From NCBI GenBank assembly GCA_017428565.1, contig JAFRQP010000014.1, positions 1-64,000 on the forward strand: a DNA stretch of 64,000 bases, read 5' to 3'. The position numbers and the translations under genes were made by a program. The stretch is from Oscillospiraceae bacterium (GTDB lineage: Bacteria > Bacillota > Clostridia > Oscillospirales > Oscillospiraceae). Positions 1-64,000 of the stretch are shown piece after piece. The first letter of the stretch is position 1; the number at the start of each line of letters is the position of its first letter. Under the pieces are notes generated by a model, which was given only the letters and a program-made list of their open reading frames with translations, did not search any database and was not told where the DNA came from.

Positions 1-2183
1 CGCTGGATCTTGCCGTCCGTGCAGTAGCAGCCGCAGACCGTGCCGACCTTGGAGACCTTGTAGGTCTTGCGCACCTCGGCGTGGCCGATGACGACTTCCT
101 TGAACTTCGGCGCGAGCATGCCCTTCATGGCCGCCTCGATCTCCTCGATGCAGTCATAGATGACGCGGTACATGCGCATGTCGACCTTGCTGCGGGCGGC
201 GCTGTCGCGCGCGGCGTTGTCCGGGCGCACATTGAAGCCGACGATGATGGCGCCGGAGGTGGCGGCCAGCATCACGTCGCTCTCGTTGATCGCGCCGACG
301 GCGCTGTGGATGACCTTGACGCGCACCTCGTCGTTGGAGATCTTCTCCAGCGAGCTCTTGACCGCTTCGGCCGAGCCCTGGACGTCCGCCTTGACGATCA
401 GGTTCAGCGTCTTCATCTCGCCGGACTTGATCTGGCTGAACAGATCCTCCAGACTGACCTTCTTCGACGTGCCGAGGGTCTGGTTCTGCGCGGCGACGCG
501 GCGCTCCTCCGCGAGCTCGCGGGCCATGCGCTCGTCATTGACGGCGTTGAAGGTATCGCCCGCGCTGGGGACCTCGCTCATGCCGGAGATCTCCACCGGA
601 GTGGAGGGACCGGCCTCGCTGACGCGCTGTCCCTTGTCGTTGATCATCGTGCGCACACGGCCCACGGCGGTGCCGGCGATGATGATGTCGCCGGTACGCA
701 GGGTGCCGTTCTGCACGAGGACGGTCATGATCGGGCCGCGGCCCTTGTCGAGACGCGCTTCGATGACGGTGCCCTTCGCGGCGCGGTTGGGATTGGCGCG
801 CAGCTCCTGCACCTCGGCCAGGACGACCAGGTTCTCCAGCAGGTTTTCGATGCCCATGCCGGTCTTCGCGGAGATCGGGCAGATGATCGTGTCGCCGCCC
901 CACTCCTCGCTGACCAGGTCGTACTCGGTCAGCTGCTGCTTGATGCGCTCGGGATTGGCGCCGACGGTGTCCATCTTGTTGATGGCCACCACCACCGGGA
1001 TGCCGGCTGCCTTGGCGTGGTTGATGCTCTCCACGGTCTGGGGCATGATGCCGTCGTCCGCGGCGACCACCAGGATGGCGATATCCGTCACCATGGCGCC
1101 GCGGGCGCGCATGGAGGTAAAGGCCTCGTGGCCCGGGGTGTCCAGGAAGGTGATGGGGCTGCCGTTGATCTCCACGGTGTAGGCGCCGATATGCTGGGTG
1201 ATGCCGCCGGCCTCGCCGGAGACCACGTTGGCATGACGGATATAGTCCAGCAGAGAGGTCTTGCCGTGGTCCACGTGGCCCATGACCACCACTACGGGCG
1301 CCCGGGGAACCAGATCCTCCGGCTTATCCTCATGGTCGTCGATCAGCCGCTCTTCCACGGTGACGATGACTTCCTTCTCCACCTTGCAGCCCAGTTCCAT
1401 GGCAACCAGGGCCGCGGTATCATAGTCGATGATCTCGGACACGGAGGCAAAGACGCCCAGCTTCATGAGCTGCTTGATGACCTCCGCCGCGGACTTCTTC
1501 ATCCGGACGGCCAGCTCGCCCACGGCGATCTCCTCGGGGATCTCCACCTTGAGCTGCTGCTTGCGGGCGATCTCCAGCTGCAGACGCTGCATCTTGTCCC
1601 GCTCCTCCTGGCGGCGTTTGCTGGAGGGCTGCTGTCCGCCGCGCTGCTTGGACTTCTGCTGGATCTTCTCCTTGTTGCCGCGGCGCATGTTGCTGCTGCC
1701 GACCTTGGCGTCGCCCATGTCCTCAAACTTCTCGTTGTACTTCTCGATGTTGACCGCAGCGCCGCCTCTGGTGTCTACCACGCGCTTCTCCGCCACCTGG
1801 CGGGGCACATGGGGCTTCTCCTTCTTCTCCTGCTTGGGCTGGGGAGCCGGAGCGGGAGCGGCGGCAGGCTGGGCCGCCGGGGCGGGCTTCACCGCGCCCT
1901 TGCCCTGTCCCTGGGCCGGGGCGGGCTTGGCGGCCGCCTTGGGCTCGGCGGGCTTCTCCGCCGGCTTTTCAGGCGCCGACACCTTGAAAACATCCTCCAG
2001 GCTTGCAACCTGGTTGTGCTGGGTCATATATTCAAAGATCACGTCCAGTTCGGGCGTCTCCAGAACCTGCATATGGTTCTTCGGCGGCGCGATATAATCC
2101 GTCAGGATCTGGGAAATCACCTTCGACGCGACGCCAAAGTCCTTCGCCACCTCATGTACGCGATATTTCACCATAGTACTCAT
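1..2183 (-). CDS. infB: Translation initiation factor IF-2 (C-terminus beyond window)
   Basis: GTPase that places initiator tRNA on the 30S subunit. About 727 codons are present and the C-terminal end lies beyond base 1. The start is ATG at 2183, 8 bases after AAGGAGG, and it overlaps the upstream stop as ATGA. An IF2_N domain at residues about 5-60 is followed by a low-complexity Ala/Pro/Lys linker, a second IF2_N segment, and the G domain from about residue 301 with P-loop GHVDHGKT, then DTPGHEAF and NKMD. Domain II and the IF-2-specific domain III follow. It is the last visible gene of the rimP-nusA-rnpM-ylxQ-infB operon. Identification is secure from motifs and synteny. Confidence 0.97.
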
Positions 2184-2602
2184 CCGTCATTCCTCCTTGT
2201 TCCTACACGCTTGCTTCCTTTTTGGAGCTTTCTCCTGGCTGCCTTCTCCCTGCGCTCCCGGACCCTCTGAGCAAGAGGGCCGTAATCCTCCGGCCACTGG
2301 GCCGCCAGCAGCCCGGCAAAAGCCTCGGCAAAGCCAAGGTCCGTCACCGCGGCCACGGAGCAGCTCCCCAGTCCCAGGGCAGCTCCCAGGGTTTCCCGGT
2401 CAAAGGGCAGCGGGACCGTCTCCACGCTGCGCCCGGCGGCCAGATTCTCCGCCTTGCGGCGGGCGTTGTCCGACACGTCGGAGGCCAGCAGCAGGAGCTT
2501 CCCCTTCCCGGCACGGACGGCCTCGGCAGCCTGGTCCTCACCGGGCGAGATGGCGCTTGCGCGCCGCATCAGCCCCAAAAGTCCCAACATTTTCTCTCTC
2601 AC
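2180..2602 (-). CDS. L7Ae-family ribosomal protein YlxQ-like
   Basis: A 140-residue L7Ae/L30e-fold protein of the type found between ylxR and infB in Gram-positive bacteria, expected to bind kink-turn RNA. The N-terminal part has [15 protein letters not shown] followed by [16 protein letters not shown], typical of the fold. An Arg/Lys-rich tail follows from about residue 112, which is longer than the usual roughly 100-residue homologues. The longest reading uses GTG at 2602, which overlaps the previous stop as GTGA; ATG at 2590 is the alternative. It overlaps infB by 4 bases, so translation is probably coupled. Its exact cellular role is not established. Confidence 0.9.
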
Positions 2603-2871
2603 TCGCCCCGCTCCATTTCCTCGCGCAGGCGATCGTAAATCTCAGCCGGGATGGCGGTGCTGAACGCGCGCTCCAGCGCGCGGCTCTTCACCGCTTTCTT
2701 CAGGCATTCTCCGTTGGGGCACAGATATGCGCCGCGCCCGTTGGCCTTGCCCCGAAAATCCAGACTGATCTCCCCCTCCGGCGAGCGGACCACACGGATC
2801 AGCTCCCGCTTGGGCTTCATCTCGCGGCAGCCGAGACACTGCCGCATGGGTATTTTCTTCTGCGCAGGCAT
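2599..2871 (-). CDS. rnpM: RNase P modulator RnpM (YlxR family, DUF448)
   Basis: A 90-residue YlxR/DUF448 protein; B. subtilis YlxR (RnpM) binds RNase P RNA and modulates its activity. The signature is complete: MRQCLGCREMKPKRELIRVV near the N-terminus, then GKANGRGAYLCP and a basic segment with KSRALERAF. I chose ATG 2871; an in-frame GTG at 2883 would add MVAG, but it sits directly on the AAAGGTG ribosome binding site and is less likely. It overlaps ylxQ by 4 bases and lies between nusA and infB, the standard Gram-positive position. Confidence 0.92.
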   Translation of the reverse strand: MPAQKKIPMRQCLGCREMKPKRELIRVVRSPEGEISLDFRGKANGRGAYLCPNGECLKKAVKSRALERAFSTAIPAEIYDRLREEMERGE

Positions 2872-2883
2872 CCCTGCCACCAC

Positions 2884-2944
2884 CTTTCGTCAGAAGAAGC
2901 TCGCTTCTTCTCAAAACTCAAATCTCAAAACTCAAAACTTTCAC
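2884..2944 (-). other. nusA-rnpM spacer with hairpin and short repeats
   Basis: On the minus strand this spacer holds four consecutive copies of a TTTGAG-like unit, followed by a small perfect hairpin (arms AGAAGAAG and CTTCTTCT, loop CGAG in the minus orientation). There is no T-run after the hairpin, so it does not look like an intrinsic terminator. It may be an RNA processing or stability element inside the operon. Confidence 0.4.
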
Positions 2945-3997
2945 TCACGCCTCGCTGGCGGGCTTGATATCGATCTTATAGCCGGTGAGCTTGGCGGCCA
3001 GACGGGCGTTCTGGCCCTCCTTGCCGATGGCCAGGGACAACTGATTGTCCGGCACGATGACCCGGCAGCTCTTCCCGTCCTCCTGCATGGTGACGCTGAC
3101 CACCTCGGAGGGAGACAGGGCAGCGGCAATATACTCCTCGGGGATCTCGCTGTACTTCACGATGTCGATCTTCTCGCCGCCCAGCTCGTTGACGATGCTG
3201 GCCACGCGGCCGCCCTTGGGGCCCACGCAGGAGCCGATGGGGTCCACGTTGGGGTCCTGGGACCAGACGGCCATCTTGGTGCGGCTGCCGGCCTCGCGGG
3301 CGATGGACTTGATCTCCACGGTGCCGTCAAAGATCTCGGGCACCTCCAGCTCGAACAGGCGCTTCACCAGGCCGGGGTGGGTCCGGCTGATGAGGACCTG
3401 GGGCCCGCGGCCGGAGTTGCGCACTTCCACCACGTAGACCTTGATCCGGTCGCCCTCCTTGAGAACCTCGGTCTTGATCCGCTCCCCGGCAGAGAGCATG
3501 GCCTCGGTAAACTCGCTGTTGGAGGAGATGCGGATGGATACGCTGCCGTTGCGCGGCTCGATATGGGAGACCACACCGGTGAGGATCTCATGCTCCTTGG
3601 AGGTGAATTCCTCATAGATGATGCCCCGCTCCGCCTCGCGGATGCCCTGGGTGATGATCTGCTTGGCCTGCTGGGCCGCGATGCGGCCGAACTTCTTGGT
3701 CTCCACCGGGATATTCACCGTATCGCCCAGCTTCGCCCGGCGGCTGATCTTCTTGGCAGCCTCCAGATTGATCTCATGGCTGGGATCGGCCACCTCGTCC
3801 ACCACGGTCTTGGTGACGTACATTTCGATGCGGTACTTTTCCTCGTCAAGGTCGATGGCCACGTTGTCCTCGCACTCCGGATTGTCCTTGCGGAAAGCGG
3901 CCAGCATCGCCTGCTTGATCTTATCATACATGTAGGTCCGGGGAATGCCCTTTTCCTTTTCGATCGCCTCAATGGCCTCAAAGAAATCTGCGTTCAT
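2945..3997 (-). CDS. nusA: Transcription termination/antitermination factor NusA
   Basis: RNA polymerase-associated factor that modulates pausing, termination and antitermination. At 350 residues it is the compact Gram-positive form, without the C-terminal acidic repeats of enterobacterial NusA. In order: NusA N-terminal domain (residues about 1-125), S1 domain (about 130-200), then two KH domains with GPKG (VGPKGGRVASI) and GKEG (IGKEGQNARLA). Start ATG 3997 follows GGAGAGTT. It lies 40 bases downstream of rimP in one operon. An intrinsic terminator in the operon leader (4530-4551) suggests self-regulation by NusA-stimulated termination, as reported in B. subtilis. Confidence 0.96.
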   Translation of the reverse strand: MNADFFEAIEAIEKEKGIPRTYMYDKIKQAMLAAFRKDNPECEDNVAIDLDEEKYRIEMYVTKTVVDEVADPSHEINLEAAKKISRRAKLGDTVNIPVETKKFGRIAAQQAKQIITQGIREAERGIIYEEFTSKEHEILTGVVSHIEPRNGSVSIRISSNSEFTEAMLSAGERIKTEVLKEGDRIKVYVVEVRNSGRGPQVLISRTHPGLVKRLFELEVPEIFDGTVEIKSIAREAGSRTKMAVWSQDPNVDPIGSCVGPKGGRVASIVNELGGEKIDIVKYSEIPEEYIAAALSPSEVVSVTMQEDGKSCRVIVPDNQLSLAIGKEGQNARLAAKLTGYKIDIKPASEA

Positions 3998-4037
3998 TTG
4001 TAACTCTCCATTCTATGCATGCAACTTGTGTATTCTG

Positions 4038-4493
4038 TCAAAACGATACGTGCAGGCGCACCTGCGCGGTGTCCTCCGCAGAAAAGCGAAGGTCCTCCCC
4101 CGCCGCCGAAATGGTGACAGCCCCGTCCTCATAAGCGGCAAGGGTGCCAACATAGGTCTTTCTGCCCTTCAGCGGCTTGTAGAGCTTCACTTCCACCTCG
4201 TGGCCCAAAAACTGCTCAAAATCCGAGGGACGCTTCAGCTCCCGCTCCGCTCCCGCGGAGCCGACCTCGAACACATAGCTCTCGGGAATGGGGTCCGCCT
4301 CGTCCAGGATCGGGTCAAGGGCCCGGCTGATCCGCTCGCAGTCGTCGATGGAAACGCCGCCCTCTTTGTCAATATAGATCCGCAGGTACCAGGTGCCGGC
4401 CTCCCGCAGATAATCCACGTCCCACAGGGAACAGCCCTCGTTCTCCACCACGGGCCGGGCCAGGGCGAAAACCTTCTCGGTGATCTTGCTCAT
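4038..4493 (-). CDS. rimP: Ribosome maturation factor RimP
   Basis: A 151-residue 30S assembly factor. Family features are visible: an N-terminal alpha/beta domain with GCSLWDVDYLREAGTWYLR and IYIDKEGGVSIDDCERISR, then the segment YVFEVGSAGAERELKRPSDF (normally EVSSPGLDRPL in the family) and a C-terminal SH3-like domain. First gene of the nusA-infB operon. Start ATG 4493 follows AGAAGGAGATACGG. Length matches the family. Confidence 0.95.
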   Translation of the reverse strand: MSKITEKVFALARPVVENEGCSLWDVDYLREAGTWYLRIYIDKEGGVSIDDCERISRALDPILDEADPIPESYVFEVGSAGAERELKRPSDFEQFLGHEVEVKLYKPLKGRKTYVGTLAAYEDGAVTISAAGEDLRFSAEDTAQVRLHVSF

Positions 4494-4524
4494 CCGTATC
4501 TCCTTCTGTCAAGAAAATGTCTCG

Positions 4525-4551
4525 AAAAAAGAGTGGGCCGCAACCCACTCT
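4525..4551 (-). terminator. Intrinsic terminator in the rimP-nusA leader (candidate attenuator)
   Basis: A perfect 8-bp stem (4530-4537 with 4544-4551) with a 6-base loop is followed, in the minus direction, by six Ts. It lies between the sigma-A promoter at 4580-4608 and rimP, so it would stop transcripts of the rimP operon before its first gene. In B. subtilis the nusA operon is reported to be autoregulated by NusA-dependent termination in its leader; this is a plausible equivalent. That it attenuates is inference. Confidence 0.75.
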
Positions 4552-4579
4552 CCACAAAAACCATAATCCTTACTGTGTG

Positions 4580-4608
4580 AGTATAACACTATCTTGCGCT
4601 GAATGCAA
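4580..4608 (-). promoter_or_regulatory. Sigma-A promoter for the rimP-nusA-infB operon
   Basis: In the minus direction, -35 TTGCAT (4603-4608), 17-base spacer, -10 TATACT (4580-4585). The transcript would begin near 4573 and pass through the leader terminator before reaching rimP. Confidence 0.8.
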
Positions 4609-4641
4609 GCTTTTTTTGCAAGATATTGGAATTCTTTCCGC

Positions 4642-4676
4642 AAAAAGAGGCGGCCAAAGCGCTCGGCCGCCTCTTT
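4642..4676 (-). terminator. Intrinsic terminator after the VanY-type gene
   Basis: A perfect 12-bp stem (4644-4655 with 4665-4676), loop of 9, with a T-rich 3' flank on the minus strand. It begins 5 bases after the carboxypeptidase stop codon and separates it from the rimP operon promoter. Confidence 0.85.
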
Positions 4677-4680
4677 GGGG

Positions 4681-5487
4681 TCAGTATTCAAAGTCCGGGA
4701 CGTAGTGCGCGTAAAACTCCTCGTAGCAGATGTTGTTGTTCATGATAAAGGTGGCGGCTTCCACGCCCACGTAGCGGTAGTGCCAGGGCTCATCCCAGCC
4801 GGTCAGCAGCAGCTTGCGGGTGGGATAGCGCTTGATGAAGCCGTAGTTCGCGCAGATAGAATCCAGATACTCGTAGAAGCGCTGGTTCATGTGGTCGTAA
4901 TTGGTCGCGACATACTGCTTGTCGTAGAGATCCACCGCGAGGCCCAGCTGGTGCTCGCTGGCGCCGGGCTCCATGGTGTACTTCTTCGCCTCCTGCACGG
5001 CCAGCTGATACTCCGGCAGCAGCCAGATCTCCTTGCCCTCGATGCCCATTTCCAGGGCGATCGAATAGCACTTGCCGTCAAAGCGCTCCTTCTGATAGGA
5101 ATAGGAGCGGTAAGCGCCGCCCACGTACACGCCGTAGCCGTGATCCCGCAGATCCTGGAGCATCGCCTCCAGATAAGGCAGGGCAGCGGTGTCGAACATC
5201 ATATAGCTGCCGCCGATTTGGGACACGTCCGGCACATAGGAGGAAGCCAGCAGCTTGCTGCTGTTCACCATGGCATACTGGGGAAGCGTGATGTCGATAT
5301 CCGGCCACTCGCCCTGGATGGGCTCCGGCGTCGGCGTCGTGAGAGGAGAGCTTTCCGTTTTCACCGCGTCCGGATTGATGTTGTCCGGATGCCTGGTGAC
5401 GGCATCCAGGCGCGCGGAGATGCAGGCGACCAAGGCAAGGCACAAAAGCCCCATCGTGATCAGCCACCAGACTTTTTTCCAATCCAA
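4681..5487 (-). CDS. D-alanyl-D-alanine carboxypeptidase, M15B/VanY family
   Basis: A zinc peptidase that trims the terminal D-Ala of peptidoglycan stem peptides outside the membrane. The 268-residue protein starts at TTG 5487, 6 bases after AAAGGAGGTGA, with an N-terminal membrane helix ending LALVACIS, where the cysteine could be a lipobox. The M15 signatures are YRSYSYQKERFD, the zinc motif PGASEHQLGLAVDL and the C-terminal EPWHYRYVG. It has its own promoter and terminator and no vanRSHAX genes nearby, so a housekeeping cell-wall role fits better than glycopeptide resistance. Confidence 0.9.
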   Translation of the reverse strand: MDWKKVWWLITMGLLCLALVACISARLDAVTRHPDNINPDAVKTESSPLTTPTPEPIQGEWPDIDITLPQYAMVNSSKLLASSYVPDVSQIGGSYMMFDTAALPYLEAMLQDLRDHGYGVYVGGAYRSYSYQKERFDGKCYSIALEMGIEGKEIWLLPEYQLAVQEAKKYTMEPGASEHQLGLAVDLYDKQYVATNYDHMNQRFYEYLDSICANYGFIKRYPTRKLLLTGWDEPWHYRYVGVEAATFIMNNNICYEEFYAHYVPDFEY

Positions 5488-5566
5488 GGACGCTCACCTC
5501 CTTTTTTCGGTCCCGCGCGGGAACGCAAGCCCGCAAAAGCGCCGGTTTCTTCTTCATACTTGTTTT

Positions 5567-5595
5567 ATTATAGCACCATTTTGTCCGGTATTCAA
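5567..5595 (-). promoter_or_regulatory. Sigma-A promoter of the VanY-type gene
   Basis: Minus strand: -35 TTGAAT (5590-5595), 17-base spacer, -10 TATAAT (5567-5572) with an extended TGC before it. The roughly 75-base leader ends in an AAAGGAGGTGA ribosome binding site. Confidence 0.85.
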
Positions 5596-5631
5596 GAGCT
5601 TTTTCCGCTCCCGTCCCCCACCTGCGCCTCA

Positions 5632-6327
5632 CTAGGTCCGATACTCCTCCCCCAGCGCCGCACGAAGCTTCTCCAGCGCCTTTTTTTCGATGCGGGAGAC
5701 GTAACTGCGGCTGATCCCAAATCGCTCCGCGACCTGTCGTTGGGTCAGCGCTTCGCCGCCGTCCAGCCCATAGCGCAGACGGACGAGCTCCCCCTCCCGC
5801 TCCGTCAGCGCCGTCCGCACCGCGCCGCGGAGGCGTCTGCAGCTCTCAGCCCTGGCAAGCTGCTCCGCCAAATCGTCCTCCTGGGCCAACACGTCAAGAA
5901 TGGAGAGTCCGCCCCCCTCCTCTTCCACGTCCAGGGCCTCCGACAGGCTCAGGTCCCCCGCGCTCTTACGGGCTCCGCGGAAGGCCATCAGGATCTCGTT
6001 TTCGATGCAGCGGCTCACATAAGAGGAGAGCTTTACCCCCTTTTCCGGCCGGTAGGTGTTGATCCCTTTGATGAGCCCGATGGTCCCGATGGAGATCAGA
6101 TCCTCCACGTCATCGGTTTGGGCGTAGTACTTCTTGACGATATGGGCCACCAGACGCAGATTGTGCTCCACCAGCGTGTTGCGCGCCTCCACGTCCCCCT
6201 GAGCCCAGCGCGCGAGGCACGCGCTCTCTTCGCTTTTGCTCAGCGGGCGCGGGAAGGAGCCTCCCGGCGCGATCCGCAGCATCCAGAAAACGCTCTGCAG
6301 CAGCAAGAGCCAAGCCGTTTCGATCAT
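5632..6327 (-). CDS. sigK: Sporulation sigma factor SigK (pro-sigma-K), uninterrupted
   Basis: Late mother-cell sigma factor. The 231-residue protein begins with a hydrophobic segment (MIETAWLLLLQSVFWMLRI) and GGSFPRPLS, matching the pro-sequence and cleavage region of pro-sigma-K. Region 2 reads ARNTLVEHNLRLVAHIVKK and DLISIGTIGLIKGINTYRP; region 4 has the helix-turn-helix TQRQVAERFGISRSYVSRIE. It is one continuous frame with no skin-like element. Sigma-E and sigma-K are close relatives, but the short pro-sequence and GGSFPRPLS favour sigma-K. Start ATG 6327 follows GGGGTGAAAAG. Confidence 0.88.
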   Translation of the reverse strand: MIETAWLLLLQSVFWMLRIAPGGSFPRPLSKSEESACLARWAQGDVEARNTLVEHNLRLVAHIVKKYYAQTDDVEDLISIGTIGLIKGINTYRPEKGVKLSSYVSRCIENEILMAFRGARKSAGDLSLSEALDVEEEGGGLSILDVLAQEDDLAEQLARAESCRRLRGAVRTALTEREGELVRLRYGLDGGEALTQRQVAERFGISRSYVSRIEKKALEKLRAALGEEYRT

Positions 6328-6344
6328 CTTTTCACCCCGTGGCT

Positions 6345-6374
6345 ATCGTATTCCCCAGGGGCTTGACAGTATTC
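6345..6374 (-). promoter_or_regulatory. Possible sigma-E-type promoter of sigK
   Basis: Minus strand: GAATACT (6368-6374), 15-base spacer, AATACGAT (6345-6352). This resembles the sigma-E consensus (-35 near GAATATT, -10 CATACAAT), and sigK is a known sigma-E target in sporulating Firmicutes. Transcription would begin about 11 bases before the ATG, leaving room only for the ribosome binding site. The match is imperfect. Confidence 0.4.
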
Positions 6375-6450
6375 GGTTTTTCGGCGCCGTGTGAAAACGT
6401 GCCGCCCTCTCATGAGAACGAAGGGTGAAACTTAACAAAAAAATATCTGA

Positions 6451-6479
6451 TTGCTTTTTTCTGCGAAATCTGGTAATAT
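6451..6479 (+). promoter_or_regulatory. Sigma-A promoter at the head of the polysaccharide cluster
   Basis: -35 TTGCTT (6451-6456), 17-base spacer, -10 TAATAT (6474-6479). It lies in an AT-rich stretch and points into the initiating sugar transferase. The expected start site near 6486 supports the downstream ATG 6571 rather than the ATG at 6493. Confidence 0.7.
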
Positions 6480-6570
6480 ATAATTTGTGTAATTGTGTAT
6501 ATCGTGCTGGAAGCATTTAACAATTTTCTGTTTCCTCTTTTCATTGTCTCCTCTGCTGCCGGAGCGTCGG

Positions 6571-7254
6571 ATGTTCCAGGCCGGCGGCAAAAAGAACAAT
6601 TCGGAACAGGTGGGAATTTCATTGATTTCGAAAAGAAGCTTTTATTCTTCTGTTGTGAAGCGCTGTCTGGATCTGCTGATCTCCGTGCTCGCGCTTGTCC
6701 TCTTGTCCCCCATCATCCTCCTATCCGCGCTGGCAGTTTTGCTGAGCTCCGGTTATCCCGTCATTTTCACGCAGGACCGGCTGGGCTACAAGGGCAAGGT
6801 ATTCCGGATATACAAGTTCCGCTCCATGGTTCGCAACGCGGAGCATACCGGCTCCGGCGTCTATTCCGAGGAGGGGGACGAGCGCGTTACAAAAGTGGGC
6901 CGCATCCTGCGCGCCACCTCCATTGACGAGCTCCCCCAGCTGCTCAACATCATCAAGGGCGACATGTCCCTCATCGGGCCCAGGCCGCCTTTGACTTACC
7001 ACCCCTGGCCCATTGAAAAATACAGCAAAGAACAGCTCCACATGTTCGACGTCCTTCCCGGTATCACGGGATGGGCCCAGATCAACGGCCGCAAAGCCGT
7101 GGAATGGCACAAGCGCATCGAGCTGAACTGCTGGTACGCAGACCATGTCTCCTTCTCTCTGGACTGCAGGATCCTGTTCACCACCTTTTTCAAGGTCCTG
7201 TCCAGGGCTGACAATGTCAACAAGGGAAAAACGCTGGACTCCGACCCCCACTGA
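6571..7254 (+). CDS. Initiating sugar-1-phosphate transferase (bacterial sugar transferase family)
   Basis: Transfers the first sugar phosphate to undecaprenyl phosphate to begin polysaccharide assembly. It is the short monotopic form (227 residues): one N-terminal membrane helix (RCLDLLISVLALVLLSPIIL), then FTQDRLGYKGKVFRIYKFRSM, the catalytic region ATSIDELPQLLNIIKGDMSL and IGPRP. The frame is open from ATG 6493, but that codon is only about 7 bases past the likely start site; ATG 6571, with GGAG six bases upstream, is chosen. As the first gene it defines the role of the cluster. The donor sugar cannot be told from sequence. Confidence 0.9.
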   Translation: MFQAGGKKNNSEQVGISLISKRSFYSSVVKRCLDLLISVLALVLLSPIILLSALAVLLSSGYPVIFTQDRLGYKGKVFRIYKFRSMVRNAEHTGSGVYSEEGDERVTKVGRILRATSIDELPQLLNIIKGDMSLIGPRPPLTYHPWPIEKYSKEQLHMFDVLPGITGWAQINGRKAVEWHKRIELNCWYADHVSFSLDCRILFTTFFKVLSRADNVNKGKTLDSDPH

Positions 7255-7395
7255 TTTTCTCCCCGCAGGGAACGCCAAGCTCGGGAGCCATGCCGCCGCG
7301 CCCCGGCGCGGCTCAGCGCAATCCCTTCCGCATCTCCCCAGTCTGCAGCAGCATCCAACCCAACGGAATCATACAGAAAAGGACTTGAAAACGCC

Positions 7396-8259
7396 ATGTC
7401 GCTCAAGTTGATGTATATTACGAACCGGCCGGAGGTCGCTCTGATCGCGGAAGAAAACGGAGTCGACCGCATCTTTGTCGATATGGAGTATATCGGCAAA
7501 GCCAAAAGACAGGGCAATCTGGACACGGTTCAAAACCACCATACGATCCAGGACATCGCTGTGCTCCGGCAGGTGCTGACCCGCTCGGAGCTTTTGGTAC
7601 GGGTAAACCCCATTCACGAGAAGACCGACGCGTACTGCTCCTCCGAGGAAGAGATCGAAGCCGCCATCCGTGCCGGCGCGGATATCCTCATGCTCCCGTT
7701 TTTCAAGACTGTCGCGGAAGTGAAGCGCTTTCTGCGGATCGTTGACGGGCGGGCCAGGACCATGCTCCTGCTGGAAACGCCGGAGGCTGTTGAAGCGCTG
7801 GACGAGATCCTTGCCATCCCCGGGATCGACGAGATCCACATCGGCATCAACGATCTCAGCATCGGGTATGGAAAACGCTTTATGTTCGAGCTCCTTACCG
7901 ACGGGACCGTAGAGCGCCTGTGCCGCAAGATGCAGCTGGCAGGGATGTTTTATGGTTTCGGCGGGATCGCGAGCCTTGGGCGCGGTCTGGTCCCCGCAGA
8001 GATGATCATTCGTGAGCACTACAGGCTCGGCAGTCGAATGGCGATCCTATCGCGCTCCTTCTGCAACGTGGACCAGTTCAGCGACCTCAACGCCATTGAG
8101 GAGATCTTCTTCCGCGGCGTGAGAGAGATCCGGACCCTGGAAAAAGAGTGCGCCGCCCATACCCGCTATTTTACGGATAACCGCAAGGATTTGGACGAGG
8201 CGGTGAAGGCCGTGGTCAGCGGCATGCCGCGGAAGGAAAAGCCGAAATGCGTCTTCTGA
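7396..8259 (+). CDS. HpcH/HpaI aldolase / citrate lyase beta-like protein
   Basis: A 287-residue TIM-barrel enzyme of the HpcH/HpaI family, which makes or splits C-C bonds with pyruvate or oxaloacetate-type donors using a divalent metal. The metal-site regions are MLLLETPEAVEAL (Glu) and IHIGINDLSIGYG (Asp). It sits 141 bases after the sugar transferase and overlaps the next gene by 13 bases. Pairing with a 2-hydroxyacid dehydrogenase suggests that the two make a hydroxy or keto acid for decorating the polymer; the substrate is unknown. The ribosome binding site is weak. Confidence 0.8.
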   Translation: MSLKLMYITNRPEVALIAEENGVDRIFVDMEYIGKAKRQGNLDTVQNHHTIQDIAVLRQVLTRSELLVRVNPIHEKTDAYCSSEEEIEAAIRAGADILMLPFFKTVAEVKRFLRIVDGRARTMLLLETPEAVEALDEILAIPGIDEIHIGINDLSIGYGKRFMFELLTDGTVERLCRKMQLAGMFYGFGGIASLGRGLVPAEMIIREHYRLGSRMAILSRSFCNVDQFSDLNAIEEIFFRGVREIRTLEKECAAHTRYFTDNRKDLDEAVKAVVSGMPRKEKPKCVF

Positions 8260-9140
8260 TCACCGGGGCCTGGCAAAACGCGCGGGACTTCTTCCCGGAG
8301 CTGGAAAAGCGTCACGAGATCCTGTTCCTGCAGCAGGAGCGGGACCCGCTGCCCTGCGATCCCTCCTGGGTCGAGGGCGTCGTCTGCAACGGGCTGTTCC
8401 TGTATCACCCCATCGAGAGCTTCCCCAATCTGCGCTACATCCAGCTCACCAGCGCGGGTTTCGACCGCGTCCCCATGAGCTACGTGCAGGCGCAGGGCAT
8501 CGAGGTCCATAACGCCCGGGGCGTGTACTCCGTCCCCATGGCGGAATTTGCCGTGGCGGGCGTGCTGCAGCTCTATAAACAGAGCCGCTTCTTTTTTGAG
8601 AACCAGAAGCGGCACAAGTGGGAAAAGCATCGGGGCCTTCTGGAGCTCTGCGGCAAAACGGTGCTGATTCTCGGCTGCGGCAACGTGGGGACGGAGTGCG
8701 CAAGGCGCTTTGCGGCCTTTGGCTGCCGGGTGCTGGGCGTGAACCGCACGGTGCGGGAAAACCCGGCCTTCGCCTCCATCGCTCCTTTGTCGGCGCTGGA
8801 CGAGCATCTGCCGGAGGCGGACGTGGTGATCCTGACGCTGGGGCTGGACAACTCGACCTTCCATATTCTGGACGCTGCCCGGCTGGGCCGCATGAAGCCC
8901 GGCGCGGTGCTGGTGAACCTGGCCCGTGGCGCTCTAGTGGACACGGCCGCGCTGGAAGCGGCTCTGCCCCGCTTGGGCGGCGCCGTGCTGGACGTGTTTG
9001 AGGAGGAGCCCCTCCCCGCTTCCAGTCCCCTGTGGGATGCGGAAAATGTGATCCTCACCCCGCACAACAGCTTTGTGGGGGATGGGAATGGCGAGCGGCT
9101 TTGGCAAGTCATCTTACCGAATCTGAAGTACTATCTATGA
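8247..9140 (+). CDS. D-isomer-specific 2-hydroxyacid dehydrogenase family protein
   Basis: A 297-residue NAD(P)-dependent enzyme interconverting 2-keto and D-2-hydroxy acids. The Rossmann motif is VLILGCGNVGTECARRFAAFG, and the catalytic regions are VLVNLARGALVD, the Glu in VLDVFEEEPLP, and the His in ILTPHNSF. It overlaps the aldolase by 13 bases and the following ATP-grasp gene by 4 (ATGA), so the three are probably co-translated. Its divergence from serA in this window (62992) points to a specialised substrate. Confidence 0.85.
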   Translation: MRLLITGAWQNARDFFPELEKRHEILFLQQERDPLPCDPSWVEGVVCNGLFLYHPIESFPNLRYIQLTSAGFDRVPMSYVQAQGIEVHNARGVYSVPMAEFAVAGVLQLYKQSRFFFENQKRHKWEKHRGLLELCGKTVLILGCGNVGTECARRFAAFGCRVLGVNRTVRENPAFASIAPLSALDEHLPEADVVILTLGLDNSTFHILDAARLGRMKPGAVLVNLARGALVDTAALEAALPRLGGAVLDVFEEEPLPASSPLWDAENVILTPHNSFVGDGNGERLWQVILPNLKYYL

Positions 9141-10147
9141 ACATCAAGAGCTGCCTCAATCTGTTAAACAAAATTGATGCTTATACAGTGGATAAGACCC
9201 TTGCTGGCGAGATACTCCCCGCCGGAAAAACGGGTATGAAAATCCGCGCTGTAACAGATTATCTTCTGTACGGAACATCGTTCTCGGAGTACTTTGCGTA
9301 TCGTTTCTACGCTCTCAATCGCGCGGAAAAGAAGACGTTCATGACCCGGAGACACATGTTCCGCTTCTTTGATCGATACAATCCCAAAGAGTATCGGGAC
9401 CGGATCGGTGATAAGCGGCTGACCCATCTTTACTACGGCGATATGATGAAACGGGATCAATTCGATTACCGCGAAGGCTTTGATGCGTTCGTCAGGTTCA
9501 CCAAGGAGCACCCCAGGCTGTTTATCAAGCGTGCATTTTCCTGGGGCGGCGAAGGGGCGTATTTCGCGGATTGTTACACTTCAGACCGCATCAAGGCCGA
9601 ATGGGAAAAACTTGATGAGAATTCCGTTATCGAGGAACGGCTCGAAAACTGTGAGCAAATTAAGCGGCTGCATCCCGGATCCCTCAACACGATCAAAGTT
9701 GTGACTCTGTGGATTAACGGCCGGGCCGAAATTCAAACGGCGCTGTTCCGTATGGGATACAACAAGCCGGTAGACAATGTACATTTGGGCGGCATCTGCG
9801 CCCTGGTCGATATTGATTCCGGCGCAGTTTTCACAAAAGCATTCGATCATCGCTTTCAGGAGTATGTGGCCCACCCAGTGACAGGCGAGCAGATCGTCGG
9901 CTTTTTGATTCCGATGTGGGAAGAGGTTAAGGGTTTGGCAAGGAAAGCGGCAGCCGTCACGCCGGAGATGAGGTATACTTCCTGGGATATCGCCGTGACG
10001 GAGAAAGGCCCAGTCCTGATTGAGGGGAACTGGGATGCCGAATTCTATTCGGAACAGATGCTGATGCTGAAAGGGATCCGGAAAAGATACTGTGAAAAGC
10101 TTGAAGCCAGCAGGGATTCAAGCCCGGCAGCTGTGTTGAAATTTTAA
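9137..10147 (+). CDS. Sugar-transfer-associated ATP-grasp protein
   Basis: A 336-residue protein resembling the ATPgrasp_ST family seen in capsule and exopolysaccharide loci. ATP-grasp enzymes activate a carboxylate as acyl phosphate and join it to an amine or similar nucleophile. Visible motifs are the nucleotide-binding Lys/Gly-rich segment RLFIKRAFSWGGEGAYF, HPGSLNTIKVVTLWING and the metal-binding end VLIEGNWDAEF. ATG 9137 overlaps the dehydrogenase stop. A second, more divergent family member lies at 13059. The substrate is unknown; the neighbouring aminomutase makes a beta-amino acid a reasonable candidate. Confidence 0.8.
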   Translation: MNIKSCLNLLNKIDAYTVDKTLAGEILPAGKTGMKIRAVTDYLLYGTSFSEYFAYRFYALNRAEKKTFMTRRHMFRFFDRYNPKEYRDRIGDKRLTHLYYGDMMKRDQFDYREGFDAFVRFTKEHPRLFIKRAFSWGGEGAYFADCYTSDRIKAEWEKLDENSVIEERLENCEQIKRLHPGSLNTIKVVTLWINGRAEIQTALFRMGYNKPVDNVHLGGICALVDIDSGAVFTKAFDHRFQEYVAHPVTGEQIVGFLIPMWEEVKGLARKAAAVTPEMRYTSWDIAVTEKGPVLIEGNWDAEFYSEQMLMLKGIRKRYCEKLEASRDSSPAAVLKF

Positions 10148-10172
10148 TCAGAACTGGTATCAGGAGATTTCT

Positions 10173-11726
10173 TTGGTGAAAAACTGGAAAGACGAATTGT
10201 ATGTTCGAGGCTACCTGCTGACAGACGATGCAGAGATCTTCAGCAGGAACATCGGCCTGGATCGGGACAAGTGGGCTGTCAGTCGTCTGGGCTCGTATTA
10301 CCTGTATGTCAGCAGGAAAGAGACCTTCTATGTCCACGAAAGCGAAGGCGGGCTGTTTGTTCTCGTCGGGCATGCGTATAACCCCTTTTCCATGGAGCAT
10401 GACGAAAGCGCCATCCTCCGGAGCCTTGTATTAACGTATGGAAATACTCCCGCCTATCGGGATACTTTCGACCAGTTGACAGGGATTTTTGCGTATTTTA
10501 TCATTGAGGGCAACCGTATCACGGCCATTTGTGACTGCGCCGGCATGATGGGCGCCTATTACGGCGTCATTCACGACAAAACCTATTTTTCCTCCCACGC
10601 CCAGATGATCGCGGACCTGACCCGCCTGGCAGAGGATCCCTATATTACTGCGTTAAAAAAGTCGAGGACCTTCAAGCTGTACGGTCTGTATCTCCCCTAT
10701 AACCTCTCCCCCTATTCGGAGGTCAAGCGAATCCTTCCCAATACGGAAGTACGGATCGAAAACAAAACCGTCACGCTTGAGCGCTTCTATCCCCGGATGC
10801 AATACTGTGTTGATCCGGACTATGCATCCGTTGTGAGCAGAGCAGCTCAGCTCCTCCACAACAACATGGTCTTGATCGCTCGGAAATGGACGCATCCAGC
10901 CATCTCACTGACGGGAGGCACAGACAGCAAGACGACTCTTGCTTGCGCCTCCGACGTGCAGGACCGGTTTTTGTATTACAGTTACATCTCCCTACCCCGG
11001 GAGGCGACAGACTCCTATGCGGCGCAAAAGATATGCCAGACTTTGGGCCTACAGCATGAGATTTACGAAATCGACACCGATGTCTCCCACCACGATGACT
11101 TTTACGAGGTAGACAGGCTGATCGAGCGTCATTACGGATACCTGGGAAAAGGCAATCAAAACGACGTATGCAAGCGGATTTGCCTGTCAGAGCAGTTCCA
11201 TTCCGATATCGAGGTCAAGTCCTGGGTATCTGAAGTGGCCAGGGCGAGCCGTTACACCAAGTACAACAAAGACAAGCTGCCAGCTACAATGACGGCCCGA
11301 ATGCTGACCAGCATGTATAAGATTTTCATCTTTGACCGTTGGAACGCTCTCAGGACAGACAAAATATTTAAGCAGTATTTGGAAGAAACCGGGCTCTTGC
11401 GTATAATACAGGATACGCACTATCCCTGGAGCGAGTTTTTCGTATGGGAAATAGTTTTCGGAGGATGGGGCGGATTAGCCCTGTCCGGCGAACACAAGCT
11501 GTCCAACAATATCACGGTTCCTTTCAACAATCGCGCGATTCTTGACCTGATGCTGCGCACACCGCTGGAAAAGCGGAAAACCGATCAATTGCACCGAGAC
11601 ATCATGGACTGTATGGATCCCAGGATCAACAAGCTCGGGATCCATGTGGTCAATGGAAACGAGACGAAAAAGAGAGAGATCCTAGAAGGTCTATATTTTG
11701 ATATTCATTCGCATCTGCCGCTATAG
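10173..11726 (+). CDS. Asparagine-synthetase-like ATP-dependent amide-forming enzyme
   Basis: A 517-residue protein with AsnB architecture. An N-terminal class-II amidotransferase-like domain (LTGIFAYFI, then DCAGMMGAYYG) is followed by a PP-loop adenylation domain with SLTGGTDSK at residues 245-253. There is no cysteine at position 2, so it should not use glutamine as nitrogen donor; AsnB relatives lacking this Cys (beta-lactam synthetase, some polymer-modifying enzymes) use another amine. Start is TTG 10173 or GTG 10176, both after CAGGAGA. It directly precedes lysine 2,3-aminomutase, so amide bond formation with beta-lysine is a testable idea. Confidence 0.75.
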   Translation: MVKNWKDELYVRGYLLTDDAEIFSRNIGLDRDKWAVSRLGSYYLYVSRKETFYVHESEGGLFVLVGHAYNPFSMEHDESAILRSLVLTYGNTPAYRDTFDQLTGIFAYFIIEGNRITAICDCAGMMGAYYGVIHDKTYFSSHAQMIADLTRLAEDPYITALKKSRTFKLYGLYLPYNLSPYSEVKRILPNTEVRIENKTVTLERFYPRMQYCVDPDYASVVSRAAQLLHNNMVLIARKWTHPAISLTGGTDSKTTLACASDVQDRFLYYSYISLPREATDSYAAQKICQTLGLQHEIYEIDTDVSHHDDFYEVDRLIERHYGYLGKGNQNDVCKRICLSEQFHSDIEVKSWVSEVARASRYTKYNKDKLPATMTARMLTSMYKIFIFDRWNALRTDKIFKQYLEETGLLRIIQDTHYPWSEFFVWEIVFGGWGGLALSGEHKLSNNITVPFNNRAILDLMLRTPLEKRKTDQLHRDIMDCMDPRINKLGIHVVNGNETKKREILEGLYFDIHSHLPL

Positions 11727-11758
11727 GAGATACTGTTCTGGAAGGCTGTGAATAAAGC

Positions 11759-13024
11759 ATGAAAACGAAAAACGGATTGTTTTCCGACATCCCGGAAATA
11801 CAATGGAATGATTGGCATTGGCAGGTTGCGAACAGAGCGACGACGATCGAGGATTTGGACAAGTACGGCCTGGCCTTGACGGACGATGAACGCGACGGAA
11901 TCCGGGTCACTCTGGGCCGCCTGCGTATGGCAGCCACCCCCTATTACCTTTCGCTGATTGATCTGGACGATCCTCATGATCCGATCCGCAAACAGGCGAT
12001 TCCCACAGATAAGGAGCTGTATTTTGCACCTTATGAGGATGCCGATCCTCTTGCGGAAGATGAATATAGCCCTGTCCCGGGCTTGATTCACAGATATCCG
12101 GATCGCGCGCTTCTTCTAGTTACCGATCAGTGCGCCATGTATTGCCGTCATTGTACTAGGAGGCGCTTTACCGGACAGCACGATTCGAACGTTCCGAAAG
12201 AGCAGGTCTTAAGGGGGATCGAATATGTCCGGAACCATCCGGAGGTGCGGGATGTTCTTGTATCCGGCGGAGACCCCCTGATGCTTTCTGATGATCAACT
12301 GGAGTGGGTTTTCTCCGAACTGAGATCCATTCCTCATGTCGAAGTCATTCGCTTCGGCTCCCGTACTCCCGTGGTGTGCCCGCAGCGCATTACCCCAGAG
12401 CTGTGCGCGATGATCAAGAAGTATCATCCAATCTGGTTCAACGTTCAGTTCAATCATCCGAAAGAGCTGACGCCGGAAGCAGTCAAAGCCTGCGAAATGA
12501 TGGTAGACGCCGGGATCCCCGTGGGCAATCAGAGCGTTCTCCTGGCCGGCGTCAACGACTGCGTCTACGTCATGAAAGATCTAGTGAACGCGCTGGTCAA
12601 GGCAAGAATCCGTCCGTATTACATTTATGTATGCGATCCCAGTCTTGGGCTGAGCCATTTCAGAACGCCGGTGTCCAAAGGCATAGAAATCATGGAGGCG
12701 CTGCGCGGTCATACTTCCGGGTTTTGTATCCCCACCTTTGTTGTCGATGCGCCTGGCGGCGGAGGAAAGATCCCGGTGATGCCACAATACCTAATCAGCC
12801 AGACGCCTAGAAAGGTGGTTCTGCGAAACTTTGAAGGCGTCTTGACCACCTACACCGAACCGGAGCATTACGAAAACGTCTGTCATTGCGATGTTTGCGC
12901 TGGTAGAAAGAAGCCACTGAATCCTTTGAACGGCGTGGCGGAACTGGCGGCAGGCATTGAGCAAAAGAGCATGGAGCCCAACAGACTGCTGAGACGAGAA
13001 CGGAAGAAGAGCTGGAGCTGGTAA
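11759..13024 (+). CDS. kamA: L-lysine 2,3-aminomutase (radical SAM, PLP)
   Basis: Converts L-lysine to L-beta-lysine. The 421-residue protein aligns residue for residue with the Clostridium subterminale enzyme as I recall it. The radical SAM cluster is C125, C129, C132 (CAMYCRHC), with R134 after it; PLP Lys is K337 in DAPGGGGK; D293 and D330, which bind the lysine side-chain amine, are both kept. Zinc cysteines C268, C375, C377 and C380 are also kept. Glutamate 2,3-aminomutase replaces the two aspartates, so lysine is the expected substrate. No AblB-type beta-lysine acetyltransferase is next to it, so an osmolyte role is not supported. Confidence 0.93.
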   Translation: MKTKNGLFSDIPEIQWNDWHWQVANRATTIEDLDKYGLALTDDERDGIRVTLGRLRMAATPYYLSLIDLDDPHDPIRKQAIPTDKELYFAPYEDADPLAEDEYSPVPGLIHRYPDRALLLVTDQCAMYCRHCTRRRFTGQHDSNVPKEQVLRGIEYVRNHPEVRDVLVSGGDPLMLSDDQLEWVFSELRSIPHVEVIRFGSRTPVVCPQRITPELCAMIKKYHPIWFNVQFNHPKELTPEAVKACEMMVDAGIPVGNQSVLLAGVNDCVYVMKDLVNALVKARIRPYYIYVCDPSLGLSHFRTPVSKGIEIMEALRGHTSGFCIPTFVVDAPGGGGKIPVMPQYLISQTPRKVVLRNFEGVLTTYTEPEHYENVCHCDVCAGRKKPLNPLNGVAELAAGIEQKSMEPNRLLRRERKKSWSW

Positions 13025-13058
13025 GGAGATTCTGTATTCTGAGCAGGAGAGAATGATT

Positions 13059-14135
13059 ATGTCTAAGATCATGCATTTTGAGCGCTGTGTGATGATTTGG
13101 ATTCAGAACACGCATCTGAGAAACTATCAGAACAGAATAGCACGGGATAGTTTAAAATGTCATTCGACTCAGTCGCACATCACTTCCGATGAGAAAAAAG
13201 AGATCGAAAAAGTATGGGGCGGACTTGGTTTCAGGGGGAATGTTGATTGGCATTGCCTTTACAAGACGATCAATGGATTTGATCCATTTTATGTACCCAC
13301 AGACATTTACGGAACGGAGATTATTCACAGACTGAACCAGCAGAATCTGTTAGCTGCATGGGATGAAAAGGCTTATTATCCCAGATTTTTCCCGGAAATC
13401 AACAAGCCTCGTATGATTGGGTTAAGGATTGATGGGCAGTTTTATGATGGTGACTACAAGATTGTTTCACCTAAAGTCATGGAGAGAATACTCCTCGAGG
13501 AAAAGAGAGTAATTGTAAAGCCATCAGATGGGATGGAAGGGCGCGGAATTGAAATCTGGGACACAAATGAAGTCGATCTGAAGAAAAAACTTGAGTCTTA
13601 CTCATCAAATTTTGTTATCCAGGAAGTCCTTGTGCAACATGATTCTTTAGGAAGTCTGAACAAAAGCTCTATAAACCCGATTCGAGTAATGACTTTGCGT
13701 TTGAATGGAAAGATTAAATATTTGCATTCCATCGTCAGATTTGGTACTCCTGGGTCAATTACAGATGTTAGCTTTGCAAATGGGAAAGAACTCATACAGG
13801 CAAGTTCGGTTTCGCGCGAAGGGATAATCAATTCTTCATATTTCGATGCGGACGGGATTAAAAGACCTCGAAGTAAACTGATGGGAGGAGAATGCAAACT
13901 CCAAATACCCAATTTTGACAAAGTGATCCAAATGGGCATGGAAATCCATAATGGCCTTCATCATTTTGATTTAGTCGGCTCAGACATAACTGTTGACAAA
14001 AATGGAACTCCCATAATGATTGAATATAATGTATTCTGGCCAGGGCCGATTTTCCCTCAGTATTGTAATGGTCCGCTATTTGGAGAGTATTCGGAAGAGT
14101 TGATTGAAACACTAAAAAAGCGCGCGAAAAAATAA
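13059..14135 (+). CDS. Second sugar-transfer-associated ATP-grasp protein
   Basis: A 358-residue ATP-grasp enzyme related to the one at 9137. Motifs are VIVKPSDGMEGRGIEIW (nucleotide binding), NPIRVMTLRLNGKI, and the metal-binding ending IMIEYNVFWPGPIFP. ATG 13059 lies 8 bases after AGGAGA; an ATG at 13053 would be only 2 bases from it. Base composition is much more AT-rich than in the preceding genes, suggesting separate acquisition. It is the last gene of the first plus-strand unit and is followed by a strong terminator. Confidence 0.78.
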   Translation: MSKIMHFERCVMIWIQNTHLRNYQNRIARDSLKCHSTQSHITSDEKKEIEKVWGGLGFRGNVDWHCLYKTINGFDPFYVPTDIYGTEIIHRLNQQNLLAAWDEKAYYPRFFPEINKPRMIGLRIDGQFYDGDYKIVSPKVMERILLEEKRVIVKPSDGMEGRGIEIWDTNEVDLKKKLESYSSNFVIQEVLVQHDSLGSLNKSSINPIRVMTLRLNGKIKYLHSIVRFGTPGSITDVSFANGKELIQASSVSREGIINSSYFDADGIKRPRSKLMGGECKLQIPNFDKVIQMGMEIHNGLHHFDLVGSDITVDKNGTPIMIEYNVFWPGPIFPQYCNGPLFGEYSEELIETLKKRAKK

Positions 14136-14156
14136 TACACTATGTTCTGTAACTGT

Positions 14157-14202
14157 GAAAAAGCACAGCTGCCTCGGCAAAAGTCGAAGCAGCTGTGTTT
14201 TT
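14157..14202. terminator. Bidirectional intrinsic terminator
   Basis: A 9-bp perfect stem (14164-14172 with 14189-14197) extends with G-U and A-T pairs into A-rich and T-rich flanks, so it can stop transcription on both strands. It sits between the ATP-grasp gene (plus) and the convergent acyltransferase (minus). Confidence 0.85.
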
Positions 14203-14263
14203 CATGTATCAGAGCATTTAAAATCCAGGATTATCGCCGAGTCGTTTTTGCGCCGATCTCCTT

Positions 14264-15340
14264 TCATCTGTAACGCGTCATTCCCCGCGCGTAATCATTG
14301 CGATCGAGCCTGCTTTCACCATACAGGAACGGGAGCAGCGGGGCCGTCAGAACGTAGACCCCTTCGCTGATTACGACCGCCAGCAGGAACTCGATGAGAA
14401 CGGCCGTCGTGTCCGAAACGCCCATTTTCCCGAACACCGTCCCCAGCGCCAGAACCACCGGCTTGTGGAAAATCAGAATGGGGATCGTGTCTCTTCCCAG
14501 CCTGCTCAGCAGCTGTGAAATCAGAGGCAAGCCGTTCAAAAACGCGGAAAACGCGAGAACGCAAACGCTTCCGCACAGCGCATCCAGCAGAAACAGCGCA
14601 AGGTTTCCGAAAAGCCTGCCCGAAATATCCACATATTTGTTGGGGAGCTCCGACACATTCAGCCGATACGTAAGCGCCATAACCGCGAAGGCCAGGACGC
14701 TGATCAGCAGACAGAGCCATTGCCTGTCCTGAAGCTTTTCAAAGGTCTCCTTCGCCAGAGAGCCCCAGAGCATCAGCGCGAGTGCCAGCATGGCGATGTC
14801 CACGTTCCAGGGATACCCGAGGGGAAGCCTGGGCAGGAAGAGCCCCAGGGCGGCAAAAACCAGACTCAGACCCAGAAGGATCCAATTGCGGTGCTTCGTT
14901 TTTTCAACGAAGTACTGAATCCCCTCAAACAGGCATACCGCCACAAACATGCAGGACAGAAACCAAAGCGCCGTCATGCTTCCGGCCTTGGAGATGCTGC
15001 GCTGGCTGTTGAACAGCAGATACGCCAGGCTCTCCAACTTGAAGGAACTGGACACGATGGCGCGCGCCAGCAAATACACCAGTCCCCACAGAAAGCAGGG
15101 AACCAGCAGCCTCAGCGCTTTTTTCGCCAGAAAAGAGCCGTTCAGAAAGCCGCTCTCCTTATGGGAAGTTCTGTCCCACACCATCCCCGCGATGAGGAAA
15201 AACAGCGGCACGTGGAAGGAGAAGATCCATTGCTTCACCGGAATCCAGACCTGCGGACAATGGCCCAGTACCACCAACAGGATACCAATCCCCTTGGCAA
15301 TGTCCAAAACTACATTTCGTTTTCTTTCCTGTCCGTACAT
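14264..15340 (-). CDS. Membrane acyltransferase, acyltransferase 3 family
   Basis: A multi-pass membrane protein (358 residues) that would O-acetylate (or otherwise acylate) sugars. The family N-terminus is clear: NVVLDIAKGIGILLVVLGH and the FSFHVPLFFLIAGMVW segment, with about ten hydrophobic helices overall. ATG 15340 (MYGQERKR) with AAAGGTGA upstream is preferred over ATG 15367. It is the only gene on the opposite strand inside the cluster, splitting it into two plus-strand units. A second acyltransferase 3 gene is at 36243. Confidence 0.85.
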   Translation of the reverse strand: MYGQERKRNVVLDIAKGIGILLVVLGHCPQVWIPVKQWIFSFHVPLFFLIAGMVWDRTSHKESGFLNGSFLAKKALRLLVPCFLWGLVYLLARAIVSSSFKLESLAYLLFNSQRSISKAGSMTALWFLSCMFVAVCLFEGIQYFVEKTKHRNWILLGLSLVFAALGLFLPRLPLGYPWNVDIAMLALALMLWGSLAKETFEKLQDRQWLCLLISVLAFAVMALTYRLNVSELPNKYVDISGRLFGNLALFLLDALCGSVCVLAFSAFLNGLPLISQLLSRLGRDTIPILIFHKPVVLALGTVFGKMGVSDTTAVLIEFLLAVVISEGVYVLTAPLLPFLYGESRLDRNDYARGMTRYR

Positions 15341-15681
15341 GACATCACCTTTCCCAACCAGCCGCAATGCTGTCGCCCGGGTTCCGGCTGCTGTTCCGCG
15401 TTATGTTGTTCGCTGGAAAACAGAACAATAATTTTCTATGATTACTTTACCACAAAACAGGCAAAGAACGCAAGTAGCAGATAAACATGTAAAGAGATTC
15501 TCTTTCTTGGCTAATAATTTATTGGCATTATTCATATGGACATTATTCTATAGAAGTGATATAATTACTTTGTATGACTATGGGTTATAGCCGGAAAACG
15601 GTGGCAGGAAAAAGACTTCCGTTTCTGGCTGAACCGCTTTTTCACATCGCGCAAAATGCTTCTAATCTGAGAGAGACAACC
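15341..15681. other. Divergent intergenic region, acyltransferase / second polysaccharide unit
   Basis: About 340 bases without a convincing gene. The right half is AT-rich and carries the promoter at 15537-15565. The frame of the downstream glycosyltransferase stays open back to 15574, but the 36 extra residues do not resemble the family start, so this part is taken as leader. No riboswitch or terminator was recognised. Confidence 0.6.
15537..15565 (+). promoter_or_regulatory. Sigma-A promoter of the second polysaccharide unit
   Basis: -35 TGGACA (15537-15542), 17-base spacer, -10 TATAAT (15560-15565) with an extended TGA in front. It drives the plus-strand run starting at 15682. The leader is about 110 bases. 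Confidence 0.85.
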
Positions 15682-16803
15682 ATGAAGATTCTTTACGTTG
15701 CCACAATGCTCAGCCATATATGCCAGTTTCATCTCCCGCATCTGCAGATGCTGCAGGAGCAGGGGCATGAGATCCATGTGGCGGCACATGACAACCTGGC
15801 CGTCAAAAACGGTCTCCAGCTAAAAAATGCCGACCGTCAAATCGAGATCCCGTTTAAACGTTCTCCCTACGATCCGCGGAACCTTATTGCCTATCGCAGG
15901 CTGAAGGCGCTGATCAAGCAGGAACGCTATGATCTCATCGTCTGCAACACGCCGGTGGGCGGGATCCTGGCGCGCCTCGCCGCGCGGAAGTGCCGCAAGA
16001 ACGGCGCCCGCGTGATTTATATCGCACACGGCTTTCACTTTTACAAGGGCGCATCGAAGAAGAATTGGACCCTCTTCTACCCCCTGGAGAAAAAGATGGC
16101 GCGGCTCTGCGACACAGTCGTCACCATCAACGAAGAAGATGCTCAGCTGGCAAAAAAGCAGTTTCCCGGCAAAGTCACCCGCATTCACGGCATTGGGGTA
16201 CGTGAGGATCGCTATCGCCCCGCGACGCCGGAGGAGCAGGCAGCTATGCGCCGCTGCGAGGGTCTTGACGAGAATGACTTCGTCGTCATCTGCACAGGCG
16301 AGCTGAACGAGAACAAGAATCAGAAAACGCTGATTGACGCCGCCGCGCTGCTGAAAGACAGGATCCCGAATCTCAAGGTGCTGCTGGCGGGCAACGGCCC
16401 CAAGGAGCAGGCGCTGCGCGACCAGATCGCCAAAAAAGGTCTCCGGGACGTCGTGCAGCTCCTCGGCTACCGGACGGATCTGGAAAAGCTTGTCCCCGCA
16501 GCGGACGCGGTCGTCTCCTGCAGCAAGCGGGAGGGGCTCCCGCTGAACATTGTGGAGGCGATGCTGTGCAAAAAGCCGGTGGTGGCTTCCGTCAACCGCG
16601 GCAACGCGGAGCTGGTGGAGGACGGCGCGACGGGCTATCTGCTGCAGCCGGAGGACGCCGCCGCCTTCGCGGACCGGATTTTCCGTCTCTATCAGGACCC
16701 TGCGCTTTCCCGGCGCATGGGCGAGGCGGGATGCCGGAAAGCGCAGCCCTATACGGTCAGCGCTGTCCAAAACGAGCTGAAATCTGTCTTGCTGGGAGAA
16801 TAA
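15682..16803 (+). CDS. Glycosyltransferase family 4 (EpsD-like)
   Basis: A 373-residue retaining GT-B glycosyltransferase adding a sugar to a lipid-linked intermediate on the cytoplasmic face. It starts MKILYVATM at ATG 15682. Family features are the N-terminal Rossmann half, GELNENKNQKTLIDAAALL between domains, and the acceptor/donor motif KREGLPLNIVEAMLCKKPVV (E-x7-E) near residue 275. The donor sugar cannot be predicted. It is the first gene of the second unit, one base before the pyruvyl transferase. Confidence 0.88.
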   Translation: MKILYVATMLSHICQFHLPHLQMLQEQGHEIHVAAHDNLAVKNGLQLKNADRQIEIPFKRSPYDPRNLIAYRRLKALIKQERYDLIVCNTPVGGILARLAARKCRKNGARVIYIAHGFHFYKGASKKNWTLFYPLEKKMARLCDTVVTINEEDAQLAKKQFPGKVTRIHGIGVREDRYRPATPEEQAAMRRCEGLDENDFVVICTGELNENKNQKTLIDAAALLKDRIPNLKVLLAGNGPKEQALRDQIAKKGLRDVVQLLGYRTDLEKLVPAADAVVSCSKREGLPLNIVEAMLCKKPVVASVNRGNAELVEDGATGYLLQPEDAAAFADRIFRLYQDPALSRRMGEAGCRKAQPYTVSAVQNELKSVLLGE

Positions 16804-16804
16804 G

Positions 16805-17908
16805 ATGAAAATTGGCGTTCTCACGCATTATAACGTATACAACATGGGCGCGCAGCTGCAGCTGTCCGCCATGGTACGCTATCTGGAAGACCTGGGTCAT
16901 CAGGCGATCGTGCTGACCTATGAAAAGAATTTTGACTTTTTGAAAGGCGAAAAGGAGAAGAACAGCGCTTCTCTGAAGGCCGTCCCCTACTATTTGAAGC
17001 ATTATCTGGTAGAAAAAGGTCCTGGGCTGACTCTGTTCAATGTGCGGAAAGTCCGCGCCCTGCAGGCCGGGATGAAGCGATATACCTATGCGCTCTTCGA
17101 CGACCACGACTGCGATGCGATCGTGATCGGCAGCGACGAGGTCTTCAGTATCGACGTGGGCTGCAACCGCATGATGTACGGCCACGGGATCGAACGCTGG
17201 CCCAAAATTGCCTACGCCCCCGCCTTTGGCCGCACGACGATCGAACTGCTGAAAGAATATCACTGCTATGATCTGGTGCGGGAGGGTCTGCAGAAGATGG
17301 AATTCCTCTCCTCCCGGGACGTGCATACCCAGGAGATGATCCGTGAACTCACCGGGCGGGAAGCCCCCCTGGTCTGCGACCCCGTGCTGCTGTATGACGG
17401 ACACGGCTTCCGCGGCACACATTCTGCCATCAAGGAAGATTACCTGCTGGTTTACGCCTACGACAGTCATATGACGGACCCTGCAGAGATCGCGGCTTTG
17501 AAAGCTTACGCGAAAATGCACGGGCTGAAAACGGTGTCTCTGGGCACCTACCACGGTTGGTGCGACGAAAACGTGGTCTGCGACGCGGAGTCCTGGTATG
17601 CCCTCTTCGGCGGCGCCAGATGCGTCGTGACGGACACCTTCCACGGCAGCGTGGTCGCCATGAAAAATCACTGCAACGTCGCGGTGTTCATCCGAGAGAA
17701 CATCAATGCGTTCAAGCTGCGCTCTCTGCTGGAAGAGACCGGCATGGCAGATCGCAGACTGGAATCTATCACGGTGCCAGAACTGGAGCGGGTGCTGTCC
17801 AGCCCGATCGACTATGCACAGACGGACGCCCGCATCGCCGCCATGGCGGAGCGCAGCGGCGCCTATCTGCGCGGCGCGCTGGAGAAGTTTCAGGCCGAAC
17901 GCCTATGA
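16805..17908 (+). CDS. Polysaccharide pyruvyl transferase family protein
   Basis: A 367-residue enzyme of the PS_pyruv_trans family, which transfers pyruvate from phosphoenolpyruvate to a sugar as a ketal and gives the polymer negative charge. The start MKIGVLTHYNVYNMGAQLQ and the C-terminal signature VVTDTFHGSVVAMKNH are typical. One base separates it from the upstream GT4, and it overlaps the next gene by 4 bases. The neighbouring F420-hydrogenase-beta-like gene is a common companion of this family in surface polysaccharide loci. Confidence 0.85.
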   Translation: MKIGVLTHYNVYNMGAQLQLSAMVRYLEDLGHQAIVLTYEKNFDFLKGEKEKNSASLKAVPYYLKHYLVEKGPGLTLFNVRKVRALQAGMKRYTYALFDDHDCDAIVIGSDEVFSIDVGCNRMMYGHGIERWPKIAYAPAFGRTTIELLKEYHCYDLVREGLQKMEFLSSRDVHTQEMIRELTGREAPLVCDPVLLYDGHGFRGTHSAIKEDYLLVYAYDSHMTDPAEIAALKAYAKMHGLKTVSLGTYHGWCDENVVCDAESWYALFGGARCVVTDTFHGSVVAMKNHCNVAVFIRENINAFKLRSLLEETGMADRRLESITVPELERVLSSPIDYAQTDARIAAMAERSGAYLRGALEKFQAERL

Positions 17909-19107
17909 ACCACATCGGAGAACAAACGAATACCGCCTGCTCCGGCTGCGGGGCCTGCGCGGCGCTTTGCCCGAAAGCCGCAATTGAGCTTTCGTTGGAT
18001 GAGGCCGGCTTTTTCAAGGCCGTCGTCCGGGAAGACCGCTGCGTTTCCTGCGGGCTCTGCCGCTCGGTTTGCCCGCGTTTCTCCCCCGTCGAGGGGGGCA
18101 AGGATCTGCGCGAGTCCCCGCTCTATGCTCTGCAGAGCGAAAGCGACGCAGTCGTGCGGCAGTGCTCCTCTGGCGGCATCGCCCATGAGCTGGCGGCAGA
18201 CTGCCTGCGCCAGGGCTGGAGCGTTTGTGGCGTAGTCTACAACACGGAAACCGACCGGGTGGAGCACCGCCTGATCTCAGCTCTGGAGGAACTTCCGGCT
18301 CTGGACGGTTCCAAATATCTGCAGAGCGACGCTACCGCGCTGCGGCAGGCTTTGGCGATGGCAAAAGGCGGAGAGCATGTCGCCGTCTTCGGCACCCCCT
18401 GCCAGATCGCCGGTCTCGCCCGGGCGGCGCAGAAGCTGGGCGTGCGGGACAAGCTGCTGCTGGCAGAGATCTTCTGCCACGGCGTGCCCAGCTATTTGCT
18501 CTGGGAGCGCCAGTGTGAACGGATGAAGCAAAAGCTGCACACGGAGCGTTTTGACCGGGTGCTGTTCCGATACAAGAAAAACGACTGGCACAGCTACTGC
18601 CTCCGGGCCGACGCGGGAGACTGCAGCTTTTTCGGCGCACGGGAGACCGAGCTTTTTTGGCAGGTATTCTTTGAAAACGTCCTGCTGGGCGACGCCTGCA
18701 TGGACTGCGAGATGCGCAAGACCGAATCTCTGGCGGATCTGCGTCTCGGCGACTACTGGGGCCGCCGGTACCAGCAGAACAGCGACGGGGTGTCCGCCGT
18801 GTTTGCGCTCACGGAACGCGGCGAGGAAGCGCTCCGACGCCTGAAGCTGCGCCGTCTGGAGCCCGGCACGCCGGAGGAGATGCTCCAGGCTCAAAACATG
18901 GACGGCTACCACGACCGGGAGCTGCACGACGGGGCCATGGAGGTTCTGCGCCGTGAGCGGGACATCAGCGCCGCCGTGAAGTATTATCGCGCCCGAGAAA
19001 GCGGAAAGCAGACGCTCAAGCGCGCGCTGCTCAGGACCAGCGCGATCCTGCCGGACGAGCTACGCGCCAAACTGAGAAAAGCCAACAGCAGCAGAAAGCT
19101 GAAATAG
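17905..19107 (+). CDS. Coenzyme F420 hydrogenase/dehydrogenase beta-subunit-like iron-sulfur protein
   Basis: A 400-residue protein with two [4Fe-4S] motifs at the N-terminus (CSGCGACAALCP and CVSCGLCRSVCP) and the FrhB-type C-terminal domain with CSSGGIAHELA and DYWGRRYQQNSDGVSAVFAL. In polysaccharide loci these proteins are usually found beside pyruvyl transferases, and their redox reaction is not defined. ATG 17905 overlaps the preceding stop (ATGA). It most likely acts on a sugar or sugar-linked substituent, which is inference from position. Confidence 0.8.
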   Translation: MNHIGEQTNTACSGCGACAALCPKAAIELSLDEAGFFKAVVREDRCVSCGLCRSVCPRFSPVEGGKDLRESPLYALQSESDAVVRQCSSGGIAHELAADCLRQGWSVCGVVYNTETDRVEHRLISALEELPALDGSKYLQSDATALRQALAMAKGGEHVAVFGTPCQIAGLARAAQKLGVRDKLLLAEIFCHGVPSYLLWERQCERMKQKLHTERFDRVLFRYKKNDWHSYCLRADAGDCSFFGARETELFWQVFFENVLLGDACMDCEMRKTESLADLRLGDYWGRRYQQNSDGVSAVFALTERGEEALRRLKLRRLEPGTPEEMLQAQNMDGYHDRELHDGAMEVLRRERDISAAVKYYRARESGKQTLKRALLRTSAILPDELRAKLRKANSSRKLK

Positions 19108-19126
19108 CAGGAAGGGAGCGCTCCAC

Positions 19127-20029
19127 ATGCCGGCATTGACGATCATTACTCCGACGTATAATCGTGCGGATTGTCTCAAGGCATGCTGGGACTCTCTGAA
19201 AGTGCAGACCGATAAGGATTTCCAGTGGCTGGTCGTGGACGACGGGAGCACAGACGCCACGCCTGAAGCGATTGAGCGAATCCGTGCAGATCAGGTCGAC
19301 ATTCAGGTTGACTATCTGCAGAAAGAGAACGGTGGCAAGCACACAGCGCTGAACGCGGCGCACCCTCTCATTCAGGGAAAATATGTCGTTGTTCTTGACA
19401 GCGACGACCGTTTTGTCCCGGAAGCGGTCTCTTTGATCCTGCGGGCGTGGGAACGCTATGAAGGGGATACACAGGTCGGCAGGATCATCTTTCTGAAAGG
19501 ACATACTGTCAACGAGCCCATTTGCTATGTAAAAAATGAAAACATCCCGCTGGATACCCTTCGCGAGCCGCGGATCGGCGTCACGGGAAGAGACTGCTGC
19601 GACACCTTCCGCGCAGAGCTGTTTCGTAGGCATCCCTTCCCTGTTTTTGAGGGTGAACGCTTTATCGGAGAGGGCTCCGCTTTCTTCGGGATGGAACTGG
19701 AATCGAAAGGCGTCTATATCAACAAAGTGATCTATCTTTGTGACTACCGGGAAGACGGTCTGACGAAAGCCGGGCGCAAGATGCGCCTGCAGAATCCGTT
19801 GGGTGGCATGTACAACTCCAAAACCTACATGCACCCCAGAATCCCGCTCAAGCGCCGGCTCGAAAAAGGGGTTTTGTACAACTGCTACAGGAAATTCGCA
19901 GGCGTTCCCTTCGGAAAAGCGCTCCACGACAACCCGTACAAGGCGCTGACCCTGGCGACCTGCCTTCCGGGCAGTGCGCTGTATCATTACTGGAACCGCA
20001 AGTTCTTCAAAGGAGATAGAAAGGCATGA
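19127..20029 (+). CDS. Glycosyltransferase family 2
   Basis: A 300-residue inverting GT-A enzyme. The nucleotide-sugar-binding start is ITPTYNRADCLKACWDSL, with VVDDGSTDATPE and the metal-binding VVLDSDDRFVPEA near residues 85-100. The ribosome binding site GAAGGGAG precedes ATG 19127. It overlaps the next GT2 by 4 bases. Confidence 0.88.
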   Translation: MPALTIITPTYNRADCLKACWDSLKVQTDKDFQWLVVDDGSTDATPEAIERIRADQVDIQVDYLQKENGGKHTALNAAHPLIQGKYVVVLDSDDRFVPEAVSLILRAWERYEGDTQVGRIIFLKGHTVNEPICYVKNENIPLDTLREPRIGVTGRDCCDTFRAELFRRHPFPVFEGERFIGEGSAFFGMELESKGVYINKVIYLCDYREDGLTKAGRKMRLQNPLGGMYNSKTYMHPRIPLKRRLEKGVLYNCYRKFAGVPFGKALHDNPYKALTLATCLPGSALYHYWNRKFFKGDRKA

Positions 20030-21021
20030 GCCAAAACCCGCTTTTCAGCATCATCATCCCGATCTACAACACCGAAAAAGAACTGCCGCGCTGCGTGGAC
20101 AGCGTTCTCGCGCAAACCTTTGAGGATTTCGAGCTTGTTCTGGTGGACGACGGCTCCAAGGACGGCAGCGGCGCCATCTGCGACGCCTACGCGGCACGAG
20201 ATGCGCGGGTGAAGGTGTTTCATAAAAAGAACGGGGGCAGCTCCAGCGCCCGCAATCTGGGGATTGAGAAGGCAACGGGCGACTATCTTCTGTTTTTGGA
20301 CAGCGACGACTATTGGTCGGGAGCAGAAGCGCTTTCGGATCTGGCAGATCAGATTAATACTGCCAAGAACGAAACAGATGTGATTTGTTTTGGTACCATA
20401 CTTTGTCGAGTTGACGGCAGCGTGATTAAAACCAGAAAACCAGATCCTCTTGATCTTTCATACACGGATAAATTCAAAGTGTTGCAACATTTGATCTACA
20501 CCAATCAATATTTTAGCGCTGCATATGTTAAGGCTGTCCGTCGCGGTTTTGTTCTCCAGCATAACTTGTTCTTTCGAAATGACTTGACAAGCGGCGAAGA
20601 TATTGAATGGTCTGCAAATGTCATGGTTTTCTGTAAGAGTATCAACGTATACTCAAACGCTTTTTATATCAGGGTCCGAGGCCGAGAGGGTGCGATTACT
20701 TCTTCTATCGGCGAGAAAAATGTTCTGGATGTACTGAGTGCCATTGAAACCGGCATCGCGCTTGTTGAAAAGCAGTCTGAAATACCCGCGCTAAAAGACT
20801 TGTATTTAGAATATTGGGCATATCAATATGCCATGCTTCTCGGGCTAGCAAACGAATTGCATCGTTTCAGCAGTTACCCATCAATCTACCGCAGAATAAA
20901 GGATCTGAAATGGCTGTTGAAATACGATCATGAAAAGAAGGTTCGAGCGGTACATCTCTGTGTTGCAGCAATTGGTCTTCGCGCTGCGATGAACGTGATG
21001 CGAATCTACTACAGGATGTGA
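20026..21021 (+). CDS. Glycosyltransferase family 2, mosaic composition
   Basis: A 331-residue GT2 with FSIIIPIYNTEKELPRCVDS, LVDDGSKDGSG and LFLDSDDYWSG in the first 100 residues. The first third has the GC-rich codon use of its neighbours, but from about base 20340 composition changes sharply to AT-rich, and this continues into the next gene. The catalytic half may belong to the local lineage while the acceptor-specificity half was replaced by recombination. The reading frame is intact. Confidence 0.86.
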   Translation: MSQNPLFSIIIPIYNTEKELPRCVDSVLAQTFEDFELVLVDDGSKDGSGAICDAYAARDARVKVFHKKNGGSSSARNLGIEKATGDYLLFLDSDDYWSGAEALSDLADQINTAKNETDVICFGTILCRVDGSVIKTRKPDPLDLSYTDKFKVLQHLIYTNQYFSAAYVKAVRRGFVLQHNLFFRNDLTSGEDIEWSANVMVFCKSINVYSNAFYIRVRGREGAITSSIGEKNVLDVLSAIETGIALVEKQSEIPALKDLYLEYWAYQYAMLLGLANELHRFSSYPSIYRRIKDLKWLLKYDHEKKVRAVHLCVAAIGLRAAMNVMRIYYRM

Positions 21022-21040
21022 ATTATCAAGGAGACAGCAA

Positions 21041-21604
21041 ATGACAGGTCCAAGCACTCTCAAAGAACTCAAAAGGTTTATACGTCGGGATATGAAATGG
21101 ACCGGTGGACATCCGTATCGGGCGTTTTTTTCAAGATACCTATTTGAGCCCGGATTTCGCTTTACTGTATGGTTACGTATAACCAGGTTTTTCCATTTGA
21201 AAGGGAAATTATTCTTCCTCATGTTTTTGGTGTCACGCTTGAGATATAAACACCTGGGGTATAAATTCAGCTTTGACATTTCCTATCGGGCGCAAATCGG
21301 TCCGGGACTCACGATTGCGCACTATGGATATATCATTGTGACCAGCAACACAAAGCTGGGAGCTGATTGTTCCTTGAAACCCGGAGTCGTCTTCGGGAAA
21401 AAGCTGACCGAACATACAGATGGCGCCGTTATCGGAGATAATGTTGAATTTGGCGTGGGCGCCAAGATCGTCGGCGACGTCAAGATCGGCAGCAATGTGA
21501 TTGTCGGCGCGAATGCGGTGATCGTGAAGGATGTGCCCGCTAACTGTGTTGTGGCAGGCATTCCCGCAAAAGTGATCCGGTATTTTGACTCCAAAGAAGC
21601 TTAA
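21041..21604 (+). CDS. Hexapeptide-repeat acetyltransferase, serine acetyltransferase-like
   Basis: A 187-residue left-handed beta-helix transferase that would acetylate a sugar (serine is possible but unlikely here). Repeats run through IGPGLTIAHYGYIIVTSNTK, GDNVEFGVGAKIVGDVKIGS and VIVKDVPANCVVAGIPAKVI. The N-terminal segment RAFFSRYLFEPGFRFTVWLR is typical of polysaccharide-locus relatives of CysE. The first two thirds are AT-rich and the last third GC-rich, marking the right edge of the mosaic segment. AAGGAG precedes ATG 21041. Confidence 0.82.
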   Translation: MTGPSTLKELKRFIRRDMKWTGGHPYRAFFSRYLFEPGFRFTVWLRITRFFHLKGKLFFLMFLVSRLRYKHLGYKFSFDISYRAQIGPGLTIAHYGYIIVTSNTKLGADCSLKPGVVFGKKLTEHTDGAVIGDNVEFGVGAKIVGDVKIGSNVIVGANAVIVKDVPANCVVAGIPAKVIRYFDSKEA

Positions 21605-21651
21605 GGCGCAGCTCGTTTCTGCGTCAGCAGTCGTCATGTAAAAGGGCTGAA

Positions 21652-22743
21652 ATGAAGAAAGTATTGATTATCTCCGGGAAGCTGTATGTGGGCGGGGCGG
21701 AGCGCGTCGCGCGCGACATCGGCGTTTTCGCTGACCGCGAAAAGTTTGAGATTCACTATCTGGTCTTTGGGCAAGACATCGGCTCCTATGAAGCCGACGT
21801 GGAAGCCGCAGGCTGCCGTGTGATTCATCTGGACAGCCCGTCTATGGGTTACCGTCGTTATTATCGCGCCTTGCTGCGCTTGATCCGTACGGAACGCTAC
21901 GACGTGATCCATGCCCACACCATGTTCAGTTCCGGCTGGGCCATGCTGGCGGGCAAGCTCTGCGGTGTTCCGGTTCGCATCTCTCATTCCCACAGCATCC
22001 GCGGCTTCGAAAAGCGTGGCTTCCTGAAAAGCATGTATGAAAAAACCATGCGCTGCGTCATTTTGGCCTTCGCCACGGATCTCGTCGCCTGCGGACGGGA
22101 CGCCGGAGAATGGCTGTACGGAAAAGCCGCTTTTTCCAAAAGAGGAAAACTGATATATAACGGCATCGAACTTGATTCCTACGCTTTTGATGCCTCCGCG
22201 CGTGCAAAGATTCGGGAGCATCTGGACCTGGGAGACGCTTTCGTGGTCGGCCACGTCGGCCACCTAGCAACGGTAAAAAACCAGAGCTTTCTGCTGGATT
22301 TGATGTCTCCGCTTCTGCGTGTAGTGCCGCAGGCCCATCTTCTGCTTTTGGGAGACGGCACAGACCGCCCCATGCTCATGGAAAAGATTCAGACGCTTGG
22401 CCTGCAGAGGCAAGTCACCATGACCGGAAATGTTTCCGAAGTCGGCACGTATATGAGCGCCATGGACGTGTTTGCCTTTCCCTCGCTTTACGAGGGCATG
22501 CCGCTGGCACTGGTGGAAGCGCAGGCGAACGGGCTTCCCTGCTGCGTCTCCGACCGAATTCCGGAAGACGCCAAAATCACCGATTTGGTCGTCTCGCTTC
22601 CGCTGGAAGTGGAACAATGGCTTGCTCCGTTGACGCAAAGCAGACGAGACGGGACACGCCGCGCGCTCGAACAGCTGCGGGAGATGGATTTTGACGTTTC
22701 CGGAATGTTGAAAAAGATCTATTCACTCTATGAGAGGAACTAA
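21652..22743 (+). CDS. Glycosyltransferase family 4
   Basis: A 363-residue GT-B enzyme. It begins VLIISGKLYVGGAERVARDI (GGAER acceptor loop), continues with VIHAHTMFSSG, and carries the donor motif FPSLYEGMPLALVEAQANGL (E-x7-E) near residue 280. One base separates its stop from the acetyltransferase start, so the two are likely translated together. Confidence 0.88.
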   Translation: MKKVLIISGKLYVGGAERVARDIGVFADREKFEIHYLVFGQDIGSYEADVEAAGCRVIHLDSPSMGYRRYYRALLRLIRTERYDVIHAHTMFSSGWAMLAGKLCGVPVRISHSHSIRGFEKRGFLKSMYEKTMRCVILAFATDLVACGRDAGEWLYGKAAFSKRGKLIYNGIELDSYAFDASARAKIREHLDLGDAFVVGHVGHLATVKNQSFLLDLMSPLLRVVPQAHLLLLGDGTDRPMLMEKIQTLGLQRQVTMTGNVSEVGTYMSAMDVFAFPSLYEGMPLALVEAQANGLPCCVSDRIPEDAKITDLVVSLPLEVEQWLAPLTQSRRDGTRRALEQLREMDFDVSGMLKKIYSLYERN

Positions 22744-22744
22744 G

Positions 22745-23272
22745 ATGGCATTTAAGCAGACCTTCGGTAAAATTTTATACCAGCTTGTCGCCAAGCGTAT
22801 GCCCTTGTCTGATGGGCATTTCAGCTTCGGCAGCAAAAAGCTGCGCGCCTTTTGCGGCAAGCTGATTCTGCCTGTCTGCGGAAAGAATGTGAACATCGAG
22901 CGCGGAGCTCAGTTTGCCTCCGACCTGAAGATCGGAGACAACTCCGGCGTGGGCGTCAATGCGCTGATAAGCCCCTGCGTTACCATCGGGAACGATGTCA
23001 TGATGGGACCGGATTGCATGTTTTTTACGAGCAACCACGGGATGGCGGATCTCTCCGTCCCCATGTGGCGGCAGAAATCGTCTGCACCGAAGCCGATCGT
23101 GATCGGCAACGACGTCTGGATCGGCGCACGGGTGATCATCCTGGGCGGCGTCCACGTGGGCGACGGCAGCGTGATCGGTGCAGGCTCGGTCGTTACCAGG
23201 GACGTGGAGCCTTACAGCATTGTTGCCGGAAACCCCGCGAAACTGATTCGAAAAAGGACGCGGCAGGAATGA
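22745..23272 (+). CDS. Hexapeptide-repeat sugar O-acetyltransferase (maltose acetyltransferase-like)
   Basis: A 175-residue LbH acetyltransferase. Signatures are VTIGNDVMMGPDCMFFTSNH (catalytic His), VIGNDVWIGARVIILGGVHV and AGSVVTRDVEPYSIVAGNPA. ATG 22745 follows GAGGAACTAAG. It ends in a 4-base overlap with the next GT4. Expected role is acetylation of a repeat-unit sugar using acetyl-CoA. Confidence 0.85.
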   Translation: MAFKQTFGKILYQLVAKRMPLSDGHFSFGSKKLRAFCGKLILPVCGKNVNIERGAQFASDLKIGDNSGVGVNALISPCVTIGNDVMMGPDCMFFTSNHGMADLSVPMWRQKSSAPKPIVIGNDVWIGARVIILGGVHVGDGSVIGAGSVVTRDVEPYSIVAGNPAKLIRKRTRQE

Positions 23273-24450
23273 AAAGGCTTTTGTTTGTGATCCCTACCCT
23301 GCGCATGGGCGGCGCGGAACGAAGTCTCGTGTCCTTGCTGAACGCGCTGGATCCCGCCCGCGTGCAGGTGGATCTGTTGCTGTTTGAAGCAGGAGGCGTT
23401 TTGCAGAGTCAGCTGCCGGATTGGGTGAATGTTCTTGAGTCAGACCCCGTCACGCGGGGAATGATTCTGGAAATCCGCTATCATCTGAAGGAGGCGGCCA
23501 AACGCAGTCTGCCGGCTGCGGCCGCCCGCCTCTGGATGACGGTTCGCTCCAAGCTTGGCCAAAAGCTGAATCTTCCGCCGAAATTCAGTTGGGATATTGT
23601 AAAGAAACATGTTCCGAAGCTTAAGAAGCGCTACGATGCCGCCATCGGCTATCTGGAAGGATTCACCGACTTCTATGTGATCGACAAGGTGGACGCCGAC
23701 CGAAAGATCGGTTGGATCCACACGGACATTTCCAAGACCCGGCACGCAGATAAAGAAGCGGCATATTACGCGAAGTTCGATAAACTGGTCACGATCACAG
23801 AGAAGTGTCGAGATGCCATTCTGGACAGATACCCTGCATTTGAAGGGAAAACCATCGTCATTCACAATCTGGTTTCCGCGGATGAGGTTCGTCAAAAAGC
23901 AGAGGAGTCTATCGAGACAGAAAAAACGCCTGATGTGTATGAGCTTGTAACCGTCGGCCGGCTGGAATATGCCAAGGGCATCGACATCGCCGTTGAGACC
24001 GGCCGGATTCTGGCGGAGCGAGGGTTCCCGTTCCGCTGGCATGTTTACGGGGACGGTTCCCTTCGCGAAGAGATCGAGAAGAAGATCGAGGCGCTCGGTC
24101 TGGAAGAAAAGATGATCCTCCACGGGACGGTCGCAAATCCCTATCCCTTTATCAAGGCAGCAGACGTAATCGTGCAGCCCTCGCGCTGGGAAGGAAAGTC
24201 CGTGCTGCTGGATGAAGCCAAGCTCCTGGGCAAGGCGATCGTCGTTACGAATTATCCGTCCGTATCCGATCAAGTGTGCCATGGAGAAACCGGCTGGATC
24301 GTGGATGCGAAGCCGGAGGCGATCGCAGATGGGATCGAACATGTTCTACACGATACTGTTCTTCGCGCACATCTGGAAAAAAACTGCCTTGAAACGCCGG
24401 ATAAAACGGCAGCGATATTGAAAATATTCTACCGAATGATCGGGGAATAG
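23269..24450 (+). CDS. Glycosyltransferase family 4
   Basis: A 393-residue GT-B enzyme beginning LFVIPTLRMGGAERSLVSLL, with TVGRLEYAKGIDIAVE at the start of the second domain and the donor motif PSRWEGKSVLLDEAKLLGKA (E-x7-E). ATG 23269 overlaps the upstream stop (ATGA). It is more closely related in layout to 21652 than to 15682. Confidence 0.87.
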   Translation: MKRLLFVIPTLRMGGAERSLVSLLNALDPARVQVDLLLFEAGGVLQSQLPDWVNVLESDPVTRGMILEIRYHLKEAAKRSLPAAAARLWMTVRSKLGQKLNLPPKFSWDIVKKHVPKLKKRYDAAIGYLEGFTDFYVIDKVDADRKIGWIHTDISKTRHADKEAAYYAKFDKLVTITEKCRDAILDRYPAFEGKTIVIHNLVSADEVRQKAEESIETEKTPDVYELVTVGRLEYAKGIDIAVETGRILAERGFPFRWHVYGDGSLREEIEKKIEALGLEEKMILHGTVANPYPFIKAADVIVQPSRWEGKSVLLDEAKLLGKAIVVTNYPSVSDQVCHGETGWIVDAKPEAIADGIEHVLHDTVLRAHLEKNCLETPDKTAAILKIFYRMIGE

Positions 24451-24467
24451 AAATTTACGGAGAAGCT

Positions 24468-25592
24468 ATGTTCGATAGACAGCTGATTTTTCTTGCGGTC
24501 GTCATGCTGCTCACCTTGTTTTATGCATTGGGAACACGCCGGCGAAGTCAAAAGTTGAATTGCGTGGCCGCGGTTACGATTTTGATGACGCTGTTCAGCG
24601 GCCTGCGCAGCTGGTGGATGGGCGACCTGATCAAGTACTATACGCAATATTTGAATTGTACCGGTCCGAATTGGCAGGAGGTTGTTTTTGGCAAGCTTGC
24701 CAATGTTGGCATTCGTGTCTTTTTTCACTACGGAAACCTGATTGGTCTATCTTACGATGCATGTATTTTTCTCATTGCGGCTTTCTCGGCGATCACGCTT
24801 GGTGTTTTGATCTATCGCTATTCTCCTTCGCCCTATTGGAGCTACCTGATGTACATAGCCATGGGTTTCTTCATCTTTACCTTCAGTGGGCTGAAGCAGA
24901 CGATCGCCATGGGCTTTATCTGCATCGCAATGATTGGTCTTCTGGAGGGACGTTTCAAGATGTTCCTGGTCTGGACCTTGGTAGGCGCACTATTCCATGC
25001 TCCGGCTATGATTTTCCTCGGGGCATATCCTTTCGCCAGGAAAAAGCCAGATTCCACATATCTTCTGATTCTGTTTGCACTTGTTGTTATACTCTATTTC
25101 TTCCGGAACCGGATTATTGAGCAGTTGGCCGAATTGTATTACGACGACGAACAAACGCTGGAAGCTACCAGCAGGGTCGGCGGACGTTTCCTCATGATGC
25201 TGTTCATTCTGGCGCTCGGCTATTATCTTCGTCCGCTTCGAACCTATGACAAGCAATACGGATATGTGTTTAATATCATGATCGTCGCAGCGGCGCTGCA
25301 GACGTTTTCTATCTATGATAACGTCTATACACGCCTGACAGATTATTATTATCAATTTGTGGTCTTGTTTGTCCCAATGATGCTCCAGGACGGCAAGGAG
25401 CAAGCCTATCTCATGCCGGAGCATAAGCGAGAGATCAGGTATCACGCCAGGGATCTATATATTCTTCTAAGCATAGGGACTACTGTATTTGCGATTTGGT
25501 ACTACAGAAACTATGTAAATGCCACGCAGGGATTATTAAACGACTTCAAGTTCTTCTGGGAGCTCGATCCGTATTTATTATATGGGAGTTGA
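24468..25592 (+). CDS. EpsG/Wzy-like polysaccharide polymerase
   Basis: A 374-residue membrane protein with about ten helices, resembling the EpsG family (PF14897) that joins repeat units outside the membrane. Clues are the early GLRSW segment followed by an extracellular Tyr-rich stretch (IKYYTQYLNCTGPNWQEV), FFIFTFSGLKQTIAMGFI, and a large loop between middle helices. It is the only polymerase-like gene in the cluster and complements the Wzx at 33752. ATG 24468 follows ACGGAGAAGC. Confidence 0.8.
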   Translation: MFDRQLIFLAVVMLLTLFYALGTRRRSQKLNCVAAVTILMTLFSGLRSWWMGDLIKYYTQYLNCTGPNWQEVVFGKLANVGIRVFFHYGNLIGLSYDACIFLIAAFSAITLGVLIYRYSPSPYWSYLMYIAMGFFIFTFSGLKQTIAMGFICIAMIGLLEGRFKMFLVWTLVGALFHAPAMIFLGAYPFARKKPDSTYLLILFALVVILYFFRNRIIEQLAELYYDDEQTLEATSRVGGRFLMMLFILALGYYLRPLRTYDKQYGYVFNIMIVAAALQTFSIYDNVYTRLTDYYYQFVVLFVPMMLQDGKEQAYLMPEHKREIRYHARDLYILLSIGTTVFAIWYYRNYVNATQGLLNDFKFFWELDPYLLYGS

Positions 25593-26640
25593 TAACGCCG
25601 AAATGCATAAATGTAGTGTGATTATTCCTGCCTTCAATTGTGAAGATACGCTTCTGGAGACCACTGCCAGCGTTCTTGCATCTGGGCTGGATATTACCGA
25701 AGTCATCATTGTCAACGATGGCTCGACTGACCGCACACCACAGATTGCTCAGTCCTTTCAGCTTAAGTTTGGAAATATCAAGCTGATCGAACAGGAGAAC
25801 AAGGGCGTTTCCGCTGCCAGAAACAGGGGCTTGGAAGAAGCAACCGGCGATTATATATGGTTTTGCGATTCTGATGATCTTGTGGATAAAGGAAGCATGA
25901 CGCATATTTGTCAGATGATAAACGAGCGCGCGCCGGATATGCTTGTGTTCGGAATGAGCTTTGATTACTATTTCGGAAAGCGATTGTTCCGGCAGGAGAC
26001 AGCGTTTTATCGGGAAGAAACAGAGATGCACCAGGAGGAACTGGAAAAAGCTTTTTCAGAGCTATATTACAGCAATTCCCTGACCAGTTCCTGCAACAGA
26101 CTCATCCGCCGCAGTATTCTCATAGATAACGGCGTTTTCTTTGACCCCTCCCTGTTCAGCATGGAAGACTTCCATTTTGTATTATCCGTGCTTCGTCACT
26201 GCAAAAGCGTATACTTTCTCCCACAGGCTCTTTATCATTATGTAATACAAACGAAGAAATCCCGGCGCAAAAGCGGCAGAAACCACGATCGTATGGCGCG
26301 GATCCCCAACATTGCGGATTACTTGGTTTCCTATGAAGACATCTTGTCGAATCACAAAGACATTCTCATAAATCTATATTATATGATTCTCAATGAGAAA
26401 CTGAGCGCGCAAAGGCCGAAACAGATTGCCGTCACCGCGGAACAGTTTTGTGCGGGGCCATACTCCCATGAAAAAATGCTCTCGTTATGCTCTCCGCAGC
26501 AGAGAAAACTGGCGGAGCAATTGACGGCGCATAAAAACTATGAGATATACTTCCAGATTCTAAGCCGAAAAGCGAAAAAAACAGTGAAGAGATTCGTTCG
26601 GCTGATATGGGGGATCCTGTCACAAGTAAATGAATCCTAA
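25582..26640 (+). CDS. Glycosyltransferase family 2
   Basis: A 352-residue GT2 with CSVIIPAFNCEDTLLETTAS, IVNDGSTDRTPQ and WFCDSDDLVDKG (metal-binding DxD). The first ATG at 25582 overlaps the polymerase by 11 bases; the ATG at 25603 (MHKCS) starts closer to the conserved fold and may be the real start. Neither has a strong ribosome binding site. Confidence 0.86.
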   Translation: MGVDNAEMHKCSVIIPAFNCEDTLLETTASVLASGLDITEVIIVNDGSTDRTPQIAQSFQLKFGNIKLIEQENKGVSAARNRGLEEATGDYIWFCDSDDLVDKGSMTHICQMINERAPDMLVFGMSFDYYFGKRLFRQETAFYREETEMHQEELEKAFSELYYSNSLTSSCNRLIRRSILIDNGVFFDPSLFSMEDFHFVLSVLRHCKSVYFLPQALYHYVIQTKKSRRKSGRNHDRMARIPNIADYLVSYEDILSNHKDILINLYYMILNEKLSAQRPKQIAVTAEQFCAGPYSHEKMLSLCSPQQRKLAEQLTAHKNYEIYFQILSRKAKKTVKRFVRLIWGILSQVNES

Positions 26641-26675
26641 CGATTTCTCTATTTCTAATCTTGAGGAAATGGAAC

Positions 26676-27593
26676 ATGTATAAAAACCTGATTCGAAAGA
26701 TGTTTGCCGTCGACACTTACTTCACGATCGCACTGAAGCGGCGCGAAGGGAATGTTCTTAATCGGCCGCATTCCTCAACATACCACCCGCTCCCCGCGAA
26801 TCGCCTTGAATGGTGTGCGGATCCTTTTCTTGTCCAGGAAAGAACGCATACCTATTTGTTCTATGAAAAAGTCAACTTGGACAAAGGGAGTATTGAAGTC
26901 GCGGAGATTTGTGGAGATGGTACTCTTTCTGCTCCAAGCGTTTTGTTCGGCGGAGACTCCCACTATTCCTATCCTTACGTTTTCCGAAAAGGCAGCCAGT
27001 GGTGTATGATACCGGAATCCTCTTCTCTGGGTGAAGTAAGCCTGTATACTGCCGCTGCTTTTCCCTTCCAATGGGAAAAGCAAACGGTTTTGCTTCAGGA
27101 AGCGGCTGTAGATACGACCGTTTTTGAATGGAAGAATCAGTGGTATCTCCTGACTTTTTTGCCCCTGCCCAATACGGAGCGCGTGACGGCGCGGGCATAC
27201 AGGTTAATTGGCAGCCAATTGTCCCCCTTGGTTTGGGATGATTACGACCAGCTCTGTGTACGCGGAGCAGGCTGTCCTTTCCGGTATAAGGGAGAACTGA
27301 TTCGTCCGGTGCAGGGTAGCACAGATTTGCGGTACGGAGACCGTGTCGCATTTGTGAAAATTGAGATCGACGGAAACGCTTATCACGAAACCGTCCTGGA
27401 TACTCTCGAATGCAGCGAGATAAAAGCATCCGGACAATTCTTTGACGGGTTGCACACCTATAATTCCTGCGACACATATGAAGCAATAGATCTTCGCTGT
27501 GGCAAGCTCTCGTGGTCGAAACCGATCCATCGAATGCTCCGCTTGTTTTCGGGAAGACACGCCAATAACGACCATGAAAAAACGACCGTTTGA
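26676..27593 (+). CDS. Beta-propeller-type protein resembling the GINT1 N-terminal domain
   Basis: A 305-residue protein with the WCADPFLVQERTHTYLFYE pattern and repeated blade-like segments (FGGDSHYSYPYVF, WCMIPESS, LIRPVQGSTD). This resembles the propeller domain of plant glucosamine inositolphosphorylceramide transferase 1, which in bacteria occurs in surface glycan clusters, sometimes fused to formyltransferases. The role is unknown. ATG 26676 follows GAGGAAA by 6 bases. It overlaps the next ATP-grasp gene by 20 bases, arguing for a functional pair. Family assignment is from memory and moderate. Confidence 0.6.
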   Translation: MYKNLIRKMFAVDTYFTIALKRREGNVLNRPHSSTYHPLPANRLEWCADPFLVQERTHTYLFYEKVNLDKGSIEVAEICGDGTLSAPSVLFGGDSHYSYPYVFRKGSQWCMIPESSSLGEVSLYTAAAFPFQWEKQTVLLQEAAVDTTVFEWKNQWYLLTFLPLPNTERVTARAYRLIGSQLSPLVWDDYDQLCVRGAGCPFRYKGELIRPVQGSTDLRYGDRVAFVKIEIDGNAYHETVLDTLECSEIKASGQFFDGLHTYNSCDTYEAIDLRCGKLSWSKPIHRMLRLFSGRHANNDHEKTTV

Positions 27594-28839
27594 AAACAAA
27601 ATCATCATCATCGGCGCCGACCATCGAAACACACTATCTGCGATCCGTGCCTTTGGGCAAAAGAATTGCGATATTGTCCTCGTGATTCACGGCCATGTAT
27701 TGGCGCGCAAAAAAGTCCGCGTGTTCAACTCCAAATATGTGAAGCAAGATCAAGCGTACGTCATTGAGAACGAGCCTGTTGATTTGCTGAATGTTTTGTG
27801 GAAATATGCAGATCCCGAACTAAAGTGCGTGGTATTTCCGGCGTCTGATTTTGCGGGATTTGTGATAGATTCCAATTACACATCGCTTGAGAAGAGCTTC
27901 ATCATTCCTGGCTTTCGCGGCGCTCCGGGAAAGGTCTGTTCCATGATGGATAAATGGAATCAGTATCTTTTTGCGTGTCAGCACAATATCCCCATGGCAG
28001 AAACCTTTATTCTTGACACCGGAGAACCAGTAATCCCGGAGGACCTGCCTTTTCCTTGCATCATCAAGCCGAGGGTGTCGGCCTGGGGTGCAAAAAGCGA
28101 TATTTCCGTCTGCAGCAACGTCGACGACCTGAACGATGCGATAGAGAAATACCGTCAGAATCATTACAGCGACGCGCTGGTTCAGGCTTTCTTGCCCAAA
28201 AAAGCAGAAGCGAATACCCTGGGTTTCGTATTGGAGGAAAACAATCAATATCACACGGTCGGCGGAGTAGCGCTGAAAATCCGCGACCAGCTCGAGTCTG
28301 CGACGAGTTTTGCTGTTTTTATCGCGGATTTGTCCTCGTTGGATCAGGAACCGGATGAAAAGCTCAACGCTGTTTTCAGCGATAAGCAGATCACAAAGAA
28401 CGAGTATTCGCTTCTTCTTGACAATGTCAGAAAAATCAACTCGATCCTCGAAGAAGAGCAGTATTGCGGACACTTTGATATGGATCTTTTGATCTGCAAT
28501 GATAAGGTGTATTTAAACGAAATCAATTATAGATACAGCGGCAACGGTTATGCTATTAACAACCGTCTGATCAACGCTCCCTTTTACTGGGCAAACAGTT
28601 TGATTCTCGGCGAAGAAAGCAGTGTAAGCGTAAAAGCGGTTGATATTGGGTCATATTTTATGTCAGAGCTCAATGATATCATGTATCTCAAGCGGCGTGA
28701 TTTGTCGATTGCTCAATGGCTTCATGATATAAAGCTGACAAAAGCGTTTGCGGTATTTGACAAAAGAGATTACCGTGGCTCGTTACGGTTTTTCAACGCG
28801 TTTCTGCATGGATATCTCAAAAGAATTTTGAAACATTAG
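27574..28839 (+). CDS. ATP-grasp domain ligase
   Basis: A 421-residue ATP-grasp protein with a preATP-grasp Rossmann-like start (IIIIGADHRNTLSAIRAFGQ), the nucleotide-binding Lys in FPCIIKPRVSAWGAKSD and the metal-binding GHFDMDLLICNDKVYLNEIN. It should activate a carboxylate and join it to an amine or hydroxyl. It differs from the sugar-transfer-associated ATP-grasp genes at 9137 and 13059 and is closer to the carbamoyl-phosphate-synthase-like group. ATG 27574 lies inside the end of the propeller gene. Confidence 0.78.
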   Translation: MKKRPFENKIIIIGADHRNTLSAIRAFGQKNCDIVLVIHGHVLARKKVRVFNSKYVKQDQAYVIENEPVDLLNVLWKYADPELKCVVFPASDFAGFVIDSNYTSLEKSFIIPGFRGAPGKVCSMMDKWNQYLFACQHNIPMAETFILDTGEPVIPEDLPFPCIIKPRVSAWGAKSDISVCSNVDDLNDAIEKYRQNHYSDALVQAFLPKKAEANTLGFVLEENNQYHTVGGVALKIRDQLESATSFAVFIADLSSLDQEPDEKLNAVFSDKQITKNEYSLLLDNVRKINSILEEEQYCGHFDMDLLICNDKVYLNEINYRYSGNGYAINNRLINAPFYWANSLILGEESSVSVKAVDIGSYFMSELNDIMYLKRRDLSIAQWLHDIKLTKAFAVFDKRDYRGSLRFFNAFLHGYLKRILKH

Positions 28840-28878
28840 AAGAACAGGATAATCCCTGCTCTTCACAAAGGATCATGT

Positions 28879-29703
28879 ATGAAGACGATATCTTTGGCTG
28901 AGCTTCAGCAGATCGAACTGGATCTGCTTGTGGCGCTGGACGCCGTGTGCAAAAAGCACGCGCTGCGCTATAATCTGGACGGCGGCACGCTGCTGGGCGC
29001 GGTGTGCTACGACGGCTTTATCCCCTGGGATGACGATATCGACATCAAAATGCCCCGCCCGGACTACGAGCGGCTGCTGAACCTGCAGGATGAATTCCCC
29101 TCGCACGTTTTTTTGGATGCCCCCCGTCGGGAGCACTGTGAATATACCTTTCTGAAGCTGATCGACCGCCGCACGATTCTGGAAGAGCCAAATGGAGATC
29201 AGATAAAAACAACCGGGGTGTATATCGACGTTCTCCCCATGGACGGCCATCCCGACGACTCGGAGCGCCTGCAGAAGCATTTGGCTGAGCTCAGCCGTCT
29301 GAACAGTCTCTTTCACGCCTCCCTGTCCGACTTTTCAGAATTGAAAAAATCGGAATCCCGGAAAACAAGGGCAAAAGGCCTGCTGTACAGCATCCTGTAC
29401 TCTCCCTGGAAGCTGTACCAAAAACTAACCCGGACTGCAAAGCGCTATCCCTACGACAAAGCGCAGCAGGTCGGCCTTCTGGTGGAGGGGGACCCGATCC
29501 GGGAGCGCTTTGAGAAAGCCTGGCTCGAACCGCCGGTCGAGATGCTTTTTGAGGGTCACCGCTTCCCCGCTCCCAACGCTGCGGAGGAGCATTTGAGCAT
29601 CTTTTACCGAAAGCCGATCTCCCGGGAGCTGTACTATCAGAAGCTTCCGCGCATTGAGTCTGAGCATCGGCAGCGTATCTACTGGAAGGAGGAAAGCGTG
29701 TGA
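28879..29703 (+). CDS. LicD family phosphotransferase
   Basis: A 274-residue LicD-type nucleotidyltransferase-fold protein. LicD enzymes transfer phosphocholine or similar phospho-groups to surface glycans. The signature YNLDGGTLLGAVCYDGFIPW followed by DDDIDIKMPRPDYERL carries the catalytic aspartates. No choline uptake or activation genes (licA, licC) are visible in the window, so the substituent may be another phospho-alcohol. It overlaps the next gene by 4 bases (GTGA). Confidence 0.85.
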   Translation: MKTISLAELQQIELDLLVALDAVCKKHALRYNLDGGTLLGAVCYDGFIPWDDDIDIKMPRPDYERLLNLQDEFPSHVFLDAPRREHCEYTFLKLIDRRTILEEPNGDQIKTTGVYIDVLPMDGHPDDSERLQKHLAELSRLNSLFHASLSDFSELKKSESRKTRAKGLLYSILYSPWKLYQKLTRTAKRYPYDKAQQVGLLVEGDPIRERFEKAWLEPPVEMLFEGHRFPAPNAAEEHLSIFYRKPISRELYYQKLPRIESEHRQRIYWKEESV

Positions 29704-30707
29704 GTTTTCACCTGAAACACATCAACAAATACTTTCGCTGGGTCAGAAGTTCGCTTTCCATCTATTGGAAAAACCGCAGCTTTGATTCCACGTACGCAAA
29801 ACGGGATCTAGCGCTGAGGACGGCACAATTGCTGGGAAAACCGGGCATGATAAACCGCGCGGCGGAGCGCAAGCACAAATGGGTGCTAGCCTATGTTGAG
29901 CGGCATTGCCCGGAGACCATCGAAAAATACCGCAACATGCCCGCGCCTGAAAACCTGTTCTTGCCCCAGCAGGCTCCCAGGATCTGGAGTATGTGGTGGC
30001 AGGGAGAAGACAAAGCGGATCCTCTGTTCCAAATGTGCATCGACAGCGCCAGACGGCACACCCATCAGCCCGTCCTCACGCTGACAGAGGACAATTACAA
30101 AGAGTTTTTTGAGATCCCGGATTATATTCTGGAAAAGCATGCCGAGGGCAAGATCATGATCCAGCACATCTGCGATCTCATGCTGGTTTCAAATCTGGCT
30201 GCCCAAGGCGGCTTCTTCACCGGGGCCACAGTCTGGTGGTCACAGGACACGCCGGAGGGCGTGCTGAACGCGCCGTTTTATACCTGCCGCGCCGTTTCGG
30301 AAAGCCGGGAGAACATGTCCCGCTCCCGCTGGGTCGGGTATCTGATGGGCGGAAACAAAGAGTTTCCACTGTTCGCCTTTGCGCGGGACTGCCTGCTGGA
30401 GTACTGGAAGAACTGCGATCACGCGGTGGATTATCTGATGCTGGACTATGTTTTTGAGCTGGCCTATCAGAACATCCCCTGCGTGAAAGAGATGATCGAT
30501 TCTCTTCCGGAGCGGAACAACATGCTGCGCAACGATCTGATCCTGCATCTCGGGGATCCCTATGATGCGGATACCTTCCGTAAATATACTGAGGGAGATA
30601 CCTTCCTGTACAAGCTTTCCTGGAAATTCGGGAAAAAAGATACGAATCTGCCGGACGGAAGCGAGACCAACTACGGGTATATGCTGAAAGAGATGAAAAA
30701 GGCGTGA
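29700..30707 (+). CDS. Capsular polysaccharide synthesis glycosyltransferase (Caps_synth / GT32-like)
   Basis: A 335-residue protein of the Caps_synth family (PF05704), related to GT32. Signatures are PRIWSMWWQGEDKADPLFQM and the HICDLMLVSNLAAQGGFFTG region (normally DxxR/L YGGxYxD in GT32). GTG 29700 after AGGAGGAAAGC is the start. The usual DxD metal motif is not obvious: TGATVW occupies the expected place. Confidence 0.8.
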   Translation: MSFHLKHINKYFRWVRSSLSIYWKNRSFDSTYAKRDLALRTAQLLGKPGMINRAAERKHKWVLAYVERHCPETIEKYRNMPAPENLFLPQQAPRIWSMWWQGEDKADPLFQMCIDSARRHTHQPVLTLTEDNYKEFFEIPDYILEKHAEGKIMIQHICDLMLVSNLAAQGGFFTGATVWWSQDTPEGVLNAPFYTCRAVSESRENMSRSRWVGYLMGGNKEFPLFAFARDCLLEYWKNCDHAVDYLMLDYVFELAYQNIPCVKEMIDSLPERNNMLRNDLILHLGDPYDADTFRKYTEGDTFLYKLSWKFGKKDTNLPDGSETNYGYMLKEMKKA

Positions 30708-30716
30708 GTGCTGGTT

Positions 30717-31136
30717 ATGAATAACAAACCATATTTGCTGAAACTTCCCCCAAAAGGCGATGAGCGCGGCTGGCTCGTCGCCGTCGAAGGACTGAAGGAA
30801 ATACCGTTTGAAATCAAACGTATTTTTTATATTTACGGAACAAAAGGGGACGCCGTACGCGGGCAGCACGCGAATCGGCGGAGTGAGTTCGTGTTGATCA
30901 ATGTCTGTGGAGAATGCAAGGTCCGCACGGACAACGGCTGTGGAGAAAAGGAGATCTTCTGGCTGAACAAACCCCATGAGGGTCTGTATATCCCCCGTCT
31001 CTGTTGGAAGGATATGTTTGATTTTTCCGAGAACAGCATTCTCTTGTGCCTAGCCAGTGAAGGCTATGACAGCTCTGAATACATTCGCGACTATGATGCC
31101 TATTGTGCGGAAATGAAAGGGATTCATCATGGTTGA
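30717..31136 (+). CDS. dTDP-sugar 3,4-ketoisomerase, FdtA/WxcM-like cupin
   Basis: A cupin of about 140 residues, like FdtA/QdtA, which converts dTDP-4-keto-6-deoxyglucose to a 3-keto sugar. Features are the early [17 protein letters not shown] and [20 protein letters not shown] (active-site histidine region). ATG 30717 is used; GTG 30708 is an in-frame alternative. It overlaps the aminotransferase gene by 8 bases, matching the FdtA-FdtB order for 3-amino-3,6-dideoxyhexose synthesis. Confidence 0.85.
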
Positions 31137-32226
31137 TTTCACAAAACTGAAACGCCAGTTCGATCTCTATGCCCCGGAATATGAAGAGGCCCTGCTTCGC
31201 GCGGCCCGCTCCGGCTGGTACATTCTCGGCGGAGAGCTGCAGGCCTTTGAGGAACAATTCGCCGCTTATCTGGGCGTGGAGCACGTTGTCGGCGTCAACT
31301 CCGGGATGGATGCGCTGACCCTGGCCGTCCGTGCGTTGGGCATTGGCCCCGGGGATGAGGTGATCGTCCCAGCCAACACCTATATCGCCAGCGTTCTGGG
31401 CATTACAGAGAACGGCGCCACGCCGGTGCTCGTGGAGCCGGATGACTACTTCTGCCCGAATGCGGACGCGATTGAGGCAGCGATCACGCCCCGAACCAAG
31501 GCGATCCTGCCCGTCCATCTCTACGGTCAGCCCTGCGACATGGAGCGGATCTGTGCCATTGCAGAGCGAAATGGGCTCTTCGTGATCGAAGACTGCGCCC
31601 AATCTCACGGTGCGGCGCAGAAGGGCCGGAAGACCGGCACCTTCAGCACCGTCGCCTGCTTCAGTTTCTACCCCACCAAGCCCCTGGGTGCCCAGGGAGA
31701 CGCCGGCGCGCTGGCGACCAACGATCCTGCCCTGGCGGAAAAGCTGCGGAAGCTGCGCAACTACGGCAGCGGGAAAAAGTACGTCAACGAGCTGGTTGGC
31801 GTCAACAGCCGTTTGGATGAGTACCAGGCTGCGGTCCTGCAGGTGGGGCTACGCCATCTGGAGGAGGGCAACGCCTACCGCCAAAGGATCGCGGAGCGCT
31901 ATCTGAACGAAATCCGCAACCCGCTGGTTGAACTCCCGAAAACACGGAATCATTGCTCCCACGTGTTCCACGTCTTCGCCGTCCAATGCGCCAAGCGAGA
32001 TGCGCTGCAGGCTTTCCTGCTGGAGCGTGGCGTGAAAACCCTCTGCCACTATCCCATCCCTCCGCATCTGCAGGAATGCTATGCCTATCTGGGGCATAAG
32101 AAAGGCGATTTCCCCATCAGCGAGCGCATGGCGGAGCAGGAGCTGAGTCTGCCGATCTACGTCGGCATGCCCATGGAGGAGGTCACCCAGGTCATCGAGG
32201 CGGTCAACGCTTTTCCGGGAGATTGA
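31129..32226 (+). CDS. dTDP-3-amino-3,6-dideoxyhexose transaminase (DegT/DnrJ/EryC1, FdtB-like)
   Basis: A 365-residue PLP aminotransferase that would aminate the 3-keto sugar made by the upstream FdtA-like enzyme. Motifs are [31 protein letters not shown] and the PLP-lysine segment [18 protein letters not shown] (K after PT). Its position between an FdtA-like isomerase and a GNAT acetyltransferase supports a Fuc3NAc- or Qui3NAc-type product. Which epimer is made cannot be told. Confidence 0.88.
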
Positions 32227-32230
32227 GCAG

Positions 32231-32746
32231 ATGCAGATTCATCTTCGCCCTCTTGAGCAAAGGGACGCCCCCTTCATGCTGGAGTGGATGCGGGATCCGT
32301 CCATCGCCTGCTATTTCCGCTTTGACGCTGCGAGCATGACGGAAGAAAAATGCCGCGCTTTCATTGAATCGGCAAGCAGGGATCCCAGCAGCCGTCATTA
32401 TGCCATCGCAGACGAGAATGACGAGTATCTCGGGACCATCAGCCTCAAGAATATCGCCAATGGCAGCGCGGAATACGCAATCAGCACCCGCAAGTGCACC
32501 CACGGCAGCGGCGCTGCCCTTCAGGCGACGCGGGATATCCTTCGCATTTCTTTTGACGAGTTAGGGCTGGAGACCGTCTATCTGAACGTGCTGGCCGAGA
32601 ACCTCCGGGCCAATGCGTTTTACCGCAAAGCCGGCTTTCGGTTCACGCACAGCGAAGAAAACGCCCTGGAACTCCGGGGCGAACGAAAAGCATTGAACTG
32701 GTACGAGATCAGCAGAACCGATTTGATCAAGGAGACGAACGCATGA
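32231..32746 (+). CDS. GNAT-family N-acetyltransferase
   Basis: A 171-residue GNAT enzyme. The acetyl-CoA site region is atypical (KCTHGSGAALQATRDILRIS), followed by LGLETVYLNVLAENLRANAF and YRKAGFRF, as in RimJ/RimL relatives. By position it would N-acetylate the 3-amino sugar, replacing the hexapeptide FdtC/QdtC seen in other organisms. Four bases separate it from the aminotransferase, and it overlaps the next GT2 by 4. Confidence 0.8.
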   Translation: MQIHLRPLEQRDAPFMLEWMRDPSIACYFRFDAASMTEEKCRAFIESASRDPSSRHYAIADENDEYLGTISLKNIANGSAEYAISTRKCTHGSGAALQATRDILRISFDELGLETVYLNVLAENLRANAFYRKAGFRFTHSEENALELRGERKALNWYEISRTDLIKETNA

Positions 32747-33729
32747 GCGAGAATCAAGAAATAGCTGTCAGCGTTGCGGTGATCACCTATAATATGCAGG
32801 GCTATCTGCCGCAGCTGCTGGACAGCGTCTTGATGCAGAAGACCAGCTTCCGCTATGAAATCGTGGTGGACGACGATCGTTCGCCGGACGATTCGCGTGC
32901 GATCCTCCTGGACTATGCCGCTCGCTATCCGGATGTGTTTGTGCTCTCGCTGCGGGACGAGAATGTCGGCGGGAGCAGAAACATGTACGGCGTCCTTCGG
33001 CAGTGCCGCGGCAAGTATATCGCGATCCTGGAGGGCGACGACTGGTGGGAATCGGAGGATAAGCTTCAATACCAATATGATTTCCTGGAGACGCATCCCA
33101 AGTATATCGCCATGTACTGCAACTCCTGGGTTGAAACGAGTCTGACGGAAGTGAAGCGATATCCGAGGCGAAAGATCACCGATCCGATGATGTTCAGTTT
33201 CAAGGATTTCATGAGCTATCGCTTTTACGACAGAATGCCCAACAGCACCGACACTGCTTTCTTTCGCAACTTTTTTGCCGCTGCTCCGGAACGGGAGCTG
33301 GACATATTCTACAAGGCGCATCCCATGGTCTGGGACCAGTCTCTCGCCCTCATTCTGTACGGCAAGGGCGAGGTCTATGTCGATCCCCGTCTGGTGAGCC
33401 ATCACCGCTCCATCGTGGTGGAAGACGGGACGAATTATCAGTCTCTCTATGCAAAACGGGACAACAAGGTTTCCGACGCGCAGATGTACGCCTGTCATGA
33501 GGAATACATCGAGAATGTCCTTCATCGCAGGTGCACGAAATTCTATAAAGTGCGCGGTATGCTCTTTGCCGAGGCGTTCTGGATCGCCATGAAGAGCCAT
33601 AAGTCCGAAGATTGGGAACAAGCAAAACGGATCTGGAATCAAAGAAAGAAAAGGTGGCCCCTGGTCTGGTGGGCCTTCAGATGGGGCTGCGGCACAGTAA
33701 AACGCAGAATGAAAAATTTTTTCAAGTGA
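32743..33729 (+). CDS. Glycosyltransferase family 2
   Basis: A 328-residue GT2: VSVAVITYNMQGYLPQLLDS, VVDDDRSPDDSRAILL and the metal-binding ILEGDDWWESEDKLQYQYDF. Its C-terminal third is basic (WGCGTVKRRMKNFFK) and may bind the membrane. It is adjacent to the amino-sugar genes, so it may transfer that sugar. Confidence 0.87.
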   Translation: MSENQEIAVSVAVITYNMQGYLPQLLDSVLMQKTSFRYEIVVDDDRSPDDSRAILLDYAARYPDVFVLSLRDENVGGSRNMYGVLRQCRGKYIAILEGDDWWESEDKLQYQYDFLETHPKYIAMYCNSWVETSLTEVKRYPRRKITDPMMFSFKDFMSYRFYDRMPNSTDTAFFRNFFAAAPERELDIFYKAHPMVWDQSLALILYGKGEVYVDPRLVSHHRSIVVEDGTNYQSLYAKRDNKVSDAQMYACHEEYIENVLHRRCTKFYKVRGMLFAEAFWIAMKSHKSEDWEQAKRIWNQRKKRWPLVWWAFRWGCGTVKRRMKNFFK

Positions 33730-33751
33730 TGCTGGAGCTATTTTATCAGTT

Positions 33752-35272
33752 ATGAAATATAAAAACGGCGTTCTAAGCGCTGTCATCGGAATACTGCAGC
33801 AGCTGCTGACTCTCACTTTCGGGCTGATTGTCCCCAGACTGTTTATCAGAACCTTCGGCTCGGAGATGAACGGATTTCTAGGCTCGATCGGGAATCTGTA
33901 TTCTTACCTGGCTCTGGTTGAGGCAGGTGTCGGAACGGCTGCGATCCAGGCCTTGTGGGGACCCTTGGGACGCAATGACAGGCGCACCATCAACGAGATC
34001 ATGGCAGCCACTGCGGTGTGGTACACCAAGGCAGGATTTATCTACCTCTTAGGCGTTTTTCTCATCAGCATACTTTATCCCCTCACGGTAAAGTCGACTA
34101 TACCCTTTTGGACGATTTTTACTGTGTCCATGCTCAGCGGCGCAGGCGGAGTCATCAATTTTTGGGTGCAGGGTAAATACATGGTGCTCCTGCAGGCAGA
34201 GGGAAAGAAATATGTGATGAGTCTGGTTACTATGGCTGTGTACATAGCAACCAACATAATCAAAATTGTAATGCTTCTGAACGGCTATGACGTGGTTGCA
34301 ATCCATATCGGCTATTTCACAGTAAGTCTATGTCAGATGCTGTTCTATCAGTTCTATATCAAAAAGAACTATCAGTGGTTGGACTTGCATGTAGCTTCAA
34401 ATAAAAAGGCTCTTAAACAGAGTAATGCAGTTTTTGTCCAGGAAATTGCAAGGATGGTCTGTCAACATACGGATATTCTTGTATTAACATATGTTGCGCA
34501 AGACTTGAAAGCCGTTAGCGTGTATTCTGTCTACCTGATGGTTTTTTCCACTGTCCAAAAACTGTTTACTACTTTTTTTGGAAGCTTTCACTATCTACTT
34601 GGGCAAAAATACAACAACGACAAAGAGGGCTATATGCCCATGCATCGCGTTTATGAAGCCACGAGCATGGCCGGCTCCTTTGCGCTGTACACCATTGCCT
34701 TTCTGATGATTACCCCGTTTATGAAGGTGTATACCGCTGGAATCACCGACGCGCAGTATGTGGACAAATATCTGCCCTTTCTGTTTGTACTGATGCACAT
34801 CATGGAGTCATCTAGAGAGGCGTCCAGCCGGGTGATCAATTTTGCCGGACATTTCAAACAGATGCAGTGGCGGGCTGTTCTGGAAGCGGTAATCAATCTG
34901 ACCGCCTCCATACTCTTGGTATATAAACTCGGAATCTACGGCGTCGTCCTGGGAACGATTGTCGCGTTCCTTTGGCGGACTAATGATATCATTCTCTATG
35001 CAAACAAGTACCTTTTGCATCGGAGTTGCTGGCAAACCTACAAAATCTGGCTGTTGAATATCGCTGTTTTTGCTTTGTGCTGGTTTGCCTCCACATTCGT
35101 GGATCTCTCGGTCAACAGTATTCCGCACTTTTTCCTGAAGGGTAGTATTGTCGGGATTGCGGTCTTTCTTGTGTATTTTACAGAGCTCAGGTTTTTCCAC
35201 AAGGAGTCTGCATTGTTTTTGGTAAATGTGGGCAAAAAGGTGTTAAGAAAAATCAAATTAAAAAAAGCATAA
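33752..35272 (+). CDS. Oligosaccharide flippase, Wzx-like (MOP family)
   Basis: A 506-residue membrane protein with about 12-14 helices, expected to flip the lipid-linked repeat unit across the membrane. It starts VLSAVIGILQQLLTLTFGLI and VPRLFIRTFGSEMNGFLGSI, typical of the polysaccharide biosynthesis MOP group. It ends with a Lys-rich tail. Together with the EpsG-like polymerase it makes the locus a Wzx/Wzy-dependent pathway. Confidence 0.88.
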   Translation: MKYKNGVLSAVIGILQQLLTLTFGLIVPRLFIRTFGSEMNGFLGSIGNLYSYLALVEAGVGTAAIQALWGPLGRNDRRTINEIMAATAVWYTKAGFIYLLGVFLISILYPLTVKSTIPFWTIFTVSMLSGAGGVINFWVQGKYMVLLQAEGKKYVMSLVTMAVYIATNIIKIVMLLNGYDVVAIHIGYFTVSLCQMLFYQFYIKKNYQWLDLHVASNKKALKQSNAVFVQEIARMVCQHTDILVLTYVAQDLKAVSVYSVYLMVFSTVQKLFTTFFGSFHYLLGQKYNNDKEGYMPMHRVYEATSMAGSFALYTIAFLMITPFMKVYTAGITDAQYVDKYLPFLFVLMHIMESSREASSRVINFAGHFKQMQWRAVLEAVINLTASILLVYKLGIYGVVLGTIVAFLWRTNDIILYANKYLLHRSCWQTYKIWLLNIAVFALCWFASTFVDLSVNSIPHFFLKGSIVGIAVFLVYFTELRFFHKESALFLVNVGKKVLRKIKLKKA

Positions 35273-35301
35273 TCATCCTGTAGTAATGGAGCGTGCACAA
35301 C

Positions 35302-36189
35302 ATGAAAGGTATCATTCTCGCCGGGGGAGCCGGTACCAGGCTCTATCCCCTCACCCTTGTGACCAGCAAGCAGCTGCTGCCCGTCTATGATAAGCCCATG
35401 GTGTTTTACCCCCTGTCCACGCTCATGCTGGCCGGGATCCGGGATATTCTCATCATCTCCACCCCCCAGGATACGCCGAACTTTGAGCGTCTTTTGGGTA
35501 ACGGCAGTCATTTCGGGCTGCGCCTGAGCTATAAGGTCCAGCCCTCGCCGGACGGTCTGGCCCAGGCCTTTCTCCTCGGCGAGGAATTCATCGGCGACGA
35601 GGCCTGCGCCATGGTGCTGGGGGACAACATCTTCTATGGCAACGGCTTTGGAAGGCTTCTCCGGGCGGCTGCTTCGAACGCTGAGGAGAACGCCCGCGCA
35701 ACGGTCTTCGGATACTATGTGCCGGATCCGGAGCGCTTCGGCGTGGTGGAATTCAACGAAGAGGGCAAGGCGATCTCCATTGAAGAAAAGCCAAAGCAGC
35801 CTAAGAGCAACTACGCTGTCACCGGGCTCTATTTCTACCCCAAGGGCGTCAGTGAGCGGGCAAAAGAGGTGCGTCCCTCCGCCCGCGGCGAGCTGGAAAT
35901 CACCTCGCTGAACGACATGTATTTACAGGACGCCCTGCTGGACGTGCAGCTTCTGGGCCGCGGCTTTGCATGGCTGGATACGGGCACCATGGACTCTCTG
36001 GCAGAGGCGACGGACTTTGTCCGGATGATTCAGAATCGTCAGGGCATCGTCATCTCCGCGCCGGAGGAGATCGCATTCCGAAACGGCTGGATCGACAAAG
36101 CCCAACTGCTGGACGCAGCGGCGCAATACGGGAAATCCCCCTATGGCAAGCATCTCCGCGAAGTGGCGGAAGGAAAGATCAGAGGCTGA
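35302..36189 (+). CDS. rmlA: Glucose-1-phosphate thymidylyltransferase
   Basis: First enzyme of dTDP-sugar synthesis, making dTDP-glucose. The 295-residue protein has [39 protein letters not shown], the LGDNIFYG region and WLDTGT near the end, all family standards. ATG 35302 follows GGAG by 10 bases; a GTG at 35293 would add three residues. rmlD and rmlC follow, but no rmlB is in the window. Confidence 0.95.
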
Positions 36190-36242
36190 AACAGGAGTCT
36201 TGTCCCGAGCAGTTTAGAATTTTAAATCTGGAGTGACATGGG

Positions 36243-37262
36243 ATGCGTGAGCAAAAACCATATTATGGGGCTCTTGATCTGGCCCGCCTATACTGCGCTC
36301 TGCTCATTGTTGTCATCCATATGGGCTTCGGAAACTCTCTTTCCCTTGTCCCCTGCCTCACCAGGCAGGGCGTACCCTTCTTTTTTCTCGCGTCCGGCTT
36401 TTTCTTATCCAAAAAACTCCGAAAAAGTCCCAATATCATGAAAACGACGACCCAGTATCTTAAGCCTCTCCTGATTGCATTTGTTCTCTGGAACCTGCTG
36501 TGGGCGCCTTCGATCGTGTCGGAGTACTCAAGACTCTACGCCGGCTCGCCGTTGAAAATAGCTGCCGTTTTAGTCAGGCGTTTTTTTGCCGCGGGCATTG
36601 CGCCATACTGGTTCCTGCTGGTTCTTGCTGAGGGAACTTTGCTCCTCGCTCTCATAATACGCTACCGCAAATACATCCTTGGGATGGTACTTTGTGTATC
36701 AGGCATCGTACTGAGCATTCTATATTCCTATCAGGCGAAATACGATTCCACCGGCCTTGTCTACAGAGTATTTTATTCAGTATTCTCGTGGAACAACAAC
36801 GTGATCATGTCCGGATTTCCTCTTCTTTATCTGGGCGCACTGTTTGATATGTCTGAGGAACGACTCCAGAAATCGTGTTTCTGGATGGTACTGCCTCTAT
36901 ATGCAATTTCCATCTTTGCTGCGTTCTTAGTTTATCGGATGGATGAGGACCTATTCTTTATTCCTTTCGGCGTTATCCAGGCCATCCTGCTTTTCCACCT
37001 TTGCGTTGTCCCAGTCCCCTTTCTGCAACACCTTCCTGAAAAGATTTGCAAGAGTGCAAGAGATCTTAGTTCGGTCATGTTCCTGACCCATACGGTGTTT
37101 CTGACCATTCTCGGAAATGTCTTTCATTTGTGGGATTCTCTTTTGCGGTACGGGATCACTGTCCTGTGTGCCATCTTTCTTTTTCTGCTTGCTAGGAAAC
37201 TGGATTATGCGGTGTTAAGTGCACTCTTGCTGATGAAGCATCATTCTTTCAGGGGTGGATAA
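36243..37262 (+). CDS. Membrane acyltransferase, acyltransferase 3 family
   Basis: A 339-residue multi-helix protein with LDLARLYCALLIVVIHMGF and QGVPFFFLASGFFLSKKLRK, the family N-terminal signature with its conserved histidine. Expected to O-acylate a sugar of the exported polymer or its lipid-linked precursor. It sits between rmlA and rmlD. GGAGTGACATGG precedes ATG 36243. Confidence 0.84.
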   Translation: MREQKPYYGALDLARLYCALLIVVIHMGFGNSLSLVPCLTRQGVPFFFLASGFFLSKKLRKSPNIMKTTTQYLKPLLIAFVLWNLLWAPSIVSEYSRLYAGSPLKIAAVLVRRFFAAGIAPYWFLLVLAEGTLLLALIIRYRKYILGMVLCVSGIVLSILYSYQAKYDSTGLVYRVFYSVFSWNNNVIMSGFPLLYLGALFDMSEERLQKSCFWMVLPLYAISIFAAFLVYRMDEDLFFIPFGVIQAILLFHLCVVPVPFLQHLPEKICKSARDLSSVMFLTHTVFLTILGNVFHLWDSLLRYGITVLCAIFLFLLARKLDYAVLSALLLMKHHSFRGG

Positions 37263-37266
37263 TCTT

Positions 37267-38124
37267 ATGAACATACTTGTAACCGGAGCCAGCGGGCAGT
37301 TGGGTCACGATCTGGTGCTCGAGCTGGCCGGCCGAGGACATACAGTCACCGGGGTAAGTTCCAAAGAACTGAATCTCCTCGAGCCAATGGCAGTGCAGAC
37401 TTATCTTTGTGCCATGCGCCCGGATGCGGTGATGCACTGTGCAGGCTATACCGCGGTCGATCTGGCGGAAGATGAGAAGGAAAAATGCTTTTCCGTGAAC
37501 AGTCGGGGCACGGAAACTCTCGCCGCGGCATGCGCGGCTGTGGGAAGCAAGTTGTTGTTCATCTCCACCGACTATGTCTTTTCCGGAGACGGAGAGCGCC
37601 CCTGGGAGCCGGATGATCCGCCGAAGCCGCTGAATACCTACGGACTATCGAAGTATCGAGGCGAGGAGGCTGTGCGTCGGTATGTGCCGGAACACTTCAT
37701 CGTTCGGATCTCCTGGCTGTTCGGCGTCAATGGCAAAAACTTCGTCAAGACCATGCTGCGCCTTGGAAAAGAGCGGGAGCAGATCACAGTGGTAAACGAC
37801 CAGATCGGCTCACCCACCTACACAAAGGATCTGGCCGTATTGCTGGCCGATATGATTGTTACGGAGAAATACGGCACCTATCACGCCACCAACGAAGGCT
37901 TCTGCAGCTGGTACGAATTCGCCTGCGCGATTATGAAGGAGGCGGAGCTCCCCTGCCGGGTCCTGCCGGTTTCCAGCGATCAGTATCCCAGCCGCGCCAA
38001 GCGCCCGGCCAACAGCCGCATGAGCAAAGACAAGCTGACGGCAAACGGCTTTCGCCGTCTGCCGCCCTGGCAGGATGCGCTGCGCCGTTATCTGGCGGAA
38101 CTGAAGGAGAACTACAATGGCTAA
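37267..38124 (+). CDS. rmlD: dTDP-4-dehydrorhamnose reductase
   Basis: NADPH-dependent last step of dTDP-L-rhamnose synthesis. The 285-residue SDR protein has ILVTGASGQLGHDLVLEL, HCAGYTAVDLAEDE, STDYVFSGDGERPWEPDD and the catalytic YGLSKYRGE. ATG 37267 follows AGGGGTGG by 8 bases; the in-frame GTG at 37255 is inside the preceding gene. It overlaps rmlC by 8 bases. Confidence 0.94.
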   Translation: MNILVTGASGQLGHDLVLELAGRGHTVTGVSSKELNLLEPMAVQTYLCAMRPDAVMHCAGYTAVDLAEDEKEKCFSVNSRGTETLAAACAAVGSKLLFISTDYVFSGDGERPWEPDDPPKPLNTYGLSKYRGEEAVRRYVPEHFIVRISWLFGVNGKNFVKTMLRLGKEREQITVVNDQIGSPTYTKDLAVLLADMIVTEKYGTYHATNEGFCSWYEFACAIMKEAELPCRVLPVSSDQYPSRAKRPANSRMSKDKLTANGFRRLPPWQDALRRYLAELKENYNG

Positions 38125-38671
38125 GATCAAAGTGAGCCCCTGCCTGCTTGAGGGCATGTTCGTCATTGAACCGCAGGTTTTCGGGGATGACCGCGGCTTC
38201 TTTATGGAGACCTACAACCAACGGGAGATGGCGGAGGCCGGTCTGAACATGGTCTTCGTGCAGGACAACCAGTCCATGTCGAAGCAGGGCGTGCTCCGCG
38301 GGCTGCATTATCAGATCCGGTATCCCCAGGGCAAGCTGGTTCGCGTGATCCGCGGCGAAGTGTTCGACGTGGGTGTCGATCTGCGTCCAGACTCTCCAAC
38401 CTATGGACAGTGGCATGGAGAGATTCTCAGCGCGGAGAACAAAAAGCAGCTGTACATTCCGGAGGGCTTCGCCCACGGCTTCTACGTGCTCAGTGAGGAA
38501 GCGGAATTCTGTTACAAGTGCACGGATTTCTACCATCCCGGTGACGAGGGCGGTCTCCGCTGGGATGATCCGGACATCGCGGTGGATTGGCCGCTGCTGG
38601 AAGGGATCCCGGTCCTGCTCTCCGAGAAAGATCAAAAGCAGCCCTTCTTCCGCGAACTTCCCCGGGATTGA
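38117..38671 (+). CDS. rmlC: dTDP-4-dehydrorhamnose 3,5-epimerase
   Basis: A 184-residue cupin epimerase. Signatures are FGDDRGFFMETYNQREM, FVQDNQSMSKQGVLRGLHYQ with the catalytic His, and the YIPEGFAHGFYVLSEEAEF segment. Four bases before the metallophosphoesterase. It completes rmlA/C/D, so L-rhamnose is probably part of the polymer if rmlB is encoded elsewhere. Confidence 0.95.
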   Translation: MAKIKVSPCLLEGMFVIEPQVFGDDRGFFMETYNQREMAEAGLNMVFVQDNQSMSKQGVLRGLHYQIRYPQGKLVRVIRGEVFDVGVDLRPDSPTYGQWHGEILSAENKKQLYIPEGFAHGFYVLSEEAEFCYKCTDFYHPGDEGGLRWDDPDIAVDWPLLEGIPVLLSEKDQKQPFFRELPRD

Positions 38672-38674
38672 GCC

Positions 38675-39556
38675 ATGGAACAGGAGAAGCGAAGGCCGCG
38701 CATCCGGCGCGTCGTTTTGGCGCTCCTCGCCGTGCTGGCAGGGCTTTTTCTATATTATTATATTTCGTCGCTGTTTCTCCATGTGGAGAACGTTACTGTG
38801 CAAGCCAGGGTCGCTTCTCCCATAAGGATCGTGCATCTGACGGATCTGCACAATGCGCAGTTCGGACAGCGCAACGAAAAGATTGTTCAGCTTGTTGCCT
38901 CGCAGGATCCTGATCTCATCGTCATGAGCGGCGACATGCTCAACAGCGACGAGGAAAGCACCGAGATTGTTACCGCCTTGATTGCGGATCTATCGAAGAT
39001 TGCTCCGGTCTATTATGGCTATGGAAACCATGAAAAAGCCTGGGAACAGCGCTTTGCATGCGATCTCAGGCCGATTCTTGAATCCGCAGGCGCCGTTGTT
39101 GTGGACAATGACTACGTAGATCTGGAGATAAACGGGACCGCTCTACGCATCGGCGGCTACATGGGCTTTTATCCCGTTCCGCACATGACGACCAGTGACG
39201 AAACCCAGCAGGCTTTGGAGCTTGCCTTTGCCAAAGCCTTTCAGGATACGGATCGGGTAAAGCTTCTCATCAACCACATTCCGACCGGATGGGTGGATTG
39301 GAACTACGTGAATAAATATCCGGTTGACCTTGTGTTCTCCGGTCATTATCACGGCGGTCTCATGCGCATCCCGATTCTGGATCAAGGGCTGTACGCGCCG
39401 TATGTGGGCTGGTTTCCGCACTTTTCCAAAGGTGTATATACCGGAACGCTTGCAACTTGTGTGCTGTCTGCGGGGCTTGGAACAGAGTACCACATTCCCC
39501 GCCTCAACAACCCGCCGGAAATTGTCGTTGTGGATCTGATCCCAATTATTTGGTAG
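38675..39556 (+). CDS. Membrane-anchored metallophosphoesterase (YkuE-like)
   Basis: A 293-residue calcineurin-like phosphoesterase with one N-terminal membrane helix (residues about 10-32), placing the catalytic domain outside. Metal-site motifs are VHLTDLHNAQFG, IVMSGDMLN, GYGNHEKAW, LINHIPTGW and VFSGHYHGG. Close homologues act on UDP-linked lipids or surface polymers, but the substrate here is unknown. It is the last intact gene of the plus-strand cluster. Confidence 0.87.
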   Translation: MEQEKRRPRIRRVVLALLAVLAGLFLYYYISSLFLHVENVTVQARVASPIRIVHLTDLHNAQFGQRNEKIVQLVASQDPDLIVMSGDMLNSDEESTEIVTALIADLSKIAPVYYGYGNHEKAWEQRFACDLRPILESAGAVVVDNDYVDLEINGTALRIGGYMGFYPVPHMTTSDETQQALELAFAKAFQDTDRVKLLINHIPTGWVDWNYVNKYPVDLVFSGHYHGGLMRIPILDQGLYAPYVGWFPHFSKGVYTGTLATCVLSAGLGTEYHIPRLNNPPEIVVVDLIPIIW

Positions 39557-39643
39557 CCAGTATATTTGTGATTCTACGCTAGAGTTTCGCAGATCTTTTT
39601 GCCATAAAACCGCAAAAAAATTTGAAAGCAGGAGAGATAGTGT

Positions 39644-40474
39644 ATGTATAAAATTACCGTCGCAACAAATTGTTACGAGAAAGATATAGATTTCCTATTA
39701 GCGCAGAATGGATTAAAGCGCGCTTTTGAGTCCTTTAACTATATGTTTTATGAAAGACTGCTGATAATTAACACTGCGGAAAAAAGCCCAGAAACTGTTA
39801 GACTTGCAGAGAATTGTATAAATGAGGGGATAATTGATTCTTATTATTTTACATGCGAACACCGAGCTGAGATTCTCGATCATTTCAAAATAAAGGATTT
39901 TAAAAAGCGAAGAAAGCTGAATTTATCAGCAAAGCAGGGACTGGTTAAAAATCTCAAGAATATCTACCATTTTTATTTTCCCGTAATAGGTAAATCAAGA
40001 CTGATCAATCCGATAACGAGAGAATATGACGGAGAAGGTTATTCTGTAGGTCCGTTGACTGCCATCTACTTTGCGAAAGGTGACTAGTTATTATATTTTA
40101 CAGAAGACTGTATTCAGTCTGAAGGGGATGGATGGATTGATCCTGCAAAACGTTTGTTGTCTGAAAACCCGCAGTTTTTTTGTGCGAGACCATTTAATGA
40201 TAATCTAGACTTGAATTGGTACAATAATTGGAAGATTATTGAAAATTTTTATATTCGTTTTGTGTTCACAGACCAGATGTTTCTTGCTTCAACTAGAGAA
40301 CTAAATAATCTTGATTATAACTATAAATTTGAGAATTCTTACCCGGTTTACGGCGGCACTGGTTTCGAATCAAGGATATTCAATTATCTGCAAAAAAGCA
40401 AACAGACTATCCTGATCAGTACTAATTGTAAATTTCTCCATGAATACCCAGAATATATTAAGAACAAAAAGTAG
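39644..40474 (+). pseudogene. Glycosyltransferase-like gene interrupted by one amber codon
   Basis: One continuous 276-codon frame broken only by TAG at 40085-40087. Before it the protein reads up to TAIYFAKGD; after it LLYFTEDCIQSEGDGWIDPA continues without a frame change, so a Tyr or similar codon probably became TAG. The 5' part alone is 147 codons, and the 3' part could only restart at ATG 40154. The GD-x-LLYFTEDC pattern resembles the donor-site strand of GT-A glycosyltransferases. It is strongly AT-rich (acquired DNA), and flanking DNA is also AT-rich. Suppression or sequencing error cannot be excluded. Confidence 0.75.
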
Positions 40475-40539
40475 TCCCCTATTATATTATACAAATTATA
40501 ATAAAATGTAGACAAATGATGCCTAACGATAAACCAAAT

Positions 40540-40585
40540 AAAGATGGGTGCAGCCTTGCCTCTCGGCTATGCTGCACCCATCTTT
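40540..40585. terminator. Bidirectional terminator between convergent units
   Basis: A perfect 15-bp stem (40540-40554 with 40571-40585), 16-base loop, with A-rich and T-rich arm ends. It separates the plus-strand polysaccharide cluster from the minus-strand kinase operon. Confidence 0.88.
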
Positions 40586-40633
40586 ATTCCTTGATAATCC
40601 GCTGGCCGGGAGTCCGGCCGCTTTTAGGAGCAT

Positions 40634-42172
40634 TCACTCTTCCTTTGACTTGCTTTTTCGTGACGTTCCATGCCCGGATTTGGAGGAACTGCGCTCCGAT
40701 TTGGAGCTTTTCTTCTCTCCTCCGTAGGCCTTGGCGCTGTACGCCTTCGCGCCGTAGCCGTAGCTGCCGTAGCCGTACTTGCCCCGGTAGCTGTAATAGC
40801 CGTAGTAGCCGTAACGGCCGCCGTGGGTCCTGCCGCCGTTGAGGATGCACCCGACGATCGGCGCGCCGGAGCTGCTCAGCTCCTCCACGCCCTCGAAGAT
40901 ATAACGGCGGCGGGCATAATCGCTCATGATGACATAAGCGATCGCGTCCACATGCCGCACCAGCATCATGGCGTCCACCAGCATGGCGGAAGGCGGCGTA
41001 TCCAGGATCACCACATCCGCGCTCTCACGCAGAGTCTGGATGACGTGGGTCATGTTTTCGCTCTCAAGGATCTCCACCAGACGAGGCTCCCGCTCGCCGC
41101 CGGGCAGCAGGGTGAGCCCGAGGGGATTTCCGTGGTCCGTAACGCTCACGAGAGAGTCCTGCAGCTGGCTCTTGCCGCGGAGAATCGATACCAGGCCCGG
41201 GTACTCCTCCGTCAGCCCGAAGATCTGGCTGACTGTGGGATTGCGCAGGTCGCAGTCCACCAGGACGACCCGCTTGCCCTTGCGCGCCATGGAAATGGCC
41301 AGGTTCGCGGCGACGGTGGATTTTCCTTCACCGGAGATGGAGCTGGTAACCATCAGCACCTTCTTGTCCTCCATCTGGCGCTCCAGACGGGTGCGCACCA
41401 GACGAATGGATTCCACATAGTCGGAGCTTTCGCCGTCGTTGAGGATATTGATCTCCGTGCGGGTCGAATTGCGGCGCTGCTTCTTCTGATAGAAGGGCAG
41501 CGTTCCGAGGCAGGGGATGTTCAGCAGACTTCTGAGCTCAGTCTCGTTGCGGACCGTGCGGAAGGTCAGTACATTGATCGCAACAATGGCAAGACCCAAC
41601 AGAAAACCGATCAAGGCGCCCCGCTTGATGGAGCCGCGAATCACGGATTCCCGCCCGGTATCCGTGGGAACGCCGCTGTCGTCGATGACTTTCAGCTCCG
41701 TCTGGCCGACAACGAACTGAGCCACGGCGGGATAGTTTCTCAGCACAGACTGGAGCGTGTCATAGGCGTAGTTGGCGTCCCAGGAGCTGACGGTGATGGT
41801 CAGAAGATTCGTGCCCTTGATGCAGGTGACATTGATCGTCCCCGGGACGCTGGCAGTCCCCAGATCCTCGGCGATCACGTCAGAGAGGGCGCCGGTGGTT
41901 AGGATATAGGGGAAGATCAGGCCCATCTGCTCCGCCGTGTTCTTGTTGGCGTAGGTACCGCCGTTGACGATCTCGACAGATACGGTCGCCTCCGCCACAA
42001 AGGTGGGAGAATAGCTGGTGGTCGTGCGATAATAGAACAGCCCTGTGCTGGCGACGGTCAGGATCAGAACCAACAGCCAGAGACGACGAAGGCGGTGAAA
42101 GAAGTCGTTGACAAAGGAAAAGACGTCTATCTTTTCAAATTCTTCGTTTTTCTTTTCAACAGTTTCACTCAT
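40634..42172 (-). CDS. Fused chain-length determinant / BY-kinase with Tyr-rich tail (copy 1)
   Basis: A 512-residue Wzc-like protein: Wzz domain (about 10-200) with two membrane helices, then a bacterial tyrosine kinase with Walker A SSISGEGKSTVAANLA, A' VVLVDCDLRNPTVSQIFG and B DVVILDTPPSAMLVDA. The tail after residue about 450 is full of Tyr (YGYYGYYSYRGKYGYGSYGY) and then becomes Ser/Lys-rich. Autophosphorylation of such tails controls polymer length and export. In most Firmicutes the two halves are separate genes; here they are fused. It lies 9 bases after the sister kinase. Confidence 0.9.
   Translation of the reverse strand: MSETVEKKNEEFEKIDVFSFVNDFFHRLRRLWLLVLILTVASTGLFYYRTTTSYSPTFVAEATVSVEIVNGGTYANKNTAEQMGLIFPYILTTGALSDVIAEDLGTASVPGTINVTCIKGTNLLTITVSSWDANYAYDTLQSVLRNYPAVAQFVVGQTELKVIDDSGVPTDTGRESVIRGSIKRGALIGFLLGLAIVAINVLTFRTVRNETELRSLLNIPCLGTLPFYQKKQRRNSTRTEINILNDGESSDYVESIRLVRTRLERQMEDKKVLMVTSSISGEGKSTVAANLAISMARKGKRVVLVDCDLRNPTVSQIFGLTEEYPGLVSILRGKSQLQDSLVSVTDHGNPLGLTLLPGGEREPRLVEILESENMTHVIQTLRESADVVILDTPPSAMLVDAMMLVRHVDAIAYVIMSDYARRRYIFEGVEELSSSGAPIVGCILNGGRTHGGRYGYYGYYSYRGKYGYGSYGYGAKAYSAKAYGGEKKSSKSERSSSKSGHGTSRKSKSKEE
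40748..40825 (-). repeat. Tyr/Gly codon repeat in kinase tail, copy 1
   Basis: Imperfect short repeats encoding alternating Tyr and Gly in the minus direction. They are coding and form the autophosphorylation tail of the kinase; not a CRISPR array. Confidence 0.6.
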
Positions 42173-42181
42173 GGCCGCACC

Positions 42182-43657
42182 TCACTTTTCCGCCTTGCCG
42201 TAGCGGCCGTATTCGCCGTAGCGGCCATAACGGCCGTAATGGCCGTAGCGGCCATAGCGGCCATAGCCGCCGTAGCCGCCAACCGTCCTTCTGGCCCAGG
42301 GAAGCGTGCGCACCTGGTTCAGGATGCAGCCGGCGAACTTTGCATGGCAGTCCCGCAGAGAGTCGATGGCGTCATTCAGATCCTGGGCAAGCACGGTATC
42401 GTATTTGACGACCAGAACGCTCATGTCAGACAGATCTGCCAGGACCTCCGCGTCCGCCATCAGGGACATGGGGGGAGAGTCGATGATGATGAAATCATAA
42501 TAGCTGCGGACCACCGCGATCAGCCTGGACATATAGTCCGAGGAGACGATATCCGTGGAGTTTGTGTAGTTGCGCTTGTTCAGCAGCAGATGCAGTCCCC
42601 TCTCCTGGTCGATCACGATTGCGTCGCTCAGGGTGGCCTGGCCCATCAGCAAAGAGCCCAGACTGGCCTTCAGCTTCTCGTCCTTCTTCAGGAACAGAGA
42701 ATTCTGCGTGGGGCGGCGCATGTCGCCATCGATCAAAAGCACCTTGTAATTCTGATGCATCAGCGTCAGCGCCAGGTTCGCGGACACCGTGGACTTGCCC
42801 TCATGCTCCTGCACGCTGGTGACCAGGATCGTCTTGGCGCCCGCCTTATGCGCCTGGGCGGAGAGATGCGCCGCGATTTTTTTGTACCGCTCCACAAACT
42901 CGAACTTGGCCGAGAGCTCTGTCACCAGATACTTTCTCTTCTTATGCCGGAACCAGTCAGAGGGAGATTTGAAGCGCTCCTCGAAGTGGAGCATGCCCAG
43001 AGATTTGGCATCCAGCTTGTTCTCCAGATCTTTCTCGCTTTTCACCGTTTCCTTCCGGTAGGAAAGATAGACAAAGGCCATGGTAAAGGCAATAAAGCTC
43101 AGCGCGAAGGCTCGTTTCGTCTGCGCCCTTGCGGAAAACGCCGTATCTGCCCGGGTAGGCACCGCAGGATCCTGCAGCACCTCCATCACCATATCGCCGG
43201 AAACATACTGCGTCAGCTCATTCATCACGTGCATGATGGACCGGACGATCCGATAGGTGTTTTCCGGCGTATCGGAGGTCACACGCAGGGTCATCAGGTT
43301 GGTGCCGCTGATCACGCTGGCGCTGGCCGTGGCACGGAAGCTGTCCGTACCCAGATCCTCGCAGACCTTCTTTCTCATCAGATTGCTGTTGAGAATATTG
43401 GAAAAGCTGCCGGCCATGGTGTTTGCGGCGGACAGGTTGCTGTAGGCGTAGTTGCTGGAGGTCTTGGAGGTGACCACGAAGGTAGCGGTGGTGGAATAGG
43501 TGTTGCGGAAATCCGCGCGGACGGACATGTTGACGATCATGGCAACGGCGATGGCGCCCAGCACGATGGCCCAGAGATTCCGCAGGCAATCCCGCAAGAT
43601 GCTGTATAGATCCAGCCGCTCCAGCAGAGCGGAATAATCCTGTCTGTTTTCGTTCAT
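42182..43657 (-). CDS. Fused chain-length determinant / BY-kinase with RYG-repeat tail (copy 2)
   Basis: A 491-residue Wzc-like protein. N-terminal Wzz domain with helices near residues 30-50 and 190-210, then kinase with Walker A EHEGKSTVSANLAL, A' VLLIDGDMRRPTQNSLFL and B FIIIDSPPMSLMADAEVL. The C-terminus is a clean run of about nine Tyr-Gly units separated mainly by Arg (YGRYGRYGHYGRYGRYGEYG). It overlaps the Ig-like gene by 4 bases. The two kinases share layout but little tail sequence, implying different regulatory outputs or polymers. Confidence 0.9.
   Translation of the reverse strand: MNENRQDYSALLERLDLYSILRDCLRNLWAIVLGAIAVAMIVNMSVRADFRNTYSTTATFVVTSKTSSNYAYSNLSAANTMAGSFSNILNSNLMRKKVCEDLGTDSFRATASASVISGTNLMTLRVTSDTPENTYRIVRSIMHVMNELTQYVSGDMVMEVLQDPAVPTRADTAFSARAQTKRAFALSFIAFTMAFVYLSYRKETVKSEKDLENKLDAKSLGMLHFEERFKSPSDWFRHKKRKYLVTELSAKFEFVERYKKIAAHLSAQAHKAGAKTILVTSVQEHEGKSTVSANLALTLMHQNYKVLLIDGDMRRPTQNSLFLKKDEKLKASLGSLLMGQATLSDAIVIDQERGLHLLLNKRNYTNSTDIVSSDYMSRLIAVVRSYYDFIIIDSPPMSLMADAEVLADLSDMSVLVVKYDTVLAQDLNDAIDSLRDCHAKFAGCILNQVRTLPWARRTVGGYGGYGRYGRYGHYGRYGRYGEYGRYGKAEK
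42195..42283 (-). repeat. 9-bp tandem repeat encoding RYG units, copy 2
   Basis: A near-perfect 9-base repeat (plus-strand unit like GGCCGTAGC) running about nine times; in the minus direction it encodes Arg-Tyr-Gly. The unit length invites slippage that would change the number of tyrosines in frame. Confidence 0.75.
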
Positions 43658-44544
43658 GGCCTGTCCTCCACAACGACGACCAGTGTCGCCGTTCCGAAAT
43701 CTGTCCGGAAGCTGCCTCCCGTGGCGTTGGGCGAAGAACGGCTGAGCTTGTATGTGACCGTGTACACCCCTGGCACGTTAAGGTCAACGCCGCTGTCCAC
43801 GATCTTCACGTCCTGGTCCGGGTCGAAGCCCAGATCGGAGAACTTGCGGTGGTTGCCGGCAGACCAGATCCCGTCCAGATAACTGCGGTAATTGGGCTTC
43901 TCGCCCTTTTTCACATAGATTATGTAGTTGGACAAAGCCGGAGAGGCTTTGGAGTAGCTGTCATAATCCTCAAAGCTGGCTGTCAGCTCCAGCACCGAGG
44001 TGTCGCCGGCGCTGTTTGTGACCTGCAGATTGATCTTCTGCGTGCTGCCGTACTCACTGGTGATCTCCTTCTCGCCGAAGGTGATCTTGATCTGGGTGGT
44101 CAGGTTCCCGTCCAGGCAGTCCGAAGCGCGGATATAGCGCAGGTAGTCGTAGTTGGAGTTGCCCTCTACAAAGCGCAGGGGCTCCGTCATCACAAAGCGG
44201 GGCGGAAAATAGTCCGTATACACGATCTTGCGGGTATAGGTGCCCACGTTGTTGTTCTCGTCGAAAGCGGCATAGTTCACGTTGCGGGTGTTCCGAGCGA
44301 TGAACTTGGACTTGGAAACGACCACGAGGCTGTCCGTCACGTCCCCATCCAGATTATCCTCCGCAACGATACCCGCAAGCAGCTCCTCGTCCGTCGCCGT
44401 CACGCTGACCTGCAGGGTGTCAGATTCCGCACGGATCTCCGGCGCTACATAGTCAGAGGTCAGATACTCCCGGATATTCGACGCCATAAAGACCGCAAAG
44501 ACTGCCAGGAAGAATACCAGCAGCAACAATCTCAATCTTCTCAC
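43654..44544 (-). CDS. Exported Ig-like (DUF5011-type) protein of the kinase operon
   Basis: A 296-residue protein with an N-terminal signal/anchor helix (LRLLLLVFFLAVFAVFMASN). The outside part contains three Ig-like segments of the DUF5011 type: DNLDGDVTDSLVVV, DYLRYIRASDCLDGNLTTQI and DVKIVDSGVDLNVPGVYTVTYK. Such folds often act as wall-spanning spacers or polymer-binding domains. Placed between phosphatase and kinase genes, it may link the membrane machinery to the growing polysaccharide. Function unknown. Confidence 0.7.
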   Translation of the reverse strand: MRRLRLLLLVFFLAVFAVFMASNIREYLTSDYVAPEIRAESDTLQVSVTATDEELLAGIVAEDNLDGDVTDSLVVVSKSKFIARNTRNVNYAAFDENNNVGTYTRKIVYTDYFPPRFVMTEPLRFVEGNSNYDYLRYIRASDCLDGNLTTQIKITFGEKEITSEYGSTQKINLQVTNSAGDTSVLELTASFEDYDSYSKASPALSNYIIYVKKGEKPNYRSYLDGIWSAGNHRKFSDLGFDPDQDVKIVDSGVDLNVPGVYTVTYKLSRSSPNATGGSFRTDFGTATLVVVVEDRP

Positions 44545-44571
44545 AGACCTTCGTCCTCCTGTTTGCCTGGT

Positions 44572-45321
44572 TTACCAAAACGGGATCGGCTCATACCCCA
44601 GCAGCTCCCTCCCGTTGAGGATCCGCGCGGGGTTTTCTTCCAGGAGAAGTCTCGTGTAGCTTTCTCCCAGCTCTTCTATCAGATAGTCGCGCAGTTCCGC
44701 CATATAGGTGCTGCGCTGAAAGGGACTGTGGGCGTCGCTGGCCACACAGGCAGCCAGACCGTGCTCCAACAGCAAATGGGCCGTCGCCCTGGGCTCCGAG
44801 CCGAAGCGCCCCAGAATGCTGCCCTTGTTGAGCTGAAGCCCGTAGCCCAAGGTGCACCACTCGTAAGCGATATCCGGATCCTCCTGCACGAAGTCATAGC
44901 GTTCCGGATGGGCGATAATGGGCAGATAGTCCAGTTCCCGGCAGCGGCGAAGGATCTCCCGGCAGTAGTCCGGATCCTCCTGAAAGGCGAATTCCATCAG
45001 AAAATACCGGGTGCCGTTCAGCGTCCAGATTCTATCTGTCCGGAGAAGCTCCGGAAGCTCCGGCGTGGCGAAGATCTCCATGCCGCGGCAGAGGCGTATG
45101 GGGATCCCGGCCTCCGCCCGCTCCCGATCCAGGCGCTCAAAGAGCTCTGTGAGCTCCGGGCTCGCGTAGTTTTCATACTCGTCCGGGATATTGCAGTGGG
45201 GCGTAGCAATCAGCGTATGGACCCCGCTGTCAGCCGCGATGGCCAGCAGCTCCAGCGACTCCTCCATGCTCTGGGAACCGTCGTCCACTCCGGGAAGCAC
45301 ATGGGTATGAATATCGATCAT
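44572..45321 (-). CDS. PHP-type tyrosine-protein phosphatase (CpsB/YwqE family)
   Basis: A 249-residue metal-dependent phosphatase that removes phosphate from BY-kinase tails. Metal-binding motifs are MIDIHTHVLPGVDDG at the N-terminus, TPHCNIPDEY, IIAHPERYDF and VASDAHSPF. ATG 45321 is chosen because the conserved fold starts there; the frame is open further upstream into the ABC gene. It lies 11 bases after the ABC transporter and upstream of both kinases, giving a full phosphorylation switch in one operon. Confidence 0.92.
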   Translation of the reverse strand: MIDIHTHVLPGVDDGSQSMEESLELLAIAADSGVHTLIATPHCNIPDEYENYASPELTELFERLDRERAEAGIPIRLCRGMEIFATPELPELLRTDRIWTLNGTRYFLMEFAFQEDPDYCREILRRCRELDYLPIIAHPERYDFVQEDPDIAYEWCTLGYGLQLNKGSILGRFGSEPRATAHLLLEHGLAACVASDAHSPFQRSTYMAELRDYLIEELGESYTRLLLEENPARILNGRELLGYEPIPFW

Positions 45322-45332
45322 AGGCCAGTCTC

Positions 45333-47117
45333 TCAAAAATCCATGGACATGCGCCCGGACTCCTCTTCGCTCAGCTCCGTCACATGAGTCTCCATGACCC
45401 GATAGACCCGCTGGCAGAGGTTCAGCACCGTGGGCCGATGGGTCGTGACGATACAAGTCTTATTTGGGCGCTGTTTGACGATGTTGCGCAGCACCTGCCG
45501 CTCCGTTGCAACATCCAGAGCGGAGGTGGCCTCATCCAGCAGCAGGACAGGTGCGTCCCGCAGCACCGCGCGGGCGATGGCGAGGCGCTGAGCCTGCCCC
45601 TCGGAGAGGCCGCGGCCCCGCTCCCCGACCTTGCTGTTGATGCCCTCGGGGAGCTTGGAGACGAAGTCCCAGGCGCAGGCGATCTTCAGCGCCTCAACGA
45701 TCTCCTCGTCCGTTGCGTCCTCCCGCACCATACGCAGATTCTCCGCCACGGTGCCGGAGAGGATGGCGTTGCCCTGGGGAACGTAGGAGAAAAGCCCCCG
45801 GCTGTCCGCATTCACAGGAACCTCGGTTCCGTCGCCGGCGCGGAGGCAGGCCGTGCCCATGTCCGGATGCACCAGGCCCAGGATCAAGCGGATCATGGTG
45901 GTCTTCCCCTCGCCAGAGGGGCCGACAAGGGCCACGATCTCTCCCGGAGCCGCCCGGAAGCAGGAGCTGGTAATGACGCGCTTGTCCTCCGTATAGGAGA
46001 AGTCCACGCCGTCCATCCGCACCTCCAGCCCGCCGGAGGCGACAGCATCCAGCGCCTGGGTCTCCGGCAGGTGGCGCTCCCGGGGCAGCTCGATAAGCTC
46101 CCGGATGCGGTGTGCGGAGACGGAGCTGGTGAGAAAGCTCGGCACAATGCCGATCACGTTGTTGAAGGCATTGGCCAGGCGGACCCGCTGCTCCAGGAAG
46201 AGGGTCATGGTGCCGTAGGTGATCTGGTGGCCCCAGAGAAGGAAGAGGCAGTAGCCAAAGGCGGCGTACTGAACGACCAGGCCCAAGATCGACAGGAACA
46301 CATTGGTCTTGATGGTAAAAAGGTTGCATTCCAGGCTGATCTTCTTCATCTTCTGCTGCCAGCCGCGAAGCTTTTTGCCGTAGTTTTCCATCACGCCGAA
46401 GGACTTGATGGTGTCGAGATTATAAAAGGTCTCTACCTCAAAGCCCATCATCTCGCTGCCGGTCTCCTTGACCTTGCGGGCGTAATCCCGCTGCTTGCGG
46501 ATCAGGTACTTGGACATGAGCAGCATCACGGGGGCGCTGGCGAAGGCAAGCAGGGACATGACCTTGTTGTAATGCCAGATCAGCGCGAAGGTGACGATGA
46601 AGTTATAGAGCGAAATGATGATCGAGGGCAGCCAGGTGATAGCGTTTTTACTGACGGTGCTGACGTCGCTGTTGAAGCGGTTGAGCAGGTCTCCGCTGGA
46701 ATAGGCATTGATGGCCTTCCAGTCCACGTCGATGATCTGGTCAAAGATATCCGCCTGGATGTCGTTATTGATGTTGATGCTGAGCTTTGCGGAAATGCGG
46801 CTGATCAGGTTGGAAAACAGCAGGCTGAAGCCGGCGCTGCCCAACAGAATGGCGATCAGAAGACCAAGCTTGTCGGTCTTGTAGCCGGTAATGATATCGA
46901 TCAGCTCTTTGCCGGCCACGCTGGCGACCAGCGCAAAGCTGGTGCTGAAAATGCCGAGGAGCGTGTAAAAGACCACCGCCGTCTTGTGCCGCCGGGTATA
47001 GCTGAAGATCCAGCGCCAATCCTCCAGGATCTCCCGGAAGGTGCCTTCCTTCTTCCGCTGGCGCAGCGTATGGAGCGATTGGAAAAACGCCCGTTTTTCT
47101 TCTTCGGAGTGCTGCAT
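45333..47117 (-). CDS. ABC transporter, fused permease-ATPase (exporter)
   Basis: A 594-residue half-transporter: six-helix ABC_membrane domain (residues about 40-330) and nucleotide-binding domain with Walker A LVGPSGEGKTTM, Q-loop SYVPQGNAILSG, signature LSEGQAQRLAIAR (LSEGQ instead of LSGGQ), Walker B VLLLDEATSALD and H-loop TTHR. There is no C39 peptidase domain. As first gene of the operon it has its own promoter at 47155-47183. It could export a lipid, polymer or peptide; proximity to the 90-residue protein gene at 47429 leaves a peptide possible. Confidence 0.88.
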   Translation of the reverse strand: MQHSEEEKRAFFQSLHTLRQRKKEGTFREILEDWRWIFSYTRRHKTAVVFYTLLGIFSTSFALVASVAGKELIDIITGYKTDKLGLLIAILLGSAGFSLLFSNLISRISAKLSININNDIQADIFDQIIDVDWKAINAYSSGDLLNRFNSDVSTVSKNAITWLPSIIISLYNFIVTFALIWHYNKVMSLLAFASAPVMLLMSKYLIRKQRDYARKVKETGSEMMGFEVETFYNLDTIKSFGVMENYGKKLRGWQQKMKKISLECNLFTIKTNVFLSILGLVVQYAAFGYCLFLLWGHQITYGTMTLFLEQRVRLANAFNNVIGIVPSFLTSSVSAHRIRELIELPRERHLPETQALDAVASGGLEVRMDGVDFSYTEDKRVITSSCFRAAPGEIVALVGPSGEGKTTMIRLILGLVHPDMGTACLRAGDGTEVPVNADSRGLFSYVPQGNAILSGTVAENLRMVREDATDEEIVEALKIACAWDFVSKLPEGINSKVGERGRGLSEGQAQRLAIARAVLRDAPVLLLDEATSALDVATERQVLRNIVKQRPNKTCIVTTHRPTVLNLCQRVYRVMETHVTELSEEESGRMSMDF

Positions 47118-47154
47118 TGATCAACCTCAACATCTCATTCCATATCAACTTTAG

Positions 47155-47183
47155 ATTATAGCATTACCCGAGAAAAAGCACAA
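47155..47183 (-). promoter_or_regulatory. Sigma-A promoter of the ABC-phosphatase-kinase operon
   Basis: Minus strand: -35 TTGTGC (47178-47183, weak), 17-base spacer, -10 TATAAT (47155-47160) with an extended TGC. The extended -10 compensates for the poor -35. Leader about 30 bases. Confidence 0.75.
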
Positions 47184-47368
47184 GCACTTTTCGGGAAATC
47201 GGCGTGAATTGAGCCGAAAAGGCGGGTCGCCGAGGGCGTCGACCCCTACACGGTGAGAAGAAATTGCGCCGCAACCAGGAGAAAGCCTGTTCAGATATAA
47301 ATGCGATGGAAGAGATTCTTAAAAAGCGATCTGGAGATTGCTCCCTGCGAGACACTCCAAGCGTGACG

Positions 47369-47401
47369 AAAAAACAGCGCGGAGATTGCTCTCCGCGCTG
47401 T
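47369..47401 (-). terminator. Terminator of the first giant-protein module
   Basis: A perfect 12-bp stem (47374-47385 with 47390-47401), 4-base loop, followed in the minus direction by six Ts. The hairpin sequence is identical to the one at 56032-56059 after the second module. Confidence 0.9.
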
Positions 47402-47428
47402 CTGCTTGAGTTTTCGATTCGGCCGGGA

Positions 47429-47701
47429 TCAAGGATTAGGATACAGGGGATCGTCGTTGAAGAGCTCCCACAGCTCCTCGGCCTCGTCGCCGAAGGAATT
47501 GATGAACCACTGACGGTAGTCGTCAAAGTTGGTCTGTCCGTCCCCGTTCACGTCGCTGGCGAACAGGTTCATCCAGTCGTTAAAATCGCAGGCATAGGGG
47601 TCCGTGGTCGACTGGCCCGTGCCGCCCCCGATAACCGTCGTCGGCTCTGGCGTCGGCATCGTAAACAGGATGCCGGGTGCAAAAATGTTATTCTTTGCCA
47701 T
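47429..47701 (-). CDS. 90-residue protein with dockerin-like loop, partner of giant protein 1
   Basis: No named family recognised. ATG 47701 follows AGAGGTGA; an in-frame GTG at 47710 lies in the ribosome binding site. Its N-terminus MAKNNIFAPGIL and VIGGGTGQSTTDPYACDF are shared with the paralogue at 56079. The second half has one dockerin/EF-hand-type calcium loop (DVNGDGQTNFDDY, ligands at 1, 3, 5, 9, 12) and an acidic tail ending YPNP. There is no signal peptide. It lies 30 bases after the giant protein and ends the transcript. It may be a modified peptide, a chaperone or a non-covalent subunit of the giant protein. Confidence 0.75.
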   Translation of the reverse strand: MAKNNIFAPGILFTMPTPEPTTVIGGGTGQSTTDPYACDFNDWMNLFASDVNGDGQTNFDDYRQWFINSFGDEAEELWELFNDDPLYPNP

Positions 47702-47731
47702 TTTATTCACCTCTTTCGTCTTTCCGGACCG

Positions 47732-50700
47732 TCAGGGATTGGTCGTGGTCGCTTCAAATACCGCGATCGTGGAAGCAACGCTCTGGGTCTGCACGCCGTT
47801 CTTTGCGCTAGTCTTCGTGCTGAGGTCCGAATAGGTGCGCGTGCTGGTGCCCGTGACGATCAGGCCGTCGGGGGTGACCCAGTACTGGCCGATGGTAACA
47901 CCGGTGCCCATGCCGTTGCTGCAGGCGCCGTTATTCATGACCTCCAGGTAGCTCAGGTAGCCGCCTGTCACGCCCTTGCCGCGGAAGATGTTTTCGGGTT
48001 TCAGGGTGACCTGGGCGCCGCCGACTGCATTTTCCACGGTCAGCGTGGAGCAGACATAGGCCGTCTTATCGGCAGTCTGGATCACGAAGCCGGTCTCCTG
48101 ATACAGCGCATCGTCGATGTCGGAGATCAGCCATGCGGAGCGGAGAGCCTGGTTGGCAGGATCTGTCTCCTTGAGGTAGGTAAAGTGGAAGTAGGGCTGC
48201 AGGTACTTGCTGGCCGGGACTTCCTTGATGTAGTAGACCGCGCCGGCTTCCGGAACCACGTGCATACCGTCGGCGCCGCCCTTTTCCGTCGTATAGGCGT
48301 TCGCCAGAGCGAAGACAGGAACCGTGCTGCCATCAGTGTTCTTGGACGTTCCGCCATAAGGCGTACCGGTGGTGTCAACCGCGCTGGAGTAGTAGCCCTT
48401 CTCCACCAGGGCCGTAACCTGCGCGTCGCCGTAGGGGTCGGCAGAATCGGTCGGCTCGACCCAGGCGATATTCGCATTGTTCTTGTCGAACTGGTCAGCG
48501 CTGCCCTCAACCGCCAGGCCCACGCCGGAGTAAGCGCTGTAGTAGCCGCCGTAGAGGAAGCCCTCGGTGGTGCGGCTGGCCAGGTCAATGGTGAACGCCG
48601 TGTTCGCTGCATTGGCGCCGCCCTGCGTAGAGGAGGTGGAGGCGCCGCTGCCCGAAATCACGATCCTCTCCACGGTGTTGTCGCCGGTGTGGTAGATGTA
48701 GAAGACCTTCCCCCAAACGGCGTACAGCGTGTGGTAGGGGGAGAACTCGTCAGCCGCCACATACTTGACGGTGACCCACTGCGGCTCGGACTCGCCCTGG
48801 CCCTCGCCGTCACGGGTGACGGGAGCCATGACCGCCCCGCTGGTGCCGGCCACGATGCCCTTGGTAACCTTCAGCGTCAGGGTGCCGTCGCTGTTCTCCG
48901 TCAGCGTGAAGGTGAGGATCGTATCCTTCGGCACAAAGAGCTTGTTGGCGTTCGATCCGTAATTCGTGGCGAGGGTCGCGGTAGTCGTGTCGAAGCCGAG
49001 CCAGCCGTTGGTGAAGTACCAATCGCCGATGCCGTTGGCGCCCTCAGGCATGACCGCAACATAGCTGTCCTGCTGGAAGGTCGCTACGAGCATGCCGTTG
49101 TGGAAGGCATATTCCTTGCCGTCATAGTCGGCACCGTTCAAGCTGCCGACCAGGTAATACTGCTTCTCCTCGGTGGGCTGCTCCTCAGACTCATCCACAA
49201 GCGCCAGGAAGCACTTGTTTTCGGGATCGTACTTCAGGAACAGATCCTCCTCGCCCAGCTCCAGATCCTGGGGCATGTTCGCGGTCTCTTCCACACGGGC
49301 CCAGCCCAGGAACACGTGATCCTCATAAATCAGATCCTGCGGAGTGGTAAGGGAACTGGCCCAGGGGATGTAGACGGTCTCTTCTCTGCTGATTTCCGCC
49401 TGAGGCATGGGGATCTGGATGATCTCGTTGATGGCGACATCTTCGGAATCCATCACGTCGCCGGTGCCGTTGTTGGCATGCCAGGTGATGTGGGTGGGCG
49501 CCGGACCGTCCACATCGCCCCATACAGCGCGCAGGGAGATGGTGTAGCGGAACTGCTGCTGACCGGTAATGTCATAAACGGGCTGGTTATTCTCGTCCAG
49601 AATGGGCTCCACATGGGCGTAGCTCGCATGGACACGGAAGGTCTCGCCGGGGTACTTGATGTACTCGTCGCCCTCCAGATCCTTGTAGCTCTGGGAGCTC
49701 TCGTCCCAGTACTGCACGACCCAGTAGAGGAAGTGCTGGGCGTGCTCAACGCCGTTTTCATCCACTCTGGGAGGAGGCACCTGGCTGGGTGCAGCCTGGG
49801 CCACGGCGTCGATATTGTCCTTATAGAGATGCAGGTCCTGCGGCGCGGGGTTGCCGCCGTTGGGGTCATAGACCACGCCGACGCCGGAGGCGCCCGGCAG
49901 GATCTCACTCCACTTGGCGTAGAGGTTCAGCATCCGGTACACGTAGGGACGGGAAAGGTCCTTGTTGACGGCGCCGGGCTTCAGATCGCCCCACTTATCC
50001 ATATCCGTGCCGTCGGCATTCTCCGTCTTGTACAGGTCCTTATCGTAGGGGGGATTGGTGGGAACGGTGTCGTCGTTGAGCTTGGTATCCACGGTGTAGG
50101 CGTTGTTGCCGCCCTCGTCAAGGTACCAGCCCAGGAACTCGTAGCCGGTGCGACGGCCGGTGGGCAGGGAGATCTTCGCGTCGTAGTCGACCTTGAAGTT
50201 CATCTGCTGGCTCTCGGAGCCCCAGTCCAGCGTGGTGTCGTTGGTGCCGTCAGCCTGATGGCCGGCCTGGGGGTGCAGGAACACGCGGTACTCGATCTTC
50301 TGCCACTTGGCATAGACCTGCACGCCGCCCAGAGGCATGGTGTTGAAGTTGTAGGGCACGTTGCAGGTGCTGTCAGCGTACCAGCCCATGAAGTAGTAGC
50401 CGGTGACGCTGGGGGTGTTGTACACGCTGCTTTCGGGATCGCCGTAGGCGGCAATGGAGGCGCCGTAGGTGATGGGATCAGACTCGCCGAAGCCCTGGGC
50501 CTGAGGCGTTTCATCGATGCGGCCCTGCTTGTCGAAGTAGGAACCGTCGGAGTACTTGATCTTGTAGGACAGACGGTCATAGCGGATGTAGAGGTCGCCC
50601 GAGGAAGTAGCAAGCTGGAATCCGTCCGTATCCGGATCGGCGTCATAGTAAAGATTGCCGTCATACTCTGTCAGCTCGCCGACATCGCGCCAGGTCGTAC

Positions 50701-53053
50701 CATTATCACTCCACTGAGTACACGCAAATCCGGTGTACTTATCATTGAGGTAGAAATTAATACCGCTGTTGCCGCCTGCGGCGATCTGATGCTTCTGGGT
50801 ATAGGAAGTCAGATCCGCATCCTGCTGATAGAAATGAACGTAATACGTACCACTAACAGTATTGCCGTAGTAGTTGACAATCATGGAAGTGCTGGTAGGA
50901 AGATAAGCGTCCAGGAAGGTCGTCCGCGTACCGCTGGTACCACCGTTATTGCCGCCATTCTCATACCAGTTATGGTCAGTAGGCCAATCATTGGCAGCCA
51001 GCGATGAGCCATAGAGGCCGGTCAGAGATTTTTGGATTCCCCAATGATAGCTCTGCCGGTTGTTTCTCGTGTAAACAGTTCCGTTGTATACTGTACCGTT
51101 TGCAGTATTGCTTGTCCTGAATGCACCATTGTTCCAATAAACTCTGGTTTTTGCCCCGTTTACATCACCGTATTTATTGGGGTTATTATCATTATCGTTA
51201 GTCGAAATTGTATAGGTATAGTCATATACATAGGTATTGAAATTCAACCGGACCATATTGCGGTTGTAGTAGATATTCACCACCGTGGTACCGTTGGGCT
51301 GGATCTCCACGTTCTGGTCAAAGTGGTCGCAGTGGAAGCCCAGGTACTCTTCCCCGCCGAACTCTTTCCAGCCGGAGACCACCGCGTTCCGGTAGGTGCC
51401 GTTGGCGTCGGTCACGTTGCTGCCGGTCTGGCTCACGGTATTGACGTTCGTCTTGGGCGTGCCGGTGAAGGTATTGGCCTCGCTGAAGTCATAGTCGTTG
51501 ACGGTGGTGCCGCCGGTGGTCTTCTGCTTCCAAACGACGACCGTGTAGGTCGCGCTGGGGGCGATGATCCACTTGGCATAGACCACGGTCCGGTCGGTCA
51601 GCTCCTGGTTGAAGTTGAACTCCGCGCCGTTGGGATCGTCGCCAACATTGGCGGGGGCGGGATCGCTCAGATACCAGCCGGCGAAGGTGTAGCCCAGACG
51701 CTCCATATTGGCAGGCAGCGTCTTATCCGGCCGGACAGAGGCCGCGGTCTGGCCCTTCTTGACGAAGACAGGGGCGTTGTAGGTCGCGTTCTTGCCGTTC
51801 TCGTCAAAGACCAGCCAGTTGCCTTCGGAGATCTCGGTGGACATCCGCACGTCGCCGGAGATGTTCATCGTGGTGTTCTGGGGATAGGGCTCGGACACAG
51901 CCGTACCGTTGAGCTTGGCGTTGGAAATGTTGCTGCTACCCTGCAGAACGTTCCAGCCCTCGAAGTGATGATACTCATCCGTCGCGTTGTAGGTCTGGGT
52001 GATCGTGTAGGGCGCGGACGTGTCGTTGATGGAGCAGAGCACGTTGTCCGTCGCCAGGGTGATGCCGAATTTGTCCTCGTAGGAAACCGTGAACACGTTG
52101 AAGATCATGGCATGGCAGTTCAGGACGTCGCCCTCGGTGATGGGCGTCCGGTCCAGCAGCACGCAGATCTGCGGGATCGTCATGGGCGTGGTATTGTTGT
52201 TGTAGTTCGCGCCGACAAAGAAGTTGCCCGTGTCCTTGATGCCGCTGGCTCCCGACACGTCAAGAGACCAGCCGAGGAACAGCTGTCCGTCGTCCAGATT
52301 GCCGCCGATACCGGGATCGTACACGATATCGTCAATGTAGGTCTTGCCCTGCTGACGCTCACCGTCGCCCAGGAGCAGGTCGCTGTTCTTCACGTAGACC
52401 GTGGCGACCAGGCTGTTCCCGTTGTAAAAGTTTACGGTGATACGGGCCTCAGGATCGATCTCGCCGTTGTCCACCACCGCGTAGACGGAGAAGTCGCCGG
52501 ACTCGAAGCAGATCTCGTTGGCGCCCAGCTTGAAGGTCAGCTCCTCCTCGGGGATCAGCTCAATGGTCTCGGGCTCCGCCTCGTCGGGGATATGCACCAG
52601 GGTCAGGTCACTCCTGCCGTCCAGCTCGGGCGCGGCGATTTTGACGCGCACGGGCTCTTCCGGCTCGATCTCAATATCATCCAGCCAGAAGGAAATGTCC
52701 ATGGCGACCAGGACGTTGGACTCGTAGCCCAGGACTTCGTCCACCACATCGCGGACGTCCTCCACAGAGACGGGAGTCACGCGGACCTCCGCCAGAAGGG
52801 GCAGAGAACCCATGGGGGCCTCTACGACGACATTGATGCCGCTGTCCTCGTCAAAGGCCGAGAAGTAATCGTACTCCTCTGTCTCCTCGGGCTCGACCTC
52901 GGGCTCAAAGTCCCGAATGTCGTCCTCGCCGATGTCACGGCCCCAGCCGTTCCCGACGCCGACGTCGCCCCAGGCGAAGGCCGGGGTGGACACGGACAGG
53001 AACATGACAAGGGTGAGGATCAGGGCGAGAAACTTGGTCATTCTCTTACTCAT
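47732..53053 (-). CDS. Giant secreted InlB-repeat surface protein (module 1)
   Basis: A 1773-residue protein. The signal peptide (residues 1-30) ends in STPAFA before WG. Residues about 30-215 form an N-terminal module shared with the paralogue at 56387 (FSAFDEDSGINVVVEAPMG, NEICFESGDFSVYAV). From about 260 many InlB/Listeria-Bacteroides repeats follow (GYTFAGWYL, GYYFMGWYAD, GYEFLGWYLDEGG with YAKW ends). A second shared module begins near 1450 (FYIYHTGDNTVER) and runs to the end. There is no LPXTG or C-terminal membrane helix, so anchoring is unexplained. ATG 53053 follows AAGGAGGT. Confidence 0.88.
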   Translation of the reverse strand: MSKRMTKFLALILTLVMFLSVSTPAFAWGDVGVGNGWGRDIGEDDIRDFEPEVEPEETEEYDYFSAFDEDSGINVVVEAPMGSLPLLAEVRVTPVSVEDVRDVVDEVLGYESNVLVAMDISFWLDDIEIEPEEPVRVKIAAPELDGRSDLTLVHIPDEAEPETIELIPEEELTFKLGANEICFESGDFSVYAVVDNGEIDPEARITVNFYNGNSLVATVYVKNSDLLLGDGERQQGKTYIDDIVYDPGIGGNLDDGQLFLGWSLDVSGASGIKDTGNFFVGANYNNNTTPMTIPQICVLLDRTPITEGDVLNCHAMIFNVFTVSYEDKFGITLATDNVLCSINDTSAPYTITQTYNATDEYHHFEGWNVLQGSSNISNAKLNGTAVSEPYPQNTTMNISGDVRMSTEISEGNWLVFDENGKNATYNAPVFVKKGQTAASVRPDKTLPANMERLGYTFAGWYLSDPAPANVGDDPNGAEFNFNQELTDRTVVYAKWIIAPSATYTVVVWKQKTTGGTTVNDYDFSEANTFTGTPKTNVNTVSQTGSNVTDANGTYRNAVVSGWKEFGGEEYLGFHCDHFDQNVEIQPNGTTVVNIYYNRNMVRLNFNTYVYDYTYTISTNDNDNNPNKYGDVNGAKTRVYWNNGAFRTSNTANGTVYNGTVYTRNNRQSYHWGIQKSLTGLYGSSLAANDWPTDHNWYENGGNNGGTSGTRTTFLDAYLPTSTSMIVNYYGNTVSGTYYVHFYQQDADLTSYTQKHQIAAGGNSGINFYLNDKYTGFACTQWSDNGTTWRDVGELTEYDGNLYYDADPDTDGFQLATSSGDLYIRYDRLSYKIKYSDGSYFDKQGRIDETPQAQGFGESDPITYGASIAAYGDPESSVYNTPSVTGYYFMGWYADSTCNVPYNFNTMPLGGVQVYAKWQKIEYRVFLHPQAGHQADGTNDTTLDWGSESQQMNFKVDYDAKISLPTGRRTGYEFLGWYLDEGGNNAYTVDTKLNDDTVPTNPPYDKDLYKTENADGTDMDKWGDLKPGAVNKDLSRPYVYRMLNLYAKWSEILPGASGVGVVYDPNGGNPAPQDLHLYKDNIDAVAQAAPSQVPPPRVDENGVEHAQHFLYWVVQYWDESSQSYKDLEGDEYIKYPGETFRVHASYAHVEPILDENNQPVYDITGQQQFRYTISLRAVWGDVDGPAPTHITWHANNGTGDVMDSEDVAINEIIQIPMPQAEISREETVYIPWASSLTTPQDLIYEDHVFLGWARVEETANMPQDLELGEEDLFLKYDPENKCFLALVDESEEQPTEEKQYYLVGSLNGADYDGKEYAFHNGMLVATFQQDSYVAVMPEGANGIGDWYFTNGWLGFDTTTATLATNYGSNANKLFVPKDTILTFTLTENSDGTLTLKVTKGIVAGTSGAVMAPVTRDGEGQGESEPQWVTVKYVAADEFSPYHTLYAVWGKVFYIYHTGDNTVERIVISGSGASTSSTQGGANAANTAFTIDLASRTTEGFLYGGYYSAYSGVGLAVEGSADQFDKNNANIAWVEPTDSADPYGDAQVTALVEKGYYSSAVDTTGTPYGGTSKNTDGSTVPVFALANAYTTEKGGADGMHVVPEAGAVYYIKEVPASKYLQPYFHFTYLKETDPANQALRSAWLISDIDDALYQETGFVIQTADKTAYVCSTLTVENAVGGAQVTLKPENIFRGKGVTGGYLSYLEVMNNGACSNGMGTGVTIGQYWVTPDGLIVTGTSTRTYSDLSTKTSAKNGVQTQSVASTIAVFEATTTNP

Positions 53054-53175
53054 GCTTGCTACCTCCTTGAAAATGGGCGCATTGTGCGCCCGTTGATTAC
53101 GGAACACAATATGTAGAATACCGGGGGAGCAGCATCTTCCTCAGACGCACTCCCAGCCATATTCATACATACTAT

Positions 53176-53203
53176 ATATTACACAATTTTTGTGTGAAGT
53201 CAA
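53176..53203 (-). promoter_or_regulatory. Promoter of module 1 with internal dyad
   Basis: Minus strand: -35 TTGACT (53198-53203), 16-base spacer, -10 TAATAT (53176-53181). The spacer contains a perfect dyad, ACACAA-TTT-TTGTGT (53181-53195), placed where a repressor could block polymerase. The AATATATAGT next to the -10 is shared with the promoter of module 2. Confidence 0.7.
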
Positions 53204-53254
53204 GCTTTTTATAACATAATATTCTAAAGGATCCGCTTCCTTTTTTTGGCGGCG

Positions 53255-53294
53255 CAAGCGCAGCCGGGGCTCAAAAAGCCGTCAGCTGCGCTTG
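53255..53294. repeat. Inverted repeat after the nucleotidyltransferase gene
   Basis: Arms CAAGCGCAGC (53255-53264) and GCTGCGCTTG (53285-53294) with a 20-base loop. The T-run lies on the plus-strand side (53295-53299), opposite to the flanking genes, so its use as a terminator for the minus-strand operon is uncertain. Confidence 0.55.
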
Positions 53295-53319
53295 TTTTTC
53301 CTGTTTAATTGCCCGAAAA

Positions 53320-54528
53320 TCAATCCAATACGCCGTAGTGCCGCAGGAGGGCAACACGCTCCTGCCCTATATGCAGGCTCTTTGTCGGCGCGCGGTTTTT
53401 GGTCGTGTAGCGCAGAATGCGCTGCGTCCAGGCCACGGGAAGAAGCCACGGGCGTTTTTGCAGATAGGGAAAGCGGACAGACATGGTCTTTGCGTCGGGA
53501 AAGAGCGCTTTGAGCAGGCCATGCCGCCGCCGCCCCTGCCGATCCGCCGCCACGGCGTCCAGAGTCAGGGCGCTGCTGTGCATCCGGTCCAGATCCTCCG
53601 CGCCGTAAAGGCCGCCGGCGAGGCAGTCCTGCAGCAAAGGCCCCTCCTCCGGGTCCAGATCCGCGAAGCCGGCCGGGCCGGGAATCGCAAGATGCCGCTC
53701 CCCTATGCGGAAAAATGCCGCGGCAAGGGTCTCGATCTTCAGGTCCTCGCAGCTGCCGCGAACGCGGGCCCAGTCGATCTCCGAGCCATAGCGCCGGGCA
53801 AAGAGGCAGATATCGCAGATCTGGCGAAGCCCCACGCCGCCATAGAGGATATGCTTGTAGGCGTGGCAGAGCAGATACTGCAGATGATCCGTGGGGCAGA
53901 GCGTATCGATGCTCTCCCCGTAGAGCCGCAGCGCGGTCCGACGGGAAAAAGCGCCGTCCACGCAGGCGTTGCAGTCCCCATAGGCGTCGGAATCCGGCGC
54001 AAAGGGGAGCTTGTGCAGCTCCACATACAGGTCGCGGTCCGGGTCCACATAGGTGACCTCGTAGTCCTCCTCCGGCGGCTCCTCCGGCTTCAGCAGGCGC
54101 AGCCCGCAGGCCAGCAGCGCTTCATGGTATGCCCGGAAGTCCTCCGGCGGGATCAGAAGATCCTCATCGGTGGAGGGGCGCTGCTCCGGCTCCGGGTACA
54201 GGCTGCGGCACACGGCGCCCTTGAGCACCAGGGGGCGCAGGCCGCGCCGGTCCAGCTCCCGCAGGAGAAGCAGAAACTCCCCCGTGCGGACGGCCTGGCG
54301 CATGGTGATCTGCCGCGCCTCGCGCCGCATCGTCGCAAGCACCGAGGAGTCCTTCACGGCGGGGCAGCCGTCAAGCGCCTGGGCGATCAGCGGCGTCAGC
54401 GCCTGGGCTCTGGCCAGGCGGGCCAGGGATTTTTGCGCAGAGAGATCCGGGGACTCCGTCCAGGGGAGCGGCGTCCCTGTCACAGCGCAGCGAAGCGCTT
54501 CAAACAGAAGGATCTCTGCAGTTTTCAT
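53320..54528 (-). CDS. NTP_transf_5-type nucleotidyltransferase
   Basis: A 402-residue protein resembling the uncharacterised nucleotidyltransferase family PF14907. The signature is RPLVLKGAVCRSLYPEPEQR followed by PSTDEDLLIP, giving the catalytic KG and DxD-like residues, then HAYKHILYGGVGLRQICDIC. Relatives occur in some lasso-peptide and other peptide-modification clusters beside HPr-kinase-like genes. It is the last gene of the four-gene operon, 7 bases after the small membrane protein. What it nucleotidylates is unknown; the giant proteins, their partners or their glycans are candidates. Confidence 0.82.
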   Translation of the reverse strand: MKTAEILLFEALRCAVTGTPLPWTESPDLSAQKSLARLARAQALTPLIAQALDGCPAVKDSSVLATMRREARQITMRQAVRTGEFLLLLRELDRRGLRPLVLKGAVCRSLYPEPEQRPSTDEDLLIPPEDFRAYHEALLACGLRLLKPEEPPEEDYEVTYVDPDRDLYVELHKLPFAPDSDAYGDCNACVDGAFSRRTALRLYGESIDTLCPTDHLQYLLCHAYKHILYGGVGLRQICDICLFARRYGSEIDWARVRGSCEDLKIETLAAAFFRIGERHLAIPGPAGFADLDPEEGPLLQDCLAGGLYGAEDLDRMHSSALTLDAVAADRQGRRRHGLLKALFPDAKTMSVRFPYLQKRPWLLPVAWTQRILRYTTKNRAPTKSLHIGQERVALLRHYGVLD

Positions 54529-54535
54529 CCGGCGA

Positions 54536-54817
54536 TCAGAACCCGTCGGATTCCTCGTCCTCGGGGATGGTGATGATCAGGTCCCCTTCGCTTTCGATGA
54601 GCTGGGCGGACTCGGTACTCGCCTCTGCGGGCTCCTCGGCCAGCTCCTGCTCCGCGTCCTGAGCGGTTTCGGCAGACTGAGCGGCTTCCACGGGAGTGTT
54701 CTCCTTCGCCTCCTCCCCAGCGGGCGCATCGCCGCCGGAGCAGCAGAGCCAGATGATCAGCGCCGCCGCCACCAACACCAGTGCAGCAACGAGGATCCAA
54801 AGCTTTTTCTTATTCAT
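54536..54817 (-). CDS. Small membrane-anchored acidic protein
   Basis: A 93-residue protein not matching any family I know. MNKKKLWILVAALVLVAAAL is a single N-terminal helix ending IIWLCCSGG, possibly a lipoprotein-like site. The rest is an extracytoplasmic, Glu/Ala-rich tail ending ITIPEDEESDGF. It overlaps the PqqD-like gene by 8 bases and lies 7 bases before the nucleotidyltransferase. Its size, position and tail make it a candidate substrate, membrane anchor or assembly factor of the system. Confidence 0.7.
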   Translation of the reverse strand: MNKKKLWILVAALVLVAAALIIWLCCSGGDAPAGEEAKENTPVEAAQSAETAQDAEQELAEEPAEASTESAQLIESEGDLIITIPEDEESDGF

Positions 54818-55106
54818 TCTTTTGTTCTCCTTTCCGCAGCAGATAGCCATGCTGCAGCATCTGTTCCAAAAAACTGTCGATCGCTTTCCGCGCTTCCGGT
54901 TCCGCGATCTCATATTCCTCCAGCACGGCGCGAAGCAGATCCTCCGCCGCCGCGCCGTCTTCCAGCTTTCTCCACAGAAACGCGGAGCTCTCGTTGAGCT
55001 GCGTCATGTAGGGGCAATGCTCCCGGGCCGCCTTCGCCGCCAGCAGCATATGCTCGCCGCAGATCGAGGTCAGCACCACGCCGGGTCTGGTCACGTAGCG
55101 ATCCAT
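54810..55106 (-). CDS. PqqD-family protein (RiPP recognition element-like)
   Basis: A 98-residue PqqD-like protein, the winged-helix fold that binds leader peptides for modifying enzymes. The pattern matches the family: MDRYVTRPGVVLTSICGEHM, then LNESSAFLWRKLEDGAAAED and a helical end LLRAVLEEYEIAEPEARKAI. ATG 55106 shares one base with the kinase stop (TGATG). Pairing with an HPr-kinase-like gene and a nucleotidyltransferase is typical of peptide-tailoring operons. No dedicated cyclase or protease is present in the operon. Confidence 0.85.
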   Translation of the reverse strand: MDRYVTRPGVVLTSICGEHMLLAAKAAREHCPYMTQLNESSAFLWRKLEDGAAAEDLLRAVLEEYEIAEPEARKAIDSFLEQMLQHGYLLRKGEQKNE

Positions 55107-55846
55107 CAAGCCTCTCCCCTTTCTTTCAGCTCCGCGAGCAGCGTTTCCCGCAGCAGCTCCGTGGAGGCGTCGTCGCCCAGGTTTATCAGCTTCCATGCCG
55201 GCGCCGTCCGCAGCATTCGCTCCAGCAGCGCCGCCATGGCATAAAGCTCCTCCTCCGTCTCCGGCAGCGCCATAAACTGCTGCAGCAGCGGACTGACGCC
55301 CTCCCGGGGCGAGAGCGGGGCGATCCGGTTCTCCCTCCCCTGCTCCAGCAGCACCAGGCCGCCGAGGGGCGCGGAAGTCCGGGAAAAGAGGTTTTCTTTC
55401 CCGTTCCAGGGGCTGAAATGGACCCAGACGGAGCCGTCCTCCCGCGTTTCCAGCGCGGGCATATCCCCGGAGATCATGGTGATTTCCCCAGGGTGCAGCC
55501 GCTGCCAGTTGAGAAATTGGGTAGTCTTGCCAGTTTCGGGCGGCGCCGTCAGCAGCCAGGCGCGATCCCGCCAGGCAAAAGCCGCCGCGTGAAACACGCA
55601 GCCGCCATAGGGCAGCAGCGCCCGCGCCGTCAGCTCGATCAGACAGCGATACTCCACGTAAGCGTCAGACGAATCCGGAGGCAAAAAGTTCCGCCCCAGC
55701 TCGATCTTTTCCGGCGTCACCGCGATGTCGCAGTCCTCTCCCTCCACCCGTCGGGGCAGCGGGTTCAGCAGAAAACGCGTCCCCGGATGCAGAAAGGCAT
55801 AGCGCAGCGGATGACCCGCAATCGTCATTTCATAGATCTGGGGCAT
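55106..55846 (-). CDS. HPr kinase-like ATPase
   Basis: A 246-residue P-loop protein similar to HprK-related kinases found with PqqD proteins. The Walker A-like site is APPETGKTT (residues 101-109), preceded by HAAAF (His86) and followed by TMISGDMPAL (Asp128). It lacks the N-terminal domain of true HprK, so phosphorylation of HPr is unlikely; relatives in lasso-peptide clusters phosphorylate the peptide. AAGGAG lies 8 bases before ATG 55846. First gene of the four-gene operon. Confidence 0.82.
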   Translation of the reverse strand: MPQIYEMTIAGHPLRYAFLHPGTRFLLNPLPRRVEGEDCDIAVTPEKIELGRNFLPPDSSDAYVEYRCLIELTARALLPYGGCVFHAAAFAWRDRAWLLTAPPETGKTTQFLNWQRLHPGEITMISGDMPALETREDGSVWVHFSPWNGKENLFSRTSAPLGGLVLLEQGRENRIAPLSPREGVSPLLQQFMALPETEEELYAMAALLERMLRTAPAWKLINLGDDASTELLRETLLAELKERGEA

Positions 55847-56031
55847 CGGGCGAACTCCTTTCCGCGCGGCGCGCTGATATCTAACAATTTATTATATCAT
55901 CTTTTTCCCGGAAGCACAAGAGGAAGCTGGGGTGCAACGGCAACACAGCCCGCCATCCTCCTTGGGTAAACCTTGGCGGAAAGGTCGAAACGAGCTCGGA
56001 AACGCGTGTACGCCTCCCCTTCCCGATGAAA

Positions 56032-56059
56032 ACAGCGCGGAGATTGCTCTCCGCGCTGT
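56032..56059 (-). terminator. Terminator of the second giant-protein module
   Basis: The same 12-bp stem and loop as at 47374-47401, followed by four Ts in the minus direction. It lies 20 bases after the small-gene stop, upstream of the HPr-kinase-like operon. Gene-free sequence 55860-56031 shows nothing further, and no clear promoter for the operon was seen. Confidence 0.85.
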
Positions 56060-56078
56060 TTGGGTTGTTCTACGGTTT

Positions 56079-56354
56079 TTAAGGAAACGGATCCGCGGGA
56101 ATCGTGCCGCCGTTGACCAGATCCCACAGTTCTGCCGCTTCATCGCCAAAGGTGACGTAGAACCAGTGGATATAGTCATTATTGTCGATTCCGTCTCCGT
56201 TGTAGTCCTGGGCGAACAGATTCGACCAGTCGACAAAATCGCAGGCGTAGGGGTCCGTGGTGGACTGGCCCGTACCGCCGCCGATGACCGTCGTCGGCGA
56301 AGGATCGGGGATCATCAGCAGAATCCCGGGTGCAAAAATGTTCTTCTTTGCCAT
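56079..56354 (-). CDS. 91-residue protein with dockerin-like loop, partner of giant protein 2
   Basis: Paralogue of the gene at 47429. MAKKNIFAPGIL, PTTVIGGGTGQSTTDPYACD and WSNLFAQD are kept; the calcium loop is DYNGDGIDNNDY, one residue shorter than a dockerin loop, then FGDEAAELWDL and the end DPFP. The single Cys is conserved. ATG 56354 follows AGAGGTG; ATG 56360 is too close to it. It lies 32 bases after the giant protein stop, with the same upstream sequence (GAAAGACGAAAGAGGTGAAT) as the first pair. Role as for its paralogue. Confidence 0.75.
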   Translation of the reverse strand: MAKKNIFAPGILLMIPDPSPTTVIGGGTGQSTTDPYACDFVDWSNLFAQDYNGDGIDNNDYIHWFYVTFGDEAAELWDLVNGGTIPADPFP

Positions 56355-56386
56355 TTTCATTCACCTCTTTCGTCTTTCTGTCCCGA

Positions 56387-59300
56387 TCAGGGATCAGACG
56401 GCAATTCTCCACCTCCGGGGGCCGTGACCGTCGTTGCTACCGTCGTATCTGTCTTGCCCAGATTATTCTTGTTGTCCAGACCGGCATAGGTACGGGACGT
56501 GGTGCCGGTGACGATCAGTCCGTCGGGTGTGATCCAGTACTGCAGGACCCGCTCTGCCTCGTCCATCAGGGTCGGGCTGCCGTCCTTCAGAACCTGCAGA
56601 TAACTCAGATAGCCGCTCTTGACGCCGCGGCTGCGGAAGATGCCCTCGGGCTTGAGAAGCACCGTGGTGCCGCCGGATTGCGTGGTCTTCACCGTCAGCG
56701 TCGAGCAGACTCTCGCCTCATCGTTTTCACTTACAATGATGAAGCCGGTCTCCTGATACAGGCAGTCGTCAATGGCGGAAATCAGCCAGCCGTCATAGAT
56801 GTCGAAGGTCTCTTTGCTGTAGGTGTAATGGAAGTAGGGCTGCAGGTACGCGGTGGGCACTTCCTTCAGGTAGTATACCGTGTTCGCCGCGGGCACCATC
56901 TCAAAGCCGTTCACCGTCAATGTCGCGGAAGAACTCCAGGCGCCGCGGTTGGAATCCCGGATATACTCAGTGCTGTAAGCCGTGCCGTCCGCATCCTTGG
57001 GCGGATTCGCCTTATCGCTGTAATCCAGAGCCTTCGCGGCGTTTGCGTCAAAGCCCGAGGTCTTGCCGGCGTAGTCGCTGTAGTAGCCGCCGTAGAGCGT
57101 GCCGTCAGCGGTCAGCGAAGCGATATCAAAGGTCTTGTCCTCGCTGTACACAACGCCATCCGTGGCGAAGGGGAAGCGCTCCAGGGTGCAGTCGCTGGAG
57201 TGATACACGTAGAAGAAGCCGACGAACCTGTTGGAATAATACACCCTGTAGTCGGAGTTGGAGGCGTCGATGGAGCCTTTGACGATTGCCGGGTTGTCTT
57301 CATCGGGATTCACAACGCCCGCCGTGGCTGTTTCACCGGCTTTGTTGCAGTGGGCCGAGGTGGTAACGGTATTGAGCACAAATCCATCCGGCAAGTCTTC
57401 CGTAGGCTCTTCGATGGTATAGCTTGTATTCTTTGTGATACTGGTGAAGCAGATCCTCCAGCCGGCCTTGATCGAAACCGTGACGGTACGTCCGTTTTTG
57501 ACGTTATCAAAGCTGTAGTAGCCGGTGTAGTACGAATAATAGGTGTAGTTATGCGTGGTCGGAGTGCCCTCATTGTCTATGGTCTCCGTGCCCGTATGCT
57601 GCTGCAGATCCACCGCTTTGACGGTGTAGGTCTTGGAATTCTTGGTGTACGTGATGTAGGGGCAGGGATGCGTATCGTCCGCAGCGTGGGTCTGAATGTT
57701 GCTGATTGTGCTGTCGTCCGTCCTCAGCTCACCGATCTCGGCAGTAGCCCCGTCGACCACAAGTCCGTCCTCCTCCCACACGATCGTGCCGGGAGCCGGA
57801 TTCTCGGGATCGAGGAAATTCGCAGCCGTGGTAGCCAGGTCGCAGTAATTGTTGGGGTCGTTCAGCACGACGAACCAGAAGGTATGATAATCCGAATTGT
57901 ACTCTTCGTCGCCAACGTAAGGAGTCTTCTCGTTCTCCATGGTGACTTCAAAGGTGAACAGCTCGTCCTCAGGGGCGTCGTCGCCGGTGACCGTCTTCGC
58001 GATCTGCAGATTGCTTCGACGGTCGTTATCTGCTCTCAGGATGTTGGTAGCGCCGTCCGTCTGCACGTAGAGCTTGTTGTCGAACTTGTAATACCACTTT
58101 CCGCCGGCCTGGATCCGCTTATTGTTTTCCAGATTCTTGGCCGCAGCGGGGAAGTCGGGCTTCGCCTGATCCTCGTCCGTCACCAGGATCAGCATGGTAT
58201 TCTCCGCGTTGACGACCATGGGATGGTACACGTAAGCCGTCAGGTCCCAGTACCAGGGGGAGCCGTCGTTCTCAATGACCGAGTAATCGTGGCCGGTGGT
58301 ATTCATGGTCAGATTGTTCTGATCATCCACCGTCATGATGCCGCAGGAGATGTAGAGATCCACGTCGGGCTCCTGCTTCCACTCATGTTCACCGATCTTT
58401 ACAGGGCTGCCCATCACCACGTCCATATAGTGTTCCCCGTCTCTGGTGATGGTCAGGGAGATGTCCTCGGCTGCCAGGGCGTCCAGGTCGTTGTGCCAGT
58501 ACTTGACGATGCCGATGGTCTGGTCTTCCAGCACCATAGCGCCGGATACAAGGCCGTGTTCGGGAGGATCGTTGTATTCCTGGCCATCGTACTCATAAGT
58601 CGTATACAGGTGGGTATTGGTCAAGATGTTGTAGTATACCGCATTCTCATCCTGCTGAAGCGCCGCATTGATGGCAACCAGGAAAGCATCCGTCGAAGCA
58701 TAGGTTGTTGTCCCATTGCTCCAGGTGCCGGTACCCTCCGTCGCACCGGGGGTATAGCCGTAGTCGCTGCCGTTCAGGGTGACGACCATCTGCTCCAGCG
58801 TGGCGTCATCCAGTTTGTCCAGCGTCCAGCCCGGCATTTTGTTGTTCAGGTTCGCCAGCAGGTCGTAGGCCTCCTGGCTGGGCCAGACGTCAAAGGTGAT
58901 CGTGTAGATCGTCTCATCCGCCAGAACGCCCGCGTCGGACAGGTCCCAGGTCACGCCGTTGGAGGAGGAATAGCCGGCGCTGGGAGCGTCCTCCCAAACC
59001 TCCGTCTTGTAGTAGATCCTGTTATGACTCTCATCCTCCACATAGGTATATCCGGGTTCGACGGAATAGTTCGCCGCATTCCGGTCAACCGCGCCGGCCA
59101 CGTTGCTGGCCGCCACATAAGCGGTCACGGGCTGACCCTGATCGTCCTTGTAGGTGTAGGAGTATTCTCCGGCATGGGCGCCCTGGGTGACCAGCGTAAG
59201 AGGATAGGAGATGTAATACTTGTACCCGCCGGCCTGGCCGCTGACAGAAGCGCTGACGTCGGCAAGCTGAGGGATGCCGTCGTCCGCGGTGACGTTGCTG

Positions 59301-61066
59301 GCACCCAGGTCGTTGACGATGGTGGTGGCGATGCCCTGGAACGCGGCGTTGATCTCAGCTTCATTTGTCGCCGCGATCGTCTCCTCGCCGCCCGCCGTGG
59401 TGATCAGAAGCTCCAGACGTTCCTGGCCCGAGGAGCTGCCGCAGAAGATGCCGTACAGCTTGGCGCCTCTGGTTACCATCTCGTTGGCTTCATCCTGGGC
59501 ATTCGTAACCGCTTCGTCATAATGGTTGAATTCGTTATTCGAGTAGTTATAACCGACCCAGCGGTTCGGGTCGCCGTCCGTTACGAAGATGATATAGGTT
59601 TTGTTCGCGTTGAGGATCGTATTGTTTGCGTTCTGCGCCTCATCAAGCAAAATCAGGCCTTGGTCAAGGCCGATCTCCCAGTTCGTACCGGCCGAGTTGT
59701 TCTGAGGACTCAAATCGTTGCTGTTCGTATAGGCAAGCATCGTTTGTTTGTCCTGCGTCCAGTGGGTCAGGCCCGAAATGGAGTTGTTTCCCCAGGAATG
59801 CAAAGAGCCATTTAAGTTGAAAATGGCAAAAGCCAGGTTGATCGTATTGACGTCCGGATCCAGGGTATTGATCAGCGTCCTCAGTGCCGGGCGCATAAAG
59901 TCAATACGCTGCTGGTCAGAGTTGGAATTCGCCCCGGGGTCCGTACCGTCCATGAGATACCGCATACTCTTGGTGTTATCAAAGACGATGATGACGTTCG
60001 CACCGACCCTGGTCTCCGTATGGTCCACCTGGCCGGTGATATCCAGCCGGATCTGATAGGTGCCGTCTCCGTTGGCAGAGACGTGCTTGTCCGTAATGGG
60101 GCCCTTGACCTCAACCGGCGCCGGAGAGGGCGGCGTGTAGCCGGCTCCCTTCGGGCTGTAGAAGGCATAGATGTCCGTTACGCCCTCCAGCGTACGGGTC
60201 TCGATCAAGACCTGCTCGTCCTCCCCTTCGCCGGAAGTCACTCTCACCTGCATGGTCCAGGCGGTCCCGTCCTCCGTCGTGACTTTGGTCAGGATCGAGG
60301 AAGCCAGCTCGACACGCACGCCGTCCGCCTCATAATACGCGCCGGTATACTCGTAGTCCTCAAAGCGGACGTTCAGGTTCATGCTGGCGGCGCTGGAGTC
60401 CAGAGAAACGGTGTCGTCAAACTCCGTAAAGCTCCCCCCGTTCAGCGTGCCAAAGTGGATGTTCGTGGTTCCGCCGGACCAGGTGACCGCGTACACGGAG
60501 AATTCGCCGGACTCGAAGCAGATCTCGTTGGTGCCGAGCTTAAAGCTCAGTTCCTCCTCGGGGAGCAGATCAAGGGTCTCGGGCTCCGCCTCGTCGGGGA
60601 TGTGCACCAGGGTCAGATTGCTCTTGCCCTCCAGCTCGGGCGCGGCGATTTTTACGCGCACAGGCTCCTCCGGCTCGATCTTAATATCGTCAAGCCAGAA
60701 GGAAATATCCATGGCAACCAGGATCTCCGGCTCGCCCTCCACCACGGAGTTCACCGCGTCGCGGATCGCCTCCGCGTCCACAGGCTCCACGCGCAGCTCC
60801 GCCAGCAGGGGCAGAGAACCCATGGGAGCCTCCACAACAACATTGATGCCGCTCTCTTCATCGAAGGCCGAGAAGTAGTCGTACTCCTCCTTCTCTTCGA
60901 TCTCCCCTTCCGGTTCGAAATCCCGAACCTCGTCCTCGCCGATGTCGCGGCCCCAGCCGTCTCCGATGCCGATGCCGCCGCCCCAGGCGAAGCCCGGCGT
61001 GGAAACCGACAGGAACATGACCAGCGTGAGGATCAGGGACAGCACTTTGATCGTTCTCTTGCTCAT
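56387..61066 (-). CDS. Giant secreted VWA/pilin-like surface protein (module 2)
   Basis: A 1559-residue paralogue of the protein at 47732. The signal peptide ends STPGFA before WGG. Residues about 30-215 repeat the shared N-terminal module. A von Willebrand A domain follows (about 350-560) with MIDAS IVFDNTKSM and YIIFVTDGDPNRW. Then come a Cna-B-like segment (IVKYWHNDLDALAAEDIS) near 855 and a pilin-like segment (LQIAKTVTGDDAPEDELFTF) that may form an isopeptide bond. The shared C-terminal module begins near 1284 (FFYVYHSSDCTLER). There is no LPXTG. ATG 61066 follows ATAGGAGGT. Probably an adhesin. Confidence 0.88.
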   Translation of the reverse strand: MSKRTIKVLSLILTLVMFLSVSTPGFAWGGGIGIGDGWGRDIGEDEVRDFEPEGEIEEKEEYDYFSAFDEESGINVVVEAPMGSLPLLAELRVEPVDAEAIRDAVNSVVEGEPEILVAMDISFWLDDIKIEPEEPVRVKIAAPELEGKSNLTLVHIPDEAEPETLDLLPEEELSFKLGTNEICFESGEFSVYAVTWSGGTTNIHFGTLNGGSFTEFDDTVSLDSSAASMNLNVRFEDYEYTGAYYEADGVRVELASSILTKVTTEDGTAWTMQVRVTSGEGEDEQVLIETRTLEGVTDIYAFYSPKGAGYTPPSPAPVEVKGPITDKHVSANGDGTYQIRLDITGQVDHTETRVGANVIIVFDNTKSMRYLMDGTDPGANSNSDQQRIDFMRPALRTLINTLDPDVNTINLAFAIFNLNGSLHSWGNNSISGLTHWTQDKQTMLAYTNSNDLSPQNNSAGTNWEIGLDQGLILLDEAQNANNTILNANKTYIIFVTDGDPNRWVGYNYSNNEFNHYDEAVTNAQDEANEMVTRGAKLYGIFCGSSSGQERLELLITTAGGEETIAATNEAEINAAFQGIATTIVNDLGASNVTADDGIPQLADVSASVSGQAGGYKYYISYPLTLVTQGAHAGEYSYTYKDDQGQPVTAYVAASNVAGAVDRNAANYSVEPGYTYVEDESHNRIYYKTEVWEDAPSAGYSSSNGVTWDLSDAGVLADETIYTITFDVWPSQEAYDLLANLNNKMPGWTLDKLDDATLEQMVVTLNGSDYGYTPGATEGTGTWSNGTTTYASTDAFLVAINAALQQDENAVYYNILTNTHLYTTYEYDGQEYNDPPEHGLVSGAMVLEDQTIGIVKYWHNDLDALAAEDISLTITRDGEHYMDVVMGSPVKIGEHEWKQEPDVDLYISCGIMTVDDQNNLTMNTTGHDYSVIENDGSPWYWDLTAYVYHPMVVNAENTMLILVTDEDQAKPDFPAAAKNLENNKRIQAGGKWYYKFDNKLYVQTDGATNILRADNDRRSNLQIAKTVTGDDAPEDELFTFEVTMENEKTPYVGDEEYNSDYHTFWFVVLNDPNNYCDLATTAANFLDPENPAPGTIVWEEDGLVVDGATAEIGELRTDDSTISNIQTHAADDTHPCPYITYTKNSKTYTVKAVDLQQHTGTETIDNEGTPTTHNYTYYSYYTGYYSFDNVKNGRTVTVSIKAGWRICFTSITKNTSYTIEEPTEDLPDGFVLNTVTTSAHCNKAGETATAGVVNPDEDNPAIVKGSIDASNSDYRVYYSNRFVGFFYVYHSSDCTLERFPFATDGVVYSEDKTFDIASLTADGTLYGGYYSDYAGKTSGFDANAAKALDYSDKANPPKDADGTAYSTEYIRDSNRGAWSSSATLTVNGFEMVPAANTVYYLKEVPTAYLQPYFHYTYSKETFDIYDGWLISAIDDCLYQETGFIIVSENDEARVCSTLTVKTTQSGGTTVLLKPEGIFRSRGVKSGYLSYLQVLKDGSPTLMDEAERVLQYWITPDGLIVTGTTSRTYAGLDNKNNLGKTDTTVATTVTAPGGGELPSDP

Positions 61067-61160
61067 GCTTGCAACCTCCTATATCAAATGACTGAACTTG
61101 CATCTTACACGGTTTTGAGTAAAATTAGAAATTATACTCCCATATTATTAGACACTATAT

Positions 61161-61189
61161 ATTGTAGTGTCTTGTCGCAAGATTGTCAA
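61161..61189 (-). promoter_or_regulatory. Sigma-A promoter of module 2 with dyad
   Basis: Minus strand: -35 TTGACA (61184-61189), 17-base spacer, -10 TACAAT (61161-61166). The -10 lies inside a 7-7-7 inverted repeat, GACACTA-TATATTG-TAGTGTC (61151-61171), a likely operator. Leader of about 90 bases to ATG 61066. Confidence 0.85.
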
Positions 61190-61335
61190 GATAAAAATGC
61201 GATTTTGGTCACTATTTACAGCGGCTTTTTATGGACCCTGCAAAAAATCCATCTTTTTCATAACAAATAGTATATTAACGTATGATATTTTTTATCACAG
61301 TATCGAATTAATTCGGTACTGCTCTCGGGTTCATC

Positions 61336-61386
61336 CCCTTCGCCCGGGGATCGTCAGCGGCCGGGTAACGATCCCCGGGCGAAGGG
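61336..61386. repeat. Perfect 18-bp inverted repeat upstream of serC
   Basis: Arms 61336-61353 and 61369-61386 are perfectly complementary, with a 15-base loop. There is no T-run on either side, so it is not a usual terminator. It lies between the divergent module 2 promoter and the serC riboswitch promoter, 12 bases before its -35. Confidence 0.8.
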
Positions 61387-61398
61387 AGCTTGTTTCGC

Positions 61399-61427
61399 TT
61401 GACTTTGCCGACAGGGAATGTTATACT
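61399..61427 (+). promoter_or_regulatory. Sigma-A promoter of the glycine riboswitch-serCA unit
   Basis: -35 TTGACT (61399-61404), 17-base spacer, -10 TATACT (61422-61427). It drives the riboswitch leader and serC. Confidence 0.88.
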
Positions 61428-61521
61428 CACTATGTACGAAATCCATAGAGAGAATTCCGCGTTTTTTGGTCCTTTCGCACGGAAATGCGCAGGACGGAAA
61501 ACTGAATCAGGGTCGGATGAA

Positions 61522-61716
61522 GGGTACCGAGAGAGACCGCGGACACCGCGGCGCCGAAGGGGAACGCAAAAACTCTCAGGCAAAAGGATCGGATCCGGAC
61601 GACACTTCGGAAAGTGCGGACAAGTCCGCACACCAAAGGGGCAACCGGAAGCCCGCGGGCGGAAGGGAATCTCTCAGGTCAGGACGGAGGCAAAAGGATC
61701 GAGGGATCGTTTTGTC
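61522..61716 (+). ncRNA. Tandem glycine riboswitch
   Basis: Two aptamers in series. The first has GAGAGACC, GCGCCGAAGGGG and CTCTCAGGCAAAAGGAT; the second has CACCAAAGGGGCAA, then TCTCTCAGGTC and GGAGGCAAAAGGAT. These are the conserved junction elements of the class, with a short linker as expected for cooperative binding. The 155 bases to serC are GC-rich with no obvious terminator, so the readout may act on translation or by an unrecognised structure. It normally controls glycine cleavage or transport; here it precedes serC-serA. Confidence 0.9.
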
Positions 61717-61872
61717 TCTTTTTCTTTGCCCGGGTAAAGCGCCCCTCCCCTCTTCTTTCCCGCAGCACCTTGCTCCCGTCTCCCGCGGGGGCAGGCCAGT
61801 TGTCGTATGCAGCGGCCCCGCGCCGTGCAGATACATGCGTGCAAAAATATTGACACTATAGGAGGAACACCC

Positions 61873-62961
61873 ATGAATTACGGCAGAACCTACAACTTTT
61901 CCGCCGGCCCGGCCATGATGCCGGAACCGGTCCTGGAGGAGATCCGGGACGAGATGATGAACTATCGCGGCAGCGGCATGTGCGTCATGGAAATGTCCCA
62001 CCGCTCCAAGGTCTTCCAGCAGATCGTGGACGAGGCCGAGCAGGATCTGCGCGACCTGATGCACATCCCCGACAACTACAAAATTCTGTTCCTGCAGGGC
62101 GGCGCCACGCTGCAGTTCGCCGCCATTCCCTGGAACCTGATGAAGAACGGCAAGGCCGTCTACATCGAGACCGGCGCCTGGTCCAAGAAGGCCATCGCCG
62201 AGGCCAAGAAGTACGGCGAGGTTATCGTGGCCGCCAGCTCCAAGGACCGCAACTTCTCCTACATCCCCGACTGCTCCGATCTGGACATCCCCGAGGACGC
62301 CGACTACGTCTATATCTGCGAGAACGAGACCATCCACGGTCTGACCTACCAGCAGCTTCCCAACACCAAGGGCCACATCCTGGTCTCCGACCAGAGCTCC
62401 ATGTTCCTCTCCAAGCCCTGCAACGTGGCCGACTACGGTCTCATCTACGCGGGCGTGCAGAAGAACGTGGGCCCCGCCGGCATGAGCGTGGTCATCATCC
62501 GCGAGGATCTGATCCGCGAGGATCTGGACGAGAAGATGCCCATCTACATGCGCTATGACATTCAGGCCAAGAACGGCTCCATGTACAACACCCCCAACTG
62601 CTGGGCGATCTACTGCTGCGGCAAGGTCTTCAAGTACCTCAAGAGCATCGGCGGTCTGGAAGAGATGGCCCGCCGCAACGAGGACAAGGCCAAGGTCCTC
62701 TACGACTTCCTGGATTCCTCCAAGATGTTCCGCGGCACCGTGGACAAGGAGTTCCGCAGCCTGATGAACGTGCCCTTCGTCACCGAGAGCGCGGAGCTGG
62801 ACGCCGAAGTGGTGAAGGCCACCAAGGCCGCCGGCTACGACAACCTGAAGGGTCACAAGAGCGTGGGCGGCCTGCGCGCCAGCATCTACAACGCCATGCC
62901 CAAGGAGGGCGTGGAGGCTCTGGTGGCGTTCCTGAAGCAGTTCGAGGCCGAGCACAAGTAA
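61873..62961 (+). CDS. serC: Phosphoserine aminotransferase
   Basis: PLP enzyme of the serine pathway, converting 3-phosphohydroxypyruvate to O-phosphoserine with glutamate. The 362-residue protein starts YNFSAGPAMMPEPVLEEIRD, has LFLQGGATLQFAAIPWNLM, and the PLP lysine region YAGVQKNVGPAGMSVVIIRE (K after Q). ATG 61873 follows GGAGGAACACCC; upstream in-frame codons fall in the riboswitch leader. Codon use is strongly biased to GC-ending codons, as in a highly expressed gene. serA follows 30 bases later. Confidence 0.96.
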   Translation: MNYGRTYNFSAGPAMMPEPVLEEIRDEMMNYRGSGMCVMEMSHRSKVFQQIVDEAEQDLRDLMHIPDNYKILFLQGGATLQFAAIPWNLMKNGKAVYIETGAWSKKAIAEAKKYGEVIVAASSKDRNFSYIPDCSDLDIPEDADYVYICENETIHGLTYQQLPNTKGHILVSDQSSMFLSKPCNVADYGLIYAGVQKNVGPAGMSVVIIREDLIREDLDEKMPIYMRYDIQAKNGSMYNTPNCWAIYCCGKVFKYLKSIGGLEEMARRNEDKAKVLYDFLDSSKMFRGTVDKEFRSLMNVPFVTESAELDAEVVKATKAAGYDNLKGHKSVGGLRASIYNAMPKEGVEALVAFLKQFEAEHK

Positions 62962-62991
62962 GATCATCATCTATTACAGGAGGATTTGAAT

Positions 62992-63900
62992 ATGCGTATT
63001 CTGGTTACCGACGGTATGGATAAAAAGGCCATGGCCCAGCTGCGGGACATGGGTCATGAGGTCGTGGAGCAGTTCTACGAGCCCGATGAGCTGGGCGCCG
63101 CCCTGAAAGATTTCGACGCCGTGGTCGTCCGCTCCAAGACCAAGGTCCGCGCCAAGCACATCGACGAGGCGGCGGAAGGCAAGCTGAAGCTCATCATCCG
63201 CGGCGGCGTGGGCGTGGACAACATCGACGTGGCCTATGCCGAGTCCAAGGGCATGACCGTGCGCAACACCCCCCGCGCCTCCTCCCAGTCTGTGGCAGAG
63301 CTGGCCCTGGCCCACATGCTCTCCTGCGCCCGCTTCGTCTCCCACGCCGGCTACACCATGCGCGAGGGCAAGTGGGAGAAGAAGGCCTACGGCAAGGGCA
63401 TGGAGATCGGCGGTAAGACCCTGGGCATCATCGGCTACGGCCGCATCGGCTCCTGCCTCGGCAAGATGGCCCAGGCCCTGGGCATGACTGTCATCGCCTA
63501 CGGCGCCCACCACGAGCCGGGCACCACCGCCCGGGACGGCGTGCCTTACGTGTCCCTGGACGAGCTGCTGGAGCGCTCCGACTTCGTCTCCGTCCACGCT
63601 CCCGCGGCCGACGGCCCCATCATCAATGCCGACACCATCGCCAAGATGAAGGACGGCGTGGTGCTCATCAACACCTCCCGCGGCACGAACCTGGACGAGG
63701 CCGCCCTGCTGGAGGCGCTGGATTCCGGCAAGGTCCGGGCCGCCGGTCTGGACGTGTGGGCCACCGAGCCCTCAGGCAACGAGGCGCTCTACAGCCATCC
63801 CCACGTCTCCTGCACGCCCCATATCGGCGCCCAGACCGCCGAGGCCCAGGCCCGCATCGGCCAGGAGATCGTGGAGATCATCAAGGACTTCACCAAGTAA
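62992..63900 (+). CDS. serA: D-3-phosphoglycerate dehydrogenase, short form
   Basis: NAD-dependent first step of serine synthesis. The 302-residue protein has KLIIRGGVGVDNIDVAYAES, the Rossmann motif LGIIGYGRIGSCLGKMAQAL, INTSRGTNLDEAALL, VWATEPSG and HIGAQTAEAQ. It ends there, without the C-terminal ACT regulatory domain of long SerA, so serine feedback on the enzyme is unlikely and control may rest on the riboswitch. ATG 62992 follows AGGAGG; a TTG at 62986 is less likely. Confidence 0.93.
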   Translation: MRILVTDGMDKKAMAQLRDMGHEVVEQFYEPDELGAALKDFDAVVVRSKTKVRAKHIDEAAEGKLKLIIRGGVGVDNIDVAYAESKGMTVRNTPRASSQSVAELALAHMLSCARFVSHAGYTMREGKWEKKAYGKGMEIGGKTLGIIGYGRIGSCLGKMAQALGMTVIAYGAHHEPGTTARDGVPYVSLDELLERSDFVSVHAPAADGPIINADTIAKMKDGVVLINTSRGTNLDEAALLEALDSGKVRAAGLDVWATEPSGNEALYSHPHVSCTPHIGAQTAEAQARIGQEIVEIIKDFTK

Positions 63901-63921
63901 GCGGCCAGCGGGAGATCGACC

Positions 63922-64000
63922 ATGAACAAGAACATTTTTCAGCCCGCCGATATCCTGCTGCCCAAGGACGCGGACATGGAAAAGTGGGCCGTCATCGCCT
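63922..64000 (+). CDS. DUF1015 family protein (5' end only)
   Basis: The first 26 codons of a gene starting at ATG 63922, 21 bases after serA, with GGGAGATCG upstream. The N-terminus IFQPADILLPKDADMEKWAV matches the start of DUF1015 proteins, which often follow serC-serA in Clostridia and resemble a HprK/SerK-type fold. Too short for certainty. Confidence 0.65.
   Translation, partial: MNKNIFQPADILLPKDADMEKWAVIA

Follow-up and report, generated by a model that had tools for sequence, protein, structure and literature searches.

A probable variant of LPP-type RiPP biosynthesis associated with giant secreted proteins in an Oscillospiraceae bacterium

Linear polyphosphorylated peptides (LPPs) are RiPPs described in May 2026, and they are defined by an SpI peptidase, an RRE, an HprK-like kinase, an NTP transferase, and an MsbA-like exporter (Popov et al., 2026; PMC13381572). 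LppK phosphorylates Ser3 of the core, and SpI cleaves. According to that paper, deletion of lppN altered no detected product in a heterologous host, LPP clusters occur in capsule loci, LPP and paeninodin clusters are gained and lost in a patchy manner typical of biological conflicts, and the roles of both are stated to be unknown. The terms surface, secreted protein, lipoprotein, Clostridi, and Ruminococc are all absent from its main text. In pseudomycoidin biosynthesis, PsmK is the phosphorylating enzyme and the hexose depends on PsmN, and a review allows for hexose addition by a host enzyme rather than PsmN (PMC9266682). Literature searches gave no title or opening of an abstract on the pairing of LPP precursors with exoproteins. 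Here we describe a locus that we interpret, with a probability of about 0.6, as a variant of LPP-type RiPP biosynthesis serving surface exoproteins.

The genes of the locus are located on the minus strand of the window, the whole stretch of 64,000 nucleotides that was analyzed. The first codes for a giant secreted protein (giant2; 56387..61066, 1559 aa) with a signal-like N terminus by eye, and is followed by a gene for a small protein (small2; 56079..56354, with an ATG at 56354 or 56360) and an intrinsic-terminator-like hairpin (56032..56059). Then comes a four-gene operon, which codes for an HprK-like kinase resembling LppK and PadeK (55106..55846, 246 aa), a discrete PqqD-like RRE (54810..55106, 98 aa; PF05402, E 7e-14), a single-pass membrane peptide with an acidic linker and the C-terminal tail ...GDLIITIPEDEESDGF (54536..54817), and an NTP_transf_5 nucleotidyltransferase-like protein resembling LppN and PsmN (53320..54528, 402 aa; PF14907, E 3e-46). 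A second secreted giant (giant1; 47732..53053, 1773 aa), a second small protein (small1; 47429..47701, 90 aa), and a second such hairpin (47374..47401) complete the arrangement. The kinase and RRE genes overlap by 1 nt, the RRE and membrane peptide genes overlap by 8 nt, and a gap of 7 nt precedes the NTP transferase gene. The two hairpins are identical letter for letter (two matches in the sequence, none in 100 shuffles), suggesting three transcription units: giant2-small2, the operon, and giant1-small1. The layout proposed in the earlier note, giant/small pairs with a shared hairpin around a tightly overlapping four-gene operon, was confirmed by the coordinates and the hairpin comparison. 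Behind giant1-small1 and outside the operon, there is an MsbA-like ABC exporter (45333..47117), the proposed counterpart of LppD. It is followed by a CpsB/CapC-like phosphatase (44572..45321; PF19567, E 4e-58), the first of the polysaccharide genes, with chain-length-type genes further downstream. The exporter, CpsB/CapC, and chain-length-type genes were absent from the earlier description.

The two giants are similar at their ends and unlike in the middle. At the N terminus they share a 300-nt block at 83% and a 105-nt block at 85%, and their last 330 residues are 46% identical; both carry a C-terminal module that we call type A. The middle of giant1 has List_Bact repeats, and that of giant2 contains DUF7604 (E 2e-7) and a sub-cut-off DUF7601. 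Inspected by eye, their C termini (...FEATTTNP and ...PGGGELPSDP) have no LPXTG-type motif, hydrophobic stretch, or basic tail, in agreement with the previous claim that a standard wall anchor is absent. The proposed precursors small1 and small2 are paralogues with 69% identity, and their genes have a common 168-nt block at 82%; two relatives of small2 in genome G006 are 81% and 80% identical to it. Neither small1 nor small2 matched any Pfam family at E 0.1, dockerin (PF00404) included; one EF-hand/dockerin-like loop is present in small2, and such a loop is visible by eye in many small proteins. Most small proteins start with KK or similar, followed by [F/Y]xxP or FxP, and are otherwise divergent. 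An aromatic-x-P type motif is present near the N terminus of both small1 and small2, in small2 as the RRE-type motif FAPGIL. The full LPP leader motif YxxPxVLxHQxIxFETxxS was not found in them, and only the aromatic-xxP start is common. Profile comparison with canonical LPP precursors gave a weak match (probability 2.8%, P 0.016), and no Ser was invariant across the aligned small proteins, which counts against the LPP-variant reading. In small1, T28 followed by G-Q-S31 resembles T-1 followed by A-Q-S3 of LppA, a possible cleavage and phosphorylation site; it is present in the four closest small proteins only and was set aside as evidence.

The kinase had no Pfam match at E 0.1, and the comparison of its family with solved structures gave weak P-loop matches alone. 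H86, K107 (P-loop), and D128 are invariant in every row of both alignments, and the kinase is related to that of the SpI-bearing locus G000:C16 (34% over 52-220, E 9e-21). At the site where Asp-Asp is found in many LPP kinases, the window kinase carries Gly-Asp, which is a point against the LPP-variant reading. Gly-Asp as a mark of the window clade was dropped, since at least 10 kinases that have SpI nearby carry it as well; in this check a gene-based SpI flag missed some loci, such as L052, and SpI was rescored by tblastn. The RRE family profile matches the LppB structure 9x8z at 5e-6 and TbiB1 at 2e-7, and the region RPSTDEDLLI (R...D.D.LI) of the NTP_transf_5 protein is conserved in seven aligned sequences. 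The MsbA-like exporter occupies the same place in G013, G023, and G019 (78-80% identical) and is also found in L056. The remark in the earlier note that no described system of this composition is known needs amending, as LPP clusters combine a kinase, an RRE, an NTP transferase, and an MsbA-like exporter.

Sequence comparison shows conserved clustering of the giant, small-protein, kinase, and RRE genes within the genus. Of 41 genus genomes, 19 contain the kinase, and eight have its close form (at least 42% identical): the window genome, G006, G013, G023, G019, G062, G034, and G027. The C-terminal module of the giants was detected in 7 of the 41 genomes, all of which have the close kinase, and 9 of 10 module places adjoin the kinase, which bears out the proposed bond between the giant/small pair and the operon. 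The more diverged module of G019 was missed by the module search and seen in the alignment (25% identity to giant1). The one exception, G006:C50, has a giant-small pair alone beside serC, which is the place of giant2 in the window, with the kinase and RRE of that genome on another contig. Genes for giant, small protein, kinase, and RRE are grouped in G013, G023, G019, G062, G034, G027, and G006:C45, and most of these groups also contain the NTP transferase gene and the membrane peptide, whose order is reversed in G034 and G027; neither was seen in G006:C45, and the membrane peptide was not seen in G019. The small gene lies directly behind the giant at every genus locus with a giant in view, namely twice in the window and in G006, and once each in G013, G023, G019, G062, G034, and G027. 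A single-sequence search found the small protein in 3 of 60 related genomes.

Beyond the genus, the module was present in 3 of 394 genomes drawn from the order, the window's included. In G359, a giant with the module, a 63-aa gene, the kinase, and the RRE occur in order. G274 gave three weak module matches, with E values between 7e-7 and 5e-6. Two or more of these directly precede a short canonical-type precursor, and no kinase was found behind any of the three in the stretch read. A kinase-family scan of GTDB contigs, from which the best 80 of 108 loci were kept, showed that L056 (Ruminococcaceae RUG12339) repeats the order of the window, including the exporter, CpsB, and chain-length-type genes, which are also syntenic in G013, G023, and G019. 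L057 (Oscillospiraceae RGIG7997) begins inside the small gene and continues with the kinase, RRE, membrane peptide, and NTP transferase. Two loci count against the association: L059 (kinase 41% identical) has the RRE and NTP transferase genes with no giant or small protein recognized, and L058 has small ORFs with no giant recognized.

The best evidence for binding of the small proteins by the RRE is covariation between leader and RRE. In the LppB structure, D70 makes a hydrogen bond to the leader tyrosine, and N33 keeps the proline kink in place (PMC13381572). RREs were aligned to LppB via the family profile, and the two columns were read in 36 loci. For the D70 column and the leader aromatic, we counted 19 Tyr/Asp, 12 Phe/non-Asp, 0 Phe/Asp, and 2 Tyr/non-Asp loci (Fisher p 2.6e-7, shared descent ignored). 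Outside the window clade the corresponding counts were 18, 5, 0, and 0 (p 3e-5, shared descent ignored), whereas inside it alone the covariation was not significant (p 0.22), which counts against it. The two exceptions, L049 and L050, are near-identical loci of the window clade scored as two, and one copy in L048, also of this clade, has a Tyr leader together with Asp, a switch on both sides. The Asp that pairs with a leader Tyr is missing from the window RRE, as it is from other RREs that go with Phe leaders. The Asn column is conserved except in L042, L047, and L070. Four non-Asp cases were left out of the table: the motif is ambiguous in L048 copy a, L084 and L112 lack an aromatic, and no motif was visible in L142. 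L155 was matched to its precursor by genome rather than by locus. Outside the counts, L058 has the leader KKKRNYVSP and Asp in the adjoining RRE copy, as expected. The Tyr/Asp versus Phe/non-Asp rule offers a simple way to precursors that escape a Tyr-based leader motif. The small proteins are probably precursors, a well-supported reading of the sequences. The earlier note held that the operon modifies either the small proteins or the C-terminal module of the giants. Its first half is favored by the RRE motif and the covariation; for modification of the module no supporting evidence was found, and the RRE motif sits in the small proteins. We conclude that the operon would modify the small proteins by LPP-like chemistry, with the giants as partners and not substrates.

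A clear departure from the LPP arrangement is the peptidase. No SpI match was obtained in any of the 15 window-type stretches, one of which is the window itself (tblastn, E 1e-5), while among the best 80 of 108 loci an SpI-type gene was found in 55 of the 76 other kinase loci (L060-L135), 50 of which have SpI and RRE together in the LPP arrangement. Genome-wide, relatives of the G000:C16 SpI occur in G000, G006, G062, and G027, each on other contigs, and none was found in G013, G023, G019, and G034 (G023 and G034 being stated as 95% and 94% complete). The missing leader peptidase counts against the LPP-variant reading; the leader would be either retained or cut by another protease.

For the modification chemistry and the attachment, we infer the following scheme. 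The RRE would bind the small protein at its N terminus and present it to the kinase, which would phosphorylate the small protein on a Ser by analogy with LppK and PadeK. The NTP_transf_5 enzyme might then cap or glycosylate the phosphate, as reported for PsmN (PMC9266682), and the product would be secreted by the MsbA-like exporter. Taken together, these four steps are likely. Outside the cell, the product may act as an adaptor fixing the co-encoded giant on the capsule or wall, with the membrane peptide as a membrane-fixed partner. Such a role is the most likely purpose of the system, and we put it forward only tentatively.

Pairing of precursors with large exoproteins is also seen outside the window type. 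Of 27 cases of canonical LPP precursors obtained by profile searches in ten genomes picked for having such loci, 22 lie no more than 100 nt behind a gene. The upstream gene had at least 400 aa in 14 of the 22, compared with 41 of 163 control genes of at least 100 aa. Signal peptides were predicted upstream in 8 of 22 cases and 26 of 163 controls, a figure that was set aside, as a number of the starts had been placed too far inside the genes. Among the 14 precursor loci of the genus, 7 lie directly behind an exoprotein (L235, L236, L240, L241, L242, L244, and L245); the gap is 268 nt in L238, a linker protein stands in between in L237, L239 lies where its contig stops, and no exoprotein adjoins L243, L246, L247, or L248. 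The exoproteins of L235, L236, L238, and L240 are unlike in front (Cna_B/List_Bact, cohesin, subtilase, and BspA repeats) and have in common a C-terminal module, type B, some 130 residues long. Homology between types A and B was not detected, which counts against the LPP-variant reading. In 11 genomes selected for such pairs there were 30 type B places, 14 of them seeds. Behind the 16 non-seed proteins there was a precursor in five cases (in two, L266 and L271, the module match stops before the protein end) and a membrane-linker protein only in three; the other eight, with neither within 420 nt, count against that reading. The module is thus wider than the pairing.

These data bear on a rather unlikely explanation, in which the small proteins act as secreted signals or as bacteriocin-like RiPPs and owe their place behind the giants to read-through and insertion behind surface-protein genes. 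It would fit the patchy, conflict-like distribution of LPP and paeninodin clusters (PMC13381572) and the absence of an adjoining giant at 4 of the 14 genus precursor loci, but it sits poorly with the constant position of the small gene at all genus loci with a giant in view and with precursors behind unrelated subtilase, BspA-repeat, Cna_B, and cohesin exoproteins, within 20 bases in three of four. The recurrent pairing of precursors with large exoproteins gives LPP-type peptides a concrete, testable role, which would tie RiPP chemistry to the surface architecture of rumen and gut bacteria.

The setting of the locus suggests a further, doubtful possibility, that the NTP_transf_5 enzyme joins the peptide phosphate to the neighboring capsular polysaccharide, the product being a peptide-glycan docking site for the giants. 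Polysaccharide genes (CpsB, chain-length) adjoin the cluster in the window, G013, G023, G019, and L056, LPP clusters occur in capsule loci (PMC13381572), and PsmN is required for the hexose on the phosphopeptide (PMC9266682). However, the lppN deletion reported in the former left the products detected from the heterologous host unaltered, and no polysaccharide genes were found behind the operons of G062, G034, and G027 in the fetched sequence, the contigs of G034 and G027 being short. A third explanation treats the small protein as a chaperone or dockerin-like subunit of the giant, with the operon modifying none but other peptides. It could draw on the EF-hand/dockerin-like loop seen by eye in many small proteins and on canonical LPP precursors elsewhere in the window genome (e.g., C19 and C93), but is improbable given the N-terminal motif and RRE covariation, the operon and small protein in G013, G023, G019, and G034 with no canonical precursor (E<=0.1) and no SpI, and the lack of a Pfam dockerin in small1 and small2.

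Returning to the LPP-variant reading, many precursors are adjoined by small lipoproteins or single-pass proteins with long linkers. In some loci the linker protein and the precursor have matching C-terminal tails (PIELPLVPLR in L191, IELPVIPI in L190, ELPFVPA in L193, and GL[N/E]WSPLTPI in L198). The motif xLPxxP was found at the end of 10 of 18 hand-picked tails and in 8 of 68 precursors. Among 1187 control C termini it was present in 13, of which four or more are such tails themselves. Tail sharing reached the smallest p of the test, about 0.02, in 4 of 17 precursor-linker pairs (52 linker ORFs), and was below 0.01 in 4 of 18 against 1274 C termini, with a filter that missed some linker proteins. 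Both tests indicate that sharing is present in some loci and absent in others. The membrane peptide of the window ends in LIITIPEDEESDGF, which recalls the precursor tail ELPIIPAAEDGESDFG of G030 but is not exact, and no match of its tail to small1 or small2 was found. As an unlikely speculation, LPP-type RiPP machinery might be a surface-assembly system in gut Clostridia, in which exoproteins with either of two C-terminal modules are co-encoded with a modified peptide; the peptide, probably phosphate-joined to glycan, and the xLPxxP-type tail of membrane-anchored linkers would be alternative docking points.

Compared with known systems, the locus is most similar to LPP clusters, with which it has in common the HprK-like kinase, discrete RRE, NTP transferase, and MsbA-like exporter, the aromatic-xxP leader motif, the polysaccharide-locus setting, and precursors of 35-200 aa. 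It differs from them in the absence of SpI, in leaders that mostly have Phe, the matching Asp of the RRE being lost, in precursors of about 70-110 aa, many of them EF-hand-like, and in the membrane peptide and the giant partner. The paeninodin and pseudomycoidin pathways (PadeK, PsmK, PsmN) likewise combine a kinase and a nucleotidyltransferase-like enzyme with a precursor handled by an RRE pathway (PMC9266682). They are lasso peptide systems, whereas a family scan of the 10 proteins encoded in 44572-61066 gave neither a lasso macrolactam cyclase nor a B2 peptidase, and the window precursor is long. In sortase and PEP-CTERM sorting, diverse secreted proteins with a common C-terminal module are encoded beside dedicated machinery. 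The giants of the window resemble such proteins in this respect, but their partner is a separate small protein together with a RiPP-type operon.

The second giant protein of the window, giant2, ends in GGGELPSDP (56387-56420), and the giant of the G006:C50 pair, which lies beside serC without an adjoining kinase (L043), ends in GLPITP. Both ends have the xLPxxP form seen in tail proteins, the small membrane-linked proteins beside linear polyphosphorylated peptide (LPP) precursors. This likeness was spotted post hoc, and the ending was absent from the remaining giants of the giant C-terminal alignment. TLPADP is present in the G006 small proteins, and TIPADP in small2, the proposed precursor directly behind giant2. 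Within giant2 (56387-61066), a von Willebrand A-like stretch, VIIVFDNTKSM, was noted by eye, for which Pfam gives no such match. The serC/serA neighbourhood of giant2 is shared by an orphan LPP-like precursor (L247:8400-8537, G030:C7).

Short interspersed repeats, recognised as recurring peptides in translations, fill about 900 bases from small protein to kinase in L047:8505-9400 (G062:C51). In Ruminococcus flavefaciens Y1 (L195:8010-8780 and L191), the same series of exoprotein, 31-aa precursor, lipoprotein (tail IELPLVPLR) and second precursor occurs twice, and looks like a duplicated cassette.

Radical-SAM-like genes occur together with LPP-type genes in three loci. L058:3112-11021, on a contig of uncertain origin filed under Bacteroidales UBA4293, holds one with two kinase/RRE copies; its NTP_transf_5 protein is apparently fused to an RRE (by eye), and the nearby exporter is close to that of the window. 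In L157:4238-6136 (G006:C34), a 46-aa LPP-like precursor adjoins an RRE and a 454-aa radical-SAM-like protein (recognised by eye), and no kinase was called within this stretch. In Ruminiclostridium cellobioparum (L070:6159-12679), NTP_transf_5, RRE, HprK-like kinase, SpI-like peptidase and exporter genes form one cluster with a radical-SAM-like gene (recognised by eye) and two short KxYxxP-type peptides, possibly a radical SAM/LPP hybrid.
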